Shown here: piece by piece, positions 1 through 59,345 of the stretch
Layout: each line of letters opens with the position of its first letter
How positions within the stretch are numbered: position 1 is the stretch's first letter
IMG/VR virus record: IMGVR_UViG_3300025909_000007
Span: 1-59,345 of that record
Source: a virus
Reading direction: 5' to 3' (one strand)
DNA length: 59,345 nucleotides
Made by a program: the position numbers and the translations under genes
The notes under the pieces: model-generated
What the model was told of the DNA's origin: nothing
What the model saw: only the letters and a program-made list of their open reading frames with translations
The model's database searches: none

Positions 1-508
1 ATTATACGAAAGGTTTTCAAACCAGCGAAACGACTATATTCACAAGGTAACCAATGCTTTAGTCAACGATAGCCAAGTTGAAAGCATTGTTATTGAAGAC
101 TTGAATGTGGTCGGGATGCTGAAAAATAGGAACCTGGCGCAGGCGATCAGTGATATTTCAATAGGGACACTGTTTACAACTTTACAATACAAATGCGATT
201 GGTATGGAAAAACCCTTATAAAAATTGGTCGATTCGACCCAAGCAGTAAGCGGTGTAGTTGCTGCGGTGCTATAAACAAGGAGTTAGCACTTTCAGACAG
301 AACTTGGACATGTCCAGAATGCGGAACAAAGCATGACAGGGATGCCAATGCAGCCGCCAATATTGAGTATTACGGTTTACAGCAAACAATATTTAAAAAC
401 AAAACACCGGAAGGCATCCGGGAAGAGCCTGTGGAGTTGTCGGCATTAGCCGGAGCGAAGAAACAGGAAAACGTGTATAACGTTATTGCCGAACAACCCA
501 ACCAATGA
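1..508 (+). CDS. tnpB: TnpB RNA-guided nuclease, C-terminal part (continues from the window end)
   Basis: C-terminal part of an IS200/IS605-type TnpB. The open frame enters at base 2 and continues the reading frame that leaves the window at 59345, because bases 1-142 repeat 59204-59345. Joined, the protein is about 404 residues, normal for TnpB. This part carries the RuvC-II glutamate in IVIEDLNV (E268 of the joined protein), a CxxC...CxxC zinc ribbon (CSCCG and CPECG, residues 321-344) and the RuvC-III aspartate in KHDRDANAAANI (D350). With D182 upstream the D-E-D triad is complete, so the nuclease looks active. Known TnpB proteins cut DNA guided by an omega-RNA that overlaps the gene's 3' end. 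I cannot define that RNA here. No TnpA is present. The stop overlaps the next start (ATGA). Confidence 0.93.
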   Translation, partial: LYERFSNQRNDYIHKVTNALVNDSQVESIVIEDLNVVGMLKNRNLAQAISDISIGTLFTTLQYKCDWYGKTLIKIGRFDPSSKRCSCCGAINKELALSDRTWTCPECGTKHDRDANAAANIEYYGLQQTIFKNKTPEGIREEPVELSALAGAKKQENVYNVIAEQPNQ

Positions 509-726
509 TACCAAAGAAATCAAGAACAAAAGGAGAGCTTATACCGGTAGTTATTTTCGAGTTCCGCGATTGGATGAACCTATGGCTGCACAAATCCGAA
601 TACCAGTTCGAAGGCGGGTACAGGGGTATAATAAAATCTTTCCAGGTGCCGGTCGGCGAATTGAAAAAAGTGCATCACCTATTGGTAAATCCAAAGGACA
701 TTCCAGACGAAGAATGGCAACCATAA
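505..726 (+). CDS. Hypothetical phage protein, 73 aa
   Basis: No family recognised. It starts at an ATG overlapping the TnpB stop by 4 bases (ATGA), which suggests translational coupling or that TnpB landed precisely upstream. The protein is mixed polar and aromatic and ends in an acidic PDEEWQP tail, with no membrane segment. Another frame is also open over this stretch (486-869) but is Arg-rich and low in hydrophobic residues, typical of a shadow. Because it abuts the TnpB gene, it may be a cargo gene, or the resumed end of a gene interrupted by insertion. Confidence 0.6.
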   Translation: MIPKKSRTKGELIPVVIFEFRDWMNLWLHKSEYQFEGGYRGIIKSFQVPVGELKKVHHLLVNPKDIPDEEWQP

Positions 727-750
727 CGAATACATTAAATCTAAAAACCA

Positions 751-987
751 ATGAGCAAGCTAAAAAAAGGACAAATCGTCACCATGTATTTCAGGTGTGC
801 TGGCGTAACGTCAGAAGAACAACTCGAAGTAAAAACCGTTCACAAAGACGGCACCATATCCGTTACTGACATTTGGACGTCAGACAGTGGAAAGGAGGAC
901 TATGGTCGGTTCGATTTGAAGACGGGTAAATGTCTTAACGATAACACATTTTTCGGAGCATCAAGACGTATTGACCCAGTAAAATAA
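751..987 (+). CDS. Hypothetical small phage protein, 78 aa
   Basis: Soluble, beta-rich small protein with a basic N-terminus (MSKLKKGQIV) and alternating hydrophobic strands, suggesting a small SH3-like barrel. It sits in the + strand string of short early genes, 24 bases after the previous gene and 6 bases before the next. No specific family is recognised. Clean start and stop and tight packing support it being real. Confidence 0.65.
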   Translation: MSKLKKGQIVTMYFRCAGVTSEEQLEVKTVHKDGTISVTDIWTSDSGKEDYGRFDLKTGKCLNDNTFFGASRRIDPVK

Positions 988-993
988 AACACC

Positions 994-1506
994 ATGACAG
1001 CGCCAGAAGTATTAAAGAAAAAGTATTTGGAATTTAAAGACCGGCATCCAGACGATCCGTGGGTAAGCTGGGATGAGTTTATCGAAATGCCGCCATACGG
1101 ATTAATTATCGCTGCAATGGAAGAATACGCCACCCATCCCTTGACCGGCAACGGGGGTAAGACAGATGAATTGCTACCGTGTCCGTTTTGTGGGGGAACG
1201 GAAATAGACTTTATTAGGAATGATGAAAAGCAGAAAACGTACTACTGCGCCACCTGCTGCGCTGAAGGGCCAATTCCAGACCCTCAATATGACTGGAACA
1301 CCCGCGCCACCGCCCCGCAGGTTAAGACAGATGAAGGGACTTCCACCCTTGCCGACGAAAATAAACGGGTCCGGGAGGCGCTGGAATGCATTGCCGGATG
1401 GAACGACGAGCAAGCATCCTGGACGGACAGAGGATTTGCAGCCCGCGATATTGCACAATCAACCTACTCAAATAATTTAACCAATGGATATAGAAACAGG
1501 GAATAA
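994..1506 (+). CDS. Lar-like restriction alleviation zinc-finger protein
   Basis: 170 aa. Residues about 58-105 match the Lar (restriction alleviation) zinc ribbon: LPCPFCGG, then CATCCAEGP about 25 residues later, then WNTRA. Family members in phages and prophages are thought to modulate host type I restriction, but many Lar-domain proteins have no tested role. The N-terminal 55 residues (with WVSWDEF) and the C-terminal 60 residues have no assignment. It lies in the early operon, which fits an anti-restriction role. Its 3' end overlaps the next gene by 23 bases. Confidence 0.7.
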   Translation: MTAPEVLKKKYLEFKDRHPDDPWVSWDEFIEMPPYGLIIAAMEEYATHPLTGNGGKTDELLPCPFCGGTEIDFIRNDEKQKTYYCATCCAEGPIPDPQYDWNTRATAPQVKTDEGTSTLADENKRVREALECIAGWNDEQASWTDRGFAARDIAQSTYSNNLTNGYRNRE

Positions 1507-1732
1507 AATAACAATCAAGACCAGTACTATTCTTTCTTGCGGCCTTGCACTAATGGTTGCCGGGTTAATATTCGGAATCTGCGAAACTATCTATTTTGGT
1601 AGTAATTGGCTGCCTCAATCTATGGCAGAGTTGCGATGTGATTTCATTACCGGCTGGTTGATGGGAGCGGGAGAATTTCTGGTATTGGTAGCAATATTCA
1701 TATCTATAAAAACAATTCTCAAACCCAAATAA
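1484..1732 (+). CDS. Small two-span membrane protein, 82 aa
   Basis: Two hydrophobic segments, about residues 15-35 and 56-76, joined by a short loop with two tryptophan/cysteine-containing stretches. The C-terminus is basic (ILKPK). It overlaps the Lar-like gene by 23 bases and is followed after one base by the next gene. Function unknown. Early membrane proteins of this size in phages are often superinfection-exclusion or host take-over factors, but nothing in the sequence shows that here. Confidence 0.68.
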   Translation: MDIETGNKITIKTSTILSCGLALMVAGLIFGICETIYFGSNWLPQSMAELRCDFITGWLMGAGEFLVLVAIFISIKTILKPK

Positions 1733-1733
1733 T

Positions 1734-1982
1734 ATGAACATAGAACAACAAATCAAGGAACGGGCGGAGAAGCAATACCCGATAGGGTTCCAGCCAAACA
1801 ATTTTTTTACCATTGGTGCAAATCTCCGCGAAGCACATGAAAAGGGCGCTCTATCCATGCTGCCCATTATGGAAGATGTGGCGGTGTCGTTTGCCAGGTG
1901 GTGTCAGTCCGGCACAGTTGAAATATCGCCAGATAGTTACCAAAAATTCATTACCCAAGTTTATAAAATCAATCACCCATGA
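1734..1982 (+). CDS. Hypothetical phage protein, 82 aa
   Basis: Soluble, mixed alpha protein with the stretch EKQYPIGFQPNNFF near the start. It follows the previous stop after one base and overlaps the next start by 4 bases (ATGA), so it is a tightly packed operon member. No domain is recognised. The sequence resembles short host-range or take-over genes of Bacteroidota phages only in size and setting. Confidence 0.65.
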   Translation: MNIEQQIKERAEKQYPIGFQPNNFFTIGANLREAHEKGALSMLPIMEDVAVSFARWCQSGTVEISPDSYQKFITQVYKINHP

Positions 1983-2287
1983 CCACCCGCGAAAAGTTCC
2001 ACCAGTTAATTTGCCTCTATGAATTAGGGAAGGCTATATACCGGGATGGGGACAAGGGTAGCTGGTGGGTATTAGAGCACTTGTATGTAGACCACGGGCT
2101 TTGCCTTGCAATCAATATGCTGTCCGGCAAAATGGAACACGGTTTTTTAGACACCTGCGACAAGAGGCATAGGGAGGGTGGGTATTTCTGGCCCCGGCCC
2201 AAGATTGATAATAGCTATCGCACCAACCTCCGCGCTCTACAGGTGCGGCTGAACTGGCTTTATGAACAATTAAATAAATTAAAATAG
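1979..2287 (+). CDS. Hypothetical phage protein, 102 aa
   Basis: Soluble and rich in Trp, Tyr and Leu, with HREGGYFWPRP near residue 60 and a helical C-terminus (RALQVRLNWLYEQLNKLK). Its start overlaps the upstream stop by 4 bases, and three bases separate it from the HD hydrolase gene. No family is recognised. The N-terminal pattern MTTREKFHQLICLYELGKAIY looks helical. Confidence 0.65.
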   Translation: MTTREKFHQLICLYELGKAIYRDGDKGSWWVLEHLYVDHGLCLAINMLSGKMEHGFLDTCDKRHREGGYFWPRPKIDNSYRTNLRALQVRLNWLYEQLNKLK

Positions 2288-2290
2288 TAT

Positions 2291-2806
2291 ATGGAAAACT
2301 TATTCACCAAAGACTGCATACGAACCTTCACTGGGCAATATGTAAACGTTTTTGAACCAGACCCCGCAACGATATTGATTGAGGATATATGCCACGGTAT
2401 TTCCATGCAGTGCCGTTTCGGAGGCCACTTGCCGGTATTTTATTCTGTCGGGCAGCATAGCGTTCAGGCTTCGTATTTGGTTGATGAACCACATAAGTTA
2501 TCAGCATTGTTACACGACGCCAGCGAAGCATATTTATTGGATATTCCCCGGCCAATAAAGCAACGTCTTGCAAATTATAAGGAAATTGAAAACGGGTTAA
2601 TGAAGGTAATTGCTGAAAAGTTTGGGTTTGAATATCCCTTATCCAAAGAAGTAAAAGAGGTTGACGAATTTTTACTTCAATCAGAATGGGACACAATTAT
2701 GCTGCAAAGGTTTTCCACCCTGTATGATATATGGGACACTTACCGAACAAAGCAAAACTTTATGAATCAATACAAGGTGCTTACAACTAAAAACTTCGTC
2801 CTTTAA
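2291..2806 (+). CDS. HD-domain phosphohydrolase (YfbR/5'-nucleotidase-like)
   Basis: 171 aa. The HD metal-binding pattern is visible: H56 in GQHSVQAS, H75-D76 in ALLHDASEAYL, and the LLDIPRPIK segment that follows HD in YfbR-like proteins. A later aspartate in VDEFLLQSEWD could be the last ligand. Family members remove phosphate from (deoxy)nucleoside monophosphates. Phage versions are thought to reshape the nucleotide pool, but the substrate here cannot be read from sequence. Length is normal for the family. The stop is followed immediately by a remnant of another gene (see 2805-2843). Confidence 0.8.
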   Translation: MENLFTKDCIRTFTGQYVNVFEPDPATILIEDICHGISMQCRFGGHLPVFYSVGQHSVQASYLVDEPHKLSALLHDASEAYLLDIPRPIKQRLANYKEIENGLMKVIAEKFGFEYPLSKEVKEVDEFLLQSEWDTIMLQRFSTLYDIWDTYRTKQNFMNQYKVLTTKNFVL

Positions 2807-2843
2807 CGCCCTCACTGGGCAGGAGCTTGAAATAAAAATGTAA
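2805..2843 (+). pseudogene. Remnant of a duplicated phage gene 3' end
   Basis: Reading from 2805 the sequence encodes NALTGQELEIKM and a stop. The last residues of the intact gene at 57741-58130 are HALTGQELEIKL. The DNA is also alike (for example GCCCTCAC, GGCAGGA/GGCCAGGA and TTGAAATAAAA). There is no start codon here, so this is the tail of a lost paralogue fused to the end of the HD gene, most simply left by a deletion or recombination between related small genes. Confidence 0.75.
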
Positions 2844-2854
2844 AATATATAAAT

Positions 2855-3076
2855 ATGAATATTACACAAGACGGCGAAATCCGTAAAAACATTTCTTCAG
2901 AAAAAGAAGTTTTATGCCCGACCTGTCACGGCAAAGGGACAATACCAGATCCACAGTATATCGGGGTAGTTATGGGCTATGTGGGTAGAAACGGAGAACG
3001 ATTCCCACACATTAATTGCAGGACATGCGCAGGACAGGGATGGGTAATTGATTCAACTAAACCCACCCAACCATGA
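2855..3076 (+). CDS. Small DnaJ-type zinc-finger protein, 73 aa
   Basis: Carries a CPTCHGKG motif (residues 22-29) and a second CRTCAGQG motif (about residues 56-63), the CxxCxGxG pair that binds one zinc in DnaJ central domains. There is no J domain. Such stand-alone zinc modules are common in phages and usually unassigned. The portal protein in this genome has a similar CxxCxGxG element. The gene overlaps the following lipoprotein start by 4 bases. Confidence 0.72.
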   Translation: MNITQDGEIRKNISSEKEVLCPTCHGKGTIPDPQYIGVVMGYVGRNGERFPHINCRTCAGQGWVIDSTKPTQP

Positions 3077-3249
3077 AGCTCTCCCTCACCTTTTTCGGAT
3101 TGATACTGCTGTTTACTGGATGCAAAAGCGATAAAAAAGAAGTCGCGAAAGCAGGAGTAATTAACAATCGGGATCTTTTAAAAAGAAATAGCAATATCAA
3201 TGCAATCTCGGATGCTATCGGGAACGGTACGCCTCATCGCTTCGCCTGA
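3073..3249 (+). CDS. Small lipoprotein, possibly frameshifted
   Basis: 58 aa. The N-terminus has a lipoprotein signal with a lipobox (LLFTGC, Cys17) followed by a charged KSDKKEVAK stretch, so it is likely an envelope lipoprotein. The start overlaps the previous stop (ATGA). The frame ends in a nondescript tail, while the +1 frame stays open to 3313 with a protein-like sequence (IASPDTVVVSKDTIIYRYS). An A-run at 3179-3184 lies where the two would join. Either a base is missing or extra here, or a frameshift is used. An o-spanin role is possible but unproven, since the gene sits in the early operon and not with lysis genes. Confidence 0.6.
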   Translation: MKLSLTFFGLILLFTGCKSDKKEVAKAGVINNRDLLKRNSNINAISDAIGNGTPHRFA

Positions 3250-3313
3250 TACAGTTGTTGTCTCTAAGGACACAATCATTTATAGATACTCACCACTTCA
3301 AAACTGGAAATAA
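3200..3313 (+). other. Out-of-frame continuation of the lipoprotein
   Basis: Open in the +1 frame relative to the lipoprotein gene. An in-frame ATG at 3200 would give 37 residues. The composition is far more protein-like than the last 20 residues of the frame-0 product: alternating valines and isoleucines, PDTVVVSKDTIIY, and a clean stop just before the terminator. I read it as the true C-terminus of the lipoprotein, or less likely as a separate overlapping microprotein. Confidence 0.45.
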
Positions 3314-3339
3314 ATATTTACCCCTGTGACTACAAAAAG

Positions 3340-3366
3340 AAGCCGCGCTGTGGAAACAGGCGGCTT
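3340..3366. terminator. Bidirectional hairpin terminator between convergent operons
   Basis: AAGCCGC at 3340-3346 pairs with GCGGCTT at 3360-3366. Inside, CTGT and ACAG extend the stem around a GGAA loop, with one bulged G. On the - strand the stem is followed by a T-rich run (TTCTTTTTG). It separates the end of the + early operon from the end of the - lysis block, so it can stop both. The remainder of 3314-3402 shows no gene. Confidence 0.75.
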
Positions 3367-3402
3367 TCATTAACCCTTTAAAACTATCTACCTATACCAA
3401 GT

Positions 3403-3927
3403 TTAAGACGGATAAACGAACCCGACAATGTTTAATATTCCTGCTTTTTTAGGCATTCCCAGCTGATGCGTTTTTTCTGCTACAATATACCCTTCACGAA
3501 TGTTTGGATCCTTTCCCGAAGTATTTCCCTCAACAGAAGTAAAACCACCATTACTTATGGTTGTGACAATGCCGGTGTGCCCTTCCCATTTTTTAGGGTC
3601 AATGCCATGCTTCCAGATTACCAGTGCGCCCAACTGGGGGACCTGGCCAACCTTGAACTGCACTGAATGCGCAAAATTATAATAAGTGGACAATGACGAA
3701 GCCGAAAACAAGTGGTCCAACACCGTGATAGTTTCCATGTCTCCTGCAGCCGCTTCTTTCCATATTATTTCAGCTAATAACGCACACCAGGCGTATCCAG
3801 GTTGCCAGCCAGCTATTTTCATTTTAGCCAGCAGTGACGGATCTGTAAATCCCTTATTACCGAGTACTTCTGTTTTGCCAATATAACTGCGGGCAATAGT
3901 AATTATTTTGTTGCTGTCGAGGCTCAT
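3403..3927 (-). CDS. CHAP-like peptidoglycan hydrolase (endolysin)
   Basis: 174 aa. Shows the arrangement of NlpC/P60-CHAP cysteine peptidases: catalytic Cys48 in GYAWCALLAEIIWKE, His117 in WEGHTGIVTT, and a polar residue in SVEGNTS (E133/N135). The N-terminal IITIARSYIGKTEV stretch matches phage proteins of this type (TIGR02594-like). It should cut peptide bonds in host murein at lysis. No signal peptide, so it would depend on a holin, and candidates lie upstream in the same operon. Last gene of the - strand block. Confidence 0.8.
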   Translation of the reverse strand: MSLDSNKIITIARSYIGKTEVLGNKGFTDPSLLAKMKIAGWQPGYAWCALLAEIIWKEAAAGDMETITVLDHLFSASSLSTYYNFAHSVQFKVGQVPQLGALVIWKHGIDPKKWEGHTGIVTTISNGGFTSVEGNTSGKDPNIREGYIVAEKTHQLGMPKKAGILNIVGFVYPS

Positions 3928-3928
3928 A

Positions 3929-4510
3929 TTAATGTATTATAAAACGTTCGTTTTCATTTCGGGTCTCGTTTATCCAATTAACCCAATTGTAAACAGTAAA
4001 TTTAAGTACGCCAAATTTCCTGTGAAAATCCCTATGGCATCTAGCACAAAGGGTAATACAATTTAATTCGTCAAACTCTTTATCCGGATTCCTAGTTCGC
4101 GAAAGTAAATGATGCACATGCAAATTAGATGATTCAAACTTGTTGTTGCACTTGCAACACTTATTTACATCTCTATTAATAATGTAATCCCTAAATTCAA
4201 TCCATCTAACTACGCTAGATTTTTTCCTTTTTGGATTTTTAACACCTTTATTATAGGGAACTCTTCCAATAGTATTCTTTGATATTAACTGTTTTGTATA
4301 ATCCGAATGCATTTTTCCTTTAAATGGATTGTTAGTCCGCATTCTCCTTGATTGAGCATCTTTAAAAGACTGCTCCTTGCCAAAACATTTCTTACAGCAG
4401 CAATGACCATGTTTAGACATTTCTCTTTTATATGCGTCCGCCCTTTTATTTAACTGTGTTTTACACCAATAGCATTCTACTAGAAAATGCTTCATGTAAA
4501 TATTACGCAT
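3929..4510 (-). CDS. HNH homing endonuclease
   Basis: 193 aa. The C-terminal part (about 125-180) holds a zinc-dressed HNH nuclease: CCKC, LHVHHLLSR, LNCITLCARCHRDFH. The N-terminal half has a CxxC...CCKKC zinc cluster and an NUMOD3-like DNA-binding stretch (NNPFKGKMHSDYTKQL). It is a free-standing mobile endonuclease inserted between the lysin gene and a membrane protein gene. It overlaps the latter by 8 bases. An alternative start is Met6. Base composition is more A+T-rich than its neighbours, in line with recent transfer. Confidence 0.87.
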   Translation of the reverse strand: MRNIYMKHFLVECYWCKTQLNKRADAYKREMSKHGHCCCKKCFGKEQSFKDAQSRRMRTNNPFKGKMHSDYTKQLISKNTIGRVPYNKGVKNPKRKKSSVVRWIEFRDYIINRDVNKCCKCNNKFESSNLHVHHLLSRTRNPDKEFDELNCITLCARCHRDFHRKFGVLKFTVYNWVNWINETRNENERFIIH

Positions 4511-4886
4511 GAATTAGCAAATTAATAATTACAACTACAATAAGCAGTCCAGCAAAGATAGCGCGGCGGGTCCAGAAGGAAATTTTATTCAACCGGGATT
4601 CGTTCAACGCGTTACTACTGGGCGAAATGTAAGGGAGTTTCTCCCGCCTGAAAATATTTAGAAACCCGTCATACAGGCAACCGCGTATGGCAATGCAGCC
4701 CAGTATGAACGTGGCTATGTGCCAACCTATGGGCCGAACGATTAAGTACAGGCCAGCTATGCCCGCTGCCGCCAGCGCATACGATAACCAGTGATTAATG
4801 TTCCCCACGCGGCCCCATGCGCGTTTAATGCGCCAGGCATCAACTGCAGAAAGGATAATTGTTATAATAGCATAGTAAAACATCAC
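4503..4886 (-). CDS. Membrane protein, about four spans, 127 aa
   Basis: Hydrophobic segments near residues 2-16, 33-50, 54-70 and 108-125, with arginine-rich loops. It lies in the lysis block, directly after another membrane gene with one base between. Function unknown. It could be a holin-like or accessory membrane protein, but the number of spans exceeds most holins. Confidence 0.65.
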   Translation of the reverse strand: MMFYYAIITIILSAVDAWRIKRAWGRVGNINHWLSYALAAAGIAGLYLIVRPIGWHIATFILGCIAIRGCLYDGFLNIFRREKLPYISPSSNALNESRLNKISFWTRRAIFAGLLIVVVIINLLIHA

Positions 4887-5189
4887 TCAACAAGTGGGGC
4901 AATAACCAATCGCAACCGCCGAAGCAAATGCCAGTATGATAACCACGACTTCGGGCCACCTGAAATCTTCGGTAAGATCGGCGTTGCGGAAAAATGAAAT
5001 GGCCAGCGCCAGAACCGCAACAACGGCGACACCAAACAATGCAACCCTCCATCCATAAAAATTTGGATGTGCTGATAATACAAAAGCCAATACATGCAGC
5101 AACGCGAAACCGCCGAGGTAAATAGCAGCTGCCAGTTTTTGATTGCGGGCGGATTGGTCGCCAGTGCTGCCTTTAGGATAATTTGCCAT
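4887..5189 (-). CDS. Membrane protein, three spans, 100 aa
   Basis: A hydrophilic N-terminus of about 20 residues is followed by three hydrophobic segments (about 21-41, 48-67, 79-97). Size and topology fit a class I-like holin, but no family is recognised. Another holin candidate is at 7367-7795. It is followed after no gap by the four-span protein gene. Confidence 0.62.
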   Translation of the reverse strand: MANYPKGSTGDQSARNQKLAAAIYLGGFALLHVLAFVLSAHPNFYGWRVALFGVAVVAVLALAISFFRNADLTEDFRWPEVVVIILAFASAVAIGYCPTC

Positions 5190-5190
5190 A

Positions 5191-5334
5191 TTAATAGTCT
5201 TTAGTGTGTGAAAATGTTGTTGCTGCGGGTTGCGGTAACTGTTTCAGCAATTCAGCGAGGCGGTTGAGTTCAGTGTAGTTCTGCGCGGTAATTGCCAGAG
5301 CAATCGCATTGTTGATATCGGTTAGTGTTATCAT
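5191..5334 (-). CDS. Small soluble protein, 47 aa
   Basis: Starts at ATG 5334 and ends one base before the next start region. The sequence is a predicted amphipathic helix (TDINNAIALAITAQ, then ELNRLAELLKQL) followed by a short polar tail. It is too short to assign. The close packing with neighbours and a normal amino-acid composition support coding. The stretch 5335-5407 upstream of the next gene holds nothing I can name. Confidence 0.55.
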   Translation of the reverse strand: MITLTDINNAIALAITAQNYTELNRLAELLKQLPQPAATTFSHTKDY

Positions 5335-5407
5335 AAATATTAATTTTAAGCAACCTGCCAACCTGGACGGGGTAAACGCAATCCCGTTGTTTAGTTACCG
5401 TTTGCTG

Positions 5408-6034
5408 TTATTTTGATGCCCTGCCCGCCGCCCCGCCGGCAACTGCCCCGAGGCCGAACCAGAGCCATTTACTTCGCTTAGCTTTTTTTACCGCCGAATC
5501 CCGTTCTATAACAGCCGTATCACGCTGGCCTTGTATAACCTTAACTGAAGCAAACAGGCTGGTAATAGTGCTATCCTTACCCCTCAATGCTGCTGAATCA
5601 ATTTCCCGGCGCTGTGTGCCATTTAATTGCAGGCTATCCGCTACACGGTGCCACCATTCAGCTTCAACGCGAATAACGGCGTATTTGGCACTAATGGAAT
5701 CGCAGGCTATAAAAACAACTTCTGTGTCCCGCCCCTCGCGTGCAATTCGGTAACGGCTCCGCCAGTATTGTATTGTTTGATCTTTATCTTCCAGGCTATG
5801 GGCCGCGTTATTATAGGCCACTATCTGCGCATTGCGGGCACTATCGTTTATATGCACCTGCTTTGCCAGTGAGGCAATAGAATCAACGTACCGAGCACGT
5901 GTAGCCTCAATGGTGCTGTCAATCGTGTGCCGCTTTGCGGCGCCATCGTCCGACTTAGGCGCATTGCACTGGGATTGGTAGAAAAGGATGGCTACCAATA
6001 CAACGATAATTACGCACAGCAGAGTTTTGCTCAT
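5408..6034 (-). CDS. Membrane-anchored coiled-coil protein, spanin-like
   Basis: 208 aa. An N-terminal membrane anchor (about 4-20, VIIVVLVAILFY) is followed by a long charged helical region with heptad-like patterns (about 35-180), then a C-terminal basic and glycine-rich hydrophobic segment (WLWFGLGAVAGGAAG). The anchor plus periplasmic coiled coil and the lysis-block location fit an i-spanin (Rz-like), which links the inner to the outer membrane at lysis. The C-terminal hydrophobic end is unusual for Rz and might reach the outer membrane, as in a unimolecular spanin. Starts with a 4-base overlap to the microgene upstream. Confidence 0.55.
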   Translation of the reverse strand: MSKTLLCVIIVVLVAILFYQSQCNAPKSDDGAAKRHTIDSTIEATRARYVDSIASLAKQVHINDSARNAQIVAYNNAAHSLEDKDQTIQYWRSRYRIAREGRDTEVVFIACDSISAKYAVIRVEAEWWHRVADSLQLNGTQRREIDSAALRGKDSTITSLFASVKVIQGQRDTAVIERDSAVKKAKRSKWLWFGLGAVAGGAAGRASK

Positions 6035-6126
6035 AAATTACTGTTGGGATTGTTTCGTTTAGCCAGCCATCCACCGATAGCGCCCGCAATTCCACCAATT
6101 AAAAAGCCAATCAGGAAGTTTATCAT
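6031..6126 (-). CDS. Micro-membrane protein with glycine zipper, 31 aa
   Basis: ATG at 6126, stop overlapping the next start by 4 bases. One hydrophobic helix of about 20 residues containing GxxxG-type spacing (IGFLIGGIAGAIGGWLA), then KR and a polar tail. Tiny glycine-zipper proteins are common in phage lysis and tail regions. Probably oligomerises in the membrane. Too short for a family assignment. Confidence 0.6.
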   Translation of the reverse strand: MINFLIGFLIGGIAGAIGGWLAKRNNPNSNL

Positions 6127-6197
6127 TTTCTAAATATTATAAGCCACAGCCATATTATCAGACATAAAAAAATTATCAGTAATAGCCATCGCATAGG

Positions 6198-6217
6198 GTA
6201 AATATACGTAAATTTAC
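6198..6217. promoter_or_regulatory. Candidate operator: two tandem 10-bp palindrome-like units
   Basis: GTAAATATAC (6198-6207) is directly followed by GTAAATTTAC (6208-6217). The second is a perfect palindrome and the first differs at two bases. The pair ends three bases before the start codon of the small HTH gene at 6221, where a bound protein would block expression. Autoregulation by that HTH protein is my inference. The rest of 6127-6197 is A+T-rich with no clear gene. Confidence 0.5.
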
Positions 6218-6220
6218 AAT

Positions 6221-6406
6221 ATGCGGAATGAATTAAAGGAATTATTGGAATTAATTACAAAAGGGCATACGGTGAAAACGGCGGCCGCCAAATTGGGGTT
6301 AAACGCTCGAACCTGCGAGGCCTGGATTTCTGATTTACGGGAAGAAGCCGGTGCAAGACATTTGGCCCAGCTTATTGCGATATTGAAGGATAAAAAAATT
6401 ATATGA
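6221..6406 (+). CDS. Small helix-turn-helix protein, 61 aa
   Basis: The segment HTVKTAAAKLGLNARTCEAWISDLRE (about 17-42) has the helix-turn-helix spacing seen in transposase-type or sigma-region-4-type HTH domains. The flanks are helical. It is the only + strand gene in a 19-kb run of - strand genes, and its stop is converging on the next - strand gene with one base between. Its likely role is regulating the lysis/tail operon or itself, by binding the tandem repeat immediately upstream. Confidence 0.65.
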   Translation: MRNELKELLELITKGHTVKTAAAKLGLNARTCEAWISDLREEAGARHLAQLIAILKDKKII

Positions 6407-6407
6407 G

Positions 6408-6842
6408 TTATTTCACCACCCGCAACCTCGACTTAGGCCAGAGCACCGCGGCGGCAACTACCAACCCGAAAAGCATTATATAAAACGGGGCCTTCCATTG
6501 GCAGTAGTTGTACCAATATATCAGAGTGTTGAAGCTGTAAAAAGCAAACGTGCAATAAAAGAACCATGCAAGATCTTTACAAACACGTATTAACAGCCAA
6601 CAGACGAAGCCGGAATATATGAACCGCACCAGACAGTCGCCGAAACCTGCCGCAAACCATTGATTGGTTACAACGCGCTCCCGCATAATGCCATCTTTAT
6701 CCATTACCATAATAGGCCCACCGATGAAATGATGAACTGTATCCATAGGTAAAAAAATCCATGCTAACGGTATAGCATGGACTAATAAAAATATAACTAT
6801 AATTATTCTGCGCTGTTTGGCGCTAATGGGTTTAATATCCAT
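6408..6842 (-). CDS. Membrane protein, four spans, 144 aa
   Basis: Hydrophobic segments at about 10-30, 67-87, 90-107 and 114-132. A polar, charged loop (about 35-65) follows the first segment, and the C-terminus is basic (WPKSRLRVVK). It shares the tight operon with the proline-tailed protein upstream (2 bases apart). Function unknown. Confidence 0.62.
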   Translation of the reverse strand: MDIKPISAKQRRIIIVIFLLVHAIPLAWIFLPMDTVHHFIGGPIMVMDKDGIMRERVVTNQWFAAGFGDCLVRFIYSGFVCWLLIRVCKDLAWFFYCTFAFYSFNTLIYWYNYCQWKAPFYIMLFGLVVAAAVLWPKSRLRVVK

Positions 6843-6844
6843 TA

Positions 6845-7051
6845 TTAACCTATTGGTGGTGGGGGCGGAGGATCCTTGGGGGGAGGAGGCAATGGTCCAC
6901 CGCTTTCATCAGAAGCGGCTGTACTTCCTGGTTTGTTCTTCTTAGCAAAATCCAACAATTGTTTTTTGTACTCCTTTCTGGCTTGTATATCATCTTCCAG
7001 ATCGCCATGGATGTAGGCCAGTAATTCGTGATACTGTTTTGGGCTTAACAT
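6845..7051 (-). CDS. Small protein with polyproline tail, 68 aa
   Basis: The N-terminal 45 residues are helical and charged (SPKQYHELLAYIHGDLEDD). The last 20 are proline runs (PLPPPP, PPPPPP) ending in IG. Such tails act as rigid spacers or bind partner proteins, but the role here is unknown. The start codon overlaps the stop of the gene upstream (TAATG). Confidence 0.6.
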   Translation of the reverse strand: MLSPKQYHELLAYIHGDLEDDIQARKEYKKQLLDFAKKNKPGSTAASDESGGPLPPPPKDPPPPPPIG

Positions 7052-7176
7052 TATGCTGCTTTTTTTATCCGGCGTCTTGGTTTGCGACGTTTTGGTTTAG
7101 GAAATAATTTACGATGTACAACCCACCCGGTGCTAACCAATAAGGCTAATCCAAAAGTGAAGGCCAGTTCAGTCAT
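7051..7176 (-). CDS. Micro-membrane protein with basic tail, 41 aa
   Basis: ATG at 7176. One membrane helix (about 3-20, LAFTFGLALLVSTGWVV) followed by a strongly basic tail of alternating Lys, Arg and Pro. Topology would place the tail in the cytoplasm. It overlaps both neighbours by a few bases, typical for coupled phage genes. No family. Confidence 0.62.
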   Translation of the reverse strand: MTELAFTFGLALLVSTGWVVHRKLFPKPKRRKPRRRIKKAA

Positions 7177-7319
7177 GCCGCCCGGCGTTTACAATCACGA
7201 CACTTGCCTTTCTTCGCGTCAACACCTTTCGCTAAAACCAGGAACAATCCCAACATGCCGCAACCCATTCCGCAGATGCAGACCAAAGGAAACCAATCGT
7301 CAAAGGGAATGCGGGGCAT
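7173..7319 (-). CDS. Micro-membrane protein with Cys pairs, 48 aa
   Basis: Start at ATG 7319. An upstream ATG reaches a stop after seven codons. A hydrophobic helix holds CICGMGCGMLG, and the tail has CRDC between lysines and arginines. It could bind metal or form disulfides. It overlaps the next gene by 4 bases. No family known. Confidence 0.58.
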   Translation of the reverse strand: MPRIPFDDWFPLVCICGMGCGMLGLFLVLAKGVDAKKGKCRDCKRRAA

Positions 7320-7366
7320 GCATTAAAGTTACAACTTCGGCGCATTCCACCTATACGGTTTAACAC

Positions 7367-7795
7367 TTAGGGCTTATCCTCGGGCTTGCTTGGCTTCGGC
7401 GCTACCGTTGGCGCATCTAAATTACCAGTATGAAAATCCGCAATAGTAGTTTTCTCGTCTATGCCGGCGTTAATTCGTTTATTCATTACACTAAAAAATC
7501 TGCTTGCAATGTCTGAACCAATATAACCAATGGTCGCAAATATGGCGAGTATGGCCAGCGTGTTATCCGCGAACTTCGGGTACTGCTTAATGGCAGGCCC
7601 AAGTAGCATCAACCCCAGCCCAACGGTAAGCACGGTGCCCACCGCCTGGATAATAATATCCTGGGTAAAGAATATCGTCCAGTTGAATTTTATATTCGCC
7701 ACCCTCGCTTTTTTGGTAAGGGAGGCAATTACCGTCAGCATTGATAATGCCAGGCCGATAAGGCTGATCAAAAAACATTGCGCGTATAAATTCAT
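7367..7795 (-). CDS. Three-span membrane protein, holin candidate
   Basis: 142 aa. Membrane segments at about 5-25, 48-68 and 80-100, then a hydrophilic C-terminal tail rich in Pro, Lys and Asp (KPSKPEDKP). Three spans with a charged tail is class I holin topology, and the gene lies in the same operon as the lysin. No sequence family is recognised, so the call rests on topology and place only. Confidence 0.5.
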   Translation of the reverse strand: MNLYAQCFLISLIGLALSMLTVIASLTKKARVANIKFNWTIFFTQDIIIQAVGTVLTVGLGLMLLGPAIKQYPKFADNTLAILAIFATIGYIGSDIASRFFSVMNKRINAGIDEKTTIADFHTGNLDAPTVAPKPSKPEDKP

Positions 7796-7826
7796 GATGT
7801 TGGGGTTTGTAAGTAAAAATACGGTT

Positions 7827-8540
7827 TTAATACAAATAATTCCGTTTTTCGTAAGCTATTTTATCGCGGGCTTTTTTGATGTCCCGGATGGCCTGATCGC
7901 TTAATTCCTTGCCGTTGTAATTGCCGTAAAACAGGCTCAACACCAGCACTCCGTCAAAGATACCTTTACCCAGCTTCCAACGCCATGACTTTTCAACTCC
8001 GAACAGGTTCTGCGAAGACTGCAGGTCATCGTCATCGGTTGGGCCGATGGAAATATACCCCTTGGCTTCGTAATACAGTTTATGCAATGCCTTTGCGAAC
8101 AGGGCACCGCTACGCCCATCCCATTCCTTCATAATGGGGCGCACGTTTTCGGCTGTCCATTCGTTGGTGATATAAATATCAACTTGAATAAAATCTTCTA
8201 CCGTGGGGTTGTCTGGGAACTTACCAGCACCCGTCCATACGTAGCGGGATAAAGTTACCCGGTCCAGGTTGTGGAGGTCGCCTAAGCGCTGCAATTCACG
8301 ATCAACGGCAGTGTTGATGCGTCGGTTATTTTCTTCCTTCAACGATAAAGCAAGAGCGGCTTTAGCGGCCGCCCGTGCTTTGCGTCTATAATATCCGAAG
8401 GTGATACGAATTAAGAAGGTTTCAACTCGAGGGGAATCATTAACCCAGGCGGTGTAAATACGCGTTAACCACGGCTTCAGCAAAAGGCTGACACCGGTAA
8501 TAATTATCGTAGTTAACTCTTTTTCGCTGAGAATGGGCAT
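7827..8540 (-). CDS. Hypothetical phage protein with N-terminal hydrophobic segment, 237 aa
   Basis: An N-terminal hydrophobic stretch (about 10-30, TIIITGVSLLLKPWL) is followed by a basic, alanine-rich helix (about 45-75) and a mixed alpha/beta domain with DDDDLQSSQ near residue 175. It lies between the holin candidate and the secreted tail genes. It could be a membrane-tethered cytoplasmic protein or a structural part. No family is recognised. Confidence 0.6.
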   Translation of the reverse strand: MPILSEKELTTIIITGVSLLLKPWLTRIYTAWVNDSPRVETFLIRITFGYYRRKARAAAKAALALSLKEENNRRINTAVDRELQRLGDLHNLDRVTLSRYVWTGAGKFPDNPTVEDFIQVDIYITNEWTAENVRPIMKEWDGRSGALFAKALHKLYYEAKGYISIGPTDDDDLQSSQNLFGVEKSWRWKLGKGIFDGVLVLSLFYGNYNGKELSDQAIRDIKKARDKIAYEKRNYLY

Positions 8541-8594
8541 GGCATTATAAAGTTAATACCTTGCCGACAATATTACCGACCGGGGAAACCCTTA

Positions 8595-8687
8595 CTAGGC
8601 AAGTACGATATAGAGTAGAATTGCAATCACAGCTACGCCCCAGTACCAACGGTCGAATTTGCGAGTGTCTACCATCTGATTTTGCAT
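8595..8687 (-). CDS. Micro-membrane protein, 30 aa
   Basis: ATG at 8687. Twelve polar residues (MQNQMVDTRKFD) precede a single membrane helix (RWYWGVAVIAILLYIVLA) that ends the protein. It overlaps the upstream microgene by 19 bases. A single-span tail-anchored microprotein; function unknown. 8541-8594 is a non-coding gap with nothing clear. Confidence 0.55.
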   Translation of the reverse strand: MQNQMVDTRKFDRWYWGVAVIAILLYIVLA

Positions 8688-8812
8688 ATACTTTCAATTT
8701 GCTGCCTTAAAGGTTGTACAAATAGTTTACCTGTTTGATTTTGGTCAATTAAAATGCCATTAAACAATTCAGCAAGATCCGCAACTGCACTTTTTGCCGC
8801 ACTAATATACAT
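8669..8812 (-). CDS. Small hypothetical protein, 47 aa
   Basis: ATG at 8812, six bases after the stop of the large secreted gene. Predicted mostly helical (SAAKSAVADLAELFNGILI, then PLRQQIESICKIRW). No family. Support comes only from packing and normal composition. Confidence 0.48.
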   Translation of the reverse strand: MYISAAKSAVADLAELFNGILIDQNQTGKLFVQPLRQQIESICKIRW

Positions 8813-8818
8813 ACAATT

Positions 8819-11800
8819 TTACCTATATATTTTTAGAATTTGCACCGTTACCAGGGGTGCGGTGGTAAAGATAAATGCGCCGGCGCTACAACCTGAGGCA
8901 GCGCCGCTACCGTTTGTGGGTACTACGTACCAACTATGAGTAGTTCCCGCCCCGAAGCCGAACGCATTGTAATTGGTTGAGCCTACCGAGGTGACCAGCA
9001 CACCGTCGATCCATACCTGGTAGCTGGTGGCTCCGGCCGCCGCGCTCCAGCTCAATGCAGCGTTGGTTTGACTGGCTACCGTACTTCCGCTTGCTGGCAA
9101 TATGTTTGTCGTGCAGGACGGCGGTGAGCCTGCTGATTCCAGTCCGAAATAAAGCCTCGGCATTTGGGTAACAGTCCGCGAGACAGCTCCTGCAGATGGC
9201 GTCAACGTAGTGGACGTGCCTGTTAACGTGCTGAAGGACGGAATGAATTCCCGAACAGATGAAACGCCAGGCACACTCAGGCTGTAAGTGCTGGAAAGGT
9301 TTGTCTTGGCGCTGTAGAAAACGACATACACAACGCTATCACTGTGCTGATAATGGTGACCACGGAAAACCCAAACACCGGTCCTGCCGCCGCGAACCAT
9401 TACGCTATCACAATAATAGTTTTGCAGGTTGTCGAATACGCCGCCGGTTACATACCAGGCCGGGAAAAACGTTTGTACATCGAAGGGGTCACTACTTGAT
9501 TTATCAGCGGCTTTACCGGAACTATAGAATTGATCTTTGAATTGCCCGGATGGTGAATTATTCACGCTGGTAAGTTCAAAGTTCACTTGCTTTTCAAATG
9601 GGGCCGCCCAACCGAAAATATTTTGTTGCGCATCCCAAATGCCTTTTACCTGGAGACTATCGCCCAATCCGGAAATCGACGCAGTAGTATATTGACTGGT
9701 GGCTGCCGCCTGCAAATCGGTTGTTGGCTTTGTACCGTAACCGTCTCGCCCAGTTTCGGTCAACCAGAATTGCGTTGTATCGGGTAGGTATTTGTAAATT
9801 TGCCGCTTAACACTATCCGCAAACGTTAGCCAATTATTACGGGAATTAACCGCCCATGCTGGCGGAACGGAACCTGAATTCTGTTGCTCCGTAAGCGTAT
9901 GAATAATACCGCCCAATGAATCTTGATCGGCCAAGTAATAGTGACCGTTCAAAATATTATGGGGAAATATTTTGTCAGTGGTCATTGTTTGCGTGTAGAA
10001 GAAAAAACTTTTCACCTGATAGATGTCACCAGCATACACCATACCCGGCTGGATAATTTGCATGGTTGGGTCTACCTGCTTAATTGCTCTGTAATCGGCT
10101 CGGGCTTTCCAGAAATTTGATTTATGTGTATAGCCGTTAAAGAATGGTTCATTATCTGTTTCGAGATAAGGGAAGTAGTTTCGTCCATTGGCAACGGTTC
10201 CAGCAAACCGGTTCGTGCCGGCGCTGTTTCTTCCGTACACTTTTGTGAGGTCACTGAATAATGCGCTATCCCTGCCCCAGCTATAAGGATTTTCTGCTTC
10301 CAATCCAGGTGCATCGGTATTGACTAATCCACCCGTGTAGGTATTGCCGCCCTTTGTGGAAAGTATCATGTCTTTGCCGCCGGCTATATTTCGAGCGATT
10401 ATGGTTGGTGAGAAGTCGCCCGCACCGCCCGGCCAGTAATTAATTGTCGTTGGAATACCCGGAGCGTTCACATTGTCATAATAATTTGTCGCTGTGAAGA
10501 TCCTTTGCCCACCGTCATGCGCGAGAGAAGCAAGGCCGACCGGTTGCGCCACATTGGTATAAATTTTCTTTCTGTAAATGCCAGTTGAATCGCGGCGGTT
10601 GCGGATGGGCCCGGTGTAGTCTTTGCGAACGCTGTCGCTGTACATCGCCAACGAAGTATCGGCAGTATAATATCCGTACAATACAATTTCATTGGTTTTT
10701 GAAACGTGATGTGTTGCAGTGGAGGTCAGCATTAACTCCAGGTATCGCATCCGGTTGCGCTGGTTCGTGCTATCAATTACAACATGCTCCCAAGCTCCGG
10801 ATGCAGTCGAGGTAAGGCTGTCGAGCTGAGTACAGAGGCTGTCCATTCGTGAGTCGTACAACCAGCGCGATGTAACGGGCTTACGCATTACCTGCTGGTC
10901 ATAATTGTACAGCCTTATTTTGACACTGGCTGTATCGCCTGGATCTTTCCACCAAACTTCCTGTAAAACAAAGCGAAGTGTAGTGTCGTTCAAATTTCGC
11001 AAACCCGTTAAATCGAGCTTCACCATAGCCCTGCTGAAACCGGGTAAAAATCGGTATGGGTAACCTCTGTTGGTTTGACTGAAGCCATATACATCCAGGT
11101 CGTTGCGAGGTGCGCCGTTGGTATTTAAAAATCCATGAGCGGGATTGCTCACTGAAGTTGTATCGGTGGTAACTCCATTGCGCGGATCGACGTTTGAGTG
11201 ACCGCCTTTCTGGTTATCAAAAAAGGACGTAGGGTTGTTTACGTCATAGCTGCCATACATGGCATCAAAGATGTCGTATACGCGTGCCTGCCCCATTACT
11301 GGTGCGCTAACACCCGCCTTATTCAAAAACAACAGCCAGATATTATGAGCGCTGTCCACACCACGGGCAGAGAATGCGCTATCCCAAGTGTTATTATCGT
11401 GACCAAATGTGCCTGTAAATTTTGTGTACTTCAGATTGGTGACGCCAGCACCGGCAAGGTCACTGAACTCAGTGGCGCTGTTCGTTTCACCACAAGTACC
11501 ATCCACTGCTGCATGAAATAATCGAACGATTTTACCAGCTAATAATGATGGTTGACTTCCGCTCCGTGGGTTACACATTGAAGCTTCAACAAACATTTTA
11601 AATCTATTTGCCCGGTAATTCGTAGGGTTGCCGAAACTGTATAATGATACAGGCCAGGTTGGAAAATCTATTGTATTGGTGGCGCCTTGCGATATGCCGC
11701 TCATCATATACCGTGTGGTGTCTTGGTGAGTAAAGCCATAAGTCAAATCAAACTTATCCATCACCGTATATATATTGTTGGGGAACCCGGCAACCTGCAC

Positions 11801-12136
11801 GGGGTTACAACCGCAGCCATTTGTGAATGGAATTATCTGAACAATCCATGCGCTATCCAATACGGACATTGCGTTTTGTTGTGCTGTTCCCGCCCCGCCG
11901 GTCATTAGTCGAAATGGACCTACGGCGGTTGCAGTAGAAACATTATCTTTTTCACCATTGCCACCGAAAAACCATGCAACCGGGTATTTAATTCCTGTCG
12001 CCTGCACTCTTGGACGTTTCACGATAAGCGTGTAATTGCTGTTGACCACAACCGTGTCAAACAATGAAGTGTAGGTCGTCTGCGCCTCACCAGCGAAACA
12101 GGATAAAAGAAATATGGCGAGAATAAGTTTTTTCAT
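8819..12136 (-). CDS. Secreted/tail esterase-glycosidase-FN3 protein (putative depolymerase)
   Basis: 1105 aa from the ATG at 12136. An upstream in-frame ATG at 12172 would bury the signal peptide. The N-terminus MKKLILAIFLLSCFAGEAQ is a Sec signal peptide. Residues about 30-260 look like an alpha/beta-hydrolase esterase of the PHB-depolymerase/feruloyl-esterase type: GISQG with Ser149, D212 in FHAAVDGTCG, and H246 in FGHDNNTW. Residues about 570-830 resemble a (beta/alpha)8 glycosidase, with DNEP (E663) as possible acid/base and WLTETG (E794) as possible nucleophile. Residues about 1005-1095 form a fibronectin type III domain. It probably strips acyl groups and cuts a host surface polysaccharide. 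A signal peptide on such a phage protein is unusual. Confidence 0.72.
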   Translation of the reverse strand: MKKLILAIFLLSCFAGEAQTTYTSLFDTVVVNSNYTLIVKRPRVQATGIKYPVAWFFGGNGEKDNVSTATAVGPFRLMTGGAGTAQQNAMSVLDSAWIVQIIPFTNGCGCNPVQVAGFPNNIYTVMDKFDLTYGFTHQDTTRYMMSGISQGATNTIDFPTWPVSLYSFGNPTNYRANRFKMFVEASMCNPRSGSQPSLLAGKIVRLFHAAVDGTCGETNSATEFSDLAGAGVTNLKYTKFTGTFGHDNNTWDSAFSARGVDSAHNIWLLFLNKAGVSAPVMGQARVYDIFDAMYGSYDVNNPTSFFDNQKGGHSNVDPRNGVTTDTTSVSNPAHGFLNTNGAPRNDLDVYGFSQTNRGYPYRFLPGFSRAMVKLDLTGLRNLNDTTLRFVLQEVWWKDPGDTASVKIRLYNYDQQVMRKPVTSRWLYDSRMDSLCTQLDSLTSTASGAWEHVVIDSTNQRNRMRYLELMLTSTATHHVSKTNEIVLYGYYTADTSLAMYSDSVRKDYTGPIRNRRDSTGIYRKKIYTNVAQPVGLASLAHDGGQRIFTATNYYDNVNAPGIPTTINYWPGGAGDFSPTIIARNIAGGKDMILSTKGGNTYTGGLVNTDAPGLEAENPYSWGRDSALFSDLTKVYGRNSAGTNRFAGTVANGRNYFPYLETDNEPFFNGYTHKSNFWKARADYRAIKQVDPTMQIIQPGMVYAGDIYQVKSFFFYTQTMTTDKIFPHNILNGHYYLADQDSLGGIIHTLTEQQNSGSVPPAWAVNSRNNWLTFADSVKRQIYKYLPDTTQFWLTETGRDGYGTKPTTDLQAAATSQYTTASISGLGDSLQVKGIWDAQQNIFGWAAPFEKQVNFELTSVNNSPSGQFKDQFYSSGKAADKSSSDPFDVQTFFPAWYVTGGVFDNLQNYYCDSVMVRGGRTGVWVFRGHHYQHSDSVVYVVFYSAKTNLSSTYSLSVPGVSSVREFIPSFSTLTGTSTTLTPSAGAVSRTVTQMPRLYFGLESAGSPPSCTTNILPASGSTVASQTNAALSWSAAAGATSYQVWIDGVLVTSVGSTNYNAFGFGAGTTHSWYVVPTNGSGAASGCSAGAFIFTTAPLVTVQILKIYR

Positions 12137-12582
12137 TATTTCTTTATTACGGTTACAGTCGTGTCGGACCAAAGAATCACCCTGGCAAAGAATACTCCCT
12201 TATTATGCACGCTGATATCCTCAACCGTGTCTCTCACCGGTACCGGCGTTGGAATAGGTGGCTTTACTACCACCGGCGCTGCAGGATCATACACGGTCGC
12301 TGCTGTGCCAACGTTGCCGCCCTTATCCTGCACCGTTAGAATGAACGTGTACCTGGTACCCGCTTTTATGGTTGCGGTCAGTGGAGCCAGATTGCTACCG
12401 CCGTAATAAACACCATTTGTGAAGTTCACTGAAGGGGATACCGTCCAATAGTAAGAACCAATATTACCCGTTGAACTATCAGCTTTCAGCGTGGCTGTTG
12501 TGCCGTTCACAGTAACTATTGGAACTGCTTTAGGCTGAGCGAAGCATGTGGTGCTGAGGAGTAATAAAAAAAGTATTTTCAT
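12136..12582 (-). CDS. Secreted PKD/Ig-like domain protein, 148 aa
   Basis: N-terminus MKILFLLLLSTTCFAQ is a Sec signal peptide. Residues about 20-100 form one PKD-like beta-sandwich (SYYWTVSP, RYTFILTVQDKGGN), followed by a Pro/Val-rich linker (VVVKPPIPTPVPV) and a short C-terminal beta segment. Stop and start codons overlap with its neighbours (TAATG and ATTAG type), so it is translated with the depolymerase and spike genes. Probably a carbohydrate- or protein-binding adaptor between them. That is inference. Confidence 0.65.
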   Translation of the reverse strand: MKILFLLLLSTTCFAQPKAVPIVTVNGTTATLKADSSTGNIGSYYWTVSPSVNFTNGVYYGGSNLAPLTATIKAGTRYTFILTVQDKGGNVGTAATVYDPAAPVVVKPPIPTPVPVRDTVEDISVHNKGVFFARVILWSDTTVTVIKK

Positions 12583-15500
12583 TAGTTTGTTATTATGACC
12601 GTCCAGTCTGTTCCATCGCTTTTGAAAGTGAAGAGTGCGGATGTATTTGTGCCAAGTGTTGTACCTATCAAACCTGTATTGTTATAGAAATTAGCTGTTC
12701 CGCCGACTGTGGCGAACCCAACAGCGATACTTGTTCCAGCGATGTAAACTTTTATTTCTCGATTAGGAACTGTCGATGGATTAGGCAATGTAATTACTCT
12801 TGTTGTTCCTCCGCTGCTATATAGGTAGCATAGCGTTCCAATTCCTTGTGATATTGTGTAGTCTGTGCTTCCGGTAAATCTTACCAATCTTCCTGCATAA
12901 GCAGAAAAAACAGCAGCGCTATCAATAGCAACAGTATGAACCGGGGTTGTTGTTGAATTTGCAACTGAAGATGTTATTCCAAAACCATCCGATTTCCCGA
13001 ATGATGTAACAGTGCCAGATCCGCCGCCAGTGGGGTACGGCATTTGCGCAATGCTACTATCTGGTAACTTTACGAGAATGTTAGGAGTGCCAACACCCAG
13101 CCTTGTACCAAATAATTTAACATCCCCAGTCCCTTCTATCCTCAACCGCTCCACATCGGTTCCATTATTGGTTGTCATCGATATGGCAGCACCAGAAGTC
13201 GTCGTAGAAAGTACCAGATTACCAGCATACCCCGCGACGCTTAGCGCGTTATCGGAAAATACTCCTGCGCCACCAGAAGATCCGATACCGCGTATTGCGC
13301 CGATGGTTGTCCCACCTACCTTAAAATCAGTTCCGGCCAGCGCGCTGATGTTATTCGATTCTATTAACAACTTTGAGCTAGATCCAGCATTATAAACATG
13401 CAATCGTTCAGTTGGTGTGATACCTAATCCTAATTTACCGTCGGTGGTCAATTCCGCTATTTGGACAGAAGAATTTCTCCATATATACGATCCATTTATT
13501 TCATTTGCGTAGTAGTAATTCAAATCCGGAGATCCGCCGTACTGACCAAATCCTTCCACCATCATTCTCGATCCGGACCCGTCTCTCCAGCTCATATAGG
13601 CCAATGAACTACCTGCTGTTCCTGTTGCAGCCTGTACGGAAAACTGTCCGTAACCCGATACGCTTGGCGCAACGATATGTAAAGGAGCGGATGGCGCGCC
13701 ACCAATACCCAGCCTTGCATTTGTATTGTCCCAAATAAAATTAGCTGACCCCGCAAAAGCGCCTGCATTGTTATACTGTACTTGTGTAGTAGATCCACCC
13801 GGAGTTCCGCTACCGCCACCGCTAACTATATCACTGGTATTAGCCAACTGTTTCCATGCCGCGCCTACACGAACATCAACCCGGCCACTGTCATTATTAA
13901 ATCCAATCATGCCTGTTGTGGGCGAAGCAGGGCGTGTAGAAGTAGTCCAACGAGATGGAACAAGTGGCCTGAATAATCGAAACGAATCGGAGTTAAAATT
14001 GAAAATAGTAGGGATTGAAGACCCATCAGAAGCCCTTACCTCCAACCTGCCTTTATTAATATTGCCATCGGTCGCTGCATACATCTGAACCAATCTTTTT
14101 TGAGTAGATGCGCTATTGTTCACAAACATGAACTGTCCGACTGCGTTTGATGTTCCCGTCTGATCGTTGGTGACAAGGAACTGTGGGAAATAACTATCAT
14201 CGCTTGCAACATATCCAGACCTTACCTCTGCTACCGCTGTAGAATCATTTTGACCCGGTAAATAGGTTACCGTTCCAGCCGTTCCCGTAACCTGGTGACG
14301 GGCAAGATTTCCCCTTGTCAAATCAATCAGCGTAACAGCAGAAGCTCCATTCTGCGAAAAGAGAGCGCCGAATGTTTCTAATTTATAGTAATGGATGTAC
14401 CCGTTTAAATTACTACTCGGATCGTCGATAGTATTTGAATTATCATACCAACTGCCATCGGTACGCAATTCAACATCCAGCTTGTCGATTTTCAAAACAC
14501 AGTTTCCCGCCTCTGGTGAAAACATTCCTATTGCATGTTTATTCCACTGCGCAGGAACGGACTGTAAATGAATAGCGTGGTTAGTTGCAGTAAACCCAAT
14601 TCCATATTCATTCATCGTAGTTTGAATATTATTACCAGTGGCCCACTCACCGAAAACGAACCCGTACTTGTGCCCAACGGAGAATACGTTGTTTGTGACT
14701 ACACCTATACCGCCATTTGTTTTTGTTCCTTTATAGCCAAAAGTTAAAAACGTCGGAGATGATGAAGTGCTTCCTGGAATATCTATGTCGAACCGGCTTT
14801 CATGAACATTTGTATTAACAGCCCACTCAAAGTTTACGCCTGACATCCTTGGGCCTCCGCTATTCTTGCCCGCCGTGTTTCTGAAGATGATATTCTGCAT
14901 GTTCACATCAACGGCGTTGAAAAATCCACCAGCACCATCGGACTCACCTTTCGTTCCTAATATGCAAGGATAGGTTCCCGATGAAGTGTTTAGCGTTGAA
15001 TAAAATATGGTGCCTATGGTAACCGGATTAACAGCCGTTAATGCTCCTTCTTCTACTGATGCCGGACTGCCCCCCTGTATTGTTAAAGTCCGATCTGAAG
15101 TATGAACCGGTAGATTACCAGCAGCGACAAGGGGTATGTATAACTGTGAATTAGGGTTCTGTCCACTAATCGAAGTTTGCAACGCCCCGTTAATAATGTA
15201 AATACCATCCGGGAAATACGCTACACCATGGCCCGATGCTGTAGCTGCGTTTATAGTAGCCTGAACCGGTAGTGTTAAGTCTGTTCCGTACACAAACTGT
15301 GCAGACGAAACGGTTGTAGAAGCCGCAAAAGAAAGTGTTACCGTAGTGGAATTAGTAAAGGCCGTTATCGTTCCGGTGCTGTCTTTACTGCTTGCGCCGA
15401 CACCTTTAGGATGAATAACCTTACCTATATCTCCGGAGGTAAACACTGCTGATGCGCTGGTAAAGGTTGTGCTGCCTGCTGTCATTGCACCATCGTAGAG

Positions 15501-17828
15501 CATCTTGCCATCTGGCGCTATAGTTGAGTAAGACCTGAAGTCGAACCATCCAAGATTCTTTTGGATTTTAGTACTGTCAGGAGGAGCCACTACTCCAAAG
15601 ACCGGCACATTGCCCAATGCTACAGTACCGCCAGGGACTACCACATCCCCTGCTGCATCCGGCGCCGTGCTGTTCACTGTTTTTACATGGGAAGTGTATT
15701 GCCCTGTCGTGGAAAACGTGGCCAGTTCCTTATCAATTACGGGTGCAGTCAAGCCGCCGAAGTCAATCAAATTTGAAGCGTAATCAATATTTGTTCCCCG
15801 CAGGTTGGCTCCGGAGATACTGAAATTAATAGCGCTGCCGGAGTTGCCTGTATAAAATGCGCGGTAAACTGTACCGTTATAAGTTCCGTTCATGCTGAAA
15901 CCAAGAGGACGAACGCCGCCAGTTGCTGGATAAACTTCACCCAAAATCATATCGCCATCCCAGGTTGCCTGCATGTTAACATCAAGGCCAATAATCGGGT
16001 TGCCATTATTTGTCAATCTAACCAGTTCACCATCATGCATTTTAACCTGGTCGCGGATAACCATGTTTCTTATTGCGCTGGTATCGCCTCCGTTTGTTCC
16101 TATGTTCCAAAGGATGGCCGCTCCGCTTTCGGTAGTAGTGTTGGAGTTTGGACTATTAATAATGTTTTGACTATAAATCCCCGTGTTATGCCGAGAAACA
16201 GTCATGTGTGGAGACATCAAGTTGTTACCTGTAAATTGCAAACCTTCTGTGCCGCCAAACTCCCATAAGTTACTGGCGATGTATTTCGGCAGGCCGCCGA
16301 TGCTATCGGCTGCGGTATGCGTATCGTAATAGATGCTGTCTTGGATATTGCCTTGCACGCGGTTGTTCACAGCCCAGGGGCCGGATAACGGGAAGGTTGG
16401 CGGGTTACCCCAGCTGAAGCCCATTGAGTTCATGCCCTCTCCGTGAATTTCGTTACCAATGGCTTCATTGTACCCAAACATACGAGCCTCAATCCAGAAC
16501 CAGCGTGTCTTGGCTTTGTTCCATAGTCTATTACGATTCACGTGATTCCGTGTACCACCGCACTCGTAAAAGTCATCTCCAAATCTTACTTTGGCATAAC
16601 CAGGAGGAGCGCCGCCATCATAACGATCACGCATTCCCCAGCTCCAGCCAATATTATCGGTCACCCAAACATCTTCATTCGGTACGGCGTACACAGTGCT
16701 AATACCCATGCCACCAATATTTTTAAATGTACTGTTGGTAACGTAGGCCGTATGCACATCAAATAAATAGATAGCCGCCTTTGTTCCACCGTCCTCGTAA
16801 CTGTTGCCGATAAAATTTAACTTCTTCCCTAGGTTAACATAAATAAACGTTGAGGCTGTGTCAACCGGGCCAGCCGAGATTGCATGGTTTGTATAGCTAA
16901 CACCACCTTTGAACTTTATGCCCGAAATACTTACACCAACAAGCGTATCAGCAAGGTCATAGTAATGGAATACATCTTTGTTTTGGGTAGCATAGCTTTT
17001 TACCTGAATGATAGACGTTGCACTGTCCTCACCTAATATGGTCATGTAGTCATACATATTATTGGCAGCCGTTGGCGCAAGGGTGTACGTGGTGTTCTTT
17101 GGATGAATAGCAGCCGCACCGGCGCTATTAATAAACGCCGCCGCCGCAAAGTATGCGGTTGTATTGTCGGCCGCAGGAAAGACGTTTAATTGCTTAAAAG
17201 TGGCTCGGTTGTTCCTGATAACATATTTATATCGTCCTACTCCGCTGGTGGGTGCGTACACAGTTGAATTATCCACCGTTGTAGTGCTGCTGGCAAAGTA
17301 TTGCCATTCGGTTACCACGTAATCATTATTGTTATAATAATTTAATGCCATTACAACGGTGCTGTCTGTCGGCGGTGTAGCTGCACGCATCGCTGCAATG
17401 TTTACAAACGAGGCAGTGGAAGGGCCAGTCGATACGGGTATATTGTACAGCGAATCACCACGAACGCCACCAACGCGCAGGATACCAGTTACGTCTACTT
17501 TAATGGTGCCTGGGTGGTCGACGAGATACGTACGAAACTGGGTATTCGTGCTATCAAAAGCGGAGCCACCTTTGACATGAAAAGTATCAACGCCAAACAC
17601 TAGCGTGCTGTCGTTCATTTGCTTGGCCCGACGGAACTGGGTGCGACCATTGCCGATATTAAACAGAAAACCCAGCGAATCTTTTGTACGGTTACGGATC
17701 ACCAATTCGGCCGAACCGCCGACCTTGGAAATAATAATACTATCACCGCGCAGGGGGATAGTAGAGGGCAACTGGGCGTTAACTGTGAACGCAACGAGTA
17801 GGGCAAAAAGTGAAAGTATCTTTCGCAT
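12582..17828 (-). CDS. Giant tail spike with signal peptide and two beta-helix regions
   Basis: 1748 aa. N-terminus MRKILSLFALLVAFTVNAQ is a Sec signal peptide. Residues about 190-700 carry right-handed beta-helix character (turn-rich NNRVQGN, NNLM repeats). Residues about 775-1200 start with the module AGSTTFTSASAVFTSGDIG and YFPDGIYIINGAL, typical of Pectate_lyase_3 tail spikes. Near 1400 is a phage tail-fibre signature (GGSTTQVQYNNAGAF, then ARLGIG). The end is a typical fibre tip (DGTDWTVIITN). It should be the receptor-binding spike that binds or degrades host glycan. Catalytic residues are not obvious. It is the largest gene in the window. Confidence 0.8.
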   Translation of the reverse strand: MRKILSLFALLVAFTVNAQLPSTIPLRGDSIIISKVGGSAELVIRNRTKDSLGFLFNIGNGRTQFRRAKQMNDSTLVFGVDTFHVKGGSAFDSTNTQFRTYLVDHPGTIKVDVTGILRVGGVRGDSLYNIPVSTGPSTASFVNIAAMRAATPPTDSTVVMALNYYNNNDYVVTEWQYFASSTTTVDNSTVYAPTSGVGRYKYVIRNNRATFKQLNVFPAADNTTAYFAAAAFINSAGAAAIHPKNTTYTLAPTAANNMYDYMTILGEDSATSIIQVKSYATQNKDVFHYYDLADTLVGVSISGIKFKGGVSYTNHAISAGPVDTASTFIYVNLGKKLNFIGNSYEDGGTKAAIYLFDVHTAYVTNSTFKNIGGMGISTVYAVPNEDVWVTDNIGWSWGMRDRYDGGAPPGYAKVRFGDDFYECGGTRNHVNRNRLWNKAKTRWFWIEARMFGYNEAIGNEIHGEGMNSMGFSWGNPPTFPLSGPWAVNNRVQGNIQDSIYYDTHTAADSIGGLPKYIASNLWEFGGTEGLQFTGNNLMSPHMTVSRHNTGIYSQNIINSPNSNTTTESGAAILWNIGTNGGDTSAIRNMVIRDQVKMHDGELVRLTNNGNPIIGLDVNMQATWDGDMILGEVYPATGGVRPLGFSMNGTYNGTVYRAFYTGNSGSAINFSISGANLRGTNIDYASNLIDFGGLTAPVIDKELATFSTTGQYTSHVKTVNSTAPDAAGDVVVPGGTVALGNVPVFGVVAPPDSTKIQKNLGWFDFRSYSTIAPDGKMLYDGAMTAGSTTFTSASAVFTSGDIGKVIHPKGVGASSKDSTGTITAFTNSTTVTLSFAASTTVSSAQFVYGTDLTLPVQATINAATASGHGVAYFPDGIYIINGALQTSISGQNPNSQLYIPLVAAGNLPVHTSDRTLTIQGGSPASVEEGALTAVNPVTIGTIFYSTLNTSSGTYPCILGTKGESDGAGGFFNAVDVNMQNIIFRNTAGKNSGGPRMSGVNFEWAVNTNVHESRFDIDIPGSTSSSPTFLTFGYKGTKTNGGIGVVTNNVFSVGHKYGFVFGEWATGNNIQTTMNEYGIGFTATNHAIHLQSVPAQWNKHAIGMFSPEAGNCVLKIDKLDVELRTDGSWYDNSNTIDDPSSNLNGYIHYYKLETFGALFSQNGASAVTLIDLTRGNLARHQVTGTAGTVTYLPGQNDSTAVAEVRSGYVASDDSYFPQFLVTNDQTGTSNAVGQFMFVNNSASTQKRLVQMYAATDGNINKGRLEVRASDGSSIPTIFNFNSDSFRLFRPLVPSRWTTSTRPASPTTGMIGFNNDSGRVDVRVGAAWKQLANTSDIVSGGGSGTPGGSTTQVQYNNAGAFAGSANFIWDNTNARLGIGGAPSAPLHIVAPSVSGYGQFSVQAATGTAGSSLAYMSWRDGSGSRMMVEGFGQYGGSPDLNYYYANEINGSYIWRNSSVQIAELTTDGKLGLGITPTERLHVYNAGSSSKLLIESNNISALAGTDFKVGGTTIGAIRGIGSSGGAGVFSDNALSVAGYAGNLVLSTTTSGAAISMTTNNGTDVERLRIEGTGDVKLFGTRLGVGTPNILVKLPDSSIAQMPYPTGGGSGTVTSFGKSDGFGITSSVANSTTTPVHTVAIDSAAVFSAYAGRLVRFTGSTDYTISQGIGTLCYLYSSGGTTRVITLPNPSTVPNREIKVYIAGTSIAVGFATVGGTANFYNNTGLIGTTLGTNTSALFTFKSDGTDWTVIITN

Positions 17829-17842
17829 TATAAATAAAATTT

Positions 17843-17866
17843 AAAAGGCGGGCTATTACACCCGCC
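17843..17866 (-). terminator. Hairpin terminator after the tail protein gene
   Basis: On the - strand GGCGGG (17861-17866 complement) and CCCGCC (17847-17852 complement) pair around an 8-base loop and are followed by TTTTAAATTTT. It lies between the tail protein stop at 17872 and the spike start at 17828. It would reduce read-through from the capsid operon into the spike/lysis operon, implying separate dosage control. I see no canonical promoter in the 43-base gap. Confidence 0.65.
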
Positions 17867-17871
17867 CCTTA

Positions 17872-18429
17872 TTAACTGAGAGTTCCGTTGTAGTCGAAGC
17901 ACTCGAAAATTCCCGCTGGCACGTCGTAGGGAATGGGCAAGTCTTCGTTGCTCCATTTGAGTACCACTTCCCAGGTCACCTCGTCGGTGAGGTTTTCGGT
18001 AACCGGGTTTTTAGGGATGGCGCTTACTGTATCGGTAAAATGAATCTGCGATTCGGTGCGATACGCTGCATAGTAGTTACTAGACCGTTTGATGGCGTTG
18101 TAAAAATCAGCATTGTTTTTATAATTCGGATCGCGATAAGTCAGTGAAAAATCGTAGCCCGTTAGCTTAGAAAGCTGGTCACCATAACCAGGCCCTTCCA
18201 CTTCGCTACCGCCGTCGAACGAACCATTAACGGCCGGGATGATAATGATTTTCTTTTGACCGATACCGGTTTTCCACTCCGTAGGTGAAGACGGATTGGT
18301 GAACTCAAAATCGTTTGCGATGTACGCCACCGACCGTATACGGCCATGTTCGGCGTTGTCGCAGGGATTACAGTAGTGGTCACCGACAGCTGTTGCGCAA
18401 CCCGCTGGGTAATACACATTATAAGGCAT
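17872..18429 (-). CDS. Putative major tail protein
   Basis: 185 aa, beta-rich, with CNPCDN near residue 22. Position supports the call: it follows capsid, adaptor and two completion proteins and is followed by a terminator, as is usual for a highly expressed tail tube gene. The sequence alone does not match a family I know with certainty. Alternative: another neck component. Confidence 0.6.
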   Translation of the reverse strand: MPYNVYYPAGCATAVGDHYCNPCDNAEHGRIRSVAYIANDFEFTNPSSPTEWKTGIGQKKIIIIPAVNGSFDGGSEVEGPGYGDQLSKLTGYDFSLTYRDPNYKNNADFYNAIKRSSNYYAAYRTESQIHFTDTVSAIPKNPVTENLTDEVTWEVVLKWSNEDLPIPYDVPAGIFECFDYNGTLS

Positions 18430-18456
18430 AAAAGAACAAATTAAGTTTGTTTATTT

Positions 18457-18990
18457 TCAACAAGTAACAAAACACCCTTTTTTAAAAGTGCTTTCGATTT
18501 GATAGTTAATCGCAAACAAGTTTGAATCGGCCGGTAGGTTGAACTGTACGCCACCCTGATATTCAGACGACCAAACCTGCATACTATTCAGGATAACTCT
18601 CTGGACTCGGATAACAATGTTTTTATATGGACTGAACTTCATACCTGAAGGGAACTGGTTTTGTATTGACAAAAACAATTCATCCGGCGTGAGGCCCGTT
18701 TTTTTTCTGTTTAAGTATACAATGCAACTGCAATTGTAGGTGTTTATTAAATCGCCCAGGTCGTCACCCACACCGTTCTTTCCACCCTGGCATACCACGT
18801 CTATTACCTTATGGTAAATGATAACCGGAACGGTGGTGTCAATGGCTACGGACTTCCCTTCGCCAAATTTATCAATTAGGTAGGGCGAGTATTCAGTTCC
18901 TTTTAAAACCGACTCTGCAATATCATTCACCACCGCACCTTCGGGCAATTTTAGCGTGCTATTAATGGCTGATATTATTTCCTGAATCAT
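18457..18990 (-). CDS. Putative tail-completion / neck protein, 177 aa
   Basis: Alpha/beta protein without membrane segments, ending in a Cys-containing KKGCFVTC tail. It lies between the HK97-gp10-like gene and the tail tube candidate, where siphoviruses keep the tail terminator protein. The start overlaps the previous stop (ATGA). Function by position only. Confidence 0.55.
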   Translation of the reverse strand: MIQEIISAINSTLKLPEGAVVNDIAESVLKGTEYSPYLIDKFGEGKSVAIDTTVPVIIYHKVIDVVCQGGKNGVGDDLGDLINTYNCSCIVYLNRKKTGLTPDELFLSIQNQFPSGMKFSPYKNIVIRVQRVILNSMQVWSSEYQGGVQFNLPADSNLFAINYQIESTFKKGCFVTC

Positions 18991-19439
18991 TTTATAGCCT
19001 GGTTCACTAGGTCGGTAATGTAATCGAGCGCGTATTGATGTTCTTCGGTGGTGAGCGCAAATATGGGTTTACCATACGTAGCCTCTACCCACTGACTTTT
19101 ATTATAATCGAATGCATTTAAAAACCCTATGCCATACCCTTTCGGCGTGGCGATTACCGCATAATTGTTTTCCAGTTGCCGCGTTAAACTGATTATAACC
19201 TTAGTAGAACTGCCGCGATTGTTCTTCTTCCTTAACCCACGAACGTATGCGCTTGAATAAGTGCCAATGGCGTTGCCATCGCTGGCCTTACCGTCTATGT
19301 GAATGCGCTTCTGTATTAAATCAATCACTCCGAAAGCCACTGGCCGCAATAGGTATTCTCGATTCTTTAGCACCTCCAACTTGCCCTGCAACTGCACAAC
19401 AAACTGCGACAAATTGCTTTTTATGGTTATGGAAGCCAT
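18987..19439 (-). CDS. Putative HK97 gp10-like head-tail joining protein, 150 aa
   Basis: The pattern of an N-terminal beta strand, helix (LQGKLEVLKNREYLLRPVAFGVIDLIQKRIH) and the loop with SSAYVRGLRKKN resembles gp10-type tail-completion proteins. Placed in the head-tail joining cluster, overlapping the adaptor gene by 13 bases. Medium-low certainty because no diagnostic motif exists. Confidence 0.55.
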   Translation of the reverse strand: MASITIKSNLSQFVVQLQGKLEVLKNREYLLRPVAFGVIDLIQKRIHIDGKASDGNAIGTYSSAYVRGLRKKNNRGSSTKVIISLTRQLENNYAVIATPKGYGIGFLNAFDYNKSQWVEATYGKPIFALTTEEHQYALDYITDLVNQAIK

Positions 19440-19930
19440 GTAACAGTATTGGGATTGCCTTCACAGCACAATTCACACGAACTTATATCGCACAATTTAA
19501 CGCCCTGGGTGAGAGCCTTTTCATACTCCAACTGGTAATGATCTTTCAACTCCTGCACGTCTTTTATATCCAGCGTGGTAAACCGGTTGATGCGTGATGA
19601 ATACAGCCGGAACAACATTAACTGGTTCCCCAGTAAATACTTCCACGCCTGCAACAGCTTGCGTTTATTGTTACAAATGAGCGCATCGTAATCACAATAC
19701 ACATTCAATTCGTAACACCGGTTCATTTCGCTCATGAAATCCACTTCGAAGCGCGTATACGCTTCGGCTTGTACGTCGGCCCAAACGGCCCTGTACGTTA
19801 TTTGATCGGGCGTGGCAATCTTGTCAATAGATTCAAGGCTAATGCCGGGCAGTGAATTAATCCACCCACCACCCGGCGCCTCGTCTGTTGAACAGACCTT
19901 GATCCCAATATAGTCAGTCAGGCAGCTCAT
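19427..19930 (-). CDS. Putative head-tail adaptor, 167 aa
   Basis: Directly downstream of the major capsid gene (stop and start overlap by one base), where adaptor/connector proteins (HK97 gp6 type) sit. Helical centre (MSEMNRCYEL, LLQAWKYLLGNQLMLF) and an unusual Cys-rich C-terminus (CDISSCELCCEGN). The Cys cluster might bind zinc or form disulfides in the virion neck. Confidence 0.57.
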   Translation of the reverse strand: MSCLTDYIGIKVCSTDEAPGGGWINSLPGISLESIDKIATPDQITYRAVWADVQAEAYTRFEVDFMSEMNRCYELNVYCDYDALICNNKRKLLQAWKYLLGNQLMLFRLYSSRINRFTTLDIKDVQELKDHYQLEYEKALTQGVKLCDISSCELCCEGNPNTVTWLP

Positions 19931-21102
19931 TAAAAGCCAGCGTATGCGTAAGCGCCCAAAGGAACTGCAGAATTGGTTGTACCGCCGGCATCCGCTACGT
20001 TGGTAACGAAATACTTCAGCGTACCGTTGCTACCGCTCAGTTGATCGTCAGCAGCATAAGCGCTGGTGGGCTGTACCCACAGGGCAAACTCTTTGCTGAT
20101 AATAACTTCCCAGCCGCGATTTACGGTCGTGTTAACGCCGTTTACCGTTACGGTGGTAGGGCAGTCGATGTACTTCAGCTGCAAATCAAAAATCAGGTTG
20201 CGCATACAGTCGTCGATATTGCAACCGAATTCCTGTACAGGCAGCGGGAAGGTAGTGAAGAACGAAGTTCCACGCTGACCTGCGAAAGCGCCCTGATATT
20301 TATTGCGGCCGATGAACTTAACGCTGCCTTTAGCCAGCACAGCGATAGAGTTCTGACCCCAGATTTGCTGCGTGTCTTTGTCGAACCAGAACTGTGGCAT
20401 GCCCAGTTTGCTAACGTCCATACCGGCCTGATTGCAACAGGTCATCGCCTGGGCAATGTCAAAGCCAGCGAAAAGACCTCCACCAACGATACAAGTATCG
20501 CCGCAGATTTCATTTTCCTGGATGTCGCGCATTAACTGTACAACGCCGTTGTCCAATACATACTTATTGCCGTCGCGGGCAATGTTGATGATTTTACCAG
20601 TGGCGCTGCCGGTAGTGGTGTTGTTGCCAAATTGGGTAGCCATCTGCGTAACCGTTACCCGGTTTACAGCTTTTACCAAGATGTTGGCGTGCTCCAAAAT
20701 AAGGTCGTACACTTCGTTCATCACCTGGGTAGGTGGCTGACCGGTGGTAACGCGGGCGCTGGCGTCAGCGCAATAGCGTTGGATGGTAGCGTCGTCCAGG
20801 AAGAACGAACTCTGAACATGCGTAGGTGTACCTACGGTCCATTCAGCATACGCCGGAATGCGGTTAATATCACAATCGTCTTCGTACTGCACGGCGCTGA
20901 GCGTCGGGCGTACACGATAGCGAACGGTTAAAGGGCGGGTGTGTGCGCCGTCATTAGTCTGGTTAACAGGATTGACAGCACTATTCTGGCAACAAAAAAG
21001 CGCGGCCAGGAAACCCGATATATGCAGTTTGCGTGAGGGCGCATTGCTTTCCGCAACAGCTTCTATGTTGGTAAGCAGCGCCGGACAAAAGCCCAATGCC
21101 AT
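19930..21102 (-). CDS. Major capsid protein
   Basis: 390 aa, the size expected for an HK97-fold shell protein, flanked by a scaffold-like gene upstream and head-tail joining genes downstream. Contains an alpha-helical spine-like stretch (PPTQVMNEVYDLILEHANILVKAVNRV) and long beta segments. It has about a dozen cysteines, including CC pairs (FCCQNS, MTCCNQ), many more than usual for capsid proteins. I did not identify the family by motif. The call rests on size, place and overall pattern. Confidence 0.72.
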   Translation of the reverse strand: MALGFCPALLTNIEAVAESNAPSRKLHISGFLAALFCCQNSAVNPVNQTNDGAHTRPLTVRYRVRPTLSAVQYEDDCDINRIPAYAEWTVGTPTHVQSSFFLDDATIQRYCADASARVTTGQPPTQVMNEVYDLILEHANILVKAVNRVTVTQMATQFGNNTTTGSATGKIINIARDGNKYVLDNGVVQLMRDIQENEICGDTCIVGGGLFAGFDIAQAMTCCNQAGMDVSKLGMPQFWFDKDTQQIWGQNSIAVLAKGSVKFIGRNKYQGAFAGQRGTSFFTTFPLPVQEFGCNIDDCMRNLIFDLQLKYIDCPTTVTVNGVNTTVNRGWEVIISKEFALWVQPTSAYAADDQLSGSNGTLKYFVTNVADAGGTTNSAVPLGAYAYAGF

Positions 21103-21127
21103 AATTGTAAGTGTTGAAAAGATGAGA

Positions 21128-22093
21128 TTAGTTGCCGCCGCCGAAGATAGGAACGTTGTTGCTCGTGGATAGATCTTGATTTATACCCGCAAGAATCTCC
21201 TTCATGGCTGCAGAACCGGTGTTAGTATTGCCATTGTTATTGCCACCGCCACCCTGAGGAGGCGCAGCATTATTATGGCCGTTGTTGTTTGAACCGTTGT
21301 TAACACCACCATTTGCGCCGTTAGCGGGCGGAGGTTGGTTGGTCACCAGGAGTTTGTTACGGGAAAATATTTGTTCAATGAACTGCTTGGCGTTTACCTG
21401 CTGGTTATTTTCCCCATAATAATTGGTGCCGTCTTTTTTGAGCAGTACCAGGTTATTATTATCATCCAAGGTAAACGTTGCATTGTTATCCTGAAGTCCT
21501 TTATTAATAAGCGTGTTGAAGGTGATGTCGCGGGTGTCTTCATCGAGGTTGTCGTACACGGTTTTCAGGCCGGTATACATGCCGCGTTGTTTTTGCTGAA
21601 TACGCAAGTCCTTGTACTTGCTTTCAAAATCCTTTTCGGCCGCATCGGCCCTGTTCTTTTCAGTAAGAATCTGCTTGTGCAGCTCTTCTTTTTCTTTATT
21701 CAGCGCCGCCAGGTCGGGCTTATTGGCGGTTAATTTCTTCCGTTCAATTTCCATCATTTGCTCCAGCAGCAGGGGTACCCGGTTGTAAGTATTGCGCTCG
21801 GCGGTTACCGCGTTGCGAATGTCTTCCGGCGCTTCCCATTTTTCCATCAGTGTTTTGATCTTATCGTCAACACCGTTGAGGGCCTGGGTGTAATAATGAT
21901 TTTTCAGTATCGGGTGATTGTTCTTCGCGTCGGCAATGCTGATAAGGCCGTTGTCGATAGCGGTAGCCACTTCGTCGGGCACTTCTGCCTTTACCAGTTC
22001 GGCGTTACCGAAAAATATTTTATACTTTTCGTCTGCGGGATTGCCACCACCTTTGCTTATCAATTTTGCTAAAAAATCACCTACTGTTATCAT
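21128..22093 (-). CDS. Putative capsid scaffold protein, 321 aa
   Basis: The centre (about 95-185) is a long charged coiled coil (EQMMEIERKKLTANK through KQRGMY), typical of scaffolding proteins, immediately upstream of the capsid gene. The C-terminus (about 250-300) is a low-complexity Asn/Gly/Pro linker, followed by a short helical end (MKEILAGINQDLSTS) that could contact capsid subunits. No protease motif is seen. Confidence 0.68.
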   Translation of the reverse strand: MITVGDFLAKLISKGGGNPADEKYKIFFGNAELVKAEVPDEVATAIDNGLISIADAKNNHPILKNHYYTQALNGVDDKIKTLMEKWEAPEDIRNAVTAERNTYNRVPLLLEQMMEIERKKLTANKPDLAALNKEKEELHKQILTEKNRADAAEKDFESKYKDLRIQQKQRGMYTGLKTVYDNLDEDTRDITFNTLINKGLQDNNATFTLDDNNNLVLLKKDGTNYYGENNQQVNAKQFIEQIFSRNKLLVTNQPPPANGANGGVNNGSNNNGHNNAAPPQGGGGNNNGNTNTGSAAMKEILAGINQDLSTSNNVPIFGGGN

Positions 22094-22096
22094 AAA

Positions 22097-22168
22097 TTAT
22101 CTGCTTGGTTTTGGTCTTGGCCTTGGTTTACCGCATCCGCTACACGCGGTGTGAGTTGACTGTATCAT
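22097..22168 (-). CDS. Tiny CxxC protein, 23 aa
   Basis: ATG at 22168, overlapping the stop of the upstream gene (TAATG). The peptide contains CSGCGKP followed by a run of Pro-Arg/Lys repeats. Very short proteins of this shape sit next to capsid genes in other Bacteroidota phages to my memory, but I cannot verify that. It is a half zinc knuckle that would need to dimerise to bind metal. Confidence 0.42.
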   Translation of the reverse strand: MIQSTHTACSGCGKPRPRPKPSR

Positions 22169-22419
22169 TATTTCAGTTTTACCTTGGTTTGCGTAGGCTG
22201 CGGGGTGTTCGTTTGACCGAAGCCAGTAGTAACGGTTTCAATAATGTGCTTTAAGTGGGTAGGGCGCAATTGATTTTCGCGTTCAAAAGCCTTGCGCGCT
22301 TCCAGCGGGGCGAACTGCACGGAGATAACAGGTCTTTGTTGCGCGTCATACAAAAGCGTAGTGCCATCGCTGGTCTGAGGGGTAGAAATTCTTAAGTGGT
22401 CACCCTGGAAATAAGACAT
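22168..22419 (-). CDS. Small capsid-operon protein, 83 aa
   Basis: First gene of the capsid operon in the - direction, 85 bases from the divergent + strand gene at 22505. Soluble; ends with a Thr/Gln-rich, basic tail (TNTPQPTQTKVKLK). No family. Could be a head accessory or decoration protein. Confidence 0.58.
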   Translation of the reverse strand: MSYFQGDHLRISTPQTSDGTTLLYDAQQRPVISVQFAPLEARKAFERENQLRPTHLKHIIETVTTGFGQTNTPQPTQTKVKLK

Positions 22420-22454
22420 TTATTGTTCGTTTGAGGTAAAAATAAAAAATACAT

Positions 22455-22485
22455 TTTGTAATACAATTCCTTAACTATACATTTG
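22455..22485 (+). promoter_or_regulatory. Bacteroidota-type promoter of the glycan cassette
   Basis: TTTG at 22455-22458, a 19-base spacer, then TACATTTG at 22478-22485. This equals the TTTG-N19-21-TAnnTTTG consensus for the main sigma factor of Bacteroidota. It lies 19 bases upstream of the ATG at 22505 and would drive the + strand module to 28946. Confidence 0.75.
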
Positions 22486-22489
22486 TATA
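22456..22489. promoter_or_regulatory. Two palindromic operators overlapping the cassette promoter
   Basis: TTGTAATACAA (22456-22466, perfect around one base) overlaps the -33 box. TATACATTTGTATA (22476-22489, 6-base arms around TT) covers the -7 box. Both lie in the divergent gap between the capsid operon and the glycan cassette, so one bound regulator could control the cassette start. The regulator is unknown; the small DNA-binding-type protein at 22505 is a candidate. Confidence 0.55.
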
Positions 22490-22504
22490 CCTAAGGTACT
22501 AATC

Positions 22505-22684
22505 ATGGCAAAACGAGTTTCATACCACTTAACCTCCATCCCGCCGGACGTAAAGCAATTTATTTTAGAGTTTCAGGCCCAAAAGAAAAAGGAAAAGGGC
22601 GCTATCATGTACGGGTTTAACCAGGCTATTTATGAAATCGTTCGTGATTATAAACGCTGTTCAATGCAGGAAAAAAGTAAATAG
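22505..22684 (+). CDS. Small putative DNA-binding protein, 59 aa
   Basis: Starts 19 bases after the promoter -7 box. The sequence (KRVSYHLTSIPPDVKQFILEFQAQKKKEKG, then a helix NQAIYEIVRDYKR) has the strand-helix-helix outline and basic character of ribbon-helix-helix proteins. It is the first gene of the glycan module and may autoregulate it through the palindromes upstream. That is inference from size and place. Confidence 0.55.
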   Translation: MAKRVSYHLTSIPPDVKQFILEFQAQKKKEKGAIMYGFNQAIYEIVRDYKRCSMQEKSK

Positions 22685-22685
22685 T

Positions 22686-23219
22686 ATGGAGGACTGGAAA
22701 GACATAATAGGTTATGAAGGACTCTACCAGGTTAGTAACATGGGAAATGTAAAATCTTTGCCCCGACTTACACGCGCATTAAATGGTGCCATAATGCCGT
22801 TTAAAGGCAAATCATTAATTCCACAAATTGACAAGGGCGGGTATTGCAGGGTATCGCTAAGAAAAAATTCAATTGCTATTCTTCATTCTGTACATAGGCT
22901 TGTGGCAATGCATTTTTTACAAAACCCATATAATTTTGATGAAGTAAACCATAAGAATGGTATAAAAACTGATAATAGAGCAACCGAACTAGAATGGTGT
23001 AATAGGTCTTACAACAAAACACATTCGTATAGAGTATTGGGTCAGAAAAAAATGAATGGCGTAAATAGTGGTATGGCAAAAGTTACTCCATCTGATATTG
23101 CAAATATGAAGATTGATTATCAGACAATGAAATCTTACTCGAAAGTTGGCACAAAATATAATATCAGCGGAACTCAAGCATGGAGAATATTAACTAAAAA
23201 AGCATGGCAACACTTATGA
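22686..23219 (+). CDS. NUMOD4-HNH homing endonuclease
   Basis: 177 aa from ATG 22686, one base after the previous stop. An in-frame ATG at 22632 would overlap the previous gene by more than 50 bases. The N-terminus is a NUMOD4 motif (EDWKDIIGYEGLYQVSNMGNVKS). The centre has the HNH nuclease (HRLVAMHF, VNHKNGIKTDNRATELEWCN). The C-terminus is an HTH-like part. Free-standing selfish element at the head of the glycan cassette; its stop overlaps the GT2 start. Confidence 0.88.
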   Translation: MEDWKDIIGYEGLYQVSNMGNVKSLPRLTRALNGAIMPFKGKSLIPQIDKGGYCRVSLRKNSIAILHSVHRLVAMHFLQNPYNFDEVNHKNGIKTDNRATELEWCNRSYNKTHSYRVLGQKKMNGVNSGMAKVTPSDIANMKIDYQTMKSYSKVGTKYNISGTQAWRILTKKAWQHL

Positions 23220-23908
23220 ATATTTCTCTTTGTATTACAACATATCAGAGATACGACTTACTACTCGAATCCTTTCAACATGTACTAAACAACCCGCGTA
23301 TAACAGAGATCATCATCGTAGATGATTGCAGCCTGCCGGAGTATTGGAAAAAGATTGAGCAACTACCAAAACTCAACGATAAAATAAAGGTTTACCGGCA
23401 GGCTGCTAACCGGGGAATGAGCCGCAACAAGGCTGATGCCATTGCTTACGCTTCCAATGAGTGGGTGATAATACTCGACTCAGACAACGTGATTGATGAT
23501 CGGTATTTAGTCGGACTGGATGCAATCGAAAACCCCGTGAAGGATTTAATATACATGCCGTCTTTTGCCTGGCCGAATTTTGATTACCGTGGATGGGCAG
23601 GGTCAGTGTACTTCAAATCAAGCGCCGCTGCATTGGTGTGGCAAGATACATTCAACATGCTACTTAACACCTGCAACTTTTTCGTCAACCGTGACGAGTA
23701 CGCGCGGGTGTATCAGGAGAATCCAGCACACCGGGCAAGTGACACTATCTGGATGAATTACCTTTGGTTAAAGGCTGGCAATGGTTTCTATGTGGTACCG
23801 GATTGTACATACTTCCACCGTGTGCATGACGGTAGTGGGTTTATGGAACAGGCAGCGTATAATATGGCGCAAGCAGAAAATGTAAGGAAATTAATAAGTG
23901 AATTATGA
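23216..23908 (+). CDS. Family 2 glycosyltransferase
   Basis: 230 aa from the ATG at 23216, which overlaps the previous stop (ATGA). An ATG 12 bases earlier is possible. GT-A fold motifs are clear: ISLCITTYQRYDLL, the first aspartates in IIIVDDCS, NRGMSRNKADAIAYA, and the metal-binding DSD in WVIILDSDNV. The C-terminal half has an acceptor-site pattern (ASDTIWMNYLWLKAG). It transfers a sugar from a nucleotide donor. Donor and acceptor are unknown. No membrane helix, so it acts in the cytoplasm. Confidence 0.87.
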   Translation: MNISLCITTYQRYDLLLESFQHVLNNPRITEIIIVDDCSLPEYWKKIEQLPKLNDKIKVYRQAANRGMSRNKADAIAYASNEWVIILDSDNVIDDRYLVGLDAIENPVKDLIYMPSFAWPNFDYRGWAGSVYFKSSAAALVWQDTFNMLLNTCNFFVNRDEYARVYQENPAHRASDTIWMNYLWLKAGNGFYVVPDCTYFHRVHDGSGFMEQAAYNMAQAENVRKLISEL

Positions 23909-24345
23909 GTGATAAACATCTTTACGGTGCTGGATATGAAACAACTTTATTAGCCAAAATAAAGAAAAAGTTTCCTGAAGATGTTGCAATCAACTTTCTA
24001 ATTAACTCAATAAAAGAAAATAAGATAAAAGTTGGTGAATTGATTTCAGAAAATGCTGAATTGAAGGATAGGGTAAGCGCTCTTGAAATAGCTGCTATGA
24101 ACAAACACAAGCATTTTAAAAAAGTAGAAAACGAGGCGGATCGATTAAGAAAAGAAGTCGTTGAATTACGTGTAAAGGTAGCTGATATTCCATTTACACA
24201 TCTTAGGTGTTCGGAGGAAACTGAAAAGCTAAAAACAAAATTAAAAATTATACAGACTGAATTAAACAATGTAAGAAACAAGTATGTGGCTATATTACGA
24301 ACCTTCAAATTAACCCCAGTAAAAAAAGATAATGGTAAGTGTTAA
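23905..24345 (+). CDS. Coiled-coil protein in the glycan cassette, 146 aa
   Basis: Two long coiled-coil stretches (about 35-90 and 105-135) with heptad leucines and charged residues, no membrane segment or enzyme motif. It overlaps both neighbours by 4 to 14 bases, so it is translated with the glycosyltransferases. It could hold the enzymes or their protein acceptor together. No family recognised. Confidence 0.62.
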   Translation: MSDKHLYGAGYETTLLAKIKKKFPEDVAINFLINSIKENKIKVGELISENAELKDRVSALEIAAMNKHKHFKKVENEADRLRKEVVELRVKVADIPFTHLRCSEETEKLKTKLKIIQTELNNVRNKYVAILRTFKLTPVKKDNGKC

Positions 24346-25078
24346 CCTAATCGGCCGCCTTGGCAACCAGTGTTTTCAAATCAGCACGGCCTTGGCCTAT
24401 GCTGCGAAATACGATTTAGAACTACACATACCAGCGCAAACATTGAATCCGCAGGCATGGCCAATGGGTGTGCCCCATTTGGCATGTAAACCCATCAAAC
24501 GCAATTGGTGTGTTTATAATGAACCCTCGCATGCGTATACTGAAATACCGGCGCCAACTTGCGAAAATGTTTTACTGAACGGCTATTTTCAAAGCGCAAA
24601 ATACTTCGATGAGTACCGCCAATTGGTGTTGGACAATCTTGCCTTCCCCTGGATGCCGCTAAAAGACATGGTGGGCATACATGTCCGCCGGGGGGATTAC
24701 GTCACAGACTTCCCCGATAAGCACCCGTTCGTCGGGTACGATTACCTTTCAACCGCTATTAAAGCAATGGTGGATCGTGGGTATAAATCGTTTGTGGTTT
24801 GCAGTGACGATATTAGCTGGTGTCGTAAAAATTTGGACGTACTACGGTTAACGGGTGCGGAATTTTCGTACAGCGTTGGCAAGTCGCCGCATGAAGATTT
24901 AAGTTTGTTGAGTTGTTGCCGGCATCAGATATGCAGTAATAGTTCGTTCAGCTGGTGGGCGCACTACTTAAACAGACATGAAGATAAAGTTGCTATTATG
25001 CCTGCGCGTTGGTTCGGACCGGGGAACGAACACCTTGCAACCGATGATATTTATTTTGAAAATGCGATTGTAATATGA
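24332..25078 (+). CDS. GT11 alpha-1,2-fucosyltransferase-like enzyme
   Basis: 248 aa. Starts with the GT11 signature LIGRLGNQCFQISTALAYA and contains GIHVRRGDYV (the HxRRxDY GDP-fucose site), a DDISWCRKNL segment and SNSSFSWWAHYL, all in the usual family order. GT11 enzymes add L-fucose in alpha-1,2 linkage. The length is slightly short for the family (often 270-300). Its stop overlaps the methyltransferase start (ATGA). Confidence 0.88.
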   Translation: MVSVNLIGRLGNQCFQISTALAYAAKYDLELHIPAQTLNPQAWPMGVPHLACKPIKRNWCVYNEPSHAYTEIPAPTCENVLLNGYFQSAKYFDEYRQLVLDNLAFPWMPLKDMVGIHVRRGDYVTDFPDKHPFVGYDYLSTAIKAMVDRGYKSFVVCSDDISWCRKNLDVLRLTGAEFSYSVGKSPHEDLSLLSCCRHQICSNSSFSWWAHYLNRHEDKVAIMPARWFGPGNEHLATDDIYFENAIVI

Positions 25079-25602
25079 ACCTCGACGAATTAGCAATAAA
25101 ATATGGTAGTGATAAAAGTAGTTTAGGGCATGGGTACATGAACTTTTATAGTAATACGCTACCGGATAATATATCGTCAATCATGGAAATCGGCGTTTTA
25201 AAAGGCGCTTCTATTAACGTTTGGAAAGAAGCATACCCTGAAGCAAATATTTGGGGCGTTGATTTGTTTGAAGAAAATCCAATACCAGAAATTGATGGTG
25301 TTAATTTTTTAAAGGGTAATCAATTAGACCATGAACTCTTATATCACATAAGAAATGATATAAAGCCGCAAATAATTATCGAAGATTGCAGCCATAATTG
25401 TATTGACCACTGGGTAACAATGTTTAGTTTAATAAGCTGTTGTGAATTGTACATCATCGAGGACCTGCACACTTGCACAGAAGTTTTTTACAGGCAGGGA
25501 TTACCTTTTGAATCAACAATACTGGGGGCTATAAAAAATAATACATTCCCATTTAAATTTGCATTGAGCTTTAATGAAAAAATTGTTTCTATATGGAAGT
25601 AG
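25075..25602 (+). CDS. Class I SAM-dependent methyltransferase-like protein
   Basis: 175 aa. The segment SIMEIGVLKGASINVWKEAYPEANIWGVDL is motif I plus the acidic end of strand 2 of a Rossmann methyltransferase. IIIEDCSHNCIDHW matches the post-motif found in CmcI/macrocin-O-methyltransferase-like proteins acting on sugars. Together with its place in the cassette, it probably O-methylates a sugar of the glycan. Slightly truncated relative to family lengths (about 200-230). Confidence 0.75.
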   Translation: MNLDELAIKYGSDKSSLGHGYMNFYSNTLPDNISSIMEIGVLKGASINVWKEAYPEANIWGVDLFEENPIPEIDGVNFLKGNQLDHELLYHIRNDIKPQIIIEDCSHNCIDHWVTMFSLISCCELYIIEDLHTCTEVFYRQGLPFESTILGAIKNNTFPFKFALSFNEKIVSIWK

Positions 25603-26183
25603 AAATATGGAAACCTGTAGGTGGGTTTGAAAACTATTATGAATGCAGTTCATTCGGTAGAACAAAAAGGTTATCTGTTGTTCGACCAATGATTAGTAAG
25701 GGCGGAGGCATTACTGAAAGGTATTACGCTGAAAAAATACTGTCACCTCAATCTCATATAAACAAATACATGTTTTTAAATTTATCAAAAGATGGGAAGG
25801 TTTACTATTTCAGTGTTAGCAGACTGATTGCATGTCATTTTGTTTCTAATCCTGAAAACAAAGAACAAGTTAATCATATAGACGGAGATGTTACAAACAA
25901 TCGAGCCGACAACCTTGAATGGGTAAGTCCATCTGAAAATATTCAACATTCGTACGACGTTCTAAACCGTCCTGTGGTTAGAAGTGGGGAAAGTAGGATG
26001 GGTAACAAAAGCAAACAGTCTAAACCTGTATTACAATATTCTTCCACAGGTGAGCTATTAAAAGAATACGCTTCTGCCGGAGAAGCTGCAAGGTCATTGT
26101 CTATAAGCCAATCACAAATATCTCTTTGCTGCGTTGAAACTTTCCGACGTGCAAAAGGATTTAAATTTCAATACAAATGCTAA
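25593..26183 (+). CDS. NUMOD4-HNH-NUMOD1 homing endonuclease
   Basis: 196 aa. NUMOD4-type N-terminus (EIWKPVGGFENYYECSSFGRTK), HNH region (VSRLIACHFV, VNHIDGDVTNNRADNLEWV), then a C-terminal NUMOD1-like helix-turn-helix (SAGEAARSLSISQSQISLCC). It overlaps the methyltransferase by 10 bases and the next frame slightly. It is the second HNH element within the cassette and only distantly similar to the first. Confidence 0.88.
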   Translation: MEVEIWKPVGGFENYYECSSFGRTKRLSVVRPMISKGGGITERYYAEKILSPQSHINKYMFLNLSKDGKVYYFSVSRLIACHFVSNPENKEQVNHIDGDVTNNRADNLEWVSPSENIQHSYDVLNRPVVRSGESRMGNKSKQSKPVLQYSSTGELLKEYASAGEAARSLSISQSQISLCCVETFRRAKGFKFQYKC

Positions 26184-26215
26184 TCCTCCTATCCGCAATA
26201 ATCCGCAAATATAAA

Positions 26216-27565
26216 ATGAACATCACCGGCGTCATACACGTGGGCGGGCACTATGGCGAGGAGGATAACGATTATCTGAACCACGGCATACGTAATCGAC
26301 ATTATTTTGAAGCCAATCCCGCACTGTTCGATACGCTTGTAGCCAATACGCCAGGTGCGAAGCAATATTGCACCGCTATCGGTTCCGCAACCGGGATATT
26401 ACCCATGCACGTGGAAACGTACAATCAGGGCCAGAGCAGTTCGCTGTTAAAGCCGGGCACGCACTTAAAGCATTACCCGCTGATTACGTTTGATAGTATG
26501 GTGACAGTGGAGGTGCGTCAATTGGATTCGTTCAACATTACCGATTGCAATTTTATGAATCTGGATGTGCAGGGATATGAATTGGAGGTATTGAAGGGCG
26601 CTAAGGAAACGTTACGCCACGTTGATTATATTTACACCGAAGTCAACACCGAGGACGTTTACGAGGGTTGTGGCAAACTGCCTGAAATGGATGCCTTCTT
26701 ATCCGAATTCCAGCGCGTTGAAACCGTTATGACCGGTCAGGGTTGGGGCGATGCCCTTTACATTCGCCGCCGTTCCGCTTCCTTTGAACAGGTGCCGGTT
26801 GAATTCCGTCCGCACCACCCGATGCAATACCCGGCCGATAATGATTTGATATTCGAAGAATGGTATGCGCAACAACCACAGCCCACAGCCGGCCGTACAT
26901 ACCTGCCCATATTTTGGACAAGCTATTATTGCAAACATAAGTATGGGAAAGACGCCGGAGCAGTTCAGCGGTTGCAGTCGTACCTAAATGGATTGGATCG
27001 TAATAAGCGCTATTATACAATCCTTCAATACGACGACGGCATCCTTAACGAAATTAGCCATCTTGATATAAAAGTATTTGCCGCCTGTGGTAACCGTATC
27101 GACTACCCGTTGCCGTTAATATGTAAGCCGCATGGGTTTACGTTTCCGCCGGTGAAAGATATTTTTTGCAGCTACATTGGCACAAATAATCATCCGTTAC
27201 GCGCTGCACTCATGCGCTACCAACATCAACCGGGCTGGTACATTAGCTCACAGCCGCACAGCCTGCGTTCGTACTGCGAAATGATGGCCCGGTCTAAGTA
27301 TGTACTATGTCCACGCGGGTACGGCGCTACCTCATTCCGTATTATGGAGGCGCTGCAATACGGGGCCATTCCGGTATACATAAGTGATGTATTTATATTG
27401 CCGCATAATTATTTTGAATACGGCGTGCTGGTGGAACAGCCTGACGAAAAACTGCCGGCGCAACTTGAATCTACAACAGGCTTAATGCCTACCGGTGAAG
27501 CATTTGAAAAATATTTTACTTACGAAGCGAATAAAACAATCATTCATGGAGAACTCAACAAATAA
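26216..27565 (+). CDS. FkbM methyltransferase fused to exostosin-like glycosyltransferase
   Basis: 449 aa from ATG 26216 (an earlier in-frame ATG at 26177 adds 13 residues that overlap the HNH gene). Residues about 1-190 are an FkbM-type methyltransferase: GVIHVGGHYGEED, HYFEANPALF, VRQLDSFNITDCNFMNLDVQGYELEVLKG split over the core, and YIYTEVNTEDVYEG. Residues about 220-445 resemble an exostosin/GT47-like GT-B domain: PRGYGATSFRIMEALQYGAIPVYISD is the characteristic nucleotide-sugar site. One chain may both extend and methyl-cap the glycan. Confidence 0.82.
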   Translation: MNITGVIHVGGHYGEEDNDYLNHGIRNRHYFEANPALFDTLVANTPGAKQYCTAIGSATGILPMHVETYNQGQSSSLLKPGTHLKHYPLITFDSMVTVEVRQLDSFNITDCNFMNLDVQGYELEVLKGAKETLRHVDYIYTEVNTEDVYEGCGKLPEMDAFLSEFQRVETVMTGQGWGDALYIRRRSASFEQVPVEFRPHHPMQYPADNDLIFEEWYAQQPQPTAGRTYLPIFWTSYYCKHKYGKDAGAVQRLQSYLNGLDRNKRYYTILQYDDGILNEISHLDIKVFAACGNRIDYPLPLICKPHGFTFPPVKDIFCSYIGTNNHPLRAALMRYQHQPGWYISSQPHSLRSYCEMMARSKYVLCPRGYGATSFRIMEALQYGAIPVYISDVFILPHNYFEYGVLVEQPDEKLPAQLESTTGLMPTGEAFEKYFTYEANKTIIHGELNK

Positions 27566-27644
27566 CAAAGGCGGCTGCCTGATGGCGGCCATAGCAATTG
27601 CGCTGGTAATATATGGCATTTACGTACTAATTAGCTTGGCATGA
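27546..27644 (+). CDS. Micro-membrane protein, 32 aa
   Basis: ATG at 27546 within the end of the previous gene, stop overlapping the GT7 start (ATGA at 27641). Short polar N-terminus, then a single hydrophobic helix (MAAIAIALVIYGIYVLISLA). It could tether cassette enzymes to the membrane. Supported only by overlap pattern and a clean helix. Confidence 0.52.
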   Translation: MENSTNNKGGCLMAAIAIALVIYGIYVLISLA

Positions 27645-28213
27645 CAATCATCGTCCCTTACCGCGACAGGCCGGAACACCTGGAAAAGTTTACAGCCGCT
27701 ATGCGTGATCATACCGTTGTGGTTGTTGAACAGGCGCCAAGTAAACCCTTCAATCGGGGCAAACTGATTAACATCGGCTTCATAGAAACGCAGCCCGCTT
27801 ACTTTTGTGCGCACGACGTTGACATGATTCCTATTGGCGTTGACTATACACCCGCGCTGGGTGTGACGCAGCTGGCCGGTTCAGCTATACAAATTACGGG
27901 CTACCTGGGCGGGGTTACCATGTACGATACCGATACCTTCCGTTTTATAGGTGGCTACCACAATGAATACTTCCATCGTGCCGAGGATAATGAAATGGCG
28001 TTTAACCTGGCTCGGTTACAAATACCGGTCGTGTACCGGATAGGCACTTTTATCGACCTGCCCCACGAACGCACCGGTCCGGAGTTTATCCCCCATTTAT
28101 GGGTAAAAGCCCAGCGGCCTCGACAAATACAAAACCAGTTGAGTATTTGCGAGTACAAGGTTTTAAGCCGCCATATTAATGGAAACTTAACGCATATTAT
28201 TGTTGAAATTTAA
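27641..28213 (+). CDS. GT7 beta-1,4-galactosyltransferase-like enzyme
   Basis: 190 aa. Motifs in the order of the GT7 family: IIVPYRDRPEHL, FNRGKLINIGF, the metal site FCAHDVDMIPI, TGYLGGVTMYD, and GGYHNEYFHRAEDNEMAFNLARL, which stands for the WGGEDD(D) acceptor-site motif. GT7 enzymes transfer galactose or N-acetylgalactosamine in beta-1,4 linkage. Shorter than animal enzymes and soluble, as expected for a phage. Last enzyme of the cassette before the Ig-like genes. Confidence 0.85.
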   Translation: MTIIVPYRDRPEHLEKFTAAMRDHTVVVVEQAPSKPFNRGKLINIGFIETQPAYFCAHDVDMIPIGVDYTPALGVTQLAGSAIQITGYLGGVTMYDTDTFRFIGGYHNEYFHRAEDNEMAFNLARLQIPVVYRIGTFIDLPHERTGPEFIPHLWVKAQRPRQIQNQLSICEYKVLSRHINGNLTHIIVEI

Positions 28214-28248
28214 TTAATTTTAATCTTTTAACGTTAAAAAAACATACA

Positions 28249-28569
28249 ATGCCACTTACATTATCAAGCACCACAAAGGAAAAGATCCTGGTAAAATTAT
28301 CTCCTGTAGATTCTACAGGCGCCGCTGCCACGTTGGACGGTGATGCAACTTTTGAAGTTGTGTCTGGCGGGGCGACTGTTGAAAAAGTAGACGCACTTTC
28401 CGCTTACATCGCTTCTGAAGATTCAGCCGGTGTGTCAACTATTAAAGTTTCCGCCGATGCCGATCTGGGCGAAGGTGTTGAAACCATTGACGACACTATT
28501 GCTTACTCTTACAACGCACCCAAAGCGACCAACCTGGGACTGGTAGCCGATGCGCCAATTGCTAAGTAA
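28249..28569 (+). CDS. Ig-like (decoration-type) protein A, 106 aa
   Basis: All-beta protein with the strand pattern of an Ig-like/Big_2-type domain (KILVKLSPVD, ATFEVVSGGATVE, VSTIKVSADADLG, IDDTIAYSY). The C-terminus is NLGLVADAPIAK, closely like the end of the next gene's protein. Small single Ig domains in phages commonly decorate capsids or tails. It is Thr/Ser-rich, so it could be an acceptor for the glycan. It lies 35 bases after GT7. Confidence 0.68.
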   Translation: MPLTLSSTTKEKILVKLSPVDSTGAAATLDGDATFEVVSGGATVEKVDALSAYIASEDSAGVSTIKVSADADLGEGVETIDDTIAYSYNAPKATNLGLVADAPIAK

Positions 28570-28573
28570 AATT

Positions 28574-28606
28574 ATAATGCGGTGTCTGAAACCGGCGCCG
28601 CATTAT
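28574..28606 (+). terminator. Hairpin between the two Ig-like genes (weak terminator or attenuator)
   Basis: ATAATGCGG (28574-28582) pairs with CCGCATTAT (28598-28606), a perfect 9-bp stem with a 15-base loop. There is no long T-run after it, so it probably only attenuates expression or protects the transcript end, setting a higher level of the first Ig-like protein than the second. Confidence 0.5.
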
Positions 28607-28625
28607 TCACCTCAAAAAACGTGTT

Positions 28626-28946
28626 ATGCAAGTTGATATATCACTTTCAAACGTAAAAATCTACAACATTAGCCGGGTGGATGTTGTAAAGGGGCAGAAG
28701 TTCAAACTTATTACAGATAGCCCTGACAAAATAGAATGGTTTTCAAACGGAGACGCATTTCTTTCTTTTGTCGAACACGATAAAAGTGCTGACGTTGAAG
28801 CCACCGCTACTGGACGCGTATTGGTAAAATTATTCAAATCTGATTTTAGCGGCGTTGAAAAAACGCTGGAAATAAACGTGCTTGATTCTATTCAGGAACC
28901 GGCTGCCGACCTTGGGTTGAGCGCGAGTGATCCTGAACTAAAGTAG
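28626..28946 (+). CDS. Ig-like (decoration-type) protein B, 106 aa
   Basis: Same length as protein A and the same all-beta layout (VDVVKGQKFKLITDSPDKIEWF, ATATGRVLVKLFKSD, LEINVLD), ending in DLGLSASDPELK. The shared tail suggests a common docking peptide. The core identity with protein A is low. Ends the + strand cassette just before a strong bidirectional terminator. Confidence 0.66.
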   Translation: MQVDISLSNVKIYNISRVDVVKGQKFKLITDSPDKIEWFSNGDAFLSFVEHDKSADVEATATGRVLVKLFKSDFSGVEKTLEINVLDSIQEPAADLGLSASDPELK

Positions 28947-28968
28947 GTTTTTTAGCGGGTAGTTTTTT

Positions 28969-28998
28969 AAAAGGCGCTGTCTTCGGATGGCGCTTTTT
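28969..28998. terminator. Bidirectional terminator with TTCG tetraloop
   Basis: AAAAG (28969-28973), bulged G, CGCTGTC (28975-28981), loop TTCG, GATGGCG (28986-28992), CTTTTT. The stem has one bulge and two G-T pairs, and the C(TTCG)G loop is extra stable. T-rich on both strands. It separates the convergent ends of the glycan cassette and the MuF gene, and the MuF stop codon touches it. Confidence 0.85.
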
Positions 28999-29968
28999 AG
29001 TTAGCTCCCTTCCACCTCTTATACGCCGGGGTAGCATACACGACTTCCCGCACCGCCAGCGGCACATTCCTTTCTGGAACTGGTCGCGGCTGATGTCCAC
29101 AATTCCAGCCCCCAGCATTGGTAAGAAAATTATCGGGTGAAGTACCTTCAATAAAACCAATAGGCAATCCGGTCTTTGGGTTCACCCGCACCGTTTTTAA
29201 TTCGCCTGTTTTAAAATCGTGGTATGTCAGCGGTTCGCCATCGGCTGCGTGCGCTGTTAACAGTTGCGGTATCTGCGAAATATGAAAGTATCTGTTATTT
29301 TCAACCATTGCCTGGCAGAAGGGTCGGCTGGTTTCAATCTCGCTACCCTGGTAACTATACCATTCGAAGCCGAGATCATTAGATGTCGTTTGCGTATACT
29401 GCCGGGAATATTGATTCAGCGAGGTCTTGGTAATCGTGGTGGTAAACTTCTCTAATAACCCGGGCGTTTCAGTAGTCAGTAGCTGCTTACCAATTGCATC
29501 CTGCATGGCTTTATACGAACCGCCGGTGGTAATATTCATGCGCAGCAGGTCGCCTATCGGGTTTGTTACATTCGCCTCAATACCCATATCGGTCAAATGC
29601 GCTACGGTATCGCGGATGGTTTGTATGCGAATTTGCTTTAGTATCGGCTTCGGAGTAAATTTCTGCTCCACGCTTTTCCAATACTCATTTTGTAACACGG
29701 TAACGGCGTTAAACGACTGCACGAAATCTTTAACATCCTGCAAATAATCGGGCGTAACAATCAGCCGATGTAACTTATTTTTAATCGACTGAATGATTTT
29801 TAAATTGTCTACCGTGGGTTTGATGGTGGCATCATTAGTCAAATCCAACCGCCGCAACTCTAAGTTAATAGCATCATACATCGCCCGCTGCGTATCGGGA
29901 ATGGTACGGTTAAATTGCTTTACGGCCCGTTTTATTTCACTAAGAATATCTTCAAATGACCTGGCCAT
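28997..29968 (-). CDS. MuF-type minor head protein
   Basis: 323 aa. The C-terminal third carries the MuF (Mu gpF / SPP1 gp7) pattern: helix with SLNQYSRQYTQ, SRPFCQAM, then GGWNCGHQPRP with the Cys and His that typify the family. The N-terminal 180 residues are helical. These proteins bind the portal and are packaged in the head. It overlaps the portal gene by 17 bases, as expected. Confidence 0.82.
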   Translation of the reverse strand: MARSFEDILSEIKRAVKQFNRTIPDTQRAMYDAINLELRRLDLTNDATIKPTVDNLKIIQSIKNKLHRLIVTPDYLQDVKDFVQSFNAVTVLQNEYWKSVEQKFTPKPILKQIRIQTIRDTVAHLTDMGIEANVTNPIGDLLRMNITTGGSYKAMQDAIGKQLLTTETPGLLEKFTTTITKTSLNQYSRQYTQTTSNDLGFEWYSYQGSEIETSRPFCQAMVENNRYFHISQIPQLLTAHAADGEPLTYHDFKTGELKTVRVNPKTGLPIGFIEGTSPDNFLTNAGGWNCGHQPRPVPERNVPLAVREVVYATPAYKRWKGAN

Positions 29969-31772
29969 ACAAATTATTTAACGGGTCGGCACCATCGTCA
30001 ACGGGCACTAGCGCATCCGTGGCAGCAGTGATTTGTTCCTGCGCATACTTAATTAATACAGCCCGCTGTTCGGCCAGTTCCATTTCCACAAACTTATCAT
30101 TGTCGTCAATAGCGCGCTGAATAAATTCCTGAATATTGCTACTGATTATATATGTTTCCAGGGTGATGCCCTTATTACTTAACCGCGTCATTTTATCTTC
30201 GTCGGTTACGTTCGGCAACGGGTCTAGCGTTAGGATAAGCGAAAGCCTATCCCGCACCTCCGGTTCGCTGTTAAAGCGTTTACCCGCGTAATCAATTTCG
30301 AGGGCGGACAATAACGCCGGATTCACTTTGGCATTCTTGCTGTCCACCAGTTCTTTTTGCAATACACCGGTACTAAGTAAATCGAAATTAGTGGGCACCT
30401 GTATCACCGGCAGCATTTCTTCAATTTGCTCAGGTGTATACAGCACCCGGTAACGGTACAGCGCAATCGCCCGGTAGACGTTGTCCATAATAGCCACCAA
30501 GTCTTCGGCCACCGCGTTCGCCGTGTTGCTACTTTCGTCACGGTCAACCGACTTGGCCACGCCCGATTGTGAAAGCGGCGTGTCCGCCAGGAATTCAAAA
30601 TTGATAGCCGCCAGCGCGTCGTTAATATGGTCTTTTACGCGCTGATCTTGCAATTTGATAATCTCTACGTCCTTTTCAATGTACCCAGCTGGCGGGGATG
30701 GGATAGGCGTTTGTCCTTCGGTAGCGCTGTTGGGCGGCCGCACCATTATCTTACTGTACGGCCCGGCTACCACGTAACCCTGGTTACAACCCGTCGCGGT
30801 ACAGTTTATTTGAGGTTCACAGCCGCACTCCGGCCCGGTGTATTTAGGGTTCGGCCGTATGCCGGTGCCCTTACACGCCTTGCATTCATTTTGCGTATAT
30901 TCCCACCGTTCGGCGTATAACTGCGTCACCACGCCCGCTTGTAAATCTGAATACTCACGCGAAGCCTCGTCCAGTCCAGGCACCATCCCCGCAATACGCG
31001 ATTCATACAAAAAATGGGAATCGGCCTGGTCGATAATAACACCCTTTAATTTAAAAACGGGCAGTATACCCAGTGAGTGGATATAGTTTTGCGTAAGTTT
31101 AAATTCACCCCGGCCGTTGAACTGTTCATACCGGAAAATATTTTGTGTGGTCACGAAGTAATAAGCCCGACCGCGCTGGAGCTTACCCTTGCTATCATAA
31201 TAAGTAGAGCCTTCTGGCGCCTTTAAGATAGCATAATCTTCCGGCGCAAAATACAACACATTAGTGCTTTCAAATATAACCGGGAATGGTTTTAAATATT
31301 CGTTTTCGGCCACCTCGTACGTAATCGGGTAAACGAAAATTACCGCGTTGGGATCTATTAAATACTTCCGCAACAACAATTGAAAAACCCAATTCGTCAC
31401 ACTGCTGAAGTAGGGAAAATTATACTCGCAATACATTTCCAGCGTTTCATCTTCGGCCACGCGGGCAAACTGATCCAAATTTTCATAACGAATAGACCAG
31501 TCCTGTGACCGGCGTATTTTTTGCAGCGATGCATACACCTTACTGAACGTAGGCTTCGTGATTGGCTTAAATATTTTAGCCCGGTATTCCAACACTTCTG
31601 ATGGCTCGTTGGGTCGGCGTTCACGAATTAGCCTTTCAGGGAAAATGCCATCCGCATGCACGCGCATGTCTTCACATTTTTCCTGGCATAGTTTATAGAA
31701 CGGCCCATAGGCTTCTGGCCTGTCTTTTACAATGTCGTTTACCTCGGCTTGCGAAAAAATTAGTTTAGGCAT
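29952..31772 (-). CDS. Portal protein with zinc-finger insertion
   Basis: 606 aa, next to the MuF gene. Layout fits a portal (stem/crown region about 370-480 with long helices, INDALAAINFEFLADTP and EDLVAIMDNVYRAIALYRYRVL). Residues about 305-345 hold an insertion with CKACKGTG, CGCEP, CTATGC, a DnaJ-like cysteine set that could bind one or two zinc ions. I know of no such element in classical portals. Forms the 12-subunit ring for DNA entry and exit. Confidence 0.78.
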   Translation of the reverse strand: MPKLIFSQAEVNDIVKDRPEAYGPFYKLCQEKCEDMRVHADGIFPERLIRERRPNEPSEVLEYRAKIFKPITKPTFSKVYASLQKIRRSQDWSIRYENLDQFARVAEDETLEMYCEYNFPYFSSVTNWVFQLLLRKYLIDPNAVIFVYPITYEVAENEYLKPFPVIFESTNVLYFAPEDYAILKAPEGSTYYDSKGKLQRGRAYYFVTTQNIFRYEQFNGRGEFKLTQNYIHSLGILPVFKLKGVIIDQADSHFLYESRIAGMVPGLDEASREYSDLQAGVVTQLYAERWEYTQNECKACKGTGIRPNPKYTGPECGCEPQINCTATGCNQGYVVAGPYSKIMVRPPNSATEGQTPIPSPPAGYIEKDVEIIKLQDQRVKDHINDALAAINFEFLADTPLSQSGVAKSVDRDESSNTANAVAEDLVAIMDNVYRAIALYRYRVLYTPEQIEEMLPVIQVPTNFDLLSTGVLQKELVDSKNAKVNPALLSALEIDYAGKRFNSEPEVRDRLSLILTLDPLPNVTDEDKMTRLSNKGITLETYIISSNIQEFIQRAIDDNDKFVEMELAEQRAVLIKYAQEQITAATDALVPVDDGADPLNNLYGQVI

Positions 31773-31775
31773 TGG

Positions 31776-32627
31776 TTACATTAGTTGCCTCTCAGGGAGG
31801 AATGACTTTTTACTTATTAACGGGAATACGTGTTGTACTCCCCTTTTCATACAGGCCACGCGCACCAGGCGGTCGTATAAATTCTTGCTTACTTCGCTGG
31901 CATGGTTAGCGCCGAACGAAGCCAGGTAATAGTTGCGGTACAGCAGCGAGAAGTCCGGTATCTTACCTTCGTTCATCAAGTGCCAGTAGGCCGGGATCCA
32001 TTTATATTGGTGCGGGTGTACGTTAAATATCCCGCAGGCTACCACCAAGCCGAGTTCGTCGGCCGTACCCTGGGCGTATAGTTTTTCGGTAGCCAGCCGG
32101 GGCGCCACAAATACTTCACGCGCTTTAGCCAATAGTTCATCGGCATTTTTATTGAAGTACATTACCTCACTCCGCCATTGGTATAATTTATCACAGGCGA
32201 TCGGGTAAGTAGCGCGAATATCGCTTTCGTCCGCCCATAAAAAATATTTAGGGTGCAAGTTGTCCGGCGCATACCCTTCGGTAATAGCCGTAAAGTCGTT
32301 TCCCTCCAGTTCATCAAACAATTGGGAAGGCTTTTTCTCCGGCAACCATAACATGTCAGCGTCCAGCACCAATGTGTTTTCGTACGGGCTAATAGTGTTC
32401 AACCACAATTTAGCTCCGCAACTTATGGGAGCGCCGCTGGGCAGCTCTGCTATATTATCAAATACCGATAGCTGGTATTCCGATAAATGGGAAAGGCTGT
32501 GCGGGGTACGCATCACCGTTATATCGCAAGACGGTTCAATCGCCTTAATCGTCATGGCCAGGTTGTACGCCATTCGGCCGTAATAAGGGTGCCCAGTAAC
32601 CGCGACGCAAATGCCGTTTTTTAGCAT
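31776..32627 (-). CDS. GT8-like glycosyltransferase within the structural operon
   Basis: 283 aa. GT-A fold with the metal motif in NTLVLDADMLWLP, AKLWLN and SPYENT preceding it, and a distal acceptor-side part (IFNVHPHQYKWIPAYWHL). Resembles glycogenin/GT8 or related NDP-sugar transferases. It sits between portal and an FN3 structural gene, 3 bases from the portal start and overlapping the FN3 gene by 7. It is thus made with virion proteins. A role in glycosylating a virion protein is inferred from place. Confidence 0.7.
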   Translation of the reverse strand: MLKNGICVAVTGHPYYGRMAYNLAMTIKAIEPSCDITVMRTPHSLSHLSEYQLSVFDNIAELPSGAPISCGAKLWLNTISPYENTLVLDADMLWLPEKKPSQLFDELEGNDFTAITEGYAPDNLHPKYFLWADESDIRATYPIACDKLYQWRSEVMYFNKNADELLAKAREVFVAPRLATEKLYAQGTADELGLVVACGIFNVHPHQYKWIPAYWHLMNEGKIPDFSLLYRNYYLASFGANHASEVSKNLYDRLVRVACMKRGVQHVFPLISKKSFLPERQLM

Positions 32628-33841
32628 GGTTCTATATATTGCCAGTTATGAAATCTTGGATCTGCCCCTTCAACTACAATACTTACTGGACTGCCAGGTG
32701 AATTCTCCAGCACACATATATACCGCTGTACGCCGTTAATTAAAACATCCGACTGCGCGAAGCCAGAACAATTCGTATACTGCACGTGTGAATTCATGTA
32801 AGGGAATTCCGGATTTGCATAGAACACAGAGTACCTACCGCAGGATGTTGTCGGACCACCGGGTCCGCCCGATGGGATCAGTGTAGTGAAGTTCACCGAC
32901 ACATAATTCGATACCGTATCGGGGTCGCACTTACTTTGTACGTAAAAAATATACGCGGTGCCGGACGATAGCACGGATGTAAATAATACCGTTAACCCCA
33001 GTGCATCACCTTCTAAAAATGGCGCCCCGGGACTATCCTGACGAAATAATTGCCAATGATACCCAAGCGCGGGCGGGATAGATGGTTCGTTCCATACTGC
33101 GCGGGCACCATCTCCTGAAATGGTATTAATAGCCGGGTCGGTAGGTGCCAAACAAGCCGGGATTGAACCGTCAATATCAGCGTAAATATCGGCTTCGTCA
33201 TATCCGCCATTGGGGCAGGTGGCTCGGTAGGTGGCCAGCTTTAAACCATTGGCATCGGCCAAAGGCGTTTTTAACACCATCGTCACCACACCCAGTGAGG
33301 AAATTACGGCGCTTTGTACAATATCAGCGTTGTAATAAATGATTGAGAACGCTACCGGGTAACAACAAATATCGTCGTTGGTAGTAACATCGCGCACGGT
33401 AGTGCTGCCTTCGTTTAGTGGCGTACGAGTGTAGGGCGTTGTTTGTGACCAATCATCGTCGGTTAAACTTAATTGAGTAACTTCTTCACACGTTTGGCAG
33501 TTGCTATTGGTAGCGTCAAACGGTGAAACCTCTACCTTAAATTCAGCGGGCGCTGTACGACGGTTGAACCGGTCTTGCCAGTTGATTTGATAATCGCCAT
33601 TCTGCACCACGTCACCAAAATATTCGCTGGTTTCGATAGTAGTCTGATCGCTGGCCAGAGCAATTTTAAAAGCCTCATGCCAGGTGCCGGGCCACCAATC
33701 GGTAGCACCCTGTAATATTTTTGATATCACCACCGACTGCACAATCGACTTGCCATCGGCACGACGATACACATCGCGAACCTCTTTGTATTGAGGCCGG
33801 TCAATGGTGAGGGGCAGGCGGATTCGGTTACGATAAGCCAT
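32621..33841 (-). CDS. FN3-containing tail/virion protein, 406 aa
   Basis: Begins with a conserved structural N-terminus (MAYRNRIRLPL) seen also in spirit at 34578 (MAYRIISPRF). A fibronectin type III domain spans about 225-330 (LAPTDPAINTISGDGARAVWNEP to NYVSVNFTTL). Cys-rich (CQTC, CC, CPNGG). Likely a tail-tip or appendage protein. FN3 domains in phages bind carbohydrate or decorate the particle. Confidence 0.65.
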   Translation of the reverse strand: MAYRNRIRLPLTIDRPQYKEVRDVYRRADGKSIVQSVVISKILQGATDWWPGTWHEAFKIALASDQTTIETSEYFGDVVQNGDYQINWQDRFNRRTAPAEFKVEVSPFDATNSNCQTCEEVTQLSLTDDDWSQTTPYTRTPLNEGSTTVRDVTTNDDICCYPVAFSIIYYNADIVQSAVISSLGVVTMVLKTPLADANGLKLATYRATCPNGGYDEADIYADIDGSIPACLAPTDPAINTISGDGARAVWNEPSIPPALGYHWQLFRQDSPGAPFLEGDALGLTVLFTSVLSSGTAYIFYVQSKCDPDTVSNYVSVNFTTLIPSGGPGGPTTSCGRYSVFYANPEFPYMNSHVQYTNCSGFAQSDVLINGVQRYICVLENSPGSPVSIVVEGADPRFHNWQYIEPC

Positions 33842-34565
33842 TGGTTTTATTTATAGTTGCAGTTCGCGCTGATACTCTTTTTGCTACATGTTCCGGGCTT
33901 TGTTTTTTACCTCTTATCCAGTTGGCTTTACTCCCACTTTCAGAAATTTTCTTTTTTGTTTTTTCTGAAAGCGCCACCCCCTTTCTTGGCGATGGCTTTC
34001 CCATATGAGAAATACTTTGTTTAATTCGGTATTCTTCACTGCGTGGAGGCAGTTTTCTACCTTTGGATTTAATAGATATTTTATTCCGATGATCATCGCT
34101 AAGTTTTCTACCGACTAAGGCTTTTGAAATGTTTGTCTTCCTTTTTTCCGTAAAAGCAACATTTCTTCCAGACTCCCTCATTTTGGCTTTAGTTTCTTCA
34201 GACCTTTTACTACCGATTTGATTTTTAATTCGTTTTTCTACATGTTCAATCGACTGTTTAACACCCTTTGGACTTGATACAATTTCGCAAGTGTTAAGCA
34301 TAATAAATCCAGCATCTTTATATAAATCAAAATACAATTGCTCGTAATCTGTTAACACCTTATTTGTAACGTCATTAGGCAGATGGTGAACTACTGAAAA
34401 TTTATGATTGTCAAATCCATGCTTATAAAATGACTTGTATAGTAAACTATTATATTGCCTATTGTTATAAGAGCATCTATGAGCATTTTCTCTTTGTTTT
34501 ATATTAAAAGATTGACCTATGTATACTTTACCCGTCGGACTTTCAAACTTATATATTCCTGTCAT
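33828..34565 (-). CDS. GIY-YIG homing endonuclease with NUMOD3 repeats (copy 1)
   Basis: 245 aa. GIY-YIG catalytic part at residues 1-90: TGIYKFESPTGKVYIGQSF, an Arg, and a Glu in YEQLYFDLY. Then at least five NUMOD3 DNA-binding repeats (SEETKAKMRESG, SDDHRNKIS, SEKTKKKISESG, SPEHVAKR). A+T-rich compared to neighbours. It overlaps the FN3 gene by 14 bases, so it inserted between two virion genes. Paralogous to the element at 41809. Confidence 0.9.
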   Translation of the reverse strand: MTGIYKFESPTGKVYIGQSFNIKQRENAHRCSYNNRQYNSLLYKSFYKHGFDNHKFSVVHHLPNDVTNKVLTDYEQLYFDLYKDAGFIMLNTCEIVSSPKGVKQSIEHVEKRIKNQIGSKRSEETKAKMRESGRNVAFTEKRKTNISKALVGRKLSDDHRNKISIKSKGRKLPPRSEEYRIKQSISHMGKPSPRKGVALSEKTKKKISESGSKANWIRGKKQSPEHVAKRVSARTATINKTNGLS

Positions 34566-34577
34566 AAATAAAGTTTT

Positions 34578-35285
34578 TTATAAAATTTTTACGATGCCAC
34601 TAGCGGCTCCGCCCATATCGATAAGGATTTTAGTTGGCGGATACGTGTCAAAGGTTGCTTGAACACCCATATTTTGCAATTCGCCCGATGCGTTATATAT
34701 CCATATTTGGATAGAAGGGATTACGCCATACTTAGCAACCAGCTGTGCAGTATATGGTATAACAAGATTTGTAGTATTCGTAAACTGTATCACCGTAGGC
34801 GAACAATCCACCGCGTCGTCCACTTCGTCAATACCACTGCCACAGTAGTTAAACCCGAAGGCGTTCTCGTCATTTCCGTACTCTACCACCGCCGTCAGGC
34901 CATCGCCCCGTATTTTTTCAAAACAATTGCTACAAAACGACTGCGCACCTATATTAACACCGATATGAAAACACTGCCCCACGTGTATCTGCGCCAGGTT
35001 CTCGATGCCGTGTTGCCAGTTATACAATACCTGCAATTCGCTTATCCGGTAGCGTTCGGCTTTACTGGTAAAGGGCGTTAATGCATCCCCGCACGAAAGT
35101 CGCGTTCCTATACTAATAGTGTTATTAGTTAAATCGCAAAGGGTGTCAGCTTCACCTATACTATCGGCCTGCACCACGAACTGAAAATGCACGTCGTCCA
35201 CGTCGTACACCGGCAGGCAATATCCGTCCGCTGGCAAATCAAATTGCACAAAACTGAAGCGCGGTGAAATAATCCGGTATGCCAT
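34578..35285 (-). CDS. Putative tail protein, 235 aa
   Basis: Follows the large tail gene with one base between. Cys-containing beta protein with CFHIGVNIGAQSFCSNC. The last 60 residues are predicted to be a separate beta domain with the ending MGGAASGIVKIL, similar to the end of the protein at 42734 (FGGAATGYALIS). Likely a tail-tip or baseplate component. Confidence 0.55.
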   Translation of the reverse strand: MAYRIISPRFSFVQFDLPADGYCLPVYDVDDVHFQFVVQADSIGEADTLCDLTNNTISIGTRLSCGDALTPFTSKAERYRISELQVLYNWQHGIENLAQIHVGQCFHIGVNIGAQSFCSNCFEKIRGDGLTAVVEYGNDENAFGFNYCGSGIDEVDDAVDCSPTVIQFTNTTNLVIPYTAQLVAKYGVIPSIQIWIYNASGELQNMGVQATFDTYPPTKILIDMGGAASGIVKIL

Positions 35286-35286
35286 C

Positions 35287-37470
35287 TTAGTATTTACGTT
35301 TTAAGGTAAACTGCCCGTTGCCGTTCGCGGGTTGATAATTAACCTGCTTAATAAAGCCTTTTAGCCACTGCCCCTCACCACATTGCACCGAAATATATCC
35401 GTAGGGATTGGCCTTTATTTTATTATAGTCAGCTAAAGAAAGCGGATAGCTAAAGGTAATTGTTTCGTTAATCCAAATTGGTGCAAAGTCATCGGTTTGG
35501 GTAAAAAAAATGGACTGGTTTTCCTGCGTAACCTGTTTTTCTGGTCGGCAAAAGGCGTCCGCCATCATACCCCGCGCTAAAATATTGCCGGTGCCCGAGC
35601 TAAAAAATAGCTGGTTGGCCGTATCCAGAATATTCCTGTACGTACTGGCAATGCTTTTGAACCACCGCAGCATGTTGGCCACCGGGCGGATCCGCCAGTT
35701 GTACGCCGTTTCGGGGCTGTACATATTTTCAGCACCCGATATACCTCCCTGCTCAACTTCCAAACCGCTGTATGGATAATCCGGCTTGCGCACGCAAATA
35801 ATGAATATTTCATTGTCATAAGAAGTATCAGCGGCCCCTGTTTCAGCAAACGACTGCTCACGGGTGACTTCAATTGGATAGCTACCACTTACCAAACCGC
35901 TTTGTATGTTTAATTCGGTACTGATAGTTTCAACGGAAGTTTTGTATTCCCGTTCGCTATTAAATTCGTCCAGCCCGTTTATCTGTTCTACCTTCCATGA
36001 TTTATACCCAGCCACTATCTTCGCATAATGACCATTTTCGTCTACTAGAATATTCACCAGCGTAGCGCCGGGACATTTCATTATTTCTTTATCTTGGTAA
36101 AAAAAACGCACGTCTTCAATGCGAACCGTGTTTTCGAATACATCAAAGCCAATATTATCAATGGCCCGTAAGCCATCTATTAAAAATTTAAAGGAGGTAA
36201 AGAATGTGGGGTTGGCTGCGTTCCTTATTTTAAGCCCGCTGGTTAGCATGCGCATCCCGCCGCAACCGTTCTCTGTAAATCCATATGGCTGACTGTCAAC
36301 GCGCCCGTAGTAACCGCTCTTAACCTTTAGGCATCCGTTCGTAATCTCTTCCACTACATGACTCAACGCCTCGTGCACCATATAATAATCAGTATCGGTG
36401 TCGGGACAGTTTTTTTCTGCTGTTATTAAAGCCAGCGTATCCTTGTCAAAATCAATCGTAATCTGCGCTTGCCTTAAACTAGATACCACCGTCTGAATAA
36501 AAAGAACAATATACAATCCGTGGCCATCGGGTAGTGAATACGTTCCTGACAAGCTGCCATCAAAAGGAATGGTTATGGAGTGCCCCATATCTGGGATACC
36601 TCCATGAGCGGTTATAGTTTGAACTACCGTTGAGTTATCAAAAATATTGCCTGTCGCTCCATCCCAATCAAGCAGCATAACTTTAATAAACTGCACACCA
36701 ACGGGCGGTGACGAAAAGGCGTCCAAAATTATATTACAGGTTCCCTTTATTCTTACGTTGTATATAAACCCGCCATCAAAACATTTTACAAAATCATCCA
36801 ATAAAAGCAGGGGTGAAATGGGGAATGATAACTCATCTTGGTCGTACTGGTAATATGACGTTGAATCGGGGTGCCCGGTTTTAATGCTATTGAGTCGTAT
36901 CACCTCATAATCTGGCCTAAAAAACAATCGGGAAACACCGTTTAGCGCGAAGTCGGCTAAGATTTCATCCCCGTCTGTATCTACCTGAATATCCAGGCCG
37001 GTTGAAACCTTTTTGGCATGCAGCGTAATCCGCTTACCCATTTCATCATACTTTTGCAACGCCGTCGTGTTGTCCACTCCGGTGTACTTATCCATGTCAA
37101 CCTGCTGATCGTACCGCGCATTCAATACCACTTCGCAGCTGTCTGTTTCAATGGGCGCACTAATGGTACAGGTATTGCCGCACACTTTTTTTAACTGCCC
37201 GAAGTTTACCCGGCCGCTGAACACCAGGTCCCAATCAACAGTATCATCACAGCGGGAGTAGGCTGCATAGATTACTTTAGCGCGCAGGCCCTGCGTTTCG
37301 TTGGCATTGTACAATATATCATAGCCACTGCCTGTAAACACCAGCGAGCTTTGCGTAGCCTCGTAACCGATGCCATGGTTAACGTCATCGCGCACGGGGC
37401 CAATCATCATACTGGCGAACCCAGTCGGTTCGTCAATTTCGGTATCGTTTAATGTGTGCTTCCAGTTCAT
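35287..37470 (-). CDS. Large tail-tip protein, 727 aa
   Basis: Directly downstream of the tape measure gene, where the distal tail or tail-associated protein is expected. All-beta N-terminal half, with a region (about 390-620) containing EREYKTSVETISTELNI and TREQSFAETGAADTSYDNEIFI as seen in tail proteins that form the hub. Overlaps the tape measure stop by 4 bases. Family not certain. Confidence 0.62.
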   Translation of the reverse strand: MNWKHTLNDTEIDEPTGFASMMIGPVRDDVNHGIGYEATQSSLVFTGSGYDILYNANETQGLRAKVIYAAYSRCDDTVDWDLVFSGRVNFGQLKKVCGNTCTISAPIETDSCEVVLNARYDQQVDMDKYTGVDNTTALQKYDEMGKRITLHAKKVSTGLDIQVDTDGDEILADFALNGVSRLFFRPDYEVIRLNSIKTGHPDSTSYYQYDQDELSFPISPLLLLDDFVKCFDGGFIYNVRIKGTCNIILDAFSSPPVGVQFIKVMLLDWDGATGNIFDNSTVVQTITAHGGIPDMGHSITIPFDGSLSGTYSLPDGHGLYIVLFIQTVVSSLRQAQITIDFDKDTLALITAEKNCPDTDTDYYMVHEALSHVVEEITNGCLKVKSGYYGRVDSQPYGFTENGCGGMRMLTSGLKIRNAANPTFFTSFKFLIDGLRAIDNIGFDVFENTVRIEDVRFFYQDKEIMKCPGATLVNILVDENGHYAKIVAGYKSWKVEQINGLDEFNSEREYKTSVETISTELNIQSGLVSGSYPIEVTREQSFAETGAADTSYDNEIFIICVRKPDYPYSGLEVEQGGISGAENMYSPETAYNWRIRPVANMLRWFKSIASTYRNILDTANQLFFSSGTGNILARGMMADAFCRPEKQVTQENQSIFFTQTDDFAPIWINETITFSYPLSLADYNKIKANPYGYISVQCGEGQWLKGFIKQVNYQPANGNGQFTLKRKY

Positions 37471-40400
37471 TTATTGCGTTGGCGGCGGGCGGTGATGTAA
37501 TTGGTTTGTTGCAGGCCGTCCATTATCATAGCTTCGATGCCGTCGATTATAACGGTGGACTTTGTATTGGCGGCGATTATTTTACCCAGCTTATCTACGT
37601 CAATACCGGCGGCCTTTGTTTCACGTGGAGCAATAAGCACCGTATTGCTACGCATGGTCGGCGTCTGCATTAATTTACGGGTTTCCGTAGCGGTTAGTAC
37701 CTGGTCGTTTTTACCCAGCCATACAATTTGCTTCTTAGGCTGATAGTCCAACGTACCGTCTTCCCGCACCACCATTTCCCCTCCGTGTTCGGCTACGCTA
37801 CCCCAACCTTCGTACTGGCCAGGTTTCTTACCCCGGAAGAACTGCGGTATCGGCCGGGAAGCTATGACTGCTATTTGCGCCGCACCGATTGCGCCAACGA
37901 TGGCCGCTCCCAAAGCGCCACCCAATGGCCCCAATTGATAGTAGGCTTTAATGACTGCCCCTGCAGTACTTATCACTGCATTAAATATTGCAGCCTCTTT
38001 ATCCTTCACCGCCTGGTCATGTTTTAACCTACGTTCTTGCTGTGCCAAATCGTTCATTCTCTTTGCCGCCTCTTTATCTGTAATTGCACCCGCCTTTTGT
38101 AAGTCCTCCACCCGCTGCTTGGCATCCCCTATTGCTGCGGCCTGACCGTCTAACTGATTCTGGAAAACACTTAAAGCAATATTTCCTACTTCCCCAATGG
38201 TTTGTACAATATATTCTTTTATTGCTTCGGCATCGGCTTTTTGCTGCTCCTGGGTTTTCTTACCAGCGGCGCGAATCTTTTCCTGTTCGGAGTCGTAAAT
38301 AGCGGCCCGGTCATCAGAAAGCTGGGCATATTGGGCGTTGTAATCCTTTTCGCTGATGGTCTTGGCGGCCAGTTCTTTGTTAAGCGCGTCGATGCGTAGT
38401 TGGTTATTGTCAAGGTCTATTTTTGATTGCGACTTAATCAGGTCAACGGTGTAATTGTAATACCCGGCGGCGGAAATCTTGCGCTTAGCAAAAGCGTCGT
38501 CCAGCCGCGTTTGTACTTCAGCGGCGCCCCGTACTTCCGGCCCATTGGCAGCGGTGCGCAGCGCCAGTTCTTCTTCTAGTTCTTTTCTAATGGAAGCCAG
38601 CCGGGCAGCCCGCAGTTGTTCGTCGCGCTGGGCGTATAATAGTTTTACTTTTTCATTGTTGTTTTTAGTGGCATCAATTTCAATTTGCGCGGCCAGTACA
38701 ATGTTTTGTTCCTGTAGCGCCAGGGCATCAGCATTTGAAATATTACGCTGCGCCAGAGCGGCATTGTTCTTATCTATTTCAGCCTGTATGGTGCGCTTTC
38801 TATCTTCTTCATTAAATGCCTTTGAAGCAGCGGCTCGGTCAGCATCGGCCTTCTTTTGGATTTCCAGTTTTTCGGCGGCGCTCAGTTTTGTATTCAACAC
38901 TTCGGCAGCAGCTTGGGCCGTAATACGTTTTATTTCCAGGGCGTACACTTCGGCATTGGTAGCGTCAACGTTCTTCGCCCCTTCAATTTGCAGGTCAATA
39001 TCCTTTACCCGCAGGTCGGCCAATCGCCGCTGAAAGGCTACCTCCGTTTCTATTTGATCTTTCCGGGCCTGGGCTTGAATAGCCGCTACCTTGGCCGGAT
39101 CCTGACCGGCGTCCTGCGTATCTAGCGCCGCCTGGGCACGTATGAGCGCCAGTTGCGCAGCCAATTGCGCCCGGCTACCTTCCTGCGCATTGGCTAAAGC
39201 GGCCCGCTGCGCAGCCACCTGATCTTCCAGGTTTTCTTTAATAAGCTGTTTATCGTATGCGTTCTGTTGTACGTGCAATTGAGTAACGGCGTCAGCATTA
39301 TCCTGCTCCAACTTAGCCACCTGTTTCAGGGCTTCGCCGCGCAGTTTTACCGTTTCAGTATTGGTGGAACCTTCGTACTTTAGAATTGTTTTATTCAGGT
39401 TGGCGATTTCCGCCTGGCGTTTATTTATCTGGTCGGCACTTACCAATCCTCCCTGTTTTTGAATTTCGCTCTGGCGGGCGCCTGCTTTTTCCAGGTCGCT
39501 GACTACTTTATCCAACCCGCGCTTACTGCCGGCCACGTAAGCATCTAACCCCTCGCTACCGTTGGCGATGGCCTGGTTCAATTCACCCTGGGCCACGGCC
39601 GCGTCATGCGCACGGGTCATAAAAAACGCGAACACACCAATCACCGCCACCAAGGCCGTGATGAACAATCCGATAGGATTAGCAGCCATGGCCGCGTTCA
39701 GTAATTGAATGGCTCCGGTAGCCAACCCCGACACCACTACATTTTCAGACTGGGCGGCCACCAACAATTGCGTATTCAATACCGCTGCCCGCTGTTGTAC
39801 GTTCAACGCCAATAAAGAAAGCGCCCCCTCTTTTTGTAGGGCGTTCTGTATTTGTTGCACGCCCTGGAGCACCGCCATCGCCGCCGAAACACGCACCAGC
39901 GTTTCCTGCAGGTCTTTGTTTTCGTCACCGAACAAGGCTGAAGCGCCCTGTACCGCCGTGAACGCACCGGCCAGGGCCGTAACGCTACCGATCACGTTAT
40001 CCACGGTGCGGGTGTCACTGGAAAAATTGCGCACTTCCTGCCCCGCGTCGGATAACGCATCCTTTATTTTACCGGCGCTAAACACCAGCTGATTAAACGC
40101 TTCGCCCGAGTCGGTGCCCGCCAACTTCATTTCCGCGATCTGCGTAGTGAGGGTTTTTAACTGCTGCTTCAGCGACTGTGACTTAGCCGCAAATTTGTCA
40201 GCGCCCTCGCTGGCGCCCTGCATTACTTTAATAAAATCGTCTACGTTGGTGACCACACCTTCAAACCCGGCGGCCACTTCCTTGGGATTCAACTTCAACA
40301 GGTCTTGCACCGTGGTTTTGCTCTGACCGGAAAGGGTTTTCAACGATGAAACCAATTTATTGTACACCCCCTGTTCCTTGGTAGCGTTCACGGTAACCTG

Positions 40401-40577
40401 CGCACTGCCGTCGGCAATGCCTTTCAGCAGGGCCGAACGCTTTTGTAATTCAGTATTCGTCTTTTTGAATATAACGGCCGAACCGGCGTCAATTTTCCCC
40501 AGGTTTTCTAAGCGGTCTTCAACGGGTTGTAACCCTTCGTCGTTGACCTGAAAATCGATAATTATATTATCTGGCAC
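37467..40577 (-). CDS. Tape measure protein (GTG start)
   Basis: 1036 aa. Long alpha-helical, Ala/Gln/Lys-rich middle (about 340-830) with coiled coils, a membrane-like segment near 290-325 (NPIGLFITALVAVIGVFAFFM) and a second near 890-930 (GPLGGALGAAIVGAIGAAQIAVIA), then a conserved end (GSVAEHGGEMVVREDG). The start codon is GTG (complement of CAC at 40575-40577). At about 1.5 angstrom per residue the tail would be near 155 nm. The start overlaps the chaperone frame end, typical for tape measure genes. Confidence 0.87.
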   Translation of the reverse strand: MPDNIIIDFQVNDEGLQPVEDRLENLGKIDAGSAVIFKKTNTELQKRSALLKGIADGSAQVTVNATKEQGVYNKLVSSLKTLSGQSKTTVQDLLKLNPKEVAAGFEGVVTNVDDFIKVMQGASEGADKFAAKSQSLKQQLKTLTTQIAEMKLAGTDSGEAFNQLVFSAGKIKDALSDAGQEVRNFSSDTRTVDNVIGSVTALAGAFTAVQGASALFGDENKDLQETLVRVSAAMAVLQGVQQIQNALQKEGALSLLALNVQQRAAVLNTQLLVAAQSENVVVSGLATGAIQLLNAAMAANPIGLFITALVAVIGVFAFFMTRAHDAAVAQGELNQAIANGSEGLDAYVAGSKRGLDKVVSDLEKAGARQSEIQKQGGLVSADQINKRQAEIANLNKTILKYEGSTNTETVKLRGEALKQVAKLEQDNADAVTQLHVQQNAYDKQLIKENLEDQVAAQRAALANAQEGSRAQLAAQLALIRAQAALDTQDAGQDPAKVAAIQAQARKDQIETEVAFQRRLADLRVKDIDLQIEGAKNVDATNAEVYALEIKRITAQAAAEVLNTKLSAAEKLEIQKKADADRAAASKAFNEEDRKRTIQAEIDKNNAALAQRNISNADALALQEQNIVLAAQIEIDATKNNNEKVKLLYAQRDEQLRAARLASIRKELEEELALRTAANGPEVRGAAEVQTRLDDAFAKRKISAAGYYNYTVDLIKSQSKIDLDNNQLRIDALNKELAAKTISEKDYNAQYAQLSDDRAAIYDSEQEKIRAAGKKTQEQQKADAEAIKEYIVQTIGEVGNIALSVFQNQLDGQAAAIGDAKQRVEDLQKAGAITDKEAAKRMNDLAQQERRLKHDQAVKDKEAAIFNAVISTAGAVIKAYYQLGPLGGALGAAIVGAIGAAQIAVIASRPIPQFFRGKKPGQYEGWGSVAEHGGEMVVREDGTLDYQPKKQIVWLGKNDQVLTATETRKLMQTPTMRSNTVLIAPRETKAAGIDVDKLGKIIAANTKSTVIIDGIEAMIMDGLQQTNYITARRQRNK

Positions 40578-40716
40578 GCTTGCCCGTTTTAGCGGATGTA
40601 TTTTTTGGACGTGACGCCGCGATTGCTTCGGCCAGTTTTTTATCTAATATAATCAGATAGTCTAAGATAGGTAATTTTTCAAACTCTTTAATCCGGCCGG
40701 GGTCGTTCCCCGCCAT
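40567..40716 (-). CDS. Tail assembly chaperone extension, -1 frame (G-T type)
   Basis: The -1 frame relative to the chaperone gene stays open through its end and on to 40567, encoding IDDRYNQLCWMAGNDPGRIKEF and so on to a basic tail ending KRAR. The first ATG in this frame is at 40716 (49 aa), but the protein-like sequence begins well before it. As in lambda gpG/gpGT, this probably is made by -1 frameshifting at the end of the upstream chaperone gene. Its end overlaps the tape measure start. Confidence 0.62.
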   Translation of the reverse strand: MAGNDPGRIKEFEKLPILDYLIILDKKLAEAIAASRPKNTSAKTGKRAR

Positions 40717-40742
40717 CCAACACAATTGATTGTATCGATCGT

Positions 40743-41345
40743 CTATTCCGCCTTGGATAATACTGCTTGCAGGTCTTCCTGGTGAAGTTTGTCGGCCTGC
40801 TCCGCCACCCTGAAAAACGTTTTTACATTTTGCTGATGCAACCTTAAAGACGGTATTAATTCCTTGAACGGCGTTCTCAAAAAAAAATCTAGTGTATCGG
40901 GCGCCGCTTTCCAGGCAGCAATCTTCTTTTCGTTGTAGGCAAAGTCATACAAGTAAGGCGACTCCGACTTATCAAAAAACATCACACTGGCCAACTTGTA
41001 AATATGGTCAGGCATTTGCACCATGTCGAGCCGTTCCTTTAAGTTGCGGTGTAACAAGGCGATATCGTTCAAACTTATCTTGCCCGATACGCCCGAAAGT
41101 AATATATCCACCGCCCGGCAATGTTTACGCAGGTAGTCTTCCGTACAGCGCATATTGAATTCCTCGAAAATAGTAAGCGTACTCATGGCCCGGCCCGCGG
41201 GTATTTCAAAGGCGCTATCGAACTGATAATAATCCACCCCATTCAGGTTGAAGGCCGGAATGACGCGGTATTTATCTTCCAATAAAAAAGGTTTAAGCGG
41301 CCGGCGGAATAGCCGCTTCAGTAAGTTTGTTTTCAAGTTCACCAA
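40743..41345 (-). CDS. Tail assembly chaperone (G-like), 200 aa
   Basis: Sits immediately upstream of the tape measure gene. Soluble mixed protein with a helical C-terminal half. An open -1 frame at its end gives the longer form. The run on the coding strand at 40826-40812 (GTAAAAACGTTTTTC) is a possible slip site but is not a canonical heptamer. The start overlaps the previous gene by 53 bases, so a later Met is possible. Confidence 0.65.
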   Translation of the reverse strand: MVNLKTNLLKRLFRRPLKPFLLEDKYRVIPAFNLNGVDYYQFDSAFEIPAGRAMSTLTIFEEFNMRCTEDYLRKHCRAVDILLSGVSGKISLNDIALLHRNLKERLDMVQMPDHIYKLASVMFFDKSESPYLYDFAYNEKKIAAWKAAPDTLDFFLRTPFKELIPSLRLHQQNVKTFFRVAEQADKLHQEDLQAVLSKAE

Positions 41346-41520
41346 TATTAAACCAGTTGAATAATGTAGCGCCGTTGTCTTTCAGCTTACCCAGGAAACG
41401 ATTCTTGCGCCACCGGAATTCATAATTGTTGTTCGTATACACCTTGGTGGCATGCCCGTCACACTGACAAGACCGTGAATATTTAAAACCGTATTGTATG
41501 AGCAGTTGATCAGTAGTCAT
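41293..41520 (-). CDS. Hypothetical small protein, 75 aa
   Basis: Residues about 10-65 have the outline CQCDG, KVYTNNNYEFRWRKNRF, typical of short phage proteins encoded near tail genes. Overlaps the upstream membrane protein gene by 11 bases. Two close Cys (CQC) may bind metal. No function. Confidence 0.57.
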   Translation of the reverse strand: MTTDQLLIQYGFKYSRSCQCDGHATKVYTNNNYEFRWRKNRFLGKLKDNGATLFNWFNIGELENKLTEAAIPPAA

Positions 41521-41812
41521 TGTGCACCGTTATTTCGTCTTTCGGCCATAGCCTCATTACTACCACATTCAAACCCATGGCCGGGATAACTGTTAACAAC
41601 CAATCCCGCACATTCACGCCGAACGCCAGCCAGTAAATGGCAGTCCCATAATAAGGCGCCATACACACCGGGCATTCATGCAGCGGCTGTTGTATCCAGC
41701 CGGGTAACGTGCGTTCAAACCACCGGCCGAGGCTGCCGAATATTTCACCCTCTAGCATTGTGTACCAGATGGCGAAGATGATGAGCGATATTATGGCGAT
41801 GTGTTCAATCAC
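41510..41812 (-). CDS. Membrane protein with CPVC motif, 100 aa
   Basis: Two hydrophobic segments (about 3-20 and 55-88). Between them HECPVCMAPYYG places a Cys pair near the membrane surface, a pattern seen in DUF1360-like proteins. An integral membrane protein in a tail gene cluster is unusual. It could act at entry or in lysis. The 4-base overlap with the GIY-YIG gene implies recent insertion of that element. Confidence 0.57.
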   Translation of the reverse strand: MIEHIAIISLIIFAIWYTMLEGEIFGSLGRWFERTLPGWIQQPLHECPVCMAPYYGTAIYWLAFGVNVRDWLLTVIPAMGLNVVVMRLWPKDEITVHNDY

Positions 41813-42516
41813 TTAGATTCCTTTCTTTTAGCCCAAGACGCTTTTAATTTTTCACTTTTCTTTTTACGCGTTTCTTCTGATTGTATTGGCCCCTTTTTAC
41901 CGAGCCAATATCTTGCATTGTTTGCGCTTACCTTCATCTTTGTTTCGTCTGAATGTTTTTTACCCGTATTAATAGCCCTTAATTTTTCCCTGGTTTCATC
42001 AGATACAATAACCACCTTAGCATTTAATTTCCTTGTGGCGACCCCTTTGGCAATAGATTCTTTTGTGGGTCTAAAACTTGGGGCTTTTACTATTTTTTGT
42101 TTAGCGCGTTTTTCTTTAATCTTTTGAATAGATTCTGGTGTATGTTTTTTGCCTTCCATTGGCGACTTCCAACCTGCCCTGATTTCTGATGATCTTTTTT
42201 TAACATCTTCCCTATGCTTAAAACCTCTCATTGTTGCTGATGCAGGATTTGCATTTAAAAGCGTTGCGCCCGCATCCCTATACAAATCAATGTATAATTG
42301 TTCATATGTTGTTAAAGTTTTTGAATCTACATCACCAGGTAATTCGTGGACTACCTCAAATTTGTGCGCCTCAAATCCATGTTTCTTAAAAGATCTAACT
42401 ATAGGCGTGTCTAACCTTTTATTATAAGAATGAAAACTCCATCTTCTTTCAATATCAACACTCTGCCCAATATACACATTTCCGGTAGGGGAAGTTATCT
42501 TATATATGCCTAACAT
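41809..42516 (-). CDS. GIY-YIG homing endonuclease with NUMOD3 repeats (copy 2)
   Basis: 235 aa. LGIYKITSPTGNVYIGQSVDIERRW is the GIY-YIG core and YEQLYIDLYRDAG holds the catalytic Glu. NUMOD3-like repeats follow (SDETREKLRAIN, SDETKMKVS, SEETRKKKSEKL). Domain order and many residues match copy 1 at 33828, so the two are paralogues. Inserted between two small structural genes. Confidence 0.9.
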   Translation of the reverse strand: MLGIYKITSPTGNVYIGQSVDIERRWSFHSYNKRLDTPIVRSFKKHGFEAHKFEVVHELPGDVDSKTLTTYEQLYIDLYRDAGATLLNANPASATMRGFKHREDVKKRSSEIRAGWKSPMEGKKHTPESIQKIKEKRAKQKIVKAPSFRPTKESIAKGVATRKLNAKVVIVSDETREKLRAINTGKKHSDETKMKVSANNARYWLGKKGPIQSEETRKKKSEKLKASWAKRKESK

Positions 42517-42527
42517 ACCTTTACTTT

Positions 42528-42737
42528 TTATCGGACAACCACAAATCCTGATCTAGATCCGCCATGATTAATATTTATGTTACCGCCGGAAAACTTCACC
42601 TGGCTACCAATGGTTGAAATATAATATTGCCCGTCTTCAAAGTAAACCACCTGCACAAAAGGATTCACTCCCTCATAAGGAACATTGGTTTCCGTTACAC
42701 CGGCGAACGTTGTTATATTGGCGGGGCAACAGGTCAT
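42528..42737 (-). CDS. Small beta protein, 69 aa
   Basis: Starts MTCCPANITTFAGVTETNV and is beta-rich and glycine-rich at its end (HGGSRSGFVVVR). It overlaps the previous gene by 4 bases. Likely a small virion component because it lies in the structural operon. No family. Confidence 0.52.
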   Translation of the reverse strand: MTCCPANITTFAGVTETNVPYEGVNPFVQVVYFEDGQYYISTIGSQVKFSGGNININHGGSRSGFVVVR

Positions 42738-43330
42738 GAGATAAGCGCATATCCGGTAGCGGCGCCACCGAAATCAATGTGAATACTGTCGAGCGTATAT
42801 CCCGTCTGGTTCATAGTCACCGAAACATTCGTAAGCTCATACGTACCCGGTCCGGTTTGCAAGTATACCTGAACGTTGGGAGCACTGCCGTAAAAACTAT
42901 TCAGTAATTCATTCCATGTGATATCCAACGTGGCTACGCTGTCAAACGGAAACACAGCGCTATTGCCTCCGCCGCCGCTGGTGGCGTTACAATCAAAATC
43001 AACCCCTAAATTATTTTTTACCCGCGTGCCGGCCGCTACGTCAAAACATATTTCATCGTATAGGTCAGCCATTTTAAAATTAATCTTGCGGCTCAGGTAG
43101 TAAAGCGTGAGTGTAAACTGGCCGCTGTAGTTGGTAAGCAACCCATCAGGGAGGTCGGCGACCGGAATGGACAAAAATCCGTCGCCGTCGCTAATGGCCA
43201 CACCCGAATATTCGTGGTCGAACTTATCTTTTATCACCCACTGGTATTCGGTCGCCGGATTGAGCAGTGCGTACACCTTAACGGTGCTGTTGCAAATGCC
43301 CAGGTAGTCGCGGAATATTTTGCAGTCCAT
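42734..43330 (-). CDS. Structural-operon protein, 198 aa
   Basis: Beta-rich. Starts MDCKIFRDYLGICNSTV and its C-terminus FGGAATGYALIS resembles that of the tail protein at 34578. Nine bases downstream of the large terminase gene. Possibly a tail or appendage protein. Not recognised. Confidence 0.55.
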   Translation of the reverse strand: MDCKIFRDYLGICNSTVKVYALLNPATEYQWVIKDKFDHEYSGVAISDGDGFLSIPVADLPDGLLTNYSGQFTLTLYYLSRKINFKMADLYDEICFDVAAGTRVKNNLGVDFDCNATSGGGGNSAVFPFDSVATLDITWNELLNSFYGSAPNVQVYLQTGPGTYELTNVSVTMNQTGYTLDSIHIDFGGAATGYALIS

Positions 43331-43339
43331 TGAGTAAAT

Positions 43340-44710
43340 TTAAGGGGTTTTAAGCAAATGTTTATGAAAGGTATTTAAATAATACCGAAAGTTATCCAAA
43401 TGGTCAGCGCGTTTTTTGGGGTCGGCTCGCGTTCCTTTGTCGATATCGCCGTCATCTTTTACCCCTACATATTGACAGTCGAATATTAAAGGGGCGCATT
43501 TGTTTTTATCCAACACGACGTTGCCGGTATGGAACGCCGCGTTGACGAGCATGCGGTTTTCAGCCACTACCGGGTTAATATTGGGCACGCGCAACTGGCC
43601 TCCAGATAAGTTTAATTTTTGCTTTATAACCGTGTAGTAATTAATGCCATCCTGCACCAATGCCGTCGAGGCCCGCCCGGTGGCATCACCCGTAACCATA
43701 AACATACAGCCATAGTATGTTTCGTTTATACGGTCGCACAATTTATAGATGTCGCTATTGGCTAGTTGAATGCTTTCTATACCCCGAATTTCCCCTACGC
43801 GGTCGTGCTGGTAAACGCCACACGTAATCGGGTTCCGGTTAAAATCAAAAGAAAGGTACACCTCCCGGCCGCGATTTAATACCGTCTCACCTGAATGCTT
43901 CTCTTTGTCAAACGCATATACATACGGGTCGCCCGGCTTAATTACACCCCATTCGCCCAATACATTCACCCGGTACGCTTCCGGATCTTTGTGTTTTAAT
44001 GAGTTATAAAGGGAAATAATATTGTTATCAACAAAACCATAGTCGCCGTTGGGTGAACCCACAATCCAATAATTATCCTCATAGTTTGTACGAATAAGAA
44101 CGGTATCACCGGCGGCGTTAATGCGAATAAAACTATCTGGATTAGGAAGCGAGTACTGCTCCATGTCCTTCCATTCATCAACGTCAATTAGTTTAGTTTT
44201 TATCCATGAGGTTTCGCTAACCGGGTTCCAGCTTCCAAATATTTTTTGCCCTTCCATACCGCTCAAAGACATGTCAAACTGCAGGAATTCATCATAATCG
44301 AATTGATTCAATTCGTCCAGGTATAAGTATTTATAAGACTCGATACCTTTTGCTTTTTCTTCTTCGTCCAAGCCCTTTAAAACAATTTCCGCCCCTCGGC
44401 GGCAAACATATTTTCTGTCCTGTGATATAAAAGCTAATTGTAGAAACTGAGAGCTGATCCCTAAGTTAAATGACTTCTTTAGCGTAGTTGGGATGATATT
44501 ATTTTCCTTCCTAAAAGCGATGGTGTTTGCGCGGCGGCCCACACATTCTTTTGAAAGCAATTGCGCTATGGAGATCGTTTTGGAAGACCGCTTGCCACCA
44601 TAAACAAGCACTCGCCGAATGGTAGGTATTTTAATCAGCTCGTTGAGAATAAAAAACAGGGGATTGTACCACTTCCGGGAATACCGGATGGCATCAGTCT
44701 GTAAATTCAT
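43340..44710 (-). CDS. terL: Terminase large subunit
   Basis: 456 aa. ATPase: Walker A GGKRSSKT (38-45) and Walker B YLYLDELNQ (D132, E133). The coupling motif-like NPVSETSWI follows. Nuclease (RNase H-like): YLSFDFNRNP, VTGDATGRAS and DPKKRADHLDNFRYYLN hold the acidic residues in the right order. Length is normal. Packages DNA into the capsid. Overlaps the small terminase gene by 17 bases. Confidence 0.93.
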   Translation of the reverse strand: MNLQTDAIRYSRKWYNPLFFILNELIKIPTIRRVLVYGGKRSSKTISIAQLLSKECVGRRANTIAFRKENNIIPTTLKKSFNLGISSQFLQLAFISQDRKYVCRRGAEIVLKGLDEEEKAKGIESYKYLYLDELNQFDYDEFLQFDMSLSGMEGQKIFGSWNPVSETSWIKTKLIDVDEWKDMEQYSLPNPDSFIRINAAGDTVLIRTNYEDNYWIVGSPNGDYGFVDNNIISLYNSLKHKDPEAYRVNVLGEWGVIKPGDPYVYAFDKEKHSGETVLNRGREVYLSFDFNRNPITCGVYQHDRVGEIRGIESIQLANSDIYKLCDRINETYYGCMFMVTGDATGRASTALVQDGINYYTVIKQKLNLSGGQLRVPNINPVVAENRMLVNAAFHTGNVVLDKNKCAPLIFDCQYVGVKDDGDIDKGTRADPKKRADHLDNFRYYLNTFHKHLLKTP

Positions 44711-45005
44711 CGGCCAGGTCTTTGCCTAATTTAATTCCGCCAGAATGTTCAACGGGCTGCTTCGCCTTTCCATACGCCCGGTCCATCAGCAGTTCTGCAG
44801 CCCGAACGTCGCCTTTGGCGGCCTTTTGGCGAAGCGCCATAAGTATAGCCTGGGCAGCGGTTACGCCGTCCTTTTCCTCGCCCAAAACCTCTGCTAGCAA
44901 GGCTTCCAGCGCAGGCAGCTTGCGCGGTGCGCCTTTGACATTTCGCCTCGGATCTACCCCTTTTTTAAATGGCTTCAGGTTGCCATCTTGTTTCGGATTC
45001 CTCAC
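44694..45005 (-). CDS. Putative terminase small subunit (DUF5681-like)
   Basis: 103 aa. GNLKPFKKGVDPRRNVKGAPRKLP resembles the start of DUF5681 proteins, which have N-terminal G-rich basic residues. The rest is helical with an HTH-like core (VTAAQAILMALRQKAAKGDVRAAELLMDR). It sits directly before terL, where the DNA-recognising small subunit is expected. Confidence 0.7.
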   Translation of the reverse strand: MRNPKQDGNLKPFKKGVDPRRNVKGAPRKLPALEALLAEVLGEEKDGVTAAQAILMALRQKAAKGDVRAAELLMDRAYGKAKQPVEHSGGIKLGKDLADEFTD

Positions 45006-46222
45006 AGGTTTGTCGCAGTATTTTTATACGGTTTACCATTCCGTTTTATTTCAATAGATGGATCCAATTTTTGCATGCGGTCGACGATTACCTGGCAGTA
45101 TTTGGGGTCAAACTCAACCAGATAAGCCTTCCTGTGCAGCTGGTGACAAGCTACCATGGTGGTTCCGCTTCCGCCAAACCCATCGGCCACAAGATCACCG
45201 GCTTTACTGCTATTACCGATTTGATAAGCAAACAGTGCCACTGGCTTCATTGTAGGGTGTTCCGCGTTTCGAGACGGACGGTCGAATTCCAAGATAGTGG
45301 TCTGTTTACGGTCAGCATACCATCCGTGGGCAGCACCTTCTTTCCAGCCGTAAATACATGGTTCGTGTTTCCATTGGTAGTCCTGGCGGCCCATAACAAT
45401 TGAACTTTTTAACCATATTAAATCCTGCTTCGGCATAATCCCGGCTTCTGCCATGGCCTTGTGGAAATTAATTGTTTCACGTGAAGCATACCAAACATAC
45501 CACGCGCCTCCAGCTTTAGTATAAGCACCCAGCGCTGTATAAAAATCGTACAAAAACTGGTAAAAGTCCTTGTCACTCATCTGATCATTTTCAATCTTCT
45601 TTCCATTTTTTCGATCTGGGTCACCGTGATTACCACCCTGAATAGCCACATTATACGGAGGATCGGTAAGTACCATATCAGCCGCCTGTTCGCCGAATAG
45701 CCGCCCAAACGTATCCGTTTGAGTACTGTCGCCACAAAGTAGTTTGTGCGGCCCTATTTCAAACAGGTCGCCTAGGACAATATCCGTGGTGATTGTATCC
45801 GGTATTTCAAAGTCGTCCTCCTGCGCTTCAGCGATCGTGAAGTCCGGAATGATTCCCCATTCGGACTGCTCTTCTTCGGTCCAGTCTGCGTTCAATGCTT
45901 CCGTATCCCAGTCGATATTGGCTACTGCGGTGGCGTTATCGGCCAGCGCCATTTCCCGGCCTTTTTTGGTATCCAGGTCAATATCGGTACGCTTTACGGC
46001 AACGATTTGATCGCCTGTCGTTTCCACTATCAGGACGTTTTCAAGTCCAGCGGAGATGGCATTTTCGACCGTTTTATTACCTGCAATGATCCGGTTGTTT
46101 TTATCCAGCAAAATAGATCTGCCGGCACCGTTTTTTTTCAGCGACTTCTCGATCATGCTTTTACCGGCTGCGGTACCCTTGTTGTAATTGCGGTCGTCGG
46201 GAGTTAATTCGGATAATTTCAT
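45002..46222 (-). CDS. ParB-like plus N6/N4 DNA methyltransferase fusion
   Basis: 406 aa. Residues 1-100 are a ParB/Srx-like domain (LIVETTGDQIVAVKRTDIDL, IAGNKTVENAI). Residues about 150-395 are a beta-class methyltransferase: motif IV DPPYN near 187, target-recognition middle, then motif I GFGGSGTTM near 355 and the SAM/FDPKYC end. It should methylate adenine or cytosine exocyclic amines in phage DNA. The cognate restriction enzyme is absent, so protection from host restriction or packaging control is likely. Overlaps the small terminase gene by 4 bases. Confidence 0.87.
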   Translation of the reverse strand: MKLSELTPDDRNYNKGTAAGKSMIEKSLKKNGAGRSILLDKNNRIIAGNKTVENAISAGLENVLIVETTGDQIVAVKRTDIDLDTKKGREMALADNATAVANIDWDTEALNADWTEEEQSEWGIIPDFTIAEAQEDDFEIPDTITTDIVLGDLFEIGPHKLLCGDSTQTDTFGRLFGEQAADMVLTDPPYNVAIQGGNHGDPDRKNGKKIENDQMSDKDFYQFLYDFYTALGAYTKAGGAWYVWYASRETINFHKAMAEAGIMPKQDLIWLKSSIVMGRQDYQWKHEPCIYGWKEGAAHGWYADRKQTTILEFDRPSRNAEHPTMKPVALFAYQIGNSSKAGDLVADGFGGSGTTMVACHQLHRKAYLVEFDPKYCQVIVDRMQKLDPSIEIKRNGKPYKNTATNL

Positions 46223-46234
46223 TTCAAAAACAAG

Positions 46235-46372
46235 TTACAAATTTATTTGGAATATATCGCGATAAGCCGCTTGTCCGCCGGGTAAATCGCGGTAAACATA
46301 TGCTTTCGCACCGTTGCGGACCATTATTTCAGCCGTGTTCTTTTGTGTACTTTTTGATTTTAACACAACCAT
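46235..46372 (-). CDS. Small hypothetical protein, 45 aa
   Basis: Read from the ATG at 46372. An upstream in-frame ATG at 46432 would add 20 residues of A+T-rich sequence lying in the candidate origin. Composition KSKSTQKNTAEIMVRNGAK and YRDLPGGQAAY is protein-like. Its start lies in an inverted repeat shared with 46535-46547. No family. Confidence 0.5.
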   Translation of the reverse strand: MVVLKSKSTQKNTAEIMVRNGAKAYVYRDLPGGQAAYRDIFQINL

Positions 46373-46656
46373 TTGATTTATAAATAAATATAATAAAAAT
46401 AGGCTGTTTTTGTGGACTTTTATAAAAAACACCCCATGTCAATATATAAATAAATACTTTTTTTATTTTTTATTATTATTATTATTATTAAAAATAAAAG
46501 TACACAAGTACACAATTATAATATATTTTATTGAAAATCAAATGGTTATAAACGTGTACTTTTTAAAAGAAAAACCTCCACAAGTGTACACAAAAAGCCA
46601 TTAAAACCCCTCATCGTCGTCTAATGCTGGCATCCATCCGGCTTGTGTACTTTTTT
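46344..46656. repeat. Iteron-like repeats and A+T-rich region, candidate origin
   Basis: The unit GTGTACTTTTT recurs at 46345-46355, 46554-46564 and 46645-46655. Its reverse AAAAGTACACAA is at 46496-46507, followed by a further GTACACAA. GTGTACAC is at 46584-46591. AACCATTTGATTT (46367-46379) and AAATCAAATGGTT (46535-46547) form a 13-bp inverted repeat. The centre (46381-46500) is almost only A and T, with a TTA repeat run. It borders the primase-helicase gene. Repeats plus an A+T-rich tract next to a replication gene suggest an origin or a control region. The non-coding part is 46373-46600. Confidence 0.6.
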
Positions 46657-49078
46657 CATTTTCTGTTGTGGGGTTTTCTGTTTTTAAATCTACACCGGAG
46701 AATCTGCCTATAATTGCATCGTTTTTTGCTGATGTGTCAAAGCCATAAACCATGGAACCATTAAAGCTATGTTGGCTGTCCAGCCGGATATTTTTAAACT
46801 CACACCATTTTCTAAGCCACTGAGTGAACCTGGTCTGAGTGACCTGGTATTTGCCGGAGGCATAGTCTGGAAATAGATCGGTAAACTTTTTAAGAAAATC
46901 GTCCTTCTTAACTTTTTCGGCAGGTAGTGTGACCCCCTCTATCCAGTTAATAAAATCAAGATTGGTTTCCTCAATCAATTTGCTGGCAGCCAGATTGACA
47001 AACGCCTGCTCCGGTAGTCCATCGGCAATATAGTCCTGCAGGCATTGTATCATAAAGTTGTCGAAGCGGTTCCATTCGGCGGCGTCCCAGTCGTTAAAAA
47101 AAAGCCGGTTAAATTCTTTTTTAATGGTATGTAGGTGGTTGAAATATGGGGCAAGCTCCAATTCGTATCGCCGGCGCATGTGCGAGGAAGAAGATCCCCG
47201 TATAGGGTAATTGCTGGTAATAAGTATTTTTGCAGATTTTTCAAAAGGCAGTGTAAACTCCGTCATTCCTTTTTTCTCAATCGTCCACCCATCGGTAATA
47301 ACAGAAAATAATTTCTCGAAGTCAAACCCTTTTTTGACGTCCTCGAAAGCCACAATTTCGGTATCCGGGCCAACCCGTTGGTACATAAAAGATTTTGTAA
47401 AGGCAAATGTTTTACCATCAATAATAACAGTGTTCTTGAACTTGCTGAGCATTTGTATCACCATGCCTTTACCGGTTCCGCCTTGAGGTTCACGCTCTTT
47501 GTCCATGTCAAAGAACTCGTCATTCAAGATAACTACTCGTGGATTGGATGGATCTTTAAACGGATGCAACAGGTAGCCAAGGCAGGAGCAAAAAGCATTT
47601 GTACGGGTGTTGGATATAAGGTGTATAAACTTTTTTGCATCGCAATCCGTGATATCTGGTGTCACCACACGGTCAACAATATTTTTTTGCCAAATATATC
47701 CAGGCAGGGAACTGTATTCAACAAACCTGATTTCTTGTGCTGTGATTTTAATGGCGGTGTTGGCAAAAAATAAAAAAGATTCAGAAGGGGTATGTTTTAT
47801 AAAATTGTCGGGTAAATGTTCGATGAGGTTAATAACACCCTCCTTAGTAAATATGCTGGTGAATTTTGAAAGGAAAAAGTCATCGATATCCGACGAACAA
47901 GATTGCTTTACATAGTCACAAAATAATTTTTTTACATAGTTGAGGTCTATAATTTTTACTTTGTTTTCTGAAAGGTGAACCAGTTGAAATTCTATGTCAT
48001 TAATAAAATACCTGCGTATTCCTACATCGTTTAACCAGTCGATTATCATTCGAAGTTTTGGCTTTACCTTGCCCTGCACGGAGACTTCGTGAAACTCGCC
48101 ATCTTCTTTTTTCCATGTTCCGTATCCAATTTCGCACAGACCTTTTGCGGCATCAAAAAAGTTTCCATCATATTGCAGGTATTTTACCACATCAAAAGCT
48201 GACAGTGGCTTCATTTCAGGGAACTCGGTGCTGGTGGAAAATATATATAAAAAATTTTTTTCTTTCCATATTGAGCCACTGCTTTTCGATGTGCTGCCCG
48301 GTCGATTAACAAATATTCGGTCATCTCGGTCATCGCCTATCTCCCACCCAGCTTGTGCAAGTCGGTCACGGATAAACTCCCAATTATTTTTACTGTTGAA
48401 TACATTCCATGGCGCCTCCGGATCCGTGCGTTGCTTATCGCCTATGCCTGGAAGTTCTATTTTGTCTATTTTATTAAACGATCGGCAGATGGCAAGTAGT
48501 TCGGCGCGTTCATCTGGCGTGATAAAATCAATAAGTGATGGATTACCCTGTATGAATTGATAATCTGGTGTTGGGCACACCATAATATAACCTCCTTCGC
48601 CCCTGGTTTCCACTAATACCTTTAGCCGCTCGCCCTTCGCTTTTTCCTCGTTGGTAGCATAACGTTGGGCAAGTGTTTTATTGCCGGCTATCTGCGTACA
48701 TTTATAAAAAAAATGATAGCCGCCGCTGGCGCTTCGCTGAATTACAAGTTTTTCCCAGACAGATGGTAAAGTGTACTCAATCGCTGCAGAAAGTTGTCCA
48801 TATAATTTAGCGGTTAAATCGTATTTGGTATCAATGTCAATAACCTCTAGCTGATCGCCTGTAAGGATAGCAACGTTGCATGATTGAGAGAAGTAAAAAG
48901 GAATATTCTTTTCATTTAGCGGCTTAACGCGAAGGGCATTAACACGCTTTATTTTCGGTGAAGGTATCTTGCCTTCGCATGGCAATACTTTAAAACCCAT
49001 TTGACAAAGTGAAAGCGCGGCTGTTAATTGGATGTCTTTTATATCGTCATCCGTTTCAAAGTAATCGTAGAAATTCAT
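46601..49078 (-). CDS. Bifunctional primase-polymerase / SF3 helicase
   Basis: 825 aa. Residues about 15-200 are a PrimPol domain: DIDTKYD holds metal-binding acids and RSASGGYHFFY a later motif. Residues about 480-640 are an SF3-like ATPase: PQGGTGKGMVIQ as Walker A, IVAFEDVKKGF as Walker B, and ILITSNYPIRG as sensor 1 (motif C), then the Arg-rich SSSSHMRRRYELE. The C-terminus has a winged-helix-like segment. It should unwind and prime phage DNA. Its 3' end lies in the iteron region. Confidence 0.87.
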   Translation of the reverse strand: MNFYDYFETDDDIKDIQLTAALSLCQMGFKVLPCEGKIPSPKIKRVNALRVKPLNEKNIPFYFSQSCNVAILTGDQLEVIDIDTKYDLTAKLYGQLSAAIEYTLPSVWEKLVIQRSASGGYHFFYKCTQIAGNKTLAQRYATNEEKAKGERLKVLVETRGEGGYIMVCPTPDYQFIQGNPSLIDFITPDERAELLAICRSFNKIDKIELPGIGDKQRTDPEAPWNVFNSKNNWEFIRDRLAQAGWEIGDDRDDRIFVNRPGSTSKSSGSIWKEKNFLYIFSTSTEFPEMKPLSAFDVVKYLQYDGNFFDAAKGLCEIGYGTWKKEDGEFHEVSVQGKVKPKLRMIIDWLNDVGIRRYFINDIEFQLVHLSENKVKIIDLNYVKKLFCDYVKQSCSSDIDDFFLSKFTSIFTKEGVINLIEHLPDNFIKHTPSESFLFFANTAIKITAQEIRFVEYSSLPGYIWQKNIVDRVVTPDITDCDAKKFIHLISNTRTNAFCSCLGYLLHPFKDPSNPRVVILNDEFFDMDKEREPQGGTGKGMVIQMLSKFKNTVIIDGKTFAFTKSFMYQRVGPDTEIVAFEDVKKGFDFEKLFSVITDGWTIEKKGMTEFTLPFEKSAKILITSNYPIRGSSSSHMRRRYELELAPYFNHLHTIKKEFNRLFFNDWDAAEWNRFDNFMIQCLQDYIADGLPEQAFVNLAASKLIEETNLDFINWIEGVTLPAEKVKKDDFLKKFTDLFPDYASGKYQVTQTRFTQWLRKWCEFKNIRLDSQHSFNGSMVYGFDTSAKNDAIIGRFSGVDLKTENPTTENEKSTQAGWMPALDDDEGF

Positions 49079-49084
49079 ATAGAA

Positions 49085-49327
49085 TTAAATTAAGTAGTCA
49101 ATAACCAAGACGGTAAAGCCGGCTTTGCGTAGTTGCGCATGCCGGTATAATTGAAGCGGTGAACATTTCTCACCAGGTGCCTTACATTCTATAAAAAGTG
49201 TGATGCCATCTCGGTGGCATTCAAGGTCGGGCCATCCATTATTGGTGCATTGAATTATTTTATTAACCAGCCATCCATTGGCCTCATAAACAGTAACAAC
49301 TCTGCTTTGAATTTTACTTTCAAGCAT
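49085..49327 (-). CDS. VRR-NUC nuclease, 80 aa
   Basis: Single VRR-NUC domain: N-terminal helix (SKIQSRVVTVYEANG), GWPDLECHRDG with metal-binding Asp, FIECKAPGEK with Glu and Lys, and QLYRHAQLRKAGFTVLVIDYL. Stand-alone VRR-NUCs cut branched DNA in phages and often work with helicases. It lies six bases before the primase gene, in the replication operon. Confidence 0.88.
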   Translation of the reverse strand: MLESKIQSRVVTVYEANGWLVNKIIQCTNNGWPDLECHRDGITLFIECKAPGEKCSPLQLYRHAQLRKAGFTVLVIDYLI

Positions 49328-49499
49328 TGAATTTCTTTAACTCTTTGTCAACAGCGTCCTCGTTTTCGAACTTTGATTGAAGTTCGGCCAGATAGGCGTC
49401 AGCCAAATTTTTGTATTTAGCTTTTACCCATATCCTCAATGGAATTTTTTTTTCTTTTACGGGCAGCTCTCTCCTGCCCCTTGTGTCAACCTTTTTCAT
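49320..49499 (-). CDS. Small basic protein, first gene of the replication operon, 59 aa
   Basis: ATG at 49499. N-terminus very basic (KKVDTRGRRELPVKEKKIPLRIW), then helices to FENEDAVDKELKKF. It overlaps the VRR-NUC start by 8 bases. Resembles small regulatory or accessory DNA-binding proteins. Location right behind a strong promoter makes a regulatory role plausible. Confidence 0.6.
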   Translation of the reverse strand: MKKVDTRGRRELPVKEKKIPLRIWVKAKYKNLADAYLAELQSKFENEDAVDKELKKFNA

Positions 49500-49516
49500 T
49501 GCTTTTTATATTTCTA

Positions 49517-49548
49517 CAAACATAAAAAAAATTTTTTAAAAACGCAAA
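49517..49548 (-). promoter_or_regulatory. Bacteroidota-type promoter of the replication operon
   Basis: On the - strand TTTG (complement of 49545-49548), a 20-base spacer and TATGTTTG (complement of 49517-49524), 17 bases from the ATG at 49499. It fits the phylum consensus exactly. It could drive 49499 down to 46235, and perhaps further into the terminase and tail operon, since there is no clear terminator until the MuF end at 28997. Confidence 0.75.
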
Positions 49549-49600
49549 ATAAATATTACCTTAGCATTGCGCAAGTATAAAACAACGGCGCTCATTAATT

Positions 49601-50263
49601 ATGGGACTAAATGAAGGCGGAAACGCAATTTACTTAAACATTAGCAATGGCCAGATAGTAAGGCCATTTAAATCTCCGACAGCCAAAAGCAGGGAGAGGG
49701 TAAACAAAGAAAAAAATATTGTCCACGAAGAATTTTACAAAGACATTACCGGTATGCTGGTAAACGTGTCGGCAAAAGATGGCAAGTATGGCAAGCAGCT
49801 TATTATTACCATCCGGGATGGGGATCAGGACTACCAAATCCAGACAAATTTCAGCGGCCGGTACAGTTCCTCTTTTTTAAAGGCATTGCCAAATGTAGAT
49901 CTTTCAAAAGAAGTAAGGTTAATGCCATGGCAAATGGCTGACTCCAAAGATGCCACCAAAACAGTATCAGGCATAACCCTGTACCAGGGCGGCAAAATAG
50001 CGCCTGCATATACTAGGGAGAACCCTAATGGGTTGCCGGAGATGGAGAAAATAACGCAGAAAATTAAGGGTAAAATGACCACTACATGGGATGACACTGC
50101 TATGATGGAGTTTTTGGAAAATATGGCCACCAACCTTTTCAAAAGCAAATTGACAGGTAAAAAACCAGAAAAAGAAACAGACCTCGATGAAGTATTCGGC
50201 CCAGCTACAGACGAGCCGGGGTTTAAACCTGTTGGCGGAGCAGACGGCAAAGCATTATTCTAG
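49601..50263 (+). CDS. SSB-like single-stranded DNA-binding protein
   Basis: 220 aa. A beta-rich core (about 40-140: EEFYKDITGMLVNVSAKDGKYGKQLIITIRDG) looks like an OB fold, and the C-terminus is linker-like, ending in an acidic then hydrophobic tip (GADGKALF). Start at 49601, 101 bases from the divergent operon. Its position before a Rad50-like ATPase and an SNF2 helicase supports DNA binding. Family identity not certain. A weak -7-like TACCTTAG lies at 49557 but has no matching -33 box. Confidence 0.55.
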   Translation: MGLNEGGNAIYLNISNGQIVRPFKSPTAKSRERVNKEKNIVHEEFYKDITGMLVNVSAKDGKYGKQLIITIRDGDQDYQIQTNFSGRYSSSFLKALPNVDLSKEVRLMPWQMADSKDATKTVSGITLYQGGKIAPAYTRENPNGLPEMEKITQKIKGKMTTTWDDTAMMEFLENMATNLFKSKLTGKKPEKETDLDEVFGPATDEPGFKPVGGADGKALF

Positions 50264-50280
50264 CCCAAGGGATAAACAAC

Positions 50281-50314
50281 AAAATGCCGGCTCAGCAAAA
50301 ACCGGCATTTTTTC
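50281..50314 (+). terminator. Hairpin terminator after the SSB-like gene
   Basis: AAAATGCCGG (50281-50290) and CCGGCATTTT (50302-50311) form a perfect 10-bp stem with an 11-base loop and a T-run after it. It lies 17 bases behind the SSB-like stop and would allow high SSB-like output with partial read-through to the ATPase and helicase genes. Confidence 0.85.
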
Positions 50315-50340
50315 TCTTAACCATTTCAAATTAAAACAAT

Positions 50341-51573
50341 ATGTCAAAGATAAAAAAAATAACAGTATCAAATTTAAAAGCCGTATCAGCGCTTACTGCC
50401 GATTTTAACGGGTGCACAGCGATTATCACTGGTGGCAACAACAAAGGTAAGTCCAGCTTTCTGCGCAGCCTGCCTGACCGCTTACGGGGTGTTAAGCCTG
50501 ATATCATTTTGAAGCACGGAGAAAAGGAAGGGTTTGCAGAATGGGAGCTTACAACGGGCGAGAAATTTTTGTGGCAATTTGATGGCAAAAAGGAAAAGTT
50601 AACATTTATTACCGAGCGAAACATTCCAACAGGGGTCACTAAAGGCATTAGCGCTGCTTATTTCCCTCCTGTGTTTGATGTAGATGAATTCCTTAACAGC
50701 ACACCAGCGAAGCAAAAACAAGTGCTGCAAAAACTGACAGGCATTGATTTTACTGAAATTGATAAATTGTATAAAGAAGCCTATGAGGCCCGGACCTATG
50801 CCAACAAAAGGCTGCAGGAGGAAACTGTAAAAAATAAAGACCTTTATTATGATCCGAAACTGCCATTGGTTGAACTGGGCACCGATGAATGGGAAAAAGA
50901 GTTGAACGCAATTGCCCAGCACAATGCCACCTACCAGCGTAGCGTTGATGCGATTGAACTGAAAAAAGAAACCATTAGCAATGGTGATGTCGAAATTGAG
51001 CGGCTTATGAAGCAAATAGACGCGATAAAGGAAAAGCAAAAAACCATTACTACGGAAATTGAAGCCATAGAGACCTGGCAAAAAGGGCCTTCTAATAAGC
51101 CAAAAACAAACGAGGAGGAATTGCGGCAAAAGATTGCGGAGCGAAAAGAAGAAGATTTAAAGATCCGGGAAAACAATGCTGCACGGTTGCGGCAGGAGGC
51201 TTACGATAAAGCCAAACAGAATGCCGACTTGGCGGACCATGATGTGAAACGTATTGAGCAGGAGAAAATTGATGTAATAAAAAATGCATCAATGCCGGAT
51301 GGTTTTGGGTTCAACGACGAAGGCATAACATACAATGGACTGCCGTTTACCAGGGAGCAGTTGTCCAGCAGCGGTATTTATATCGGCGCCCTTAAACTAG
51401 CTGCTATTGGCCTTGGAGATGTTAAGACGCTTCACTTTGATGCATCTTTCCTTGACAAAAACAGTCTCTTCGAAATTGAGAAATGGGCAAAGGAAAACGA
51501 TTTGCAATTACTAATTGAGCGGCCAGATTTTGAAGGCGGCGAAATTGAATATCAAATTGTACAAAATGCGTAA
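50341..51573 (+). CDS. SMC/Rad50/RecF-like ATPase, 410 aa
   Basis: N-terminal SNLKAVSALTADFNG and Walker A GGNNKGKSSF (about 32-41), a coiled-coil middle (about 150-330, KKETISNGDVEIERLMKQ and more), and a C-terminal ATPase half with SSGIYIGALKLA as signature and TLHFDASFLD as Walker B-like. Compared with SbcC (about 1000 aa) the coiled coil is very short. There is no SbcD nuclease nearby, but VRR-NUC lies 1 kb away. Probably acts in recombination or replication. Confidence 0.8.
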   Translation: MSKIKKITVSNLKAVSALTADFNGCTAIITGGNNKGKSSFLRSLPDRLRGVKPDIILKHGEKEGFAEWELTTGEKFLWQFDGKKEKLTFITERNIPTGVTKGISAAYFPPVFDVDEFLNSTPAKQKQVLQKLTGIDFTEIDKLYKEAYEARTYANKRLQEETVKNKDLYYDPKLPLVELGTDEWEKELNAIAQHNATYQRSVDAIELKKETISNGDVEIERLMKQIDAIKEKQKTITTEIEAIETWQKGPSNKPKTNEEELRQKIAERKEEDLKIRENNAARLRQEAYDKAKQNADLADHDVKRIEQEKIDVIKNASMPDGFGFNDEGITYNGLPFTREQLSSSGIYIGALKLAAIGLGDVKTLHFDASFLDKNSLFEIEKWAKENDLQLLIERPDFEGGEIEYQIVQNA

Positions 51574-52954
51574 CGAAGACCTTTACCACGAAGTAAATGA
51601 TGAGCAATACCGCGACCAGTGGCGCAATGCTCATGGCGGTGGTTCTCCCACCATAAAAGACAAGGAGTCGGTTAAACCGGCTCCTTTAACCGTTGTGCCC
51701 AACAGTAAAAAACTTTACCCACACCAAATATCGGAGTCGGGAAAAGCAGTGGAAATATTAAAGGAGTATGGCATTGCAATGCTATGCTTTGAGGTACGGA
51801 CGGGTAAAACAGGTACGGCGCTTAATACCGCTAAGTTGTATGGCGCCAAAGAAGTTTTATTCCTTACCAAGTTAAATGCCATTAGCAGCATTCAAAAAGA
51901 CTTTGCGGAATTCGGATTTGACTTCAACCTAGTTATTACAAATTATGAAAACCTGCACAACGTACCCAGCGGATTTGATTTTTTTATTTGTGACGAATCG
52001 CATAAGCTGGGGCAGTTCCCACAACCAGCCGAGAAAACTAAGCTATTGCAAAAAATGGTTGGCGATAAACCCTTGATGTTATTAAGCGGTACACCCAGCC
52101 CAGAAAGCTACAGTCAATTATACCACCAGTTCTGGATCAGCAAATGTTCACCATGGGCTGAATACCAGAATTTTTACAAGTGGCATAAGCAATATGGCAT
52201 CGCTGCGGTAAAATATTTATACAACCGGCAGATTGCTGATTACAGTAAAACAAAAAAAGATTTAGTTTTTGAATCAATAAATCACCTTATGCTAACCTAT
52301 ACCCAAGACGAGGCCGGCTTTGATGTAAAAGTCGAGGAAGAAATTATGTATGTGCCCTTGATGCCAAAAATAAAGTGGATAACGGAGGCATTAAAAAAAG
52401 ACAAGCTATGCACCTTGAAAAGCGGTGAGGTAGTTTTAGCTGATACTGCGGTAAAAGAGATGCAGAAGCTGCACCAATGCTATTCTGGAACAGTCAGGAC
52501 GGAGTCTGGTGAAGCTATTGAGTTTGAGGATATAAAGGCGGAGTTTATAAAGGAAACATTTAAGGGACAGAAAATAGCTGTTTTTTATTGTTTTATTGCG
52601 GAGGGAATGATGCTCGGCAGGGTGTTTAAGAACCGGGTGTATACTGACCCGATGGCGTTTAATGCTGCAGGGCCGGATGCGGTGTATATTGGCCAGGTAG
52701 TAAGCAATCGGGAGGGTGTAAACGTTAGCAGCGCAGATTGTTTGGTAATGTTCAATATTGGGTTTTCAGCACTTAGTTACCTACAGGCGCCTGCTCGCAT
52801 ACAAACAAAAGATCGTGTGAAACCGGCTAAAGTGTATTGGGTGTTTACCAAAGGCGGGATAGAGGATGAGATATACGAGTCGGTTCGAAATAAGCGTGAC
52901 TATACGCTTTCACATTACCGGGAGAACAGAAAAAGAGAAGCCGCTACAAAATAG
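51566..52954 (+). CDS. SNF2/DEAD-type helicase
   Basis: 462 aa from ATG 51566, overlapping the ATPase stop by 8 bases. Motif I EVRTGKTGTA (about 88-97), motif II FFICDESHKLG (DESH), motif III LLSGTP, and a C-terminal RecA-like part with QAPARIQTKDRVK as motif VI. Similar phage proteins are replication or recombination helicases that often pair with VRR-NUC. Its stop codon lies in the terminator stem. Confidence 0.87.
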   Translation: MRNEDLYHEVNDEQYRDQWRNAHGGGSPTIKDKESVKPAPLTVVPNSKKLYPHQISESGKAVEILKEYGIAMLCFEVRTGKTGTALNTAKLYGAKEVLFLTKLNAISSIQKDFAEFGFDFNLVITNYENLHNVPSGFDFFICDESHKLGQFPQPAEKTKLLQKMVGDKPLMLLSGTPSPESYSQLYHQFWISKCSPWAEYQNFYKWHKQYGIAAVKYLYNRQIADYSKTKKDLVFESINHLMLTYTQDEAGFDVKVEEEIMYVPLMPKIKWITEALKKDKLCTLKSGEVVLADTAVKEMQKLHQCYSGTVRTESGEAIEFEDIKAEFIKETFKGQKIAVFYCFIAEGMMLGRVFKNRVYTDPMAFNAAGPDAVYIGQVVSNREGVNVSSADCLVMFNIGFSALSYLQAPARIQTKDRVKPAKVYWVFTKGGIEDEIYESVRNKRDYTLSHYRENRKREAATK

Positions 52955-52965
52955 CGGCTTTTTTA
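52938..52965. terminator. Terminator at the helicase end
   Basis: AAGCCGCTA (52938-52946) pairs with TAGCGGCTT (52952-52960) around CAAAA, followed by TTTTTATT. Strong intrinsic terminator in + direction. The TAG stop lies in the stem. The convergent gene at 52987 ends 22 bases beyond. Confidence 0.87.
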
Positions 52966-52986
52966 TTGATTCGGGTTAGAAAAAAA

Positions 52987-53247
52987 TTATAACTCCAAAT
53001 TACACGGCTCAATCTTAAAAGTTCCTTCATATTTTTTGCCATTCCAAGGCAACATCCATGGGGTTTGGCCATCTACCACGCTAACCAATGGCTGCTGCAT
53101 GAAATTGCTATTCATCAGGGCTAAAATGTTCTTCCAGGCGGACTGTTTAGACTTCAGTGGCTCGGATACGGTAAGGATCTCGCCGTTGTCACCAGTGTAC
53201 ACAACGTGGTATTGCTTTGTTTTTGTGCTGCGTTTGATGTATATCAC
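52987..53247 (-). CDS. DUF1508-like small protein, 86 aa
   Basis: Contains the repeat-type pattern YHVVYTGDNGEILTVSEPLKSKQSAWKNI, the one-unit form of DUF1508/YegP proteins. Role unknown; some family members are stress-linked. Last gene in the - strand early operon. Confidence 0.62.
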   Translation of the reverse strand: MIYIKRSTKTKQYHVVYTGDNGEILTVSEPLKSKQSAWKNILALMNSNFMQQPLVSVVDGQTPWMLPWNGKKYEGTFKIEPCNLEL

Positions 53248-53249
53248 AA

Positions 53250-53909
53250 TTAAAATAATTTAGTTTGTGCTGTCATTTCCTTAAACCGCTTATTGCCGGC
53301 CTCGAAATATTCCTTATCAATTTCCCATCCGTAGTAATCAAAGCCCATATTAAAAGCGGCTATGCGGCTGGATTGGCTACCCATGTGAGTGTCCAGTATC
53401 TTGTCGCCCGGTTTGGCGTAATTGGTCAATAACCACTTATAAAGTTGTACAGGCTTTTGAGTTGGATGGATGCGACTTTCTTTGTTTTTCATGTCCTCCT
53501 GAAGCATTCCATTCCATTTAAATCTAAACATATATACTTTCACCCCTTCGCTATAACTCGCTATTTCAGCTTGTGAAAATGGTGACGTATCGTTTTTTTT
53601 ATCCCATATTATTCTTGAAAAAGCTGGGATATGTTTTGCATAATAATTACATCCCCAAATAATTTGGCGTTTTGAAATACGAAAAAGTTCTTTAAAGTAT
53701 TCAACCTCTGGCACGTTCCATGAATTTATTATTGGTTTATGCAAAGGTGTTTTTAATTGTGGATTATAATAAGAAGGGTCGCCAGCACCCTTAAAATAAG
53801 GCGGATCCACGATCGCCAGTTCAAAATACCCATCAGGATATCGCGCCATGCCGACCATATTGTCTTCGTTGTACACCTCGCTTACTGGCATAATTAAAAC
53901 ATTTTTCAC
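53250..53909 (-). CDS. DNA methyltransferase (N6-adenine/N4-cytosine type)
   Basis: About 219 aa from a GTG at 53909, which overlaps the previous stop (GTGA). An ATG at 53927 and one at 53891 are alternatives. Motif IV LAIVDPPYFKG, then SRIHPTQKPVQLYKWLL and motif I ILDTHMGSQSSRIAA: beta-class order. The motif I reads DTHMGSQSS in place of the usual DPFxGSGT, but similar forms are seen in phage enzymes. Orphan methyltransferase, likely protecting phage DNA. Confidence 0.83.
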   Translation of the reverse strand: MKNVLIMPVSEVYNEDNMVGMARYPDGYFELAIVDPPYFKGAGDPSYYNPQLKTPLHKPIINSWNVPEVEYFKELFRISKRQIIWGCNYYAKHIPAFSRIIWDKKNDTSPFSQAEIASYSEGVKVYMFRFKWNGMLQEDMKNKESRIHPTQKPVQLYKWLLTNYAKPGDKILDTHMGSQSSRIAAFNMGFDYYGWEIDKEYFEAGNKRFKEMTAQTKLF

Positions 53910-54142
53910 TCCTTCACCTCCACCCAATACTTCGCTTTGTGCGAGACGGGTTTATTGCGCTTGTACCAGTAGGGAATACCATTGGTAAACACCATATCGC
54001 TAACGATCATTGTACCATCCGGCAGGATGCGCTCGACGCGGTGCCATACGGATAGCGTGGGCACTTTGTACACGTCGCCGGTTACCAGCTGCGAAACCCT
54101 GCGGATGGGCTTGGGGTCTTGGTTGGTGATCATGATTGGCAC
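53906..54142 (-). CDS. Small hypothetical protein, 78 aa
   Basis: Beta-rich with VWHRVERILPDGTMIVSDMVFTNGIPYWY, a composition seen in small phage SH3-like proteins. It overlaps both neighbours (ATGA-type upstream, GTGA downstream). Function unknown. Confidence 0.58.
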   Translation of the reverse strand: MPIMITNQDPKPIRRVSQLVTGDVYKVPTLSVWHRVERILPDGTMIVSDMVFTNGIPYWYKRNKPVSHKAKYWVEVKE

Positions 54143-54462
54143 ACCTCCAGTTCGCGGATAGTGGGTGCTACTTCAACTTCTTTTACCACATATTTTGTTT
54201 TGGCGCGTTCAATGGGGGCGAAGTACTTAGCCTGTCCATAAATCGCCTTTGTTTTTCTACGAACGATCCGTAAACACGATCCACATTCGCAGTCGGCTGT
54301 ATAACTGGATCTTGACCCGACATCTACCCACCATTCACCGCATTTGCATTGTGCAATATCTTGGACTATATAAGTCTTACCCTCAAACACTTTACTGCCC
54401 TCTGTATTAACGCTATCCTTTAGCGCCACAACTTCTTGTCCGATGTAAAAAGGTTGTTCCAT
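54130..54462 (-). CDS. Zinc-site protein, 110 aa
   Basis: Read from ATG 54462. A longer frame from 54546 would cover the neighbouring membrane gene. The middle has CKCGEWW and, after about 15 residues, CECGSC, a four- or five-Cys zinc site (about 47-72). The N-terminus is beta (FYIGQEVVALKDSV). Unknown role, maybe a regulator. Confidence 0.57.
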   Translation of the reverse strand: MEQPFYIGQEVVALKDSVNTEGSKVFEGKTYIVQDIAQCKCGEWWVDVGSRSSYTADCECGSCLRIVRRKTKAIYGQAKYFAPIERAKTKYVVKEVEVAPTIRELEVCQS

Positions 54463-54466
54463 AACG

Positions 54467-54634
54467 TTATTTTTTAAATGAGGTTTCCTGTAACCAATCA
54501 ATACCATCCTGTTCGGCGTGCGTCCATCGCGGCGGTTTCTTTGCACGGCTTACGCGCATCAGCGAGCGCACTAATAATGCTGCAATAATTAAGCATAGGC
54601 CCGCAGCGAGGCAGTAGAGGAGGCGTTCAGGCAT
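54467..54634 (-). CDS. Small membrane protein, 55 aa
   Basis: ATG at 54634. One helix (YCLAAGLCLIIAALLV) then a basic region with RAKKPPRW and a polar tail THAEQDGIDWLQETSFKK. The tail may be cytoplasmic and protein-binding. It lies between two other small genes with a few bases on each side. Confidence 0.58.
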   Translation of the reverse strand: MPERLLYCLAAGLCLIIAALLVRSLMRVSRAKKPPRWTHAEQDGIDWLQETSFKK

Positions 54635-54639
54635 GGTAT

Positions 54640-54843
54640 TTAATTATTTACAGTTTCAAAATCATTGGCCTTTACGGGTACGTTCGTCACCCAGGTACGG
54701 GGTACACGCGGTAGCTTATCATCGCGACGCTTGGCAGCCGTTCGCGCATCCTTTTCACACCGGGCATAACCGGCATAATAGGCAAAAGAAATAATAATCC
54801 AAAGGGCGAGGGCGGTAATTAGTAGGGTTATCATATAGTGCAA
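54640..54843 (-). CDS. Small membrane protein, 67 aa
   Basis: One N-terminal helix (MITLLITALALWIIISFAYYAGYA), then a basic, proline-containing tail (KRRDDKLPRVPRTW). Met4 (54834) is an equally good start and would give a 4-base overlap with the previous stop. Unknown role. Confidence 0.6.
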   Translation of the reverse strand: MHYMITLLITALALWIIISFAYYAGYARCEKDARTAAKRRDDKLPRVPRTWVTNVPVKANDFETVNN

Positions 54844-55037
54844 TGTTTACTAAGTTTCATAATCACCGGCCAGTAGTCAGGCACCAGGTTCCGGGCCAAT
54901 TCAGATCCGCTGTCGTAATCCCGCTCCAGGTTCACCAGCCTTATGGCGGCCGGGTACATCGTCCGTACCCAAACTATTGAACCGGGCTGGCCAGCGGCTA
55001 TTACTTGTTCCCCGGCATCGTTGGTGGTGATTCTCAC
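54831..55037 (-). CDS. Small hypothetical protein, 68 aa
   Basis: Soluble, starting MRITTNDAGEQVIAAGQPG; contains WVRTMYPAAIRLVNLERDYDSG. Overlaps the RHH gene stop by 4 bases, so it is translated with it. No family. Confidence 0.58.
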   Translation of the reverse strand: MRITTNDAGEQVIAAGQPGSIVWVRTMYPAAIRLVNLERDYDSGSELARNLVPDYWPVIMKLSKHCTI

Positions 55038-55216
55038 TTGGCGGCTGGTTTTACACGTGAGTGCTTTATTATTAAGCGCTGAATATAGTTTTTTCTATCC
55101 CGCCCGTCAGCGTCCGCCATATCGTCTATTTCAGCAACTACCTCATCGGGCAGCTCTATTATTATTGGCTTAATGCCGGGCTTGGACCACCGTTTTTTTG
55201 TTTGTTTTGCTTTCAT
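55034..55216 (-). CDS. Ribbon-helix-helix regulator, 60 aa
   Basis: First gene of the - strand early operon. GIKPIIIELPDEVVAEIDDMADADGRDRKNYIQRLIIKH matches the CopG/Arc plan: beta strand (PIIIEL), helix 1 (DEVVAEIDDMADADG), helix 2 (DRKNYIQRLIIKH). Flanked by basic residues. It faces the + early operon across a 138-base gap that contains two promoters and two palindromes, so it probably represses itself and the opposing operon. Confidence 0.8.
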   Translation of the reverse strand: MKAKQTKKRWSKPGIKPIIIELPDEVVAEIDDMADADGRDRKNYIQRLIIKHSRVKPAAK

Positions 55217-55221
55217 AAAAA

Positions 55222-55254
55222 CAAATATAGGGTATATTTGAGGTATATTCCAAA
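55222..55254 (-). promoter_or_regulatory. Promoter of the RHH operon
   Basis: On the - strand TTTG (complement of 55251-55254), 21-base spacer, TATATTTG (complement of 55222-55229), five bases before the ATG at 55216. It fits the phylum consensus. The short leader is notable, giving an almost leaderless start. Confidence 0.7.
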
Positions 55255-55263
55255 TTTTTGGAA
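55222..55263. promoter_or_regulatory. Two palindromic operators in the divergent early promoter region
   Basis: CAAATATA-GGG-TATATTTG (55222-55240) has perfect 8-base arms and covers the -7 box of the RHH promoter. TTCCAAATTTTTGGAA (55248-55263) has 7-base arms and covers its -33 box. Both are ideal sites for a dimeric repressor such as the RHH protein encoded next to them. Confidence 0.65.
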
Positions 55264-55297
55264 AAATAGAGTACTTTTACTCGATTTTAGAAAGTTC

Positions 55298-55328
55298 TTT
55301 GCCGGTAAGTATATACTTTGTATATTTG
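55298..55328 (+). promoter_or_regulatory. Promoter of the + strand early operon
   Basis: TTTG at 55298-55301, 19-base spacer, TATATTTG at 55321-55328, 26 bases before the ATG at 55355. Perfect match to the phylum consensus. It drives genes from 55355 across the genome join to the terminator at 3340. Confidence 0.8.
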
Positions 55329-55354
55329 ACCTGTAAATAAAAAACAACGCAAAA

Positions 55355-55546
55355 ATGAAAAAATCATTGCAGTATCATAATCAGGCAGAAGCCGAAAGGG
55401 CAACTGGAATTGTTTTTACCGCCAGCTCTGACGGAGCGAATATGATTGGAGTATACGAGGACGACAAAATTGTTGCACATTTATACAAGACTTTTACCAC
55501 CGCGTTTTCACCGTCCGTAATAGTTAGATACATACATAAAGATTAA
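55355..55546 (+). CDS. Small early protein, 63 aa
   Basis: First gene after the early promoter. Alpha/beta protein (HNQAEAERATGIVFTASSDGANMIGVYEDDKIVAHLY). First early genes often counter host defence or take over transcription, but this one shows no motif. Confidence 0.65.
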   Translation: MKKSLQYHNQAEAERATGIVFTASSDGANMIGVYEDDKIVAHLYKTFTTAFSPSVIVRYIHKD

Positions 55547-55569
55547 TACCAAAGAAAAATTCAACCATC

Positions 55570-55677
55570 ATGAAATTCACGCACACAATCGAAAAAGAAA
55601 ATCTCCGCTACTCAGAGTATGCCACCGAACGTAACGTGGTTGAGGTAACCTGCGAATTCCAGGGAACAAACCGGTAG
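55570..55677 (+). CDS. Small early protein, 35 aa
   Basis: ATG at 55570, 23 bases after the previous gene. MKFTHTIEKENLRYSEYAT then a beta-type end VVEVTCEFQGTN. Short but protein-like; composition and place support it. Confidence 0.48.
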   Translation: MKFTHTIEKENLRYSEYATERNVVEVTCEFQGTNR

Positions 55678-55697
55678 TAACCCATATTAATATACCC

Positions 55698-55940
55698 ATG
55701 GGTACGATAAACAACATTAGCAGCTTTACCGGCCTGCAGCACGCCTGCGAAATGGAAGCGGAGCGGTTGTACAAAGGCGTAAAGGGGCACATGCTGGCGA
55801 ACCTGTACTTCGAGTATGTGGAAAAGACGACCGCTGCCGCTGGTGTAGTAATGCCGATAGGTAAATGGGCAGCCTGGCGGTTGAATAATAAAGAATCGTT
55901 TGTGTTGAAACAGGTGTATCCGCAGACCAGACACTATTAA
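55698..55940 (+). CDS. Small early protein, 80 aa
   Basis: Helical (LQHACEMEAERLYKGVKGHMLANLYFEYVEK), followed by an Ala/Val-rich stretch and a basic-aromatic end. No membrane segment. Unknown. Confidence 0.6.
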   Translation: MGTINNISSFTGLQHACEMEAERLYKGVKGHMLANLYFEYVEKTTAAAGVVMPIGKWAAWRLNNKESFVLKQVYPQTRHY

Positions 55941-55962
55941 TTAACCATACAAACGGAGAAAA

Positions 55963-56214
55963 ATGAAATGGCAATCGAATGTAAAAGCGCTATTTGAGGA
56001 GATATTGAACAGCAACTCTAATATGGCTATTCTGGATAAGCCTCTTAAAATAACCTATTCCATTTTGAGGGAAGCAGCAACGAGGGCAATGGAGTTACAG
56101 GATGAAAAACTTATTGCCATTTTTTGCAGACTTGCATTATATGAGGAGGCCGATCCTTATTCTGACAATTACGACGAAAAAGCAGTAAAGGAAATAGTTA
56201 ACCGTCATTTCTAA
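55963..56214 (+). CDS. Small early protein, 83 aa
   Basis: All-helical by pattern (VKALFEEILNSNSN, YSILREAATRAMELQDEKLIAIFCRLALYEEADP, DEKAVKEIVNRHF). No motif. 22 bases after the previous gene. Confidence 0.62.
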   Translation: MKWQSNVKALFEEILNSNSNMAILDKPLKITYSILREAATRAMELQDEKLIAIFCRLALYEEADPYSDNYDEKAVKEIVNRHF

Positions 56215-56255
56215 TCCCACCACCAGCCCCGCGACAAAGTAAAACCCACAATAAT

Positions 56256-56453
56256 ATGAAAAAGCAAATCTTCTTTGAAACCATGATCGTAGTAATCTTT
56301 TTTAGCGGCATCGTGTACGGCGTGTTCGCTGAATCGTATGTAATTGCCACGGTAGCCGCCGTATGCTTAGGAATAGCCCTGGCCTGCCTGCTGGCGCCAT
56401 CCCTGCCTATCGTAAAACTATCGCGCAAACTTCGCAAGCAGGTGGGGCGGTAA
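56256..56453 (+). CDS. Small two-span membrane protein, 65 aa
   Basis: Two hydrophobic helices (about 8-28 and 30-50) and a basic C-terminus (LSRKLRKQVGR) that would be cytoplasmic. Unknown. Confidence 0.62.
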   Translation: MKKQIFFETMIVVIFFSGIVYGVFAESYVIATVAAVCLGIALACLLAPSLPIVKLSRKLRKQVGR

Positions 56454-56492
56454 CCCCCGCCAGTGGAATTGATAAATGAAAAAGAAAATGAT

Positions 56493-56687
56493 ATGAATAA
56501 GAGCAAACAACCAACCGCAAAAGAGTTAATAGATGCTATTACCAAATATCAGGTAGAATTGGCAGACAACCCAGAAGTTTCTGATACAAGATTCCGTCAC
56601 ATGGAAGCAGCGTTATACGGCGCTAAAGCCATTATCAGGAATATTTATGGACTGAGGCCGGTAAAAGAAAACGCAATAGCAAGGTAA
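56493..56687 (+). CDS. Small early protein, 64 aa
   Basis: Read from ATG 56493. The longer frame from 56463 needs a GTG start. Helical: SKQPTAKELIDAITKYQVELADNPEV, RHMEAALYGAKAIIRNIYG. Unknown. Confidence 0.58.
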   Translation: MNKSKQPTAKELIDAITKYQVELADNPEVSDTRFRHMEAALYGAKAIIRNIYGLRPVKENAIAR

Positions 56688-56696
56688 CGTTATAAA

Positions 56697-57128
56697 ATGC
56701 TTTTTATGTGCATGTCGGATGAAGCAGAATTTTGGTTTAATAAGGGGATGAGGTCTTATACCGGCCTAGACTATTTTCATATTCCAGGTTATAATTGCGG
56801 ACACAAACATTGGTATGAGGCAAGGTTTATTGATGAAGTCAACTGCAAGTCATGTAAAGATGCTTTAGAAACAGGTGTTACACATTCTCTTGGAACAATT
56901 GAAGAACACATTGCATACGACCTTAAAAAATCCAACGAAAGAGATAAAAAGACACGTAAAAAGGCGAGAAAAAGGCTTCCCAATAATCCAGTTTGTCCTT
57001 CTTGTCACTACCCAATGGTCGAAAGAACAAACGGGACAAACGGCAATAGATTTTACGGGTGCAGCCAGTTCCCTAAATGCAAGCACACATCTTCCATCAC
57101 CCCTCCAGGAAAAGAAACAGGTGAATGA
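56697..57128 (+). CDS. Topoisomerase-type zinc-ribbon protein, 143 aa
   Basis: The C-terminal 40 residues are a topoisomerase I-type zinc ribbon: CPSCHYPMVERTNGTNGNRFYGCSQFPKCK (only part of which is diagnostic: CPSC, FYGCS, FPKCK). The N-terminal half has another set (CGHKHWYEA, CKSC). The middle is very basic (KTRKKARKRLPN). Possibly binds DNA or RNA. Confidence 0.7.
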   Translation: MLFMCMSDEAEFWFNKGMRSYTGLDYFHIPGYNCGHKHWYEARFIDEVNCKSCKDALETGVTHSLGTIEEHIAYDLKKSNERDKKTRKKARKRLPNNPVCPSCHYPMVERTNGTNGNRFYGCSQFPKCKHTSSITPPGKETGE

Positions 57129-57148
57129 TAAAGTAAAAAATTAAATGT

Positions 57149-57376
57149 ATGTACGCAGTTACGCTTTTATTTACAAAACAGGAACAAAGCAAGCCTGTAA
57201 TCAACAGCCAGCTTTCATTGAACATTATTGAAGCAAATAGCGCAGAGGAAGCATTCGGCATTGCATTTAATCTTCAGCAACCAAGGTTCCCGGAACACCA
57301 ATTATTTCTGAAAGTTGTAAGACAAGTAAAAGAGGTGGCAGACAACCAATCACAATTAAACAACCCACTCCCATGA
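57149..57376 (+). CDS. Small early protein, 75 aa
   Basis: Alpha/beta: MYAVTLLFTKQEQSKPV, NIIEANSAEEAFGIAFNL, LFLKVVRQVKE. The SAEEAFGIA stretch resembles small ferredoxin-like phage proteins with 'A-EAF/AL-A' helices. Overlaps the next gene by 4 bases. Confidence 0.6.
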   Translation: MYAVTLLFTKQEQSKPVINSQLSLNIIEANSAEEAFGIAFNLQQPRFPEHQLFLKVVRQVKEVADNQSQLNNPLP

Positions 57377-57738
57377 CCGACAAACAATTAACCCCCGCAG
57401 AAGCCGAAGCGTATCGGCAGTATCCGGTGAAGATGAAATCAATCCACCCTTACACAAAAGGGACTGATGTTAACGAACACGACCGCAACATTTTTCTCGC
57501 AGGTGTAAAGTGGAGGGAAGAAAGCCGGTGGCAGGATATAAGCACAGCCCCGAAGGATGGAATAAAGATTGACCTGTGGCTTGTTAGAATCGATAATGCA
57601 ACGCTTCGTTTGTGTGATTGTTGGTTTTATCATGGTCGATGGATAAGAGATAACGACGAAGATGTAGAAAACGAATATTGGACTGCTACCCATTGGATGC
57701 AGCAGCCATTACCACCATCACCAAGTAAACACAGTTAA
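57373..57738 (+). CDS. DUF551-like phage protein, 121 aa
   Basis: C-terminal two thirds show the DUF551 pattern: RWQDISTAPKDGIKIDLWLV, CDCWFYHGRWI, YWTATHWMQQPLPPSP, with the characteristic final W-x-P-L-P. The N-terminus (residues 1-50) is helical. DUF551 proteins are frequent in phage early regions, with unknown function. Confidence 0.77.
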   Translation: MTDKQLTPAEAEAYRQYPVKMKSIHPYTKGTDVNEHDRNIFLAGVKWREESRWQDISTAPKDGIKIDLWLVRIDNATLRLCDCWFYHGRWIRDNDEDVENEYWTATHWMQQPLPPSPSKHS

Positions 57739-57740
57739 AA

Positions 57741-58130
57741 ATGATAAACATAAACGACCTCCGCGTATCGAATCTGTTCTACGATGTCAATTTAACGCCC
57801 TGCTATTTCGCCGGTGCATGGGAGCGCAAAGATGGGTGGATAGGACGTGACAGCGCCGGTAACACGTATAAGGAGCAGGAAATGTACCCCATTCCCTTAA
57901 CACCTGAAATTTTAGAGAAGGCGGGATTTGTTTTCGATAATTCCGATAGCCAATGTTGGAGGCATAAATCAAGCGGTTTTTCATTGGGTGATAGTGAGGA
58001 TAGGCCGGGGCAATACTACGTACATGGCATTTATCTTAAAGCGAACCGGTTAGTTTATTTGAAATACGTTCATCATTTGCAGAATATCATACACGCCCTC
58101 ACCGGCCAGGAACTTGAAATAAAATTATAA
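57741..58130 (+). CDS. Hypothetical phage protein with a paralogue remnant elsewhere, 129 aa
   Basis: Pattern: INDLRVSNLFYD, YPIPLTPEILEKAGF, GQYYVHGIYLKANRLVYLKYVHHLQNIIHALTGQELEI. The 'L.HVHQLQN' type end is common in Bacteroidota phage proteins in my experience. The last 12 residues recur, without the rest, at 2805-2843. Function unknown. Confidence 0.72.
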   Translation: MININDLRVSNLFYDVNLTPCYFAGAWERKDGWIGRDSAGNTYKEQEMYPIPLTPEILEKAGFVFDNSDSQCWRHKSSGFSLGDSEDRPGQYYVHGIYLKANRLVYLKYVHHLQNIIHALTGQELEIKL

Positions 58131-58133
58131 CCC

Positions 58134-58448
58134 ATGCAAAAAGTAACCATCGCCGATCTAAAAGATCCGCAAAAGAAAATCAGTGTAGCCCCTTTAACAA
58201 AGGAACAGCACGAAAAGTTGGTGCTGCATTATTTAGCGCCCATTGATATGCCGGAATATTGCACAAACAAGGGTGAGCCTTTCTATCCGATTTTAGTCGA
58301 AACGTATCGATCAAACTCCGGTATTTGTTTCCCCGCCTCCCTGGTCGAAGCCTACTTCACCCCTGTGTATGAAAAGACAGTCCATCTATCCGAGGGTGAT
58401 TATACAGAGGAGGAGTTACAAGAGTATTTAAAACAAGTGAAACCCTAA
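58134..58448 (+). CDS. Small early protein, 104 aa
   Basis: Alpha/beta with a Leu-rich mid part (ADLKDPQKKISVAPLTKEQHEKLVLHYLAPI), a central FYPILVETYRS, and an acidic helical end (YTEEELQEYLKQVK). Three bases after the previous gene. Last gene before TnpB. Confidence 0.65.
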   Translation: MQKVTIADLKDPQKKISVAPLTKEQHEKLVLHYLAPIDMPEYCTNKGEPFYPILVETYRSNSGICFPASLVEAYFTPVYEKTVHLSEGDYTEEELQEYLKQVKP

Positions 58449-58450
58449 CC

Positions 58451-58477
58451 TCTCCCCCGATAAACACAGGGGTGGGA
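58451..58477. other. Hairpin upstream of TnpB (possible element left end or terminator)
   Basis: TCTCCCC(C) at 58451-58458 can pair with GGGG(T)GGGA at 58469-58477, with one bulge and a G-T pair. It lies 20 bases before the TnpB start. IS200/IS605 elements carry subterminal hairpins at their ends, so it may mark the left end. It could also be the terminator of the preceding operon. The rest of 58449-58496 is A-rich leader. Confidence 0.35.
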
Positions 58478-58496
58478 TAAAAAGAATGCAATAAAA

Positions 58497-59345
58497 ATGT
58501 TTAAAGCGTACAAATATCGCCTATCGCCTACTAAGGAGCAGGAAGCCCATATTGAAAAACATTTTGGGTGCTGCCGATTGGTGTGGAATTTGGCGCTTAC
58601 CGCGAAACAGTATGCGTATTCCGCCCACAGGATAAATCTATCCAGATACGACCTTCAAAAACAACTACTTGATTTAAAAAAAGAGTATGATTGGCTATAC
58701 GACATCAACGCACAATCGATGCAAAATGTTTTGCTTAACCTTGATCGAGCTTACAAATCATTCTTCAAAAAAGGTGGTTTCCCGAAATACAAAAGCAAAA
58801 ATAGTAGGCAGTCTTTTCAGTGTCCACAAGCAGTACATGTTAACCTTGAAAACAATCTGATACAGATACCTAAAATAGGCTGGACAAAGGCAGTTATATC
58901 ACGTCACTTTGTAGGTGAAATAAAGACATGTACGGTCAGTAAAACGCCTACGGGAAAGTATTTTATTAGCATTCTGGTTGACAACAATGAAGTACTGCCA
59001 ACCAAGTCAACGATAACACCCGAAAAAATAATTGGTATAGATGTAGGCATCAGCAATTTTGTAGTAACCAGTGATGGTAGGTTTTTCGAGCCTAACCGTA
59101 GGTTGAAGGAGAGCTTTAAAAGATTGAAAGCATTACAAAAGCGGACATCCAGGAAAGTAAAAGGCAGTAAAAACAGTAAAAAATCAAAATTACGAGTTGC
59201 GCTATTATACGAAAGGATTTCAAACCAGCGAAACGACTATATTCACAAGGTAACCAATGCTTTAGTCAACGATAGCCAAGTTGAAAGCATTGTTATTGAA
59301 GACTTGAATGTGGTCGGGATGCTGAAAAATAGGAACCTGGCGAAG
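58497..59345 (+). CDS. tnpB: TnpB RNA-guided nuclease, N-terminal part (continues at base 143 of the window)
   Basis: ATG at 58497, open to the window end (283 codons). N-terminus MFKAYKYRLSPTKEQE is the usual TnpB/OrfB helix-turn-helix start, followed by CCRLVWNLAL and NVLLNLDRAYKSFF, a beta-barrel (wedge) part about 95-170, and the RuvC-I aspartate D182 in IIGIDVGISNFVV. Then a basic helix (RRLKESFKRLKALQKR) and the RuvC-II glutamate E268. The frame joins that at the window start after the 142-base overlap to give 404 aa. Codon use is A-rich. Confidence 0.93.
   Translation, partial: MFKAYKYRLSPTKEQEAHIEKHFGCCRLVWNLALTAKQYAYSAHRINLSRYDLQKQLLDLKKEYDWLYDINAQSMQNVLLNLDRAYKSFFKKGGFPKYKSKNSRQSFQCPQAVHVNLENNLIQIPKIGWTKAVISRHFVGEIKTCTVSKTPTGKYFISILVDNNEVLPTKSTITPEKIIGIDVGISNFVVTSDGRFFEPNRRLKESFKRLKALQKRTSRKVKGSKNSKKSKLRVALLYERISNQRNDYIHKVTNALVNDSQVESIVIEDLNVVGMLKNRNLAK
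59204..59345 (+). repeat. Terminal overlap with bases 1-142 (circular join)
   Basis: Bases 59204-59345 equal 1-142 except for two positions: 59217 (A) against 14 (T), and 59343 (A) against 140 (C). These change Ile to Phe and Lys to Gln in TnpB. The overlap lies in the TnpB coding frame, so the window is a circular molecule opened at an arbitrary point, not a natural end. The reading LAKAISD (end copy) is the more TnpB-like. Confidence 0.9.

Follow-up and report, generated by a model that had tools for sequence, protein, structure and literature searches.

A conserved sugar-decoration gene cassette within the head genes of a bacterial virus, with the virus particle as a candidate target

The window, i.e., the whole 59,345-nt stretch analyzed here (IMG/VR record IMGVR_UViG_3300025909_000007), belongs to a bacterial virus, probably one that infects soil Bacteroidota. 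Positions 22505–28946 hold a gene cassette inserted inside the head-gene block, with a MuF-like gene on one side and the small gene preceding the scaffold gene on the other, confirming the earlier reading that it splits head genes of the opposite strand. The cassette and its surroundings contain the following features:

19930–21102, minus strand: candidate for the major capsid protein, with Tyr in its C-terminal tail GAYAYAGF (56% to G001 and G004 homologues; position after a scaffold-like gene)
22168–22419, minus strand: small pre-scaffold gene, one edge of the site (G001, G004, G010 and G012 have homologues in the equivalent position)
22455–22485, plus strand: match to the Bacteroidota-type promoter TTTG-N19-TANNTTTG (pattern search), in the 85 bp that separate the cassette from the divergently oriented small pre-scaffold gene
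22505–22684, plus strand: 59-aa small protein, first cassette gene, RHH-like by eye only (39% identity to G001 71044–71262)
22686–23219, plus strand: NUMOD4/HNH homing endonuclease (PF07463 2.7e-17; HNH_3 1.2e-4); the ORF may begin at 22632, 22686 being the likely start
23204–23908, plus strand: GT2 glycosyltransferase, DSD motif (PF00535 1.9e-21)
23905–24345, plus strand: coiled-coil-like protein, window-specific (weak coiled-coil matches only)
24332–25078, plus strand: GT11 fucosyltransferase-family protein, HxRRGDY motif (PF01531 6.2e-34; phrog_2644 2e-36)
25075–25602, plus strand: MycE/demethylmacrocin-type sugar O-methyltransferase (phrog_21658 9e-19)
25593–26183, plus strand: NUMOD4-HNH-NUMOD1 homing endonuclease (Pfam), missing from the Taibaiella-MAG cassette L067
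26177–27565, plus strand: fusion of an N-terminal FkbM methyltransferase and a C-terminal GT47 exostosin (PF05050 2.5e-13; PF03016 5.1e-13)
27546–27644, plus strand: 32-aa single-TM micro-protein, window-specific (KD19 2.68; missing from L067)
27641–28213, plus strand: GT7, beta4GalT-like (PF13733 4.8e-11; PDB beta4GalT7 2e-10)
28249–28569, plus strand: 106-aa protein formerly labelled Ig-like (no family; outside the conserved cassette)
28626–28946, plus strand: 106-aa orphan (no relatives found; outside the conserved cassette)
28997–29968, minus strand: MuF-like head gene, other edge of the site (50% to G001 and 42% to G004 homologues; MuF by position)
29952–31772, minus strand: portal protein (phrog_7376 2e-12)
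31776–32627, minus strand: GT8/glycogenin-fold glycosyltransferase ‘headGT’, immediately upstream of the portal gene within the virion operon, proposed cassette partner (AlphaFold pLDDT 85.7; Foldseek)

The conserved core consists of five genes encoding six enzyme domains, namely GT2, GT11, a MycE-type sugar O-methyltransferase, FkbM, GT47 and GT7, which are codirectional and lie on the strand opposite to the flanking head genes; no TM segments were found in the cassette enzymes. The first-pass annotation had proposed at least four glycosyltransferase domains of different families, identified by Pfam and PHROG as GT2, GT11, GT47 (exostosin) and GT7, and two methyltransferase domains, which proved to be FkbM (Pfam) and an enzyme of the MycE/demethylmacrocin type. 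The DSDN motif of GT2 is invariant in an alignment of six phages, as is RRGDY within the nucleotide-binding motif HxRRGDY that marks the second enzyme as GT11. A methyltransferase profile of the window protein and its G001 homologue matches PDB entries 3ssm (MycE, 8.6e-14) and 8ia9 (8.7e-12); this catalytic-domain match, with aligned D..SH and ED residues, places the protein in the MycE/TylE type, and the D, SHN and IED residues are invariant in the alignment of relatives. The FkbM–GT47 fusion recurs in L067 (63% identical) and is split into two genes in G001, G006, G007 and G009. Of the beta4GalT motifs, GT7 contains the DVD metal motif (DID in G001) and FNRG of FNRG(K)LxNxG; at the position of WGWGGEDD, the proteins of the window, of L067 and of G001 read RAEDNE, and GWGGEDD is retained in G006–G009.

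The homing endonucleases and small orphans, including both genes once labelled Ig-like, fall outside this core and look like additions. The 59-aa protein, for which Pfam gave no match, has homologues in G006, G007, G009, G010 and G012 and occupies the site even in relatives that lack a cassette. The endonuclease gene at 22686–23219 is missing from most relatives, and the slot of the coiled-coil-like gene is filled in them by unrelated small genes. This gene and the 32-aa TM peptide correspond to the coiled-coil protein and the micro-membrane protein described previously, and both descriptions stand. The earlier gene list lacked the two operon genes now recognized as NUMOD4/HNH homing endonucleases. 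The ‘Ig-like virion-type’ label did not survive: Pfam and PHROG returned no match, the AlphaFold model carries no information (pLDDT 32.5), and no relative of these proteins adjoins a cassette. A single homologue of the 28249–28569 protein (33%) was found in G009, in another late region away from that phage's cassette, and linkage between cassette and Ig-like genes, set beforehand as a test, was negative in every relative in which the cassette end was covered. Lacking a family, a usable model and cassette linkage in relatives, these proteins were rejected as glycan acceptors.

The consensus promoter noted previously does match the Bacteroidota consensus, a signal weak on its own, as the window holds five copies of the TTTG-N19-TANNTTTG pattern where 2.05 would be expected. 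Scans for sigma-70 promoters and terminators performed no better than shuffles. A similar promoter spacing was seen by eye in G001. Downstream of the cassette, the MuF-like gene gave no Pfam match.

Relatives were collected from viral contigs using portal, capsid and headGT queries. A GT47 profile search of viral contigs recovered G001 only, its patterns lying in a variable stretch, and GenBank phages gave no match by DNA near-match or by tblastn with portal, GT7 or headGT. The order GT2-GT11-methyltransferase-FkbM-GT47-GT7, at the same site and on the opposite strand, was found in eight divergent phages and in contigs ending inside the cassette (listed for G001, L022/L024/L025, G006, G007, G009, L067, L070 and L132), of which the closest to the window is L067, a contig belonging to a Taibaiella (Bacteroidota) MAG. 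This recurrence of six domains in a fixed order and site is more than chance. The site is vacant in the sister phages L005 and G004. Alternative cassettes sit within the same virion gene block: type II cassettes lie after TerL in G003, G004 and G011, L078 has one at the MuF site, and a type I cassette lies after TerL in G026. Divergence at codon positions 1–3 in cassette genes resembles that of structural genes, and the cassette genes are therefore under purifying selection. Because the same gene set occupies the same place in distant relatives, the cassette is a real, conserved sugar-decoration system, whose target is most likely the virus particle.

Among 90 portal neighbourhoods of relatives, about 70 have a further glycosyltransferase gene, headGT, directly upstream of the portal gene. 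Its predicted structure resembles glycogenin (Foldseek E 7e-10, TM about 0.5), indicating a GT8 GT-A fold, and the DxD motif is conserved in all 12 headGTs compared; at the sequence level, Pfam gave no GT8 match and the best PDB profile reached E 0.14. HeadGT is also present in G010 and G012, where no cassette was detected, and is therefore independent of the cassette. Capsid tails with Tyr occur in most close relatives carrying a cassette, a pattern confounded by phylogeny. L126 lacks the tail, as does G026 with its type I cassette, and L128, in which nothing beyond a methyltransferase was found, has it. Striking at first as a cassette marker, the Tyr-tail was weakened by these three exceptions and is retained only as a lead.

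The first-pass annotation had suggested a phage-made oligosaccharide with fucose and methyl groups, which fits glycosyltransferases and sugar methyltransferases that are soluble and kept as a unit inside the head-gene block. We propose a cytoplasmic pathway whose product, an oligosaccharide with fucose and O-methyl groups, is probably built on a virion protein as candidate acceptor; we give this reading an even chance, and all evidence for the virion placement is genetic. The soluble enzymes would act in the cytoplasm on host nucleotide sugars and SAM, with GDP-fucose as the expected GT11 donor and UDP-Gal or UDP-GalNAc as the probable GT7 donor. The predicted product is a short branched oligosaccharide with one fucose and up to two O-methyl groups. 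Less certainly, the acceptor would be a virion protein synthesized in parallel, with headGT attaching the first sugar; such a glycan coat would protect the particle or adjust its surface properties. A more specific version, which we consider unlikely, is a self-contained cytoplasmic route in which the portal-linked glycogenin-like enzyme starts a capsid O-glycan, perhaps on Tyr of C-terminal YAY/YGYGY tails, and exchangeable cassettes finish different methylated oligosaccharides.

The main rival is host-surface remodelling, in which host LPS, capsule or surface glycoproteins would be modified during infection or lysogeny, excluding other phages; we regard it as possible rather than probable. 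Bacterial polysaccharide loci commonly carry GT2, GT11 and FkbM, which counts in its favour, as does the gene ending the cassette in L022, L024 and L025, which by eye begins with a signal peptide. Such a protein would fit an envelope role and was counted against a virion target, together with headGT without a detected cassette, the Tyr-tail exceptions and the cyanophage precedent for glycosyltransferases with FkbM. The cyanophage clusters, which combine GT2, GT11 and FkbM and for which this role has been proposed, are usually regarded as modifying the sugars of the host surface (PMC7824862), and those of P-SSM2 and S-H68 hold relatives of the cassette FkbM (45% to PSSM2_267) and GT11. However, they are large and variable in order, include nucleotide-sugar epimerases and dehydratases, and do not form a fixed insert among head genes, whereas neither the window nor the L067 cassette has nucleotide-sugar biosynthesis genes, and wherever examined the cassette occupies one of two sites within the virion gene block. 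Gtr O-antigen conversion operons are likewise phage-borne glycosyltransferase genes that alter sugars, but their GtrA flippase, GtrB and membrane GtrC are all lacking here: the cassette GT2, like the other enzymes, has no TM segment, and the only TM item is the 32-aa peptide. TM analysis and Pfam scans also found no membrane glycosyltransferase, polymerase or ligase, and lipid-carrier, flippase and nucleotide-sugar genes were absent among the window proteins scanned. Of the two targets suggested originally, virion decoration is the better option, because no flippase, lipid carrier or membrane glycosyltransferase was found and most members of the family keep a GT8-like gene next to the portal gene; the Ig-like acceptors then named for it are abandoned.

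Two other readings carry less weight. The cassette could be loose cargo, genes without a common product gathered at a tolerant insertion site, and the same site does gather homing endonucleases and small orphans, while GT2 and GT7 trees or distances depart somewhat from the portal tree; the six-domain order and content, kept over deep divergence under selection like that of structural genes, make this quite improbable. Alternatively, the glycosyltransferases and methyltransferases would decorate phage DNA bases. Phage glycosyltransferases can place diverse glycans on DNA (Pyle 2024, as cited in PMC12619734), and one type II glycosyltransferase has a weak TET-associated-GT match (E 0.003), yet the methyltransferase resembles macrolide-sugar enzymes, and no enzyme hydroxylating bases or modifying dNMPs (hydroxymethylase, TET/JBP, 5hmdU kinase) occurs among the window proteins scanned, a set that covers the small ORFs in part. 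We consider DNA hypermodification very improbable.

Virion decoration, the preferred reading, has precedents. In mycobacteriophages, phage-encoded glycosylation of capsid and tail-tube C-termini has been documented (Freeman et al. 2023, as cited in PMC11256854 and PMC12619734). As far as these citing accounts describe Che8, Rita and related phages, the likeness lies in phage-encoded glycosyltransferases, the capsid glycan being a proposed function here; host phylum and phage family differ, and in the window phage the six domains, GT11, GT47 and GT7 among them, form a fixed cassette within the head-gene block, with a GT8-like gene next to the portal gene. Chlorovirus PBCV-1 also encodes soluble glycosyltransferases, a sugar methyltransferase and multi-domain glycosyltransferase/methyltransferase proteins, and its capsid protein is the acceptor for a glycan with fucose and a methylated sugar (PMC7019647), a likeness to the window phage at the predicted level. 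PBCV-1 is an unrelated eukaryotic NCLDV with its own GDP-fucose enzymes, and one-to-one enzyme homology is not implied. If the virion reading is true, particle glycosylation would be common to a whole family of phages with hosts in another phylum, based on a fixed cassette among capsid genes, interchangeable versions at two sites and the widespread portal-side glycosyltransferase; the cassette would be a source of compact, soluble enzymes that make glycans with methyl groups and fucose, and would permit a direct test of the role of virion glycans for environmental phages. In mycobacteriophage McProf, relatives of the MycE-type methyltransferase adjoin a glycosyltransferase gene.

The open reading frames and domains named in the first-pass annotation were found in the window, an entire IMG/VR virus record (59,345 bases, linear, possibly a fragment), where GT2, GT11, methyltransferase, FkbM-GT47 fusion and GT7 genes are packed with overlapping or touching ends. 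At least five homing endonuclease genes, of the HNH/NUMOD or GIY-YIG type, are also present.

3929-4510, homing endonuclease gene
19930-21102 (-), capsid candidate with a Tyr-rich C-terminus
22686-23219, NUMOD4/HNH homing endonuclease gene, within the cassette operon
23204-28213 (+), cassette enzymes, GT2 to GT7
25593-26183, NUMOD4/HNH homing endonuclease gene, within the cassette operon
31776-32627 (-), headGT, a GT8-like glycosyltransferase gene
33828-34565, homing endonuclease gene
41809-42516, homing endonuclease gene

The second methyltransferase groups with macrolide-sugar O-methyltransferases (MycE 3ssm, E 9e-14; demethylmacrocin O-methyltransferase 8ia9, 9e-12). All cassette enzymes lack a hydrophobic segment of transmembrane strength, and in the operon only a 32-aa peptide has one. 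The gap ahead of the first cassette gene holds a match to TTTG-N19-TANNTTTG, the Bacteroidota promoter form, which is suggestive rather than strong because the pattern occurs 5 times in the window against 2 expected.

The cassette occupies a defined site among the head genes. The minus-strand order is headGT, portal (phrog_7376), MuF-like gene, the plus-strand cassette, a small pre-scaffold gene, a scaffold-like gene and the capsid candidate. Relatives were gathered by profile scans with headGT, capsid and portal (>100 loci). L005/G004, with a capsid protein 56% identical, has the site empty, and its MuF-like, small, scaffold and capsid genes follow one another without interruption; in G001, at a similar identity, the same cassette fills the site on the opposite strand. 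The full GT2-GT11-MT-FkbM-GT47-GT7 order stands at this MuF site in eight phages (the window, G001, G006, G007, G009, L067, L070 and L132), and contigs ending within the cassette include G008, L109 and L129. The closest relative, L067, is a contig binned in a Taibaiella (Chitinophagaceae) MAG, with portal and headGT ~60% identical; it carries the same FkbM-GT47 fusion (63% identical), and its cassette lacks the homing endonuclease, coiled-coil gene, TM peptide and Ig-like gene. We infer the host from this bin, in itself weak host evidence, together with Bacteroidota-style promoters and signal peptides.

Cassette genes of the window differ from their L067 counterparts by 0.31-0.46, 0.25-0.33 and 0.60-0.67 at codon positions 1, 2 and 3, close to the 0.28-0.36, 0.23-0.29 and 0.60-0.69 of structural genes. 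Judged by these sequences, the cassette is a kept, working part of its phages, not decaying cargo. A different, type II set lies after terminase in G003, G004 and G011: GT2-like, DUF5672, an unknown, Methyltransf_24, a STELLO-like GT, a MycE-type MT and FkbM. L078 has type II genes at the MuF site, and a type I set, the kind found in the window, follows terminase in G026 (GT25-like gene nearby, GT7 missing); therefore, two virion-block sites take either kind. Among modelled families, only GT7 and MT remain at the MuF site in L077 and L079, and the G010 and G012 contigs contain neither GT2 nor FkbM; all these contigs (G003, G004, G010-G012, G026, L077-L079) may be incomplete.

The enzymes very probably build a short fucosylated, O-methylated oligosaccharide, which would be assembled in the cytoplasm from host sugar nucleotides. 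A virion protein is the leading candidate acceptor, about as likely as not. Remodelling of the host surface, as commonly proposed for cyanophage clusters (PMC7824862), is less probable, and DNA modification is an unlikely role, since the window proteins scanned include no base-modifying enzyme.

HeadGT matched no Pfam family. Its confident model from a 12-sequence alignment (pLDDT 85.7, pTM 0.88) is closest, among solved structures, to glycogenins and other GT8 enzymes (E 7e-10, TM ~0.5), and the DxD motif is conserved in the alignment. Glycogenin transfers glucose onto a protein tyrosine, so that, judged by its modelled fold, headGT might have a protein-priming role, an attractive hypothesis. 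An automatic count placed the gene immediately before portal in 69 of 90 neighbourhoods, some of them perhaps near-duplicates, and 3 more are in reversed contigs missed by the script; the remainder lack it. HeadGT usually overlaps the end of the preceding 406-aa virion-type gene, and it is also kept in phages without a detected cassette.

The proposal that the cassette leads into its own acceptors, two 106-aa proteins labelled Ig-like, is not supported: neither could be assigned to a family or usably modelled, and neither has a relative adjacent to any cassette. For one of them G009 encodes a 33% homologue, which lies downstream of the tail genes in a group of small membrane-protein genes. Capsid C-termini are a lead. 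In near-clade cassette phages they are Tyr-rich (YAYPV, YAYAGF, SYAYAG, TYAYGYPR, NAYGYGYAQ, SSYGTGY), and most other capsid proteins in headGT phages end at NGTLRYTITNS or similar. These tails are tempting as glycan sites because mycobacteriophage glycans are located on capsid and tail-tube C-termini (Freeman 2023, as cited in PMC12619734). Tails accompany glycan cassettes mostly, not always: L126 has glycan genes without a tail, L128 combines a tail with a lone methyltransferase at the site, and the type I cassette of G026 goes with a tailless capsid protein. Shared ancestry could explain the rest of the pairing.

Glycosylation clusters have been described in phages before, and both chloroviruses (PMC7019647) and mycobacteriophages are known to glycosylate their capsids autonomously. 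Relative to the collections searched, the cassette arrangement and the phage family are new: tblastn of portal, headGT and GT7 against 50,697 GenBank phage records gave no match.

Several minor features were also observed. The GT7 slot (window 27641-28213) comes in two kinds, canonical GWGGEDD in G006-G009 and RAEDNE in the window, L067 and G001, perhaps reflecting a changed donor or acceptor. A small RHH-like gene (window 22505-22684), possibly a regulator or anchor, is kept at the MuF site on the opposite strand in G010 and G012 even without a cassette. A Ser/Thr-rich repeat protein (G004 28142-29383; L016:8142-9383) follows soon after the type II cassette, and shorter homologues lie directly 3' of the FkbM gene in G003 and G011. 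The window also encodes two N6/N4 DNA methylases (45002-46222 and 53250-53927), the former with a ParB-like N-terminal part.
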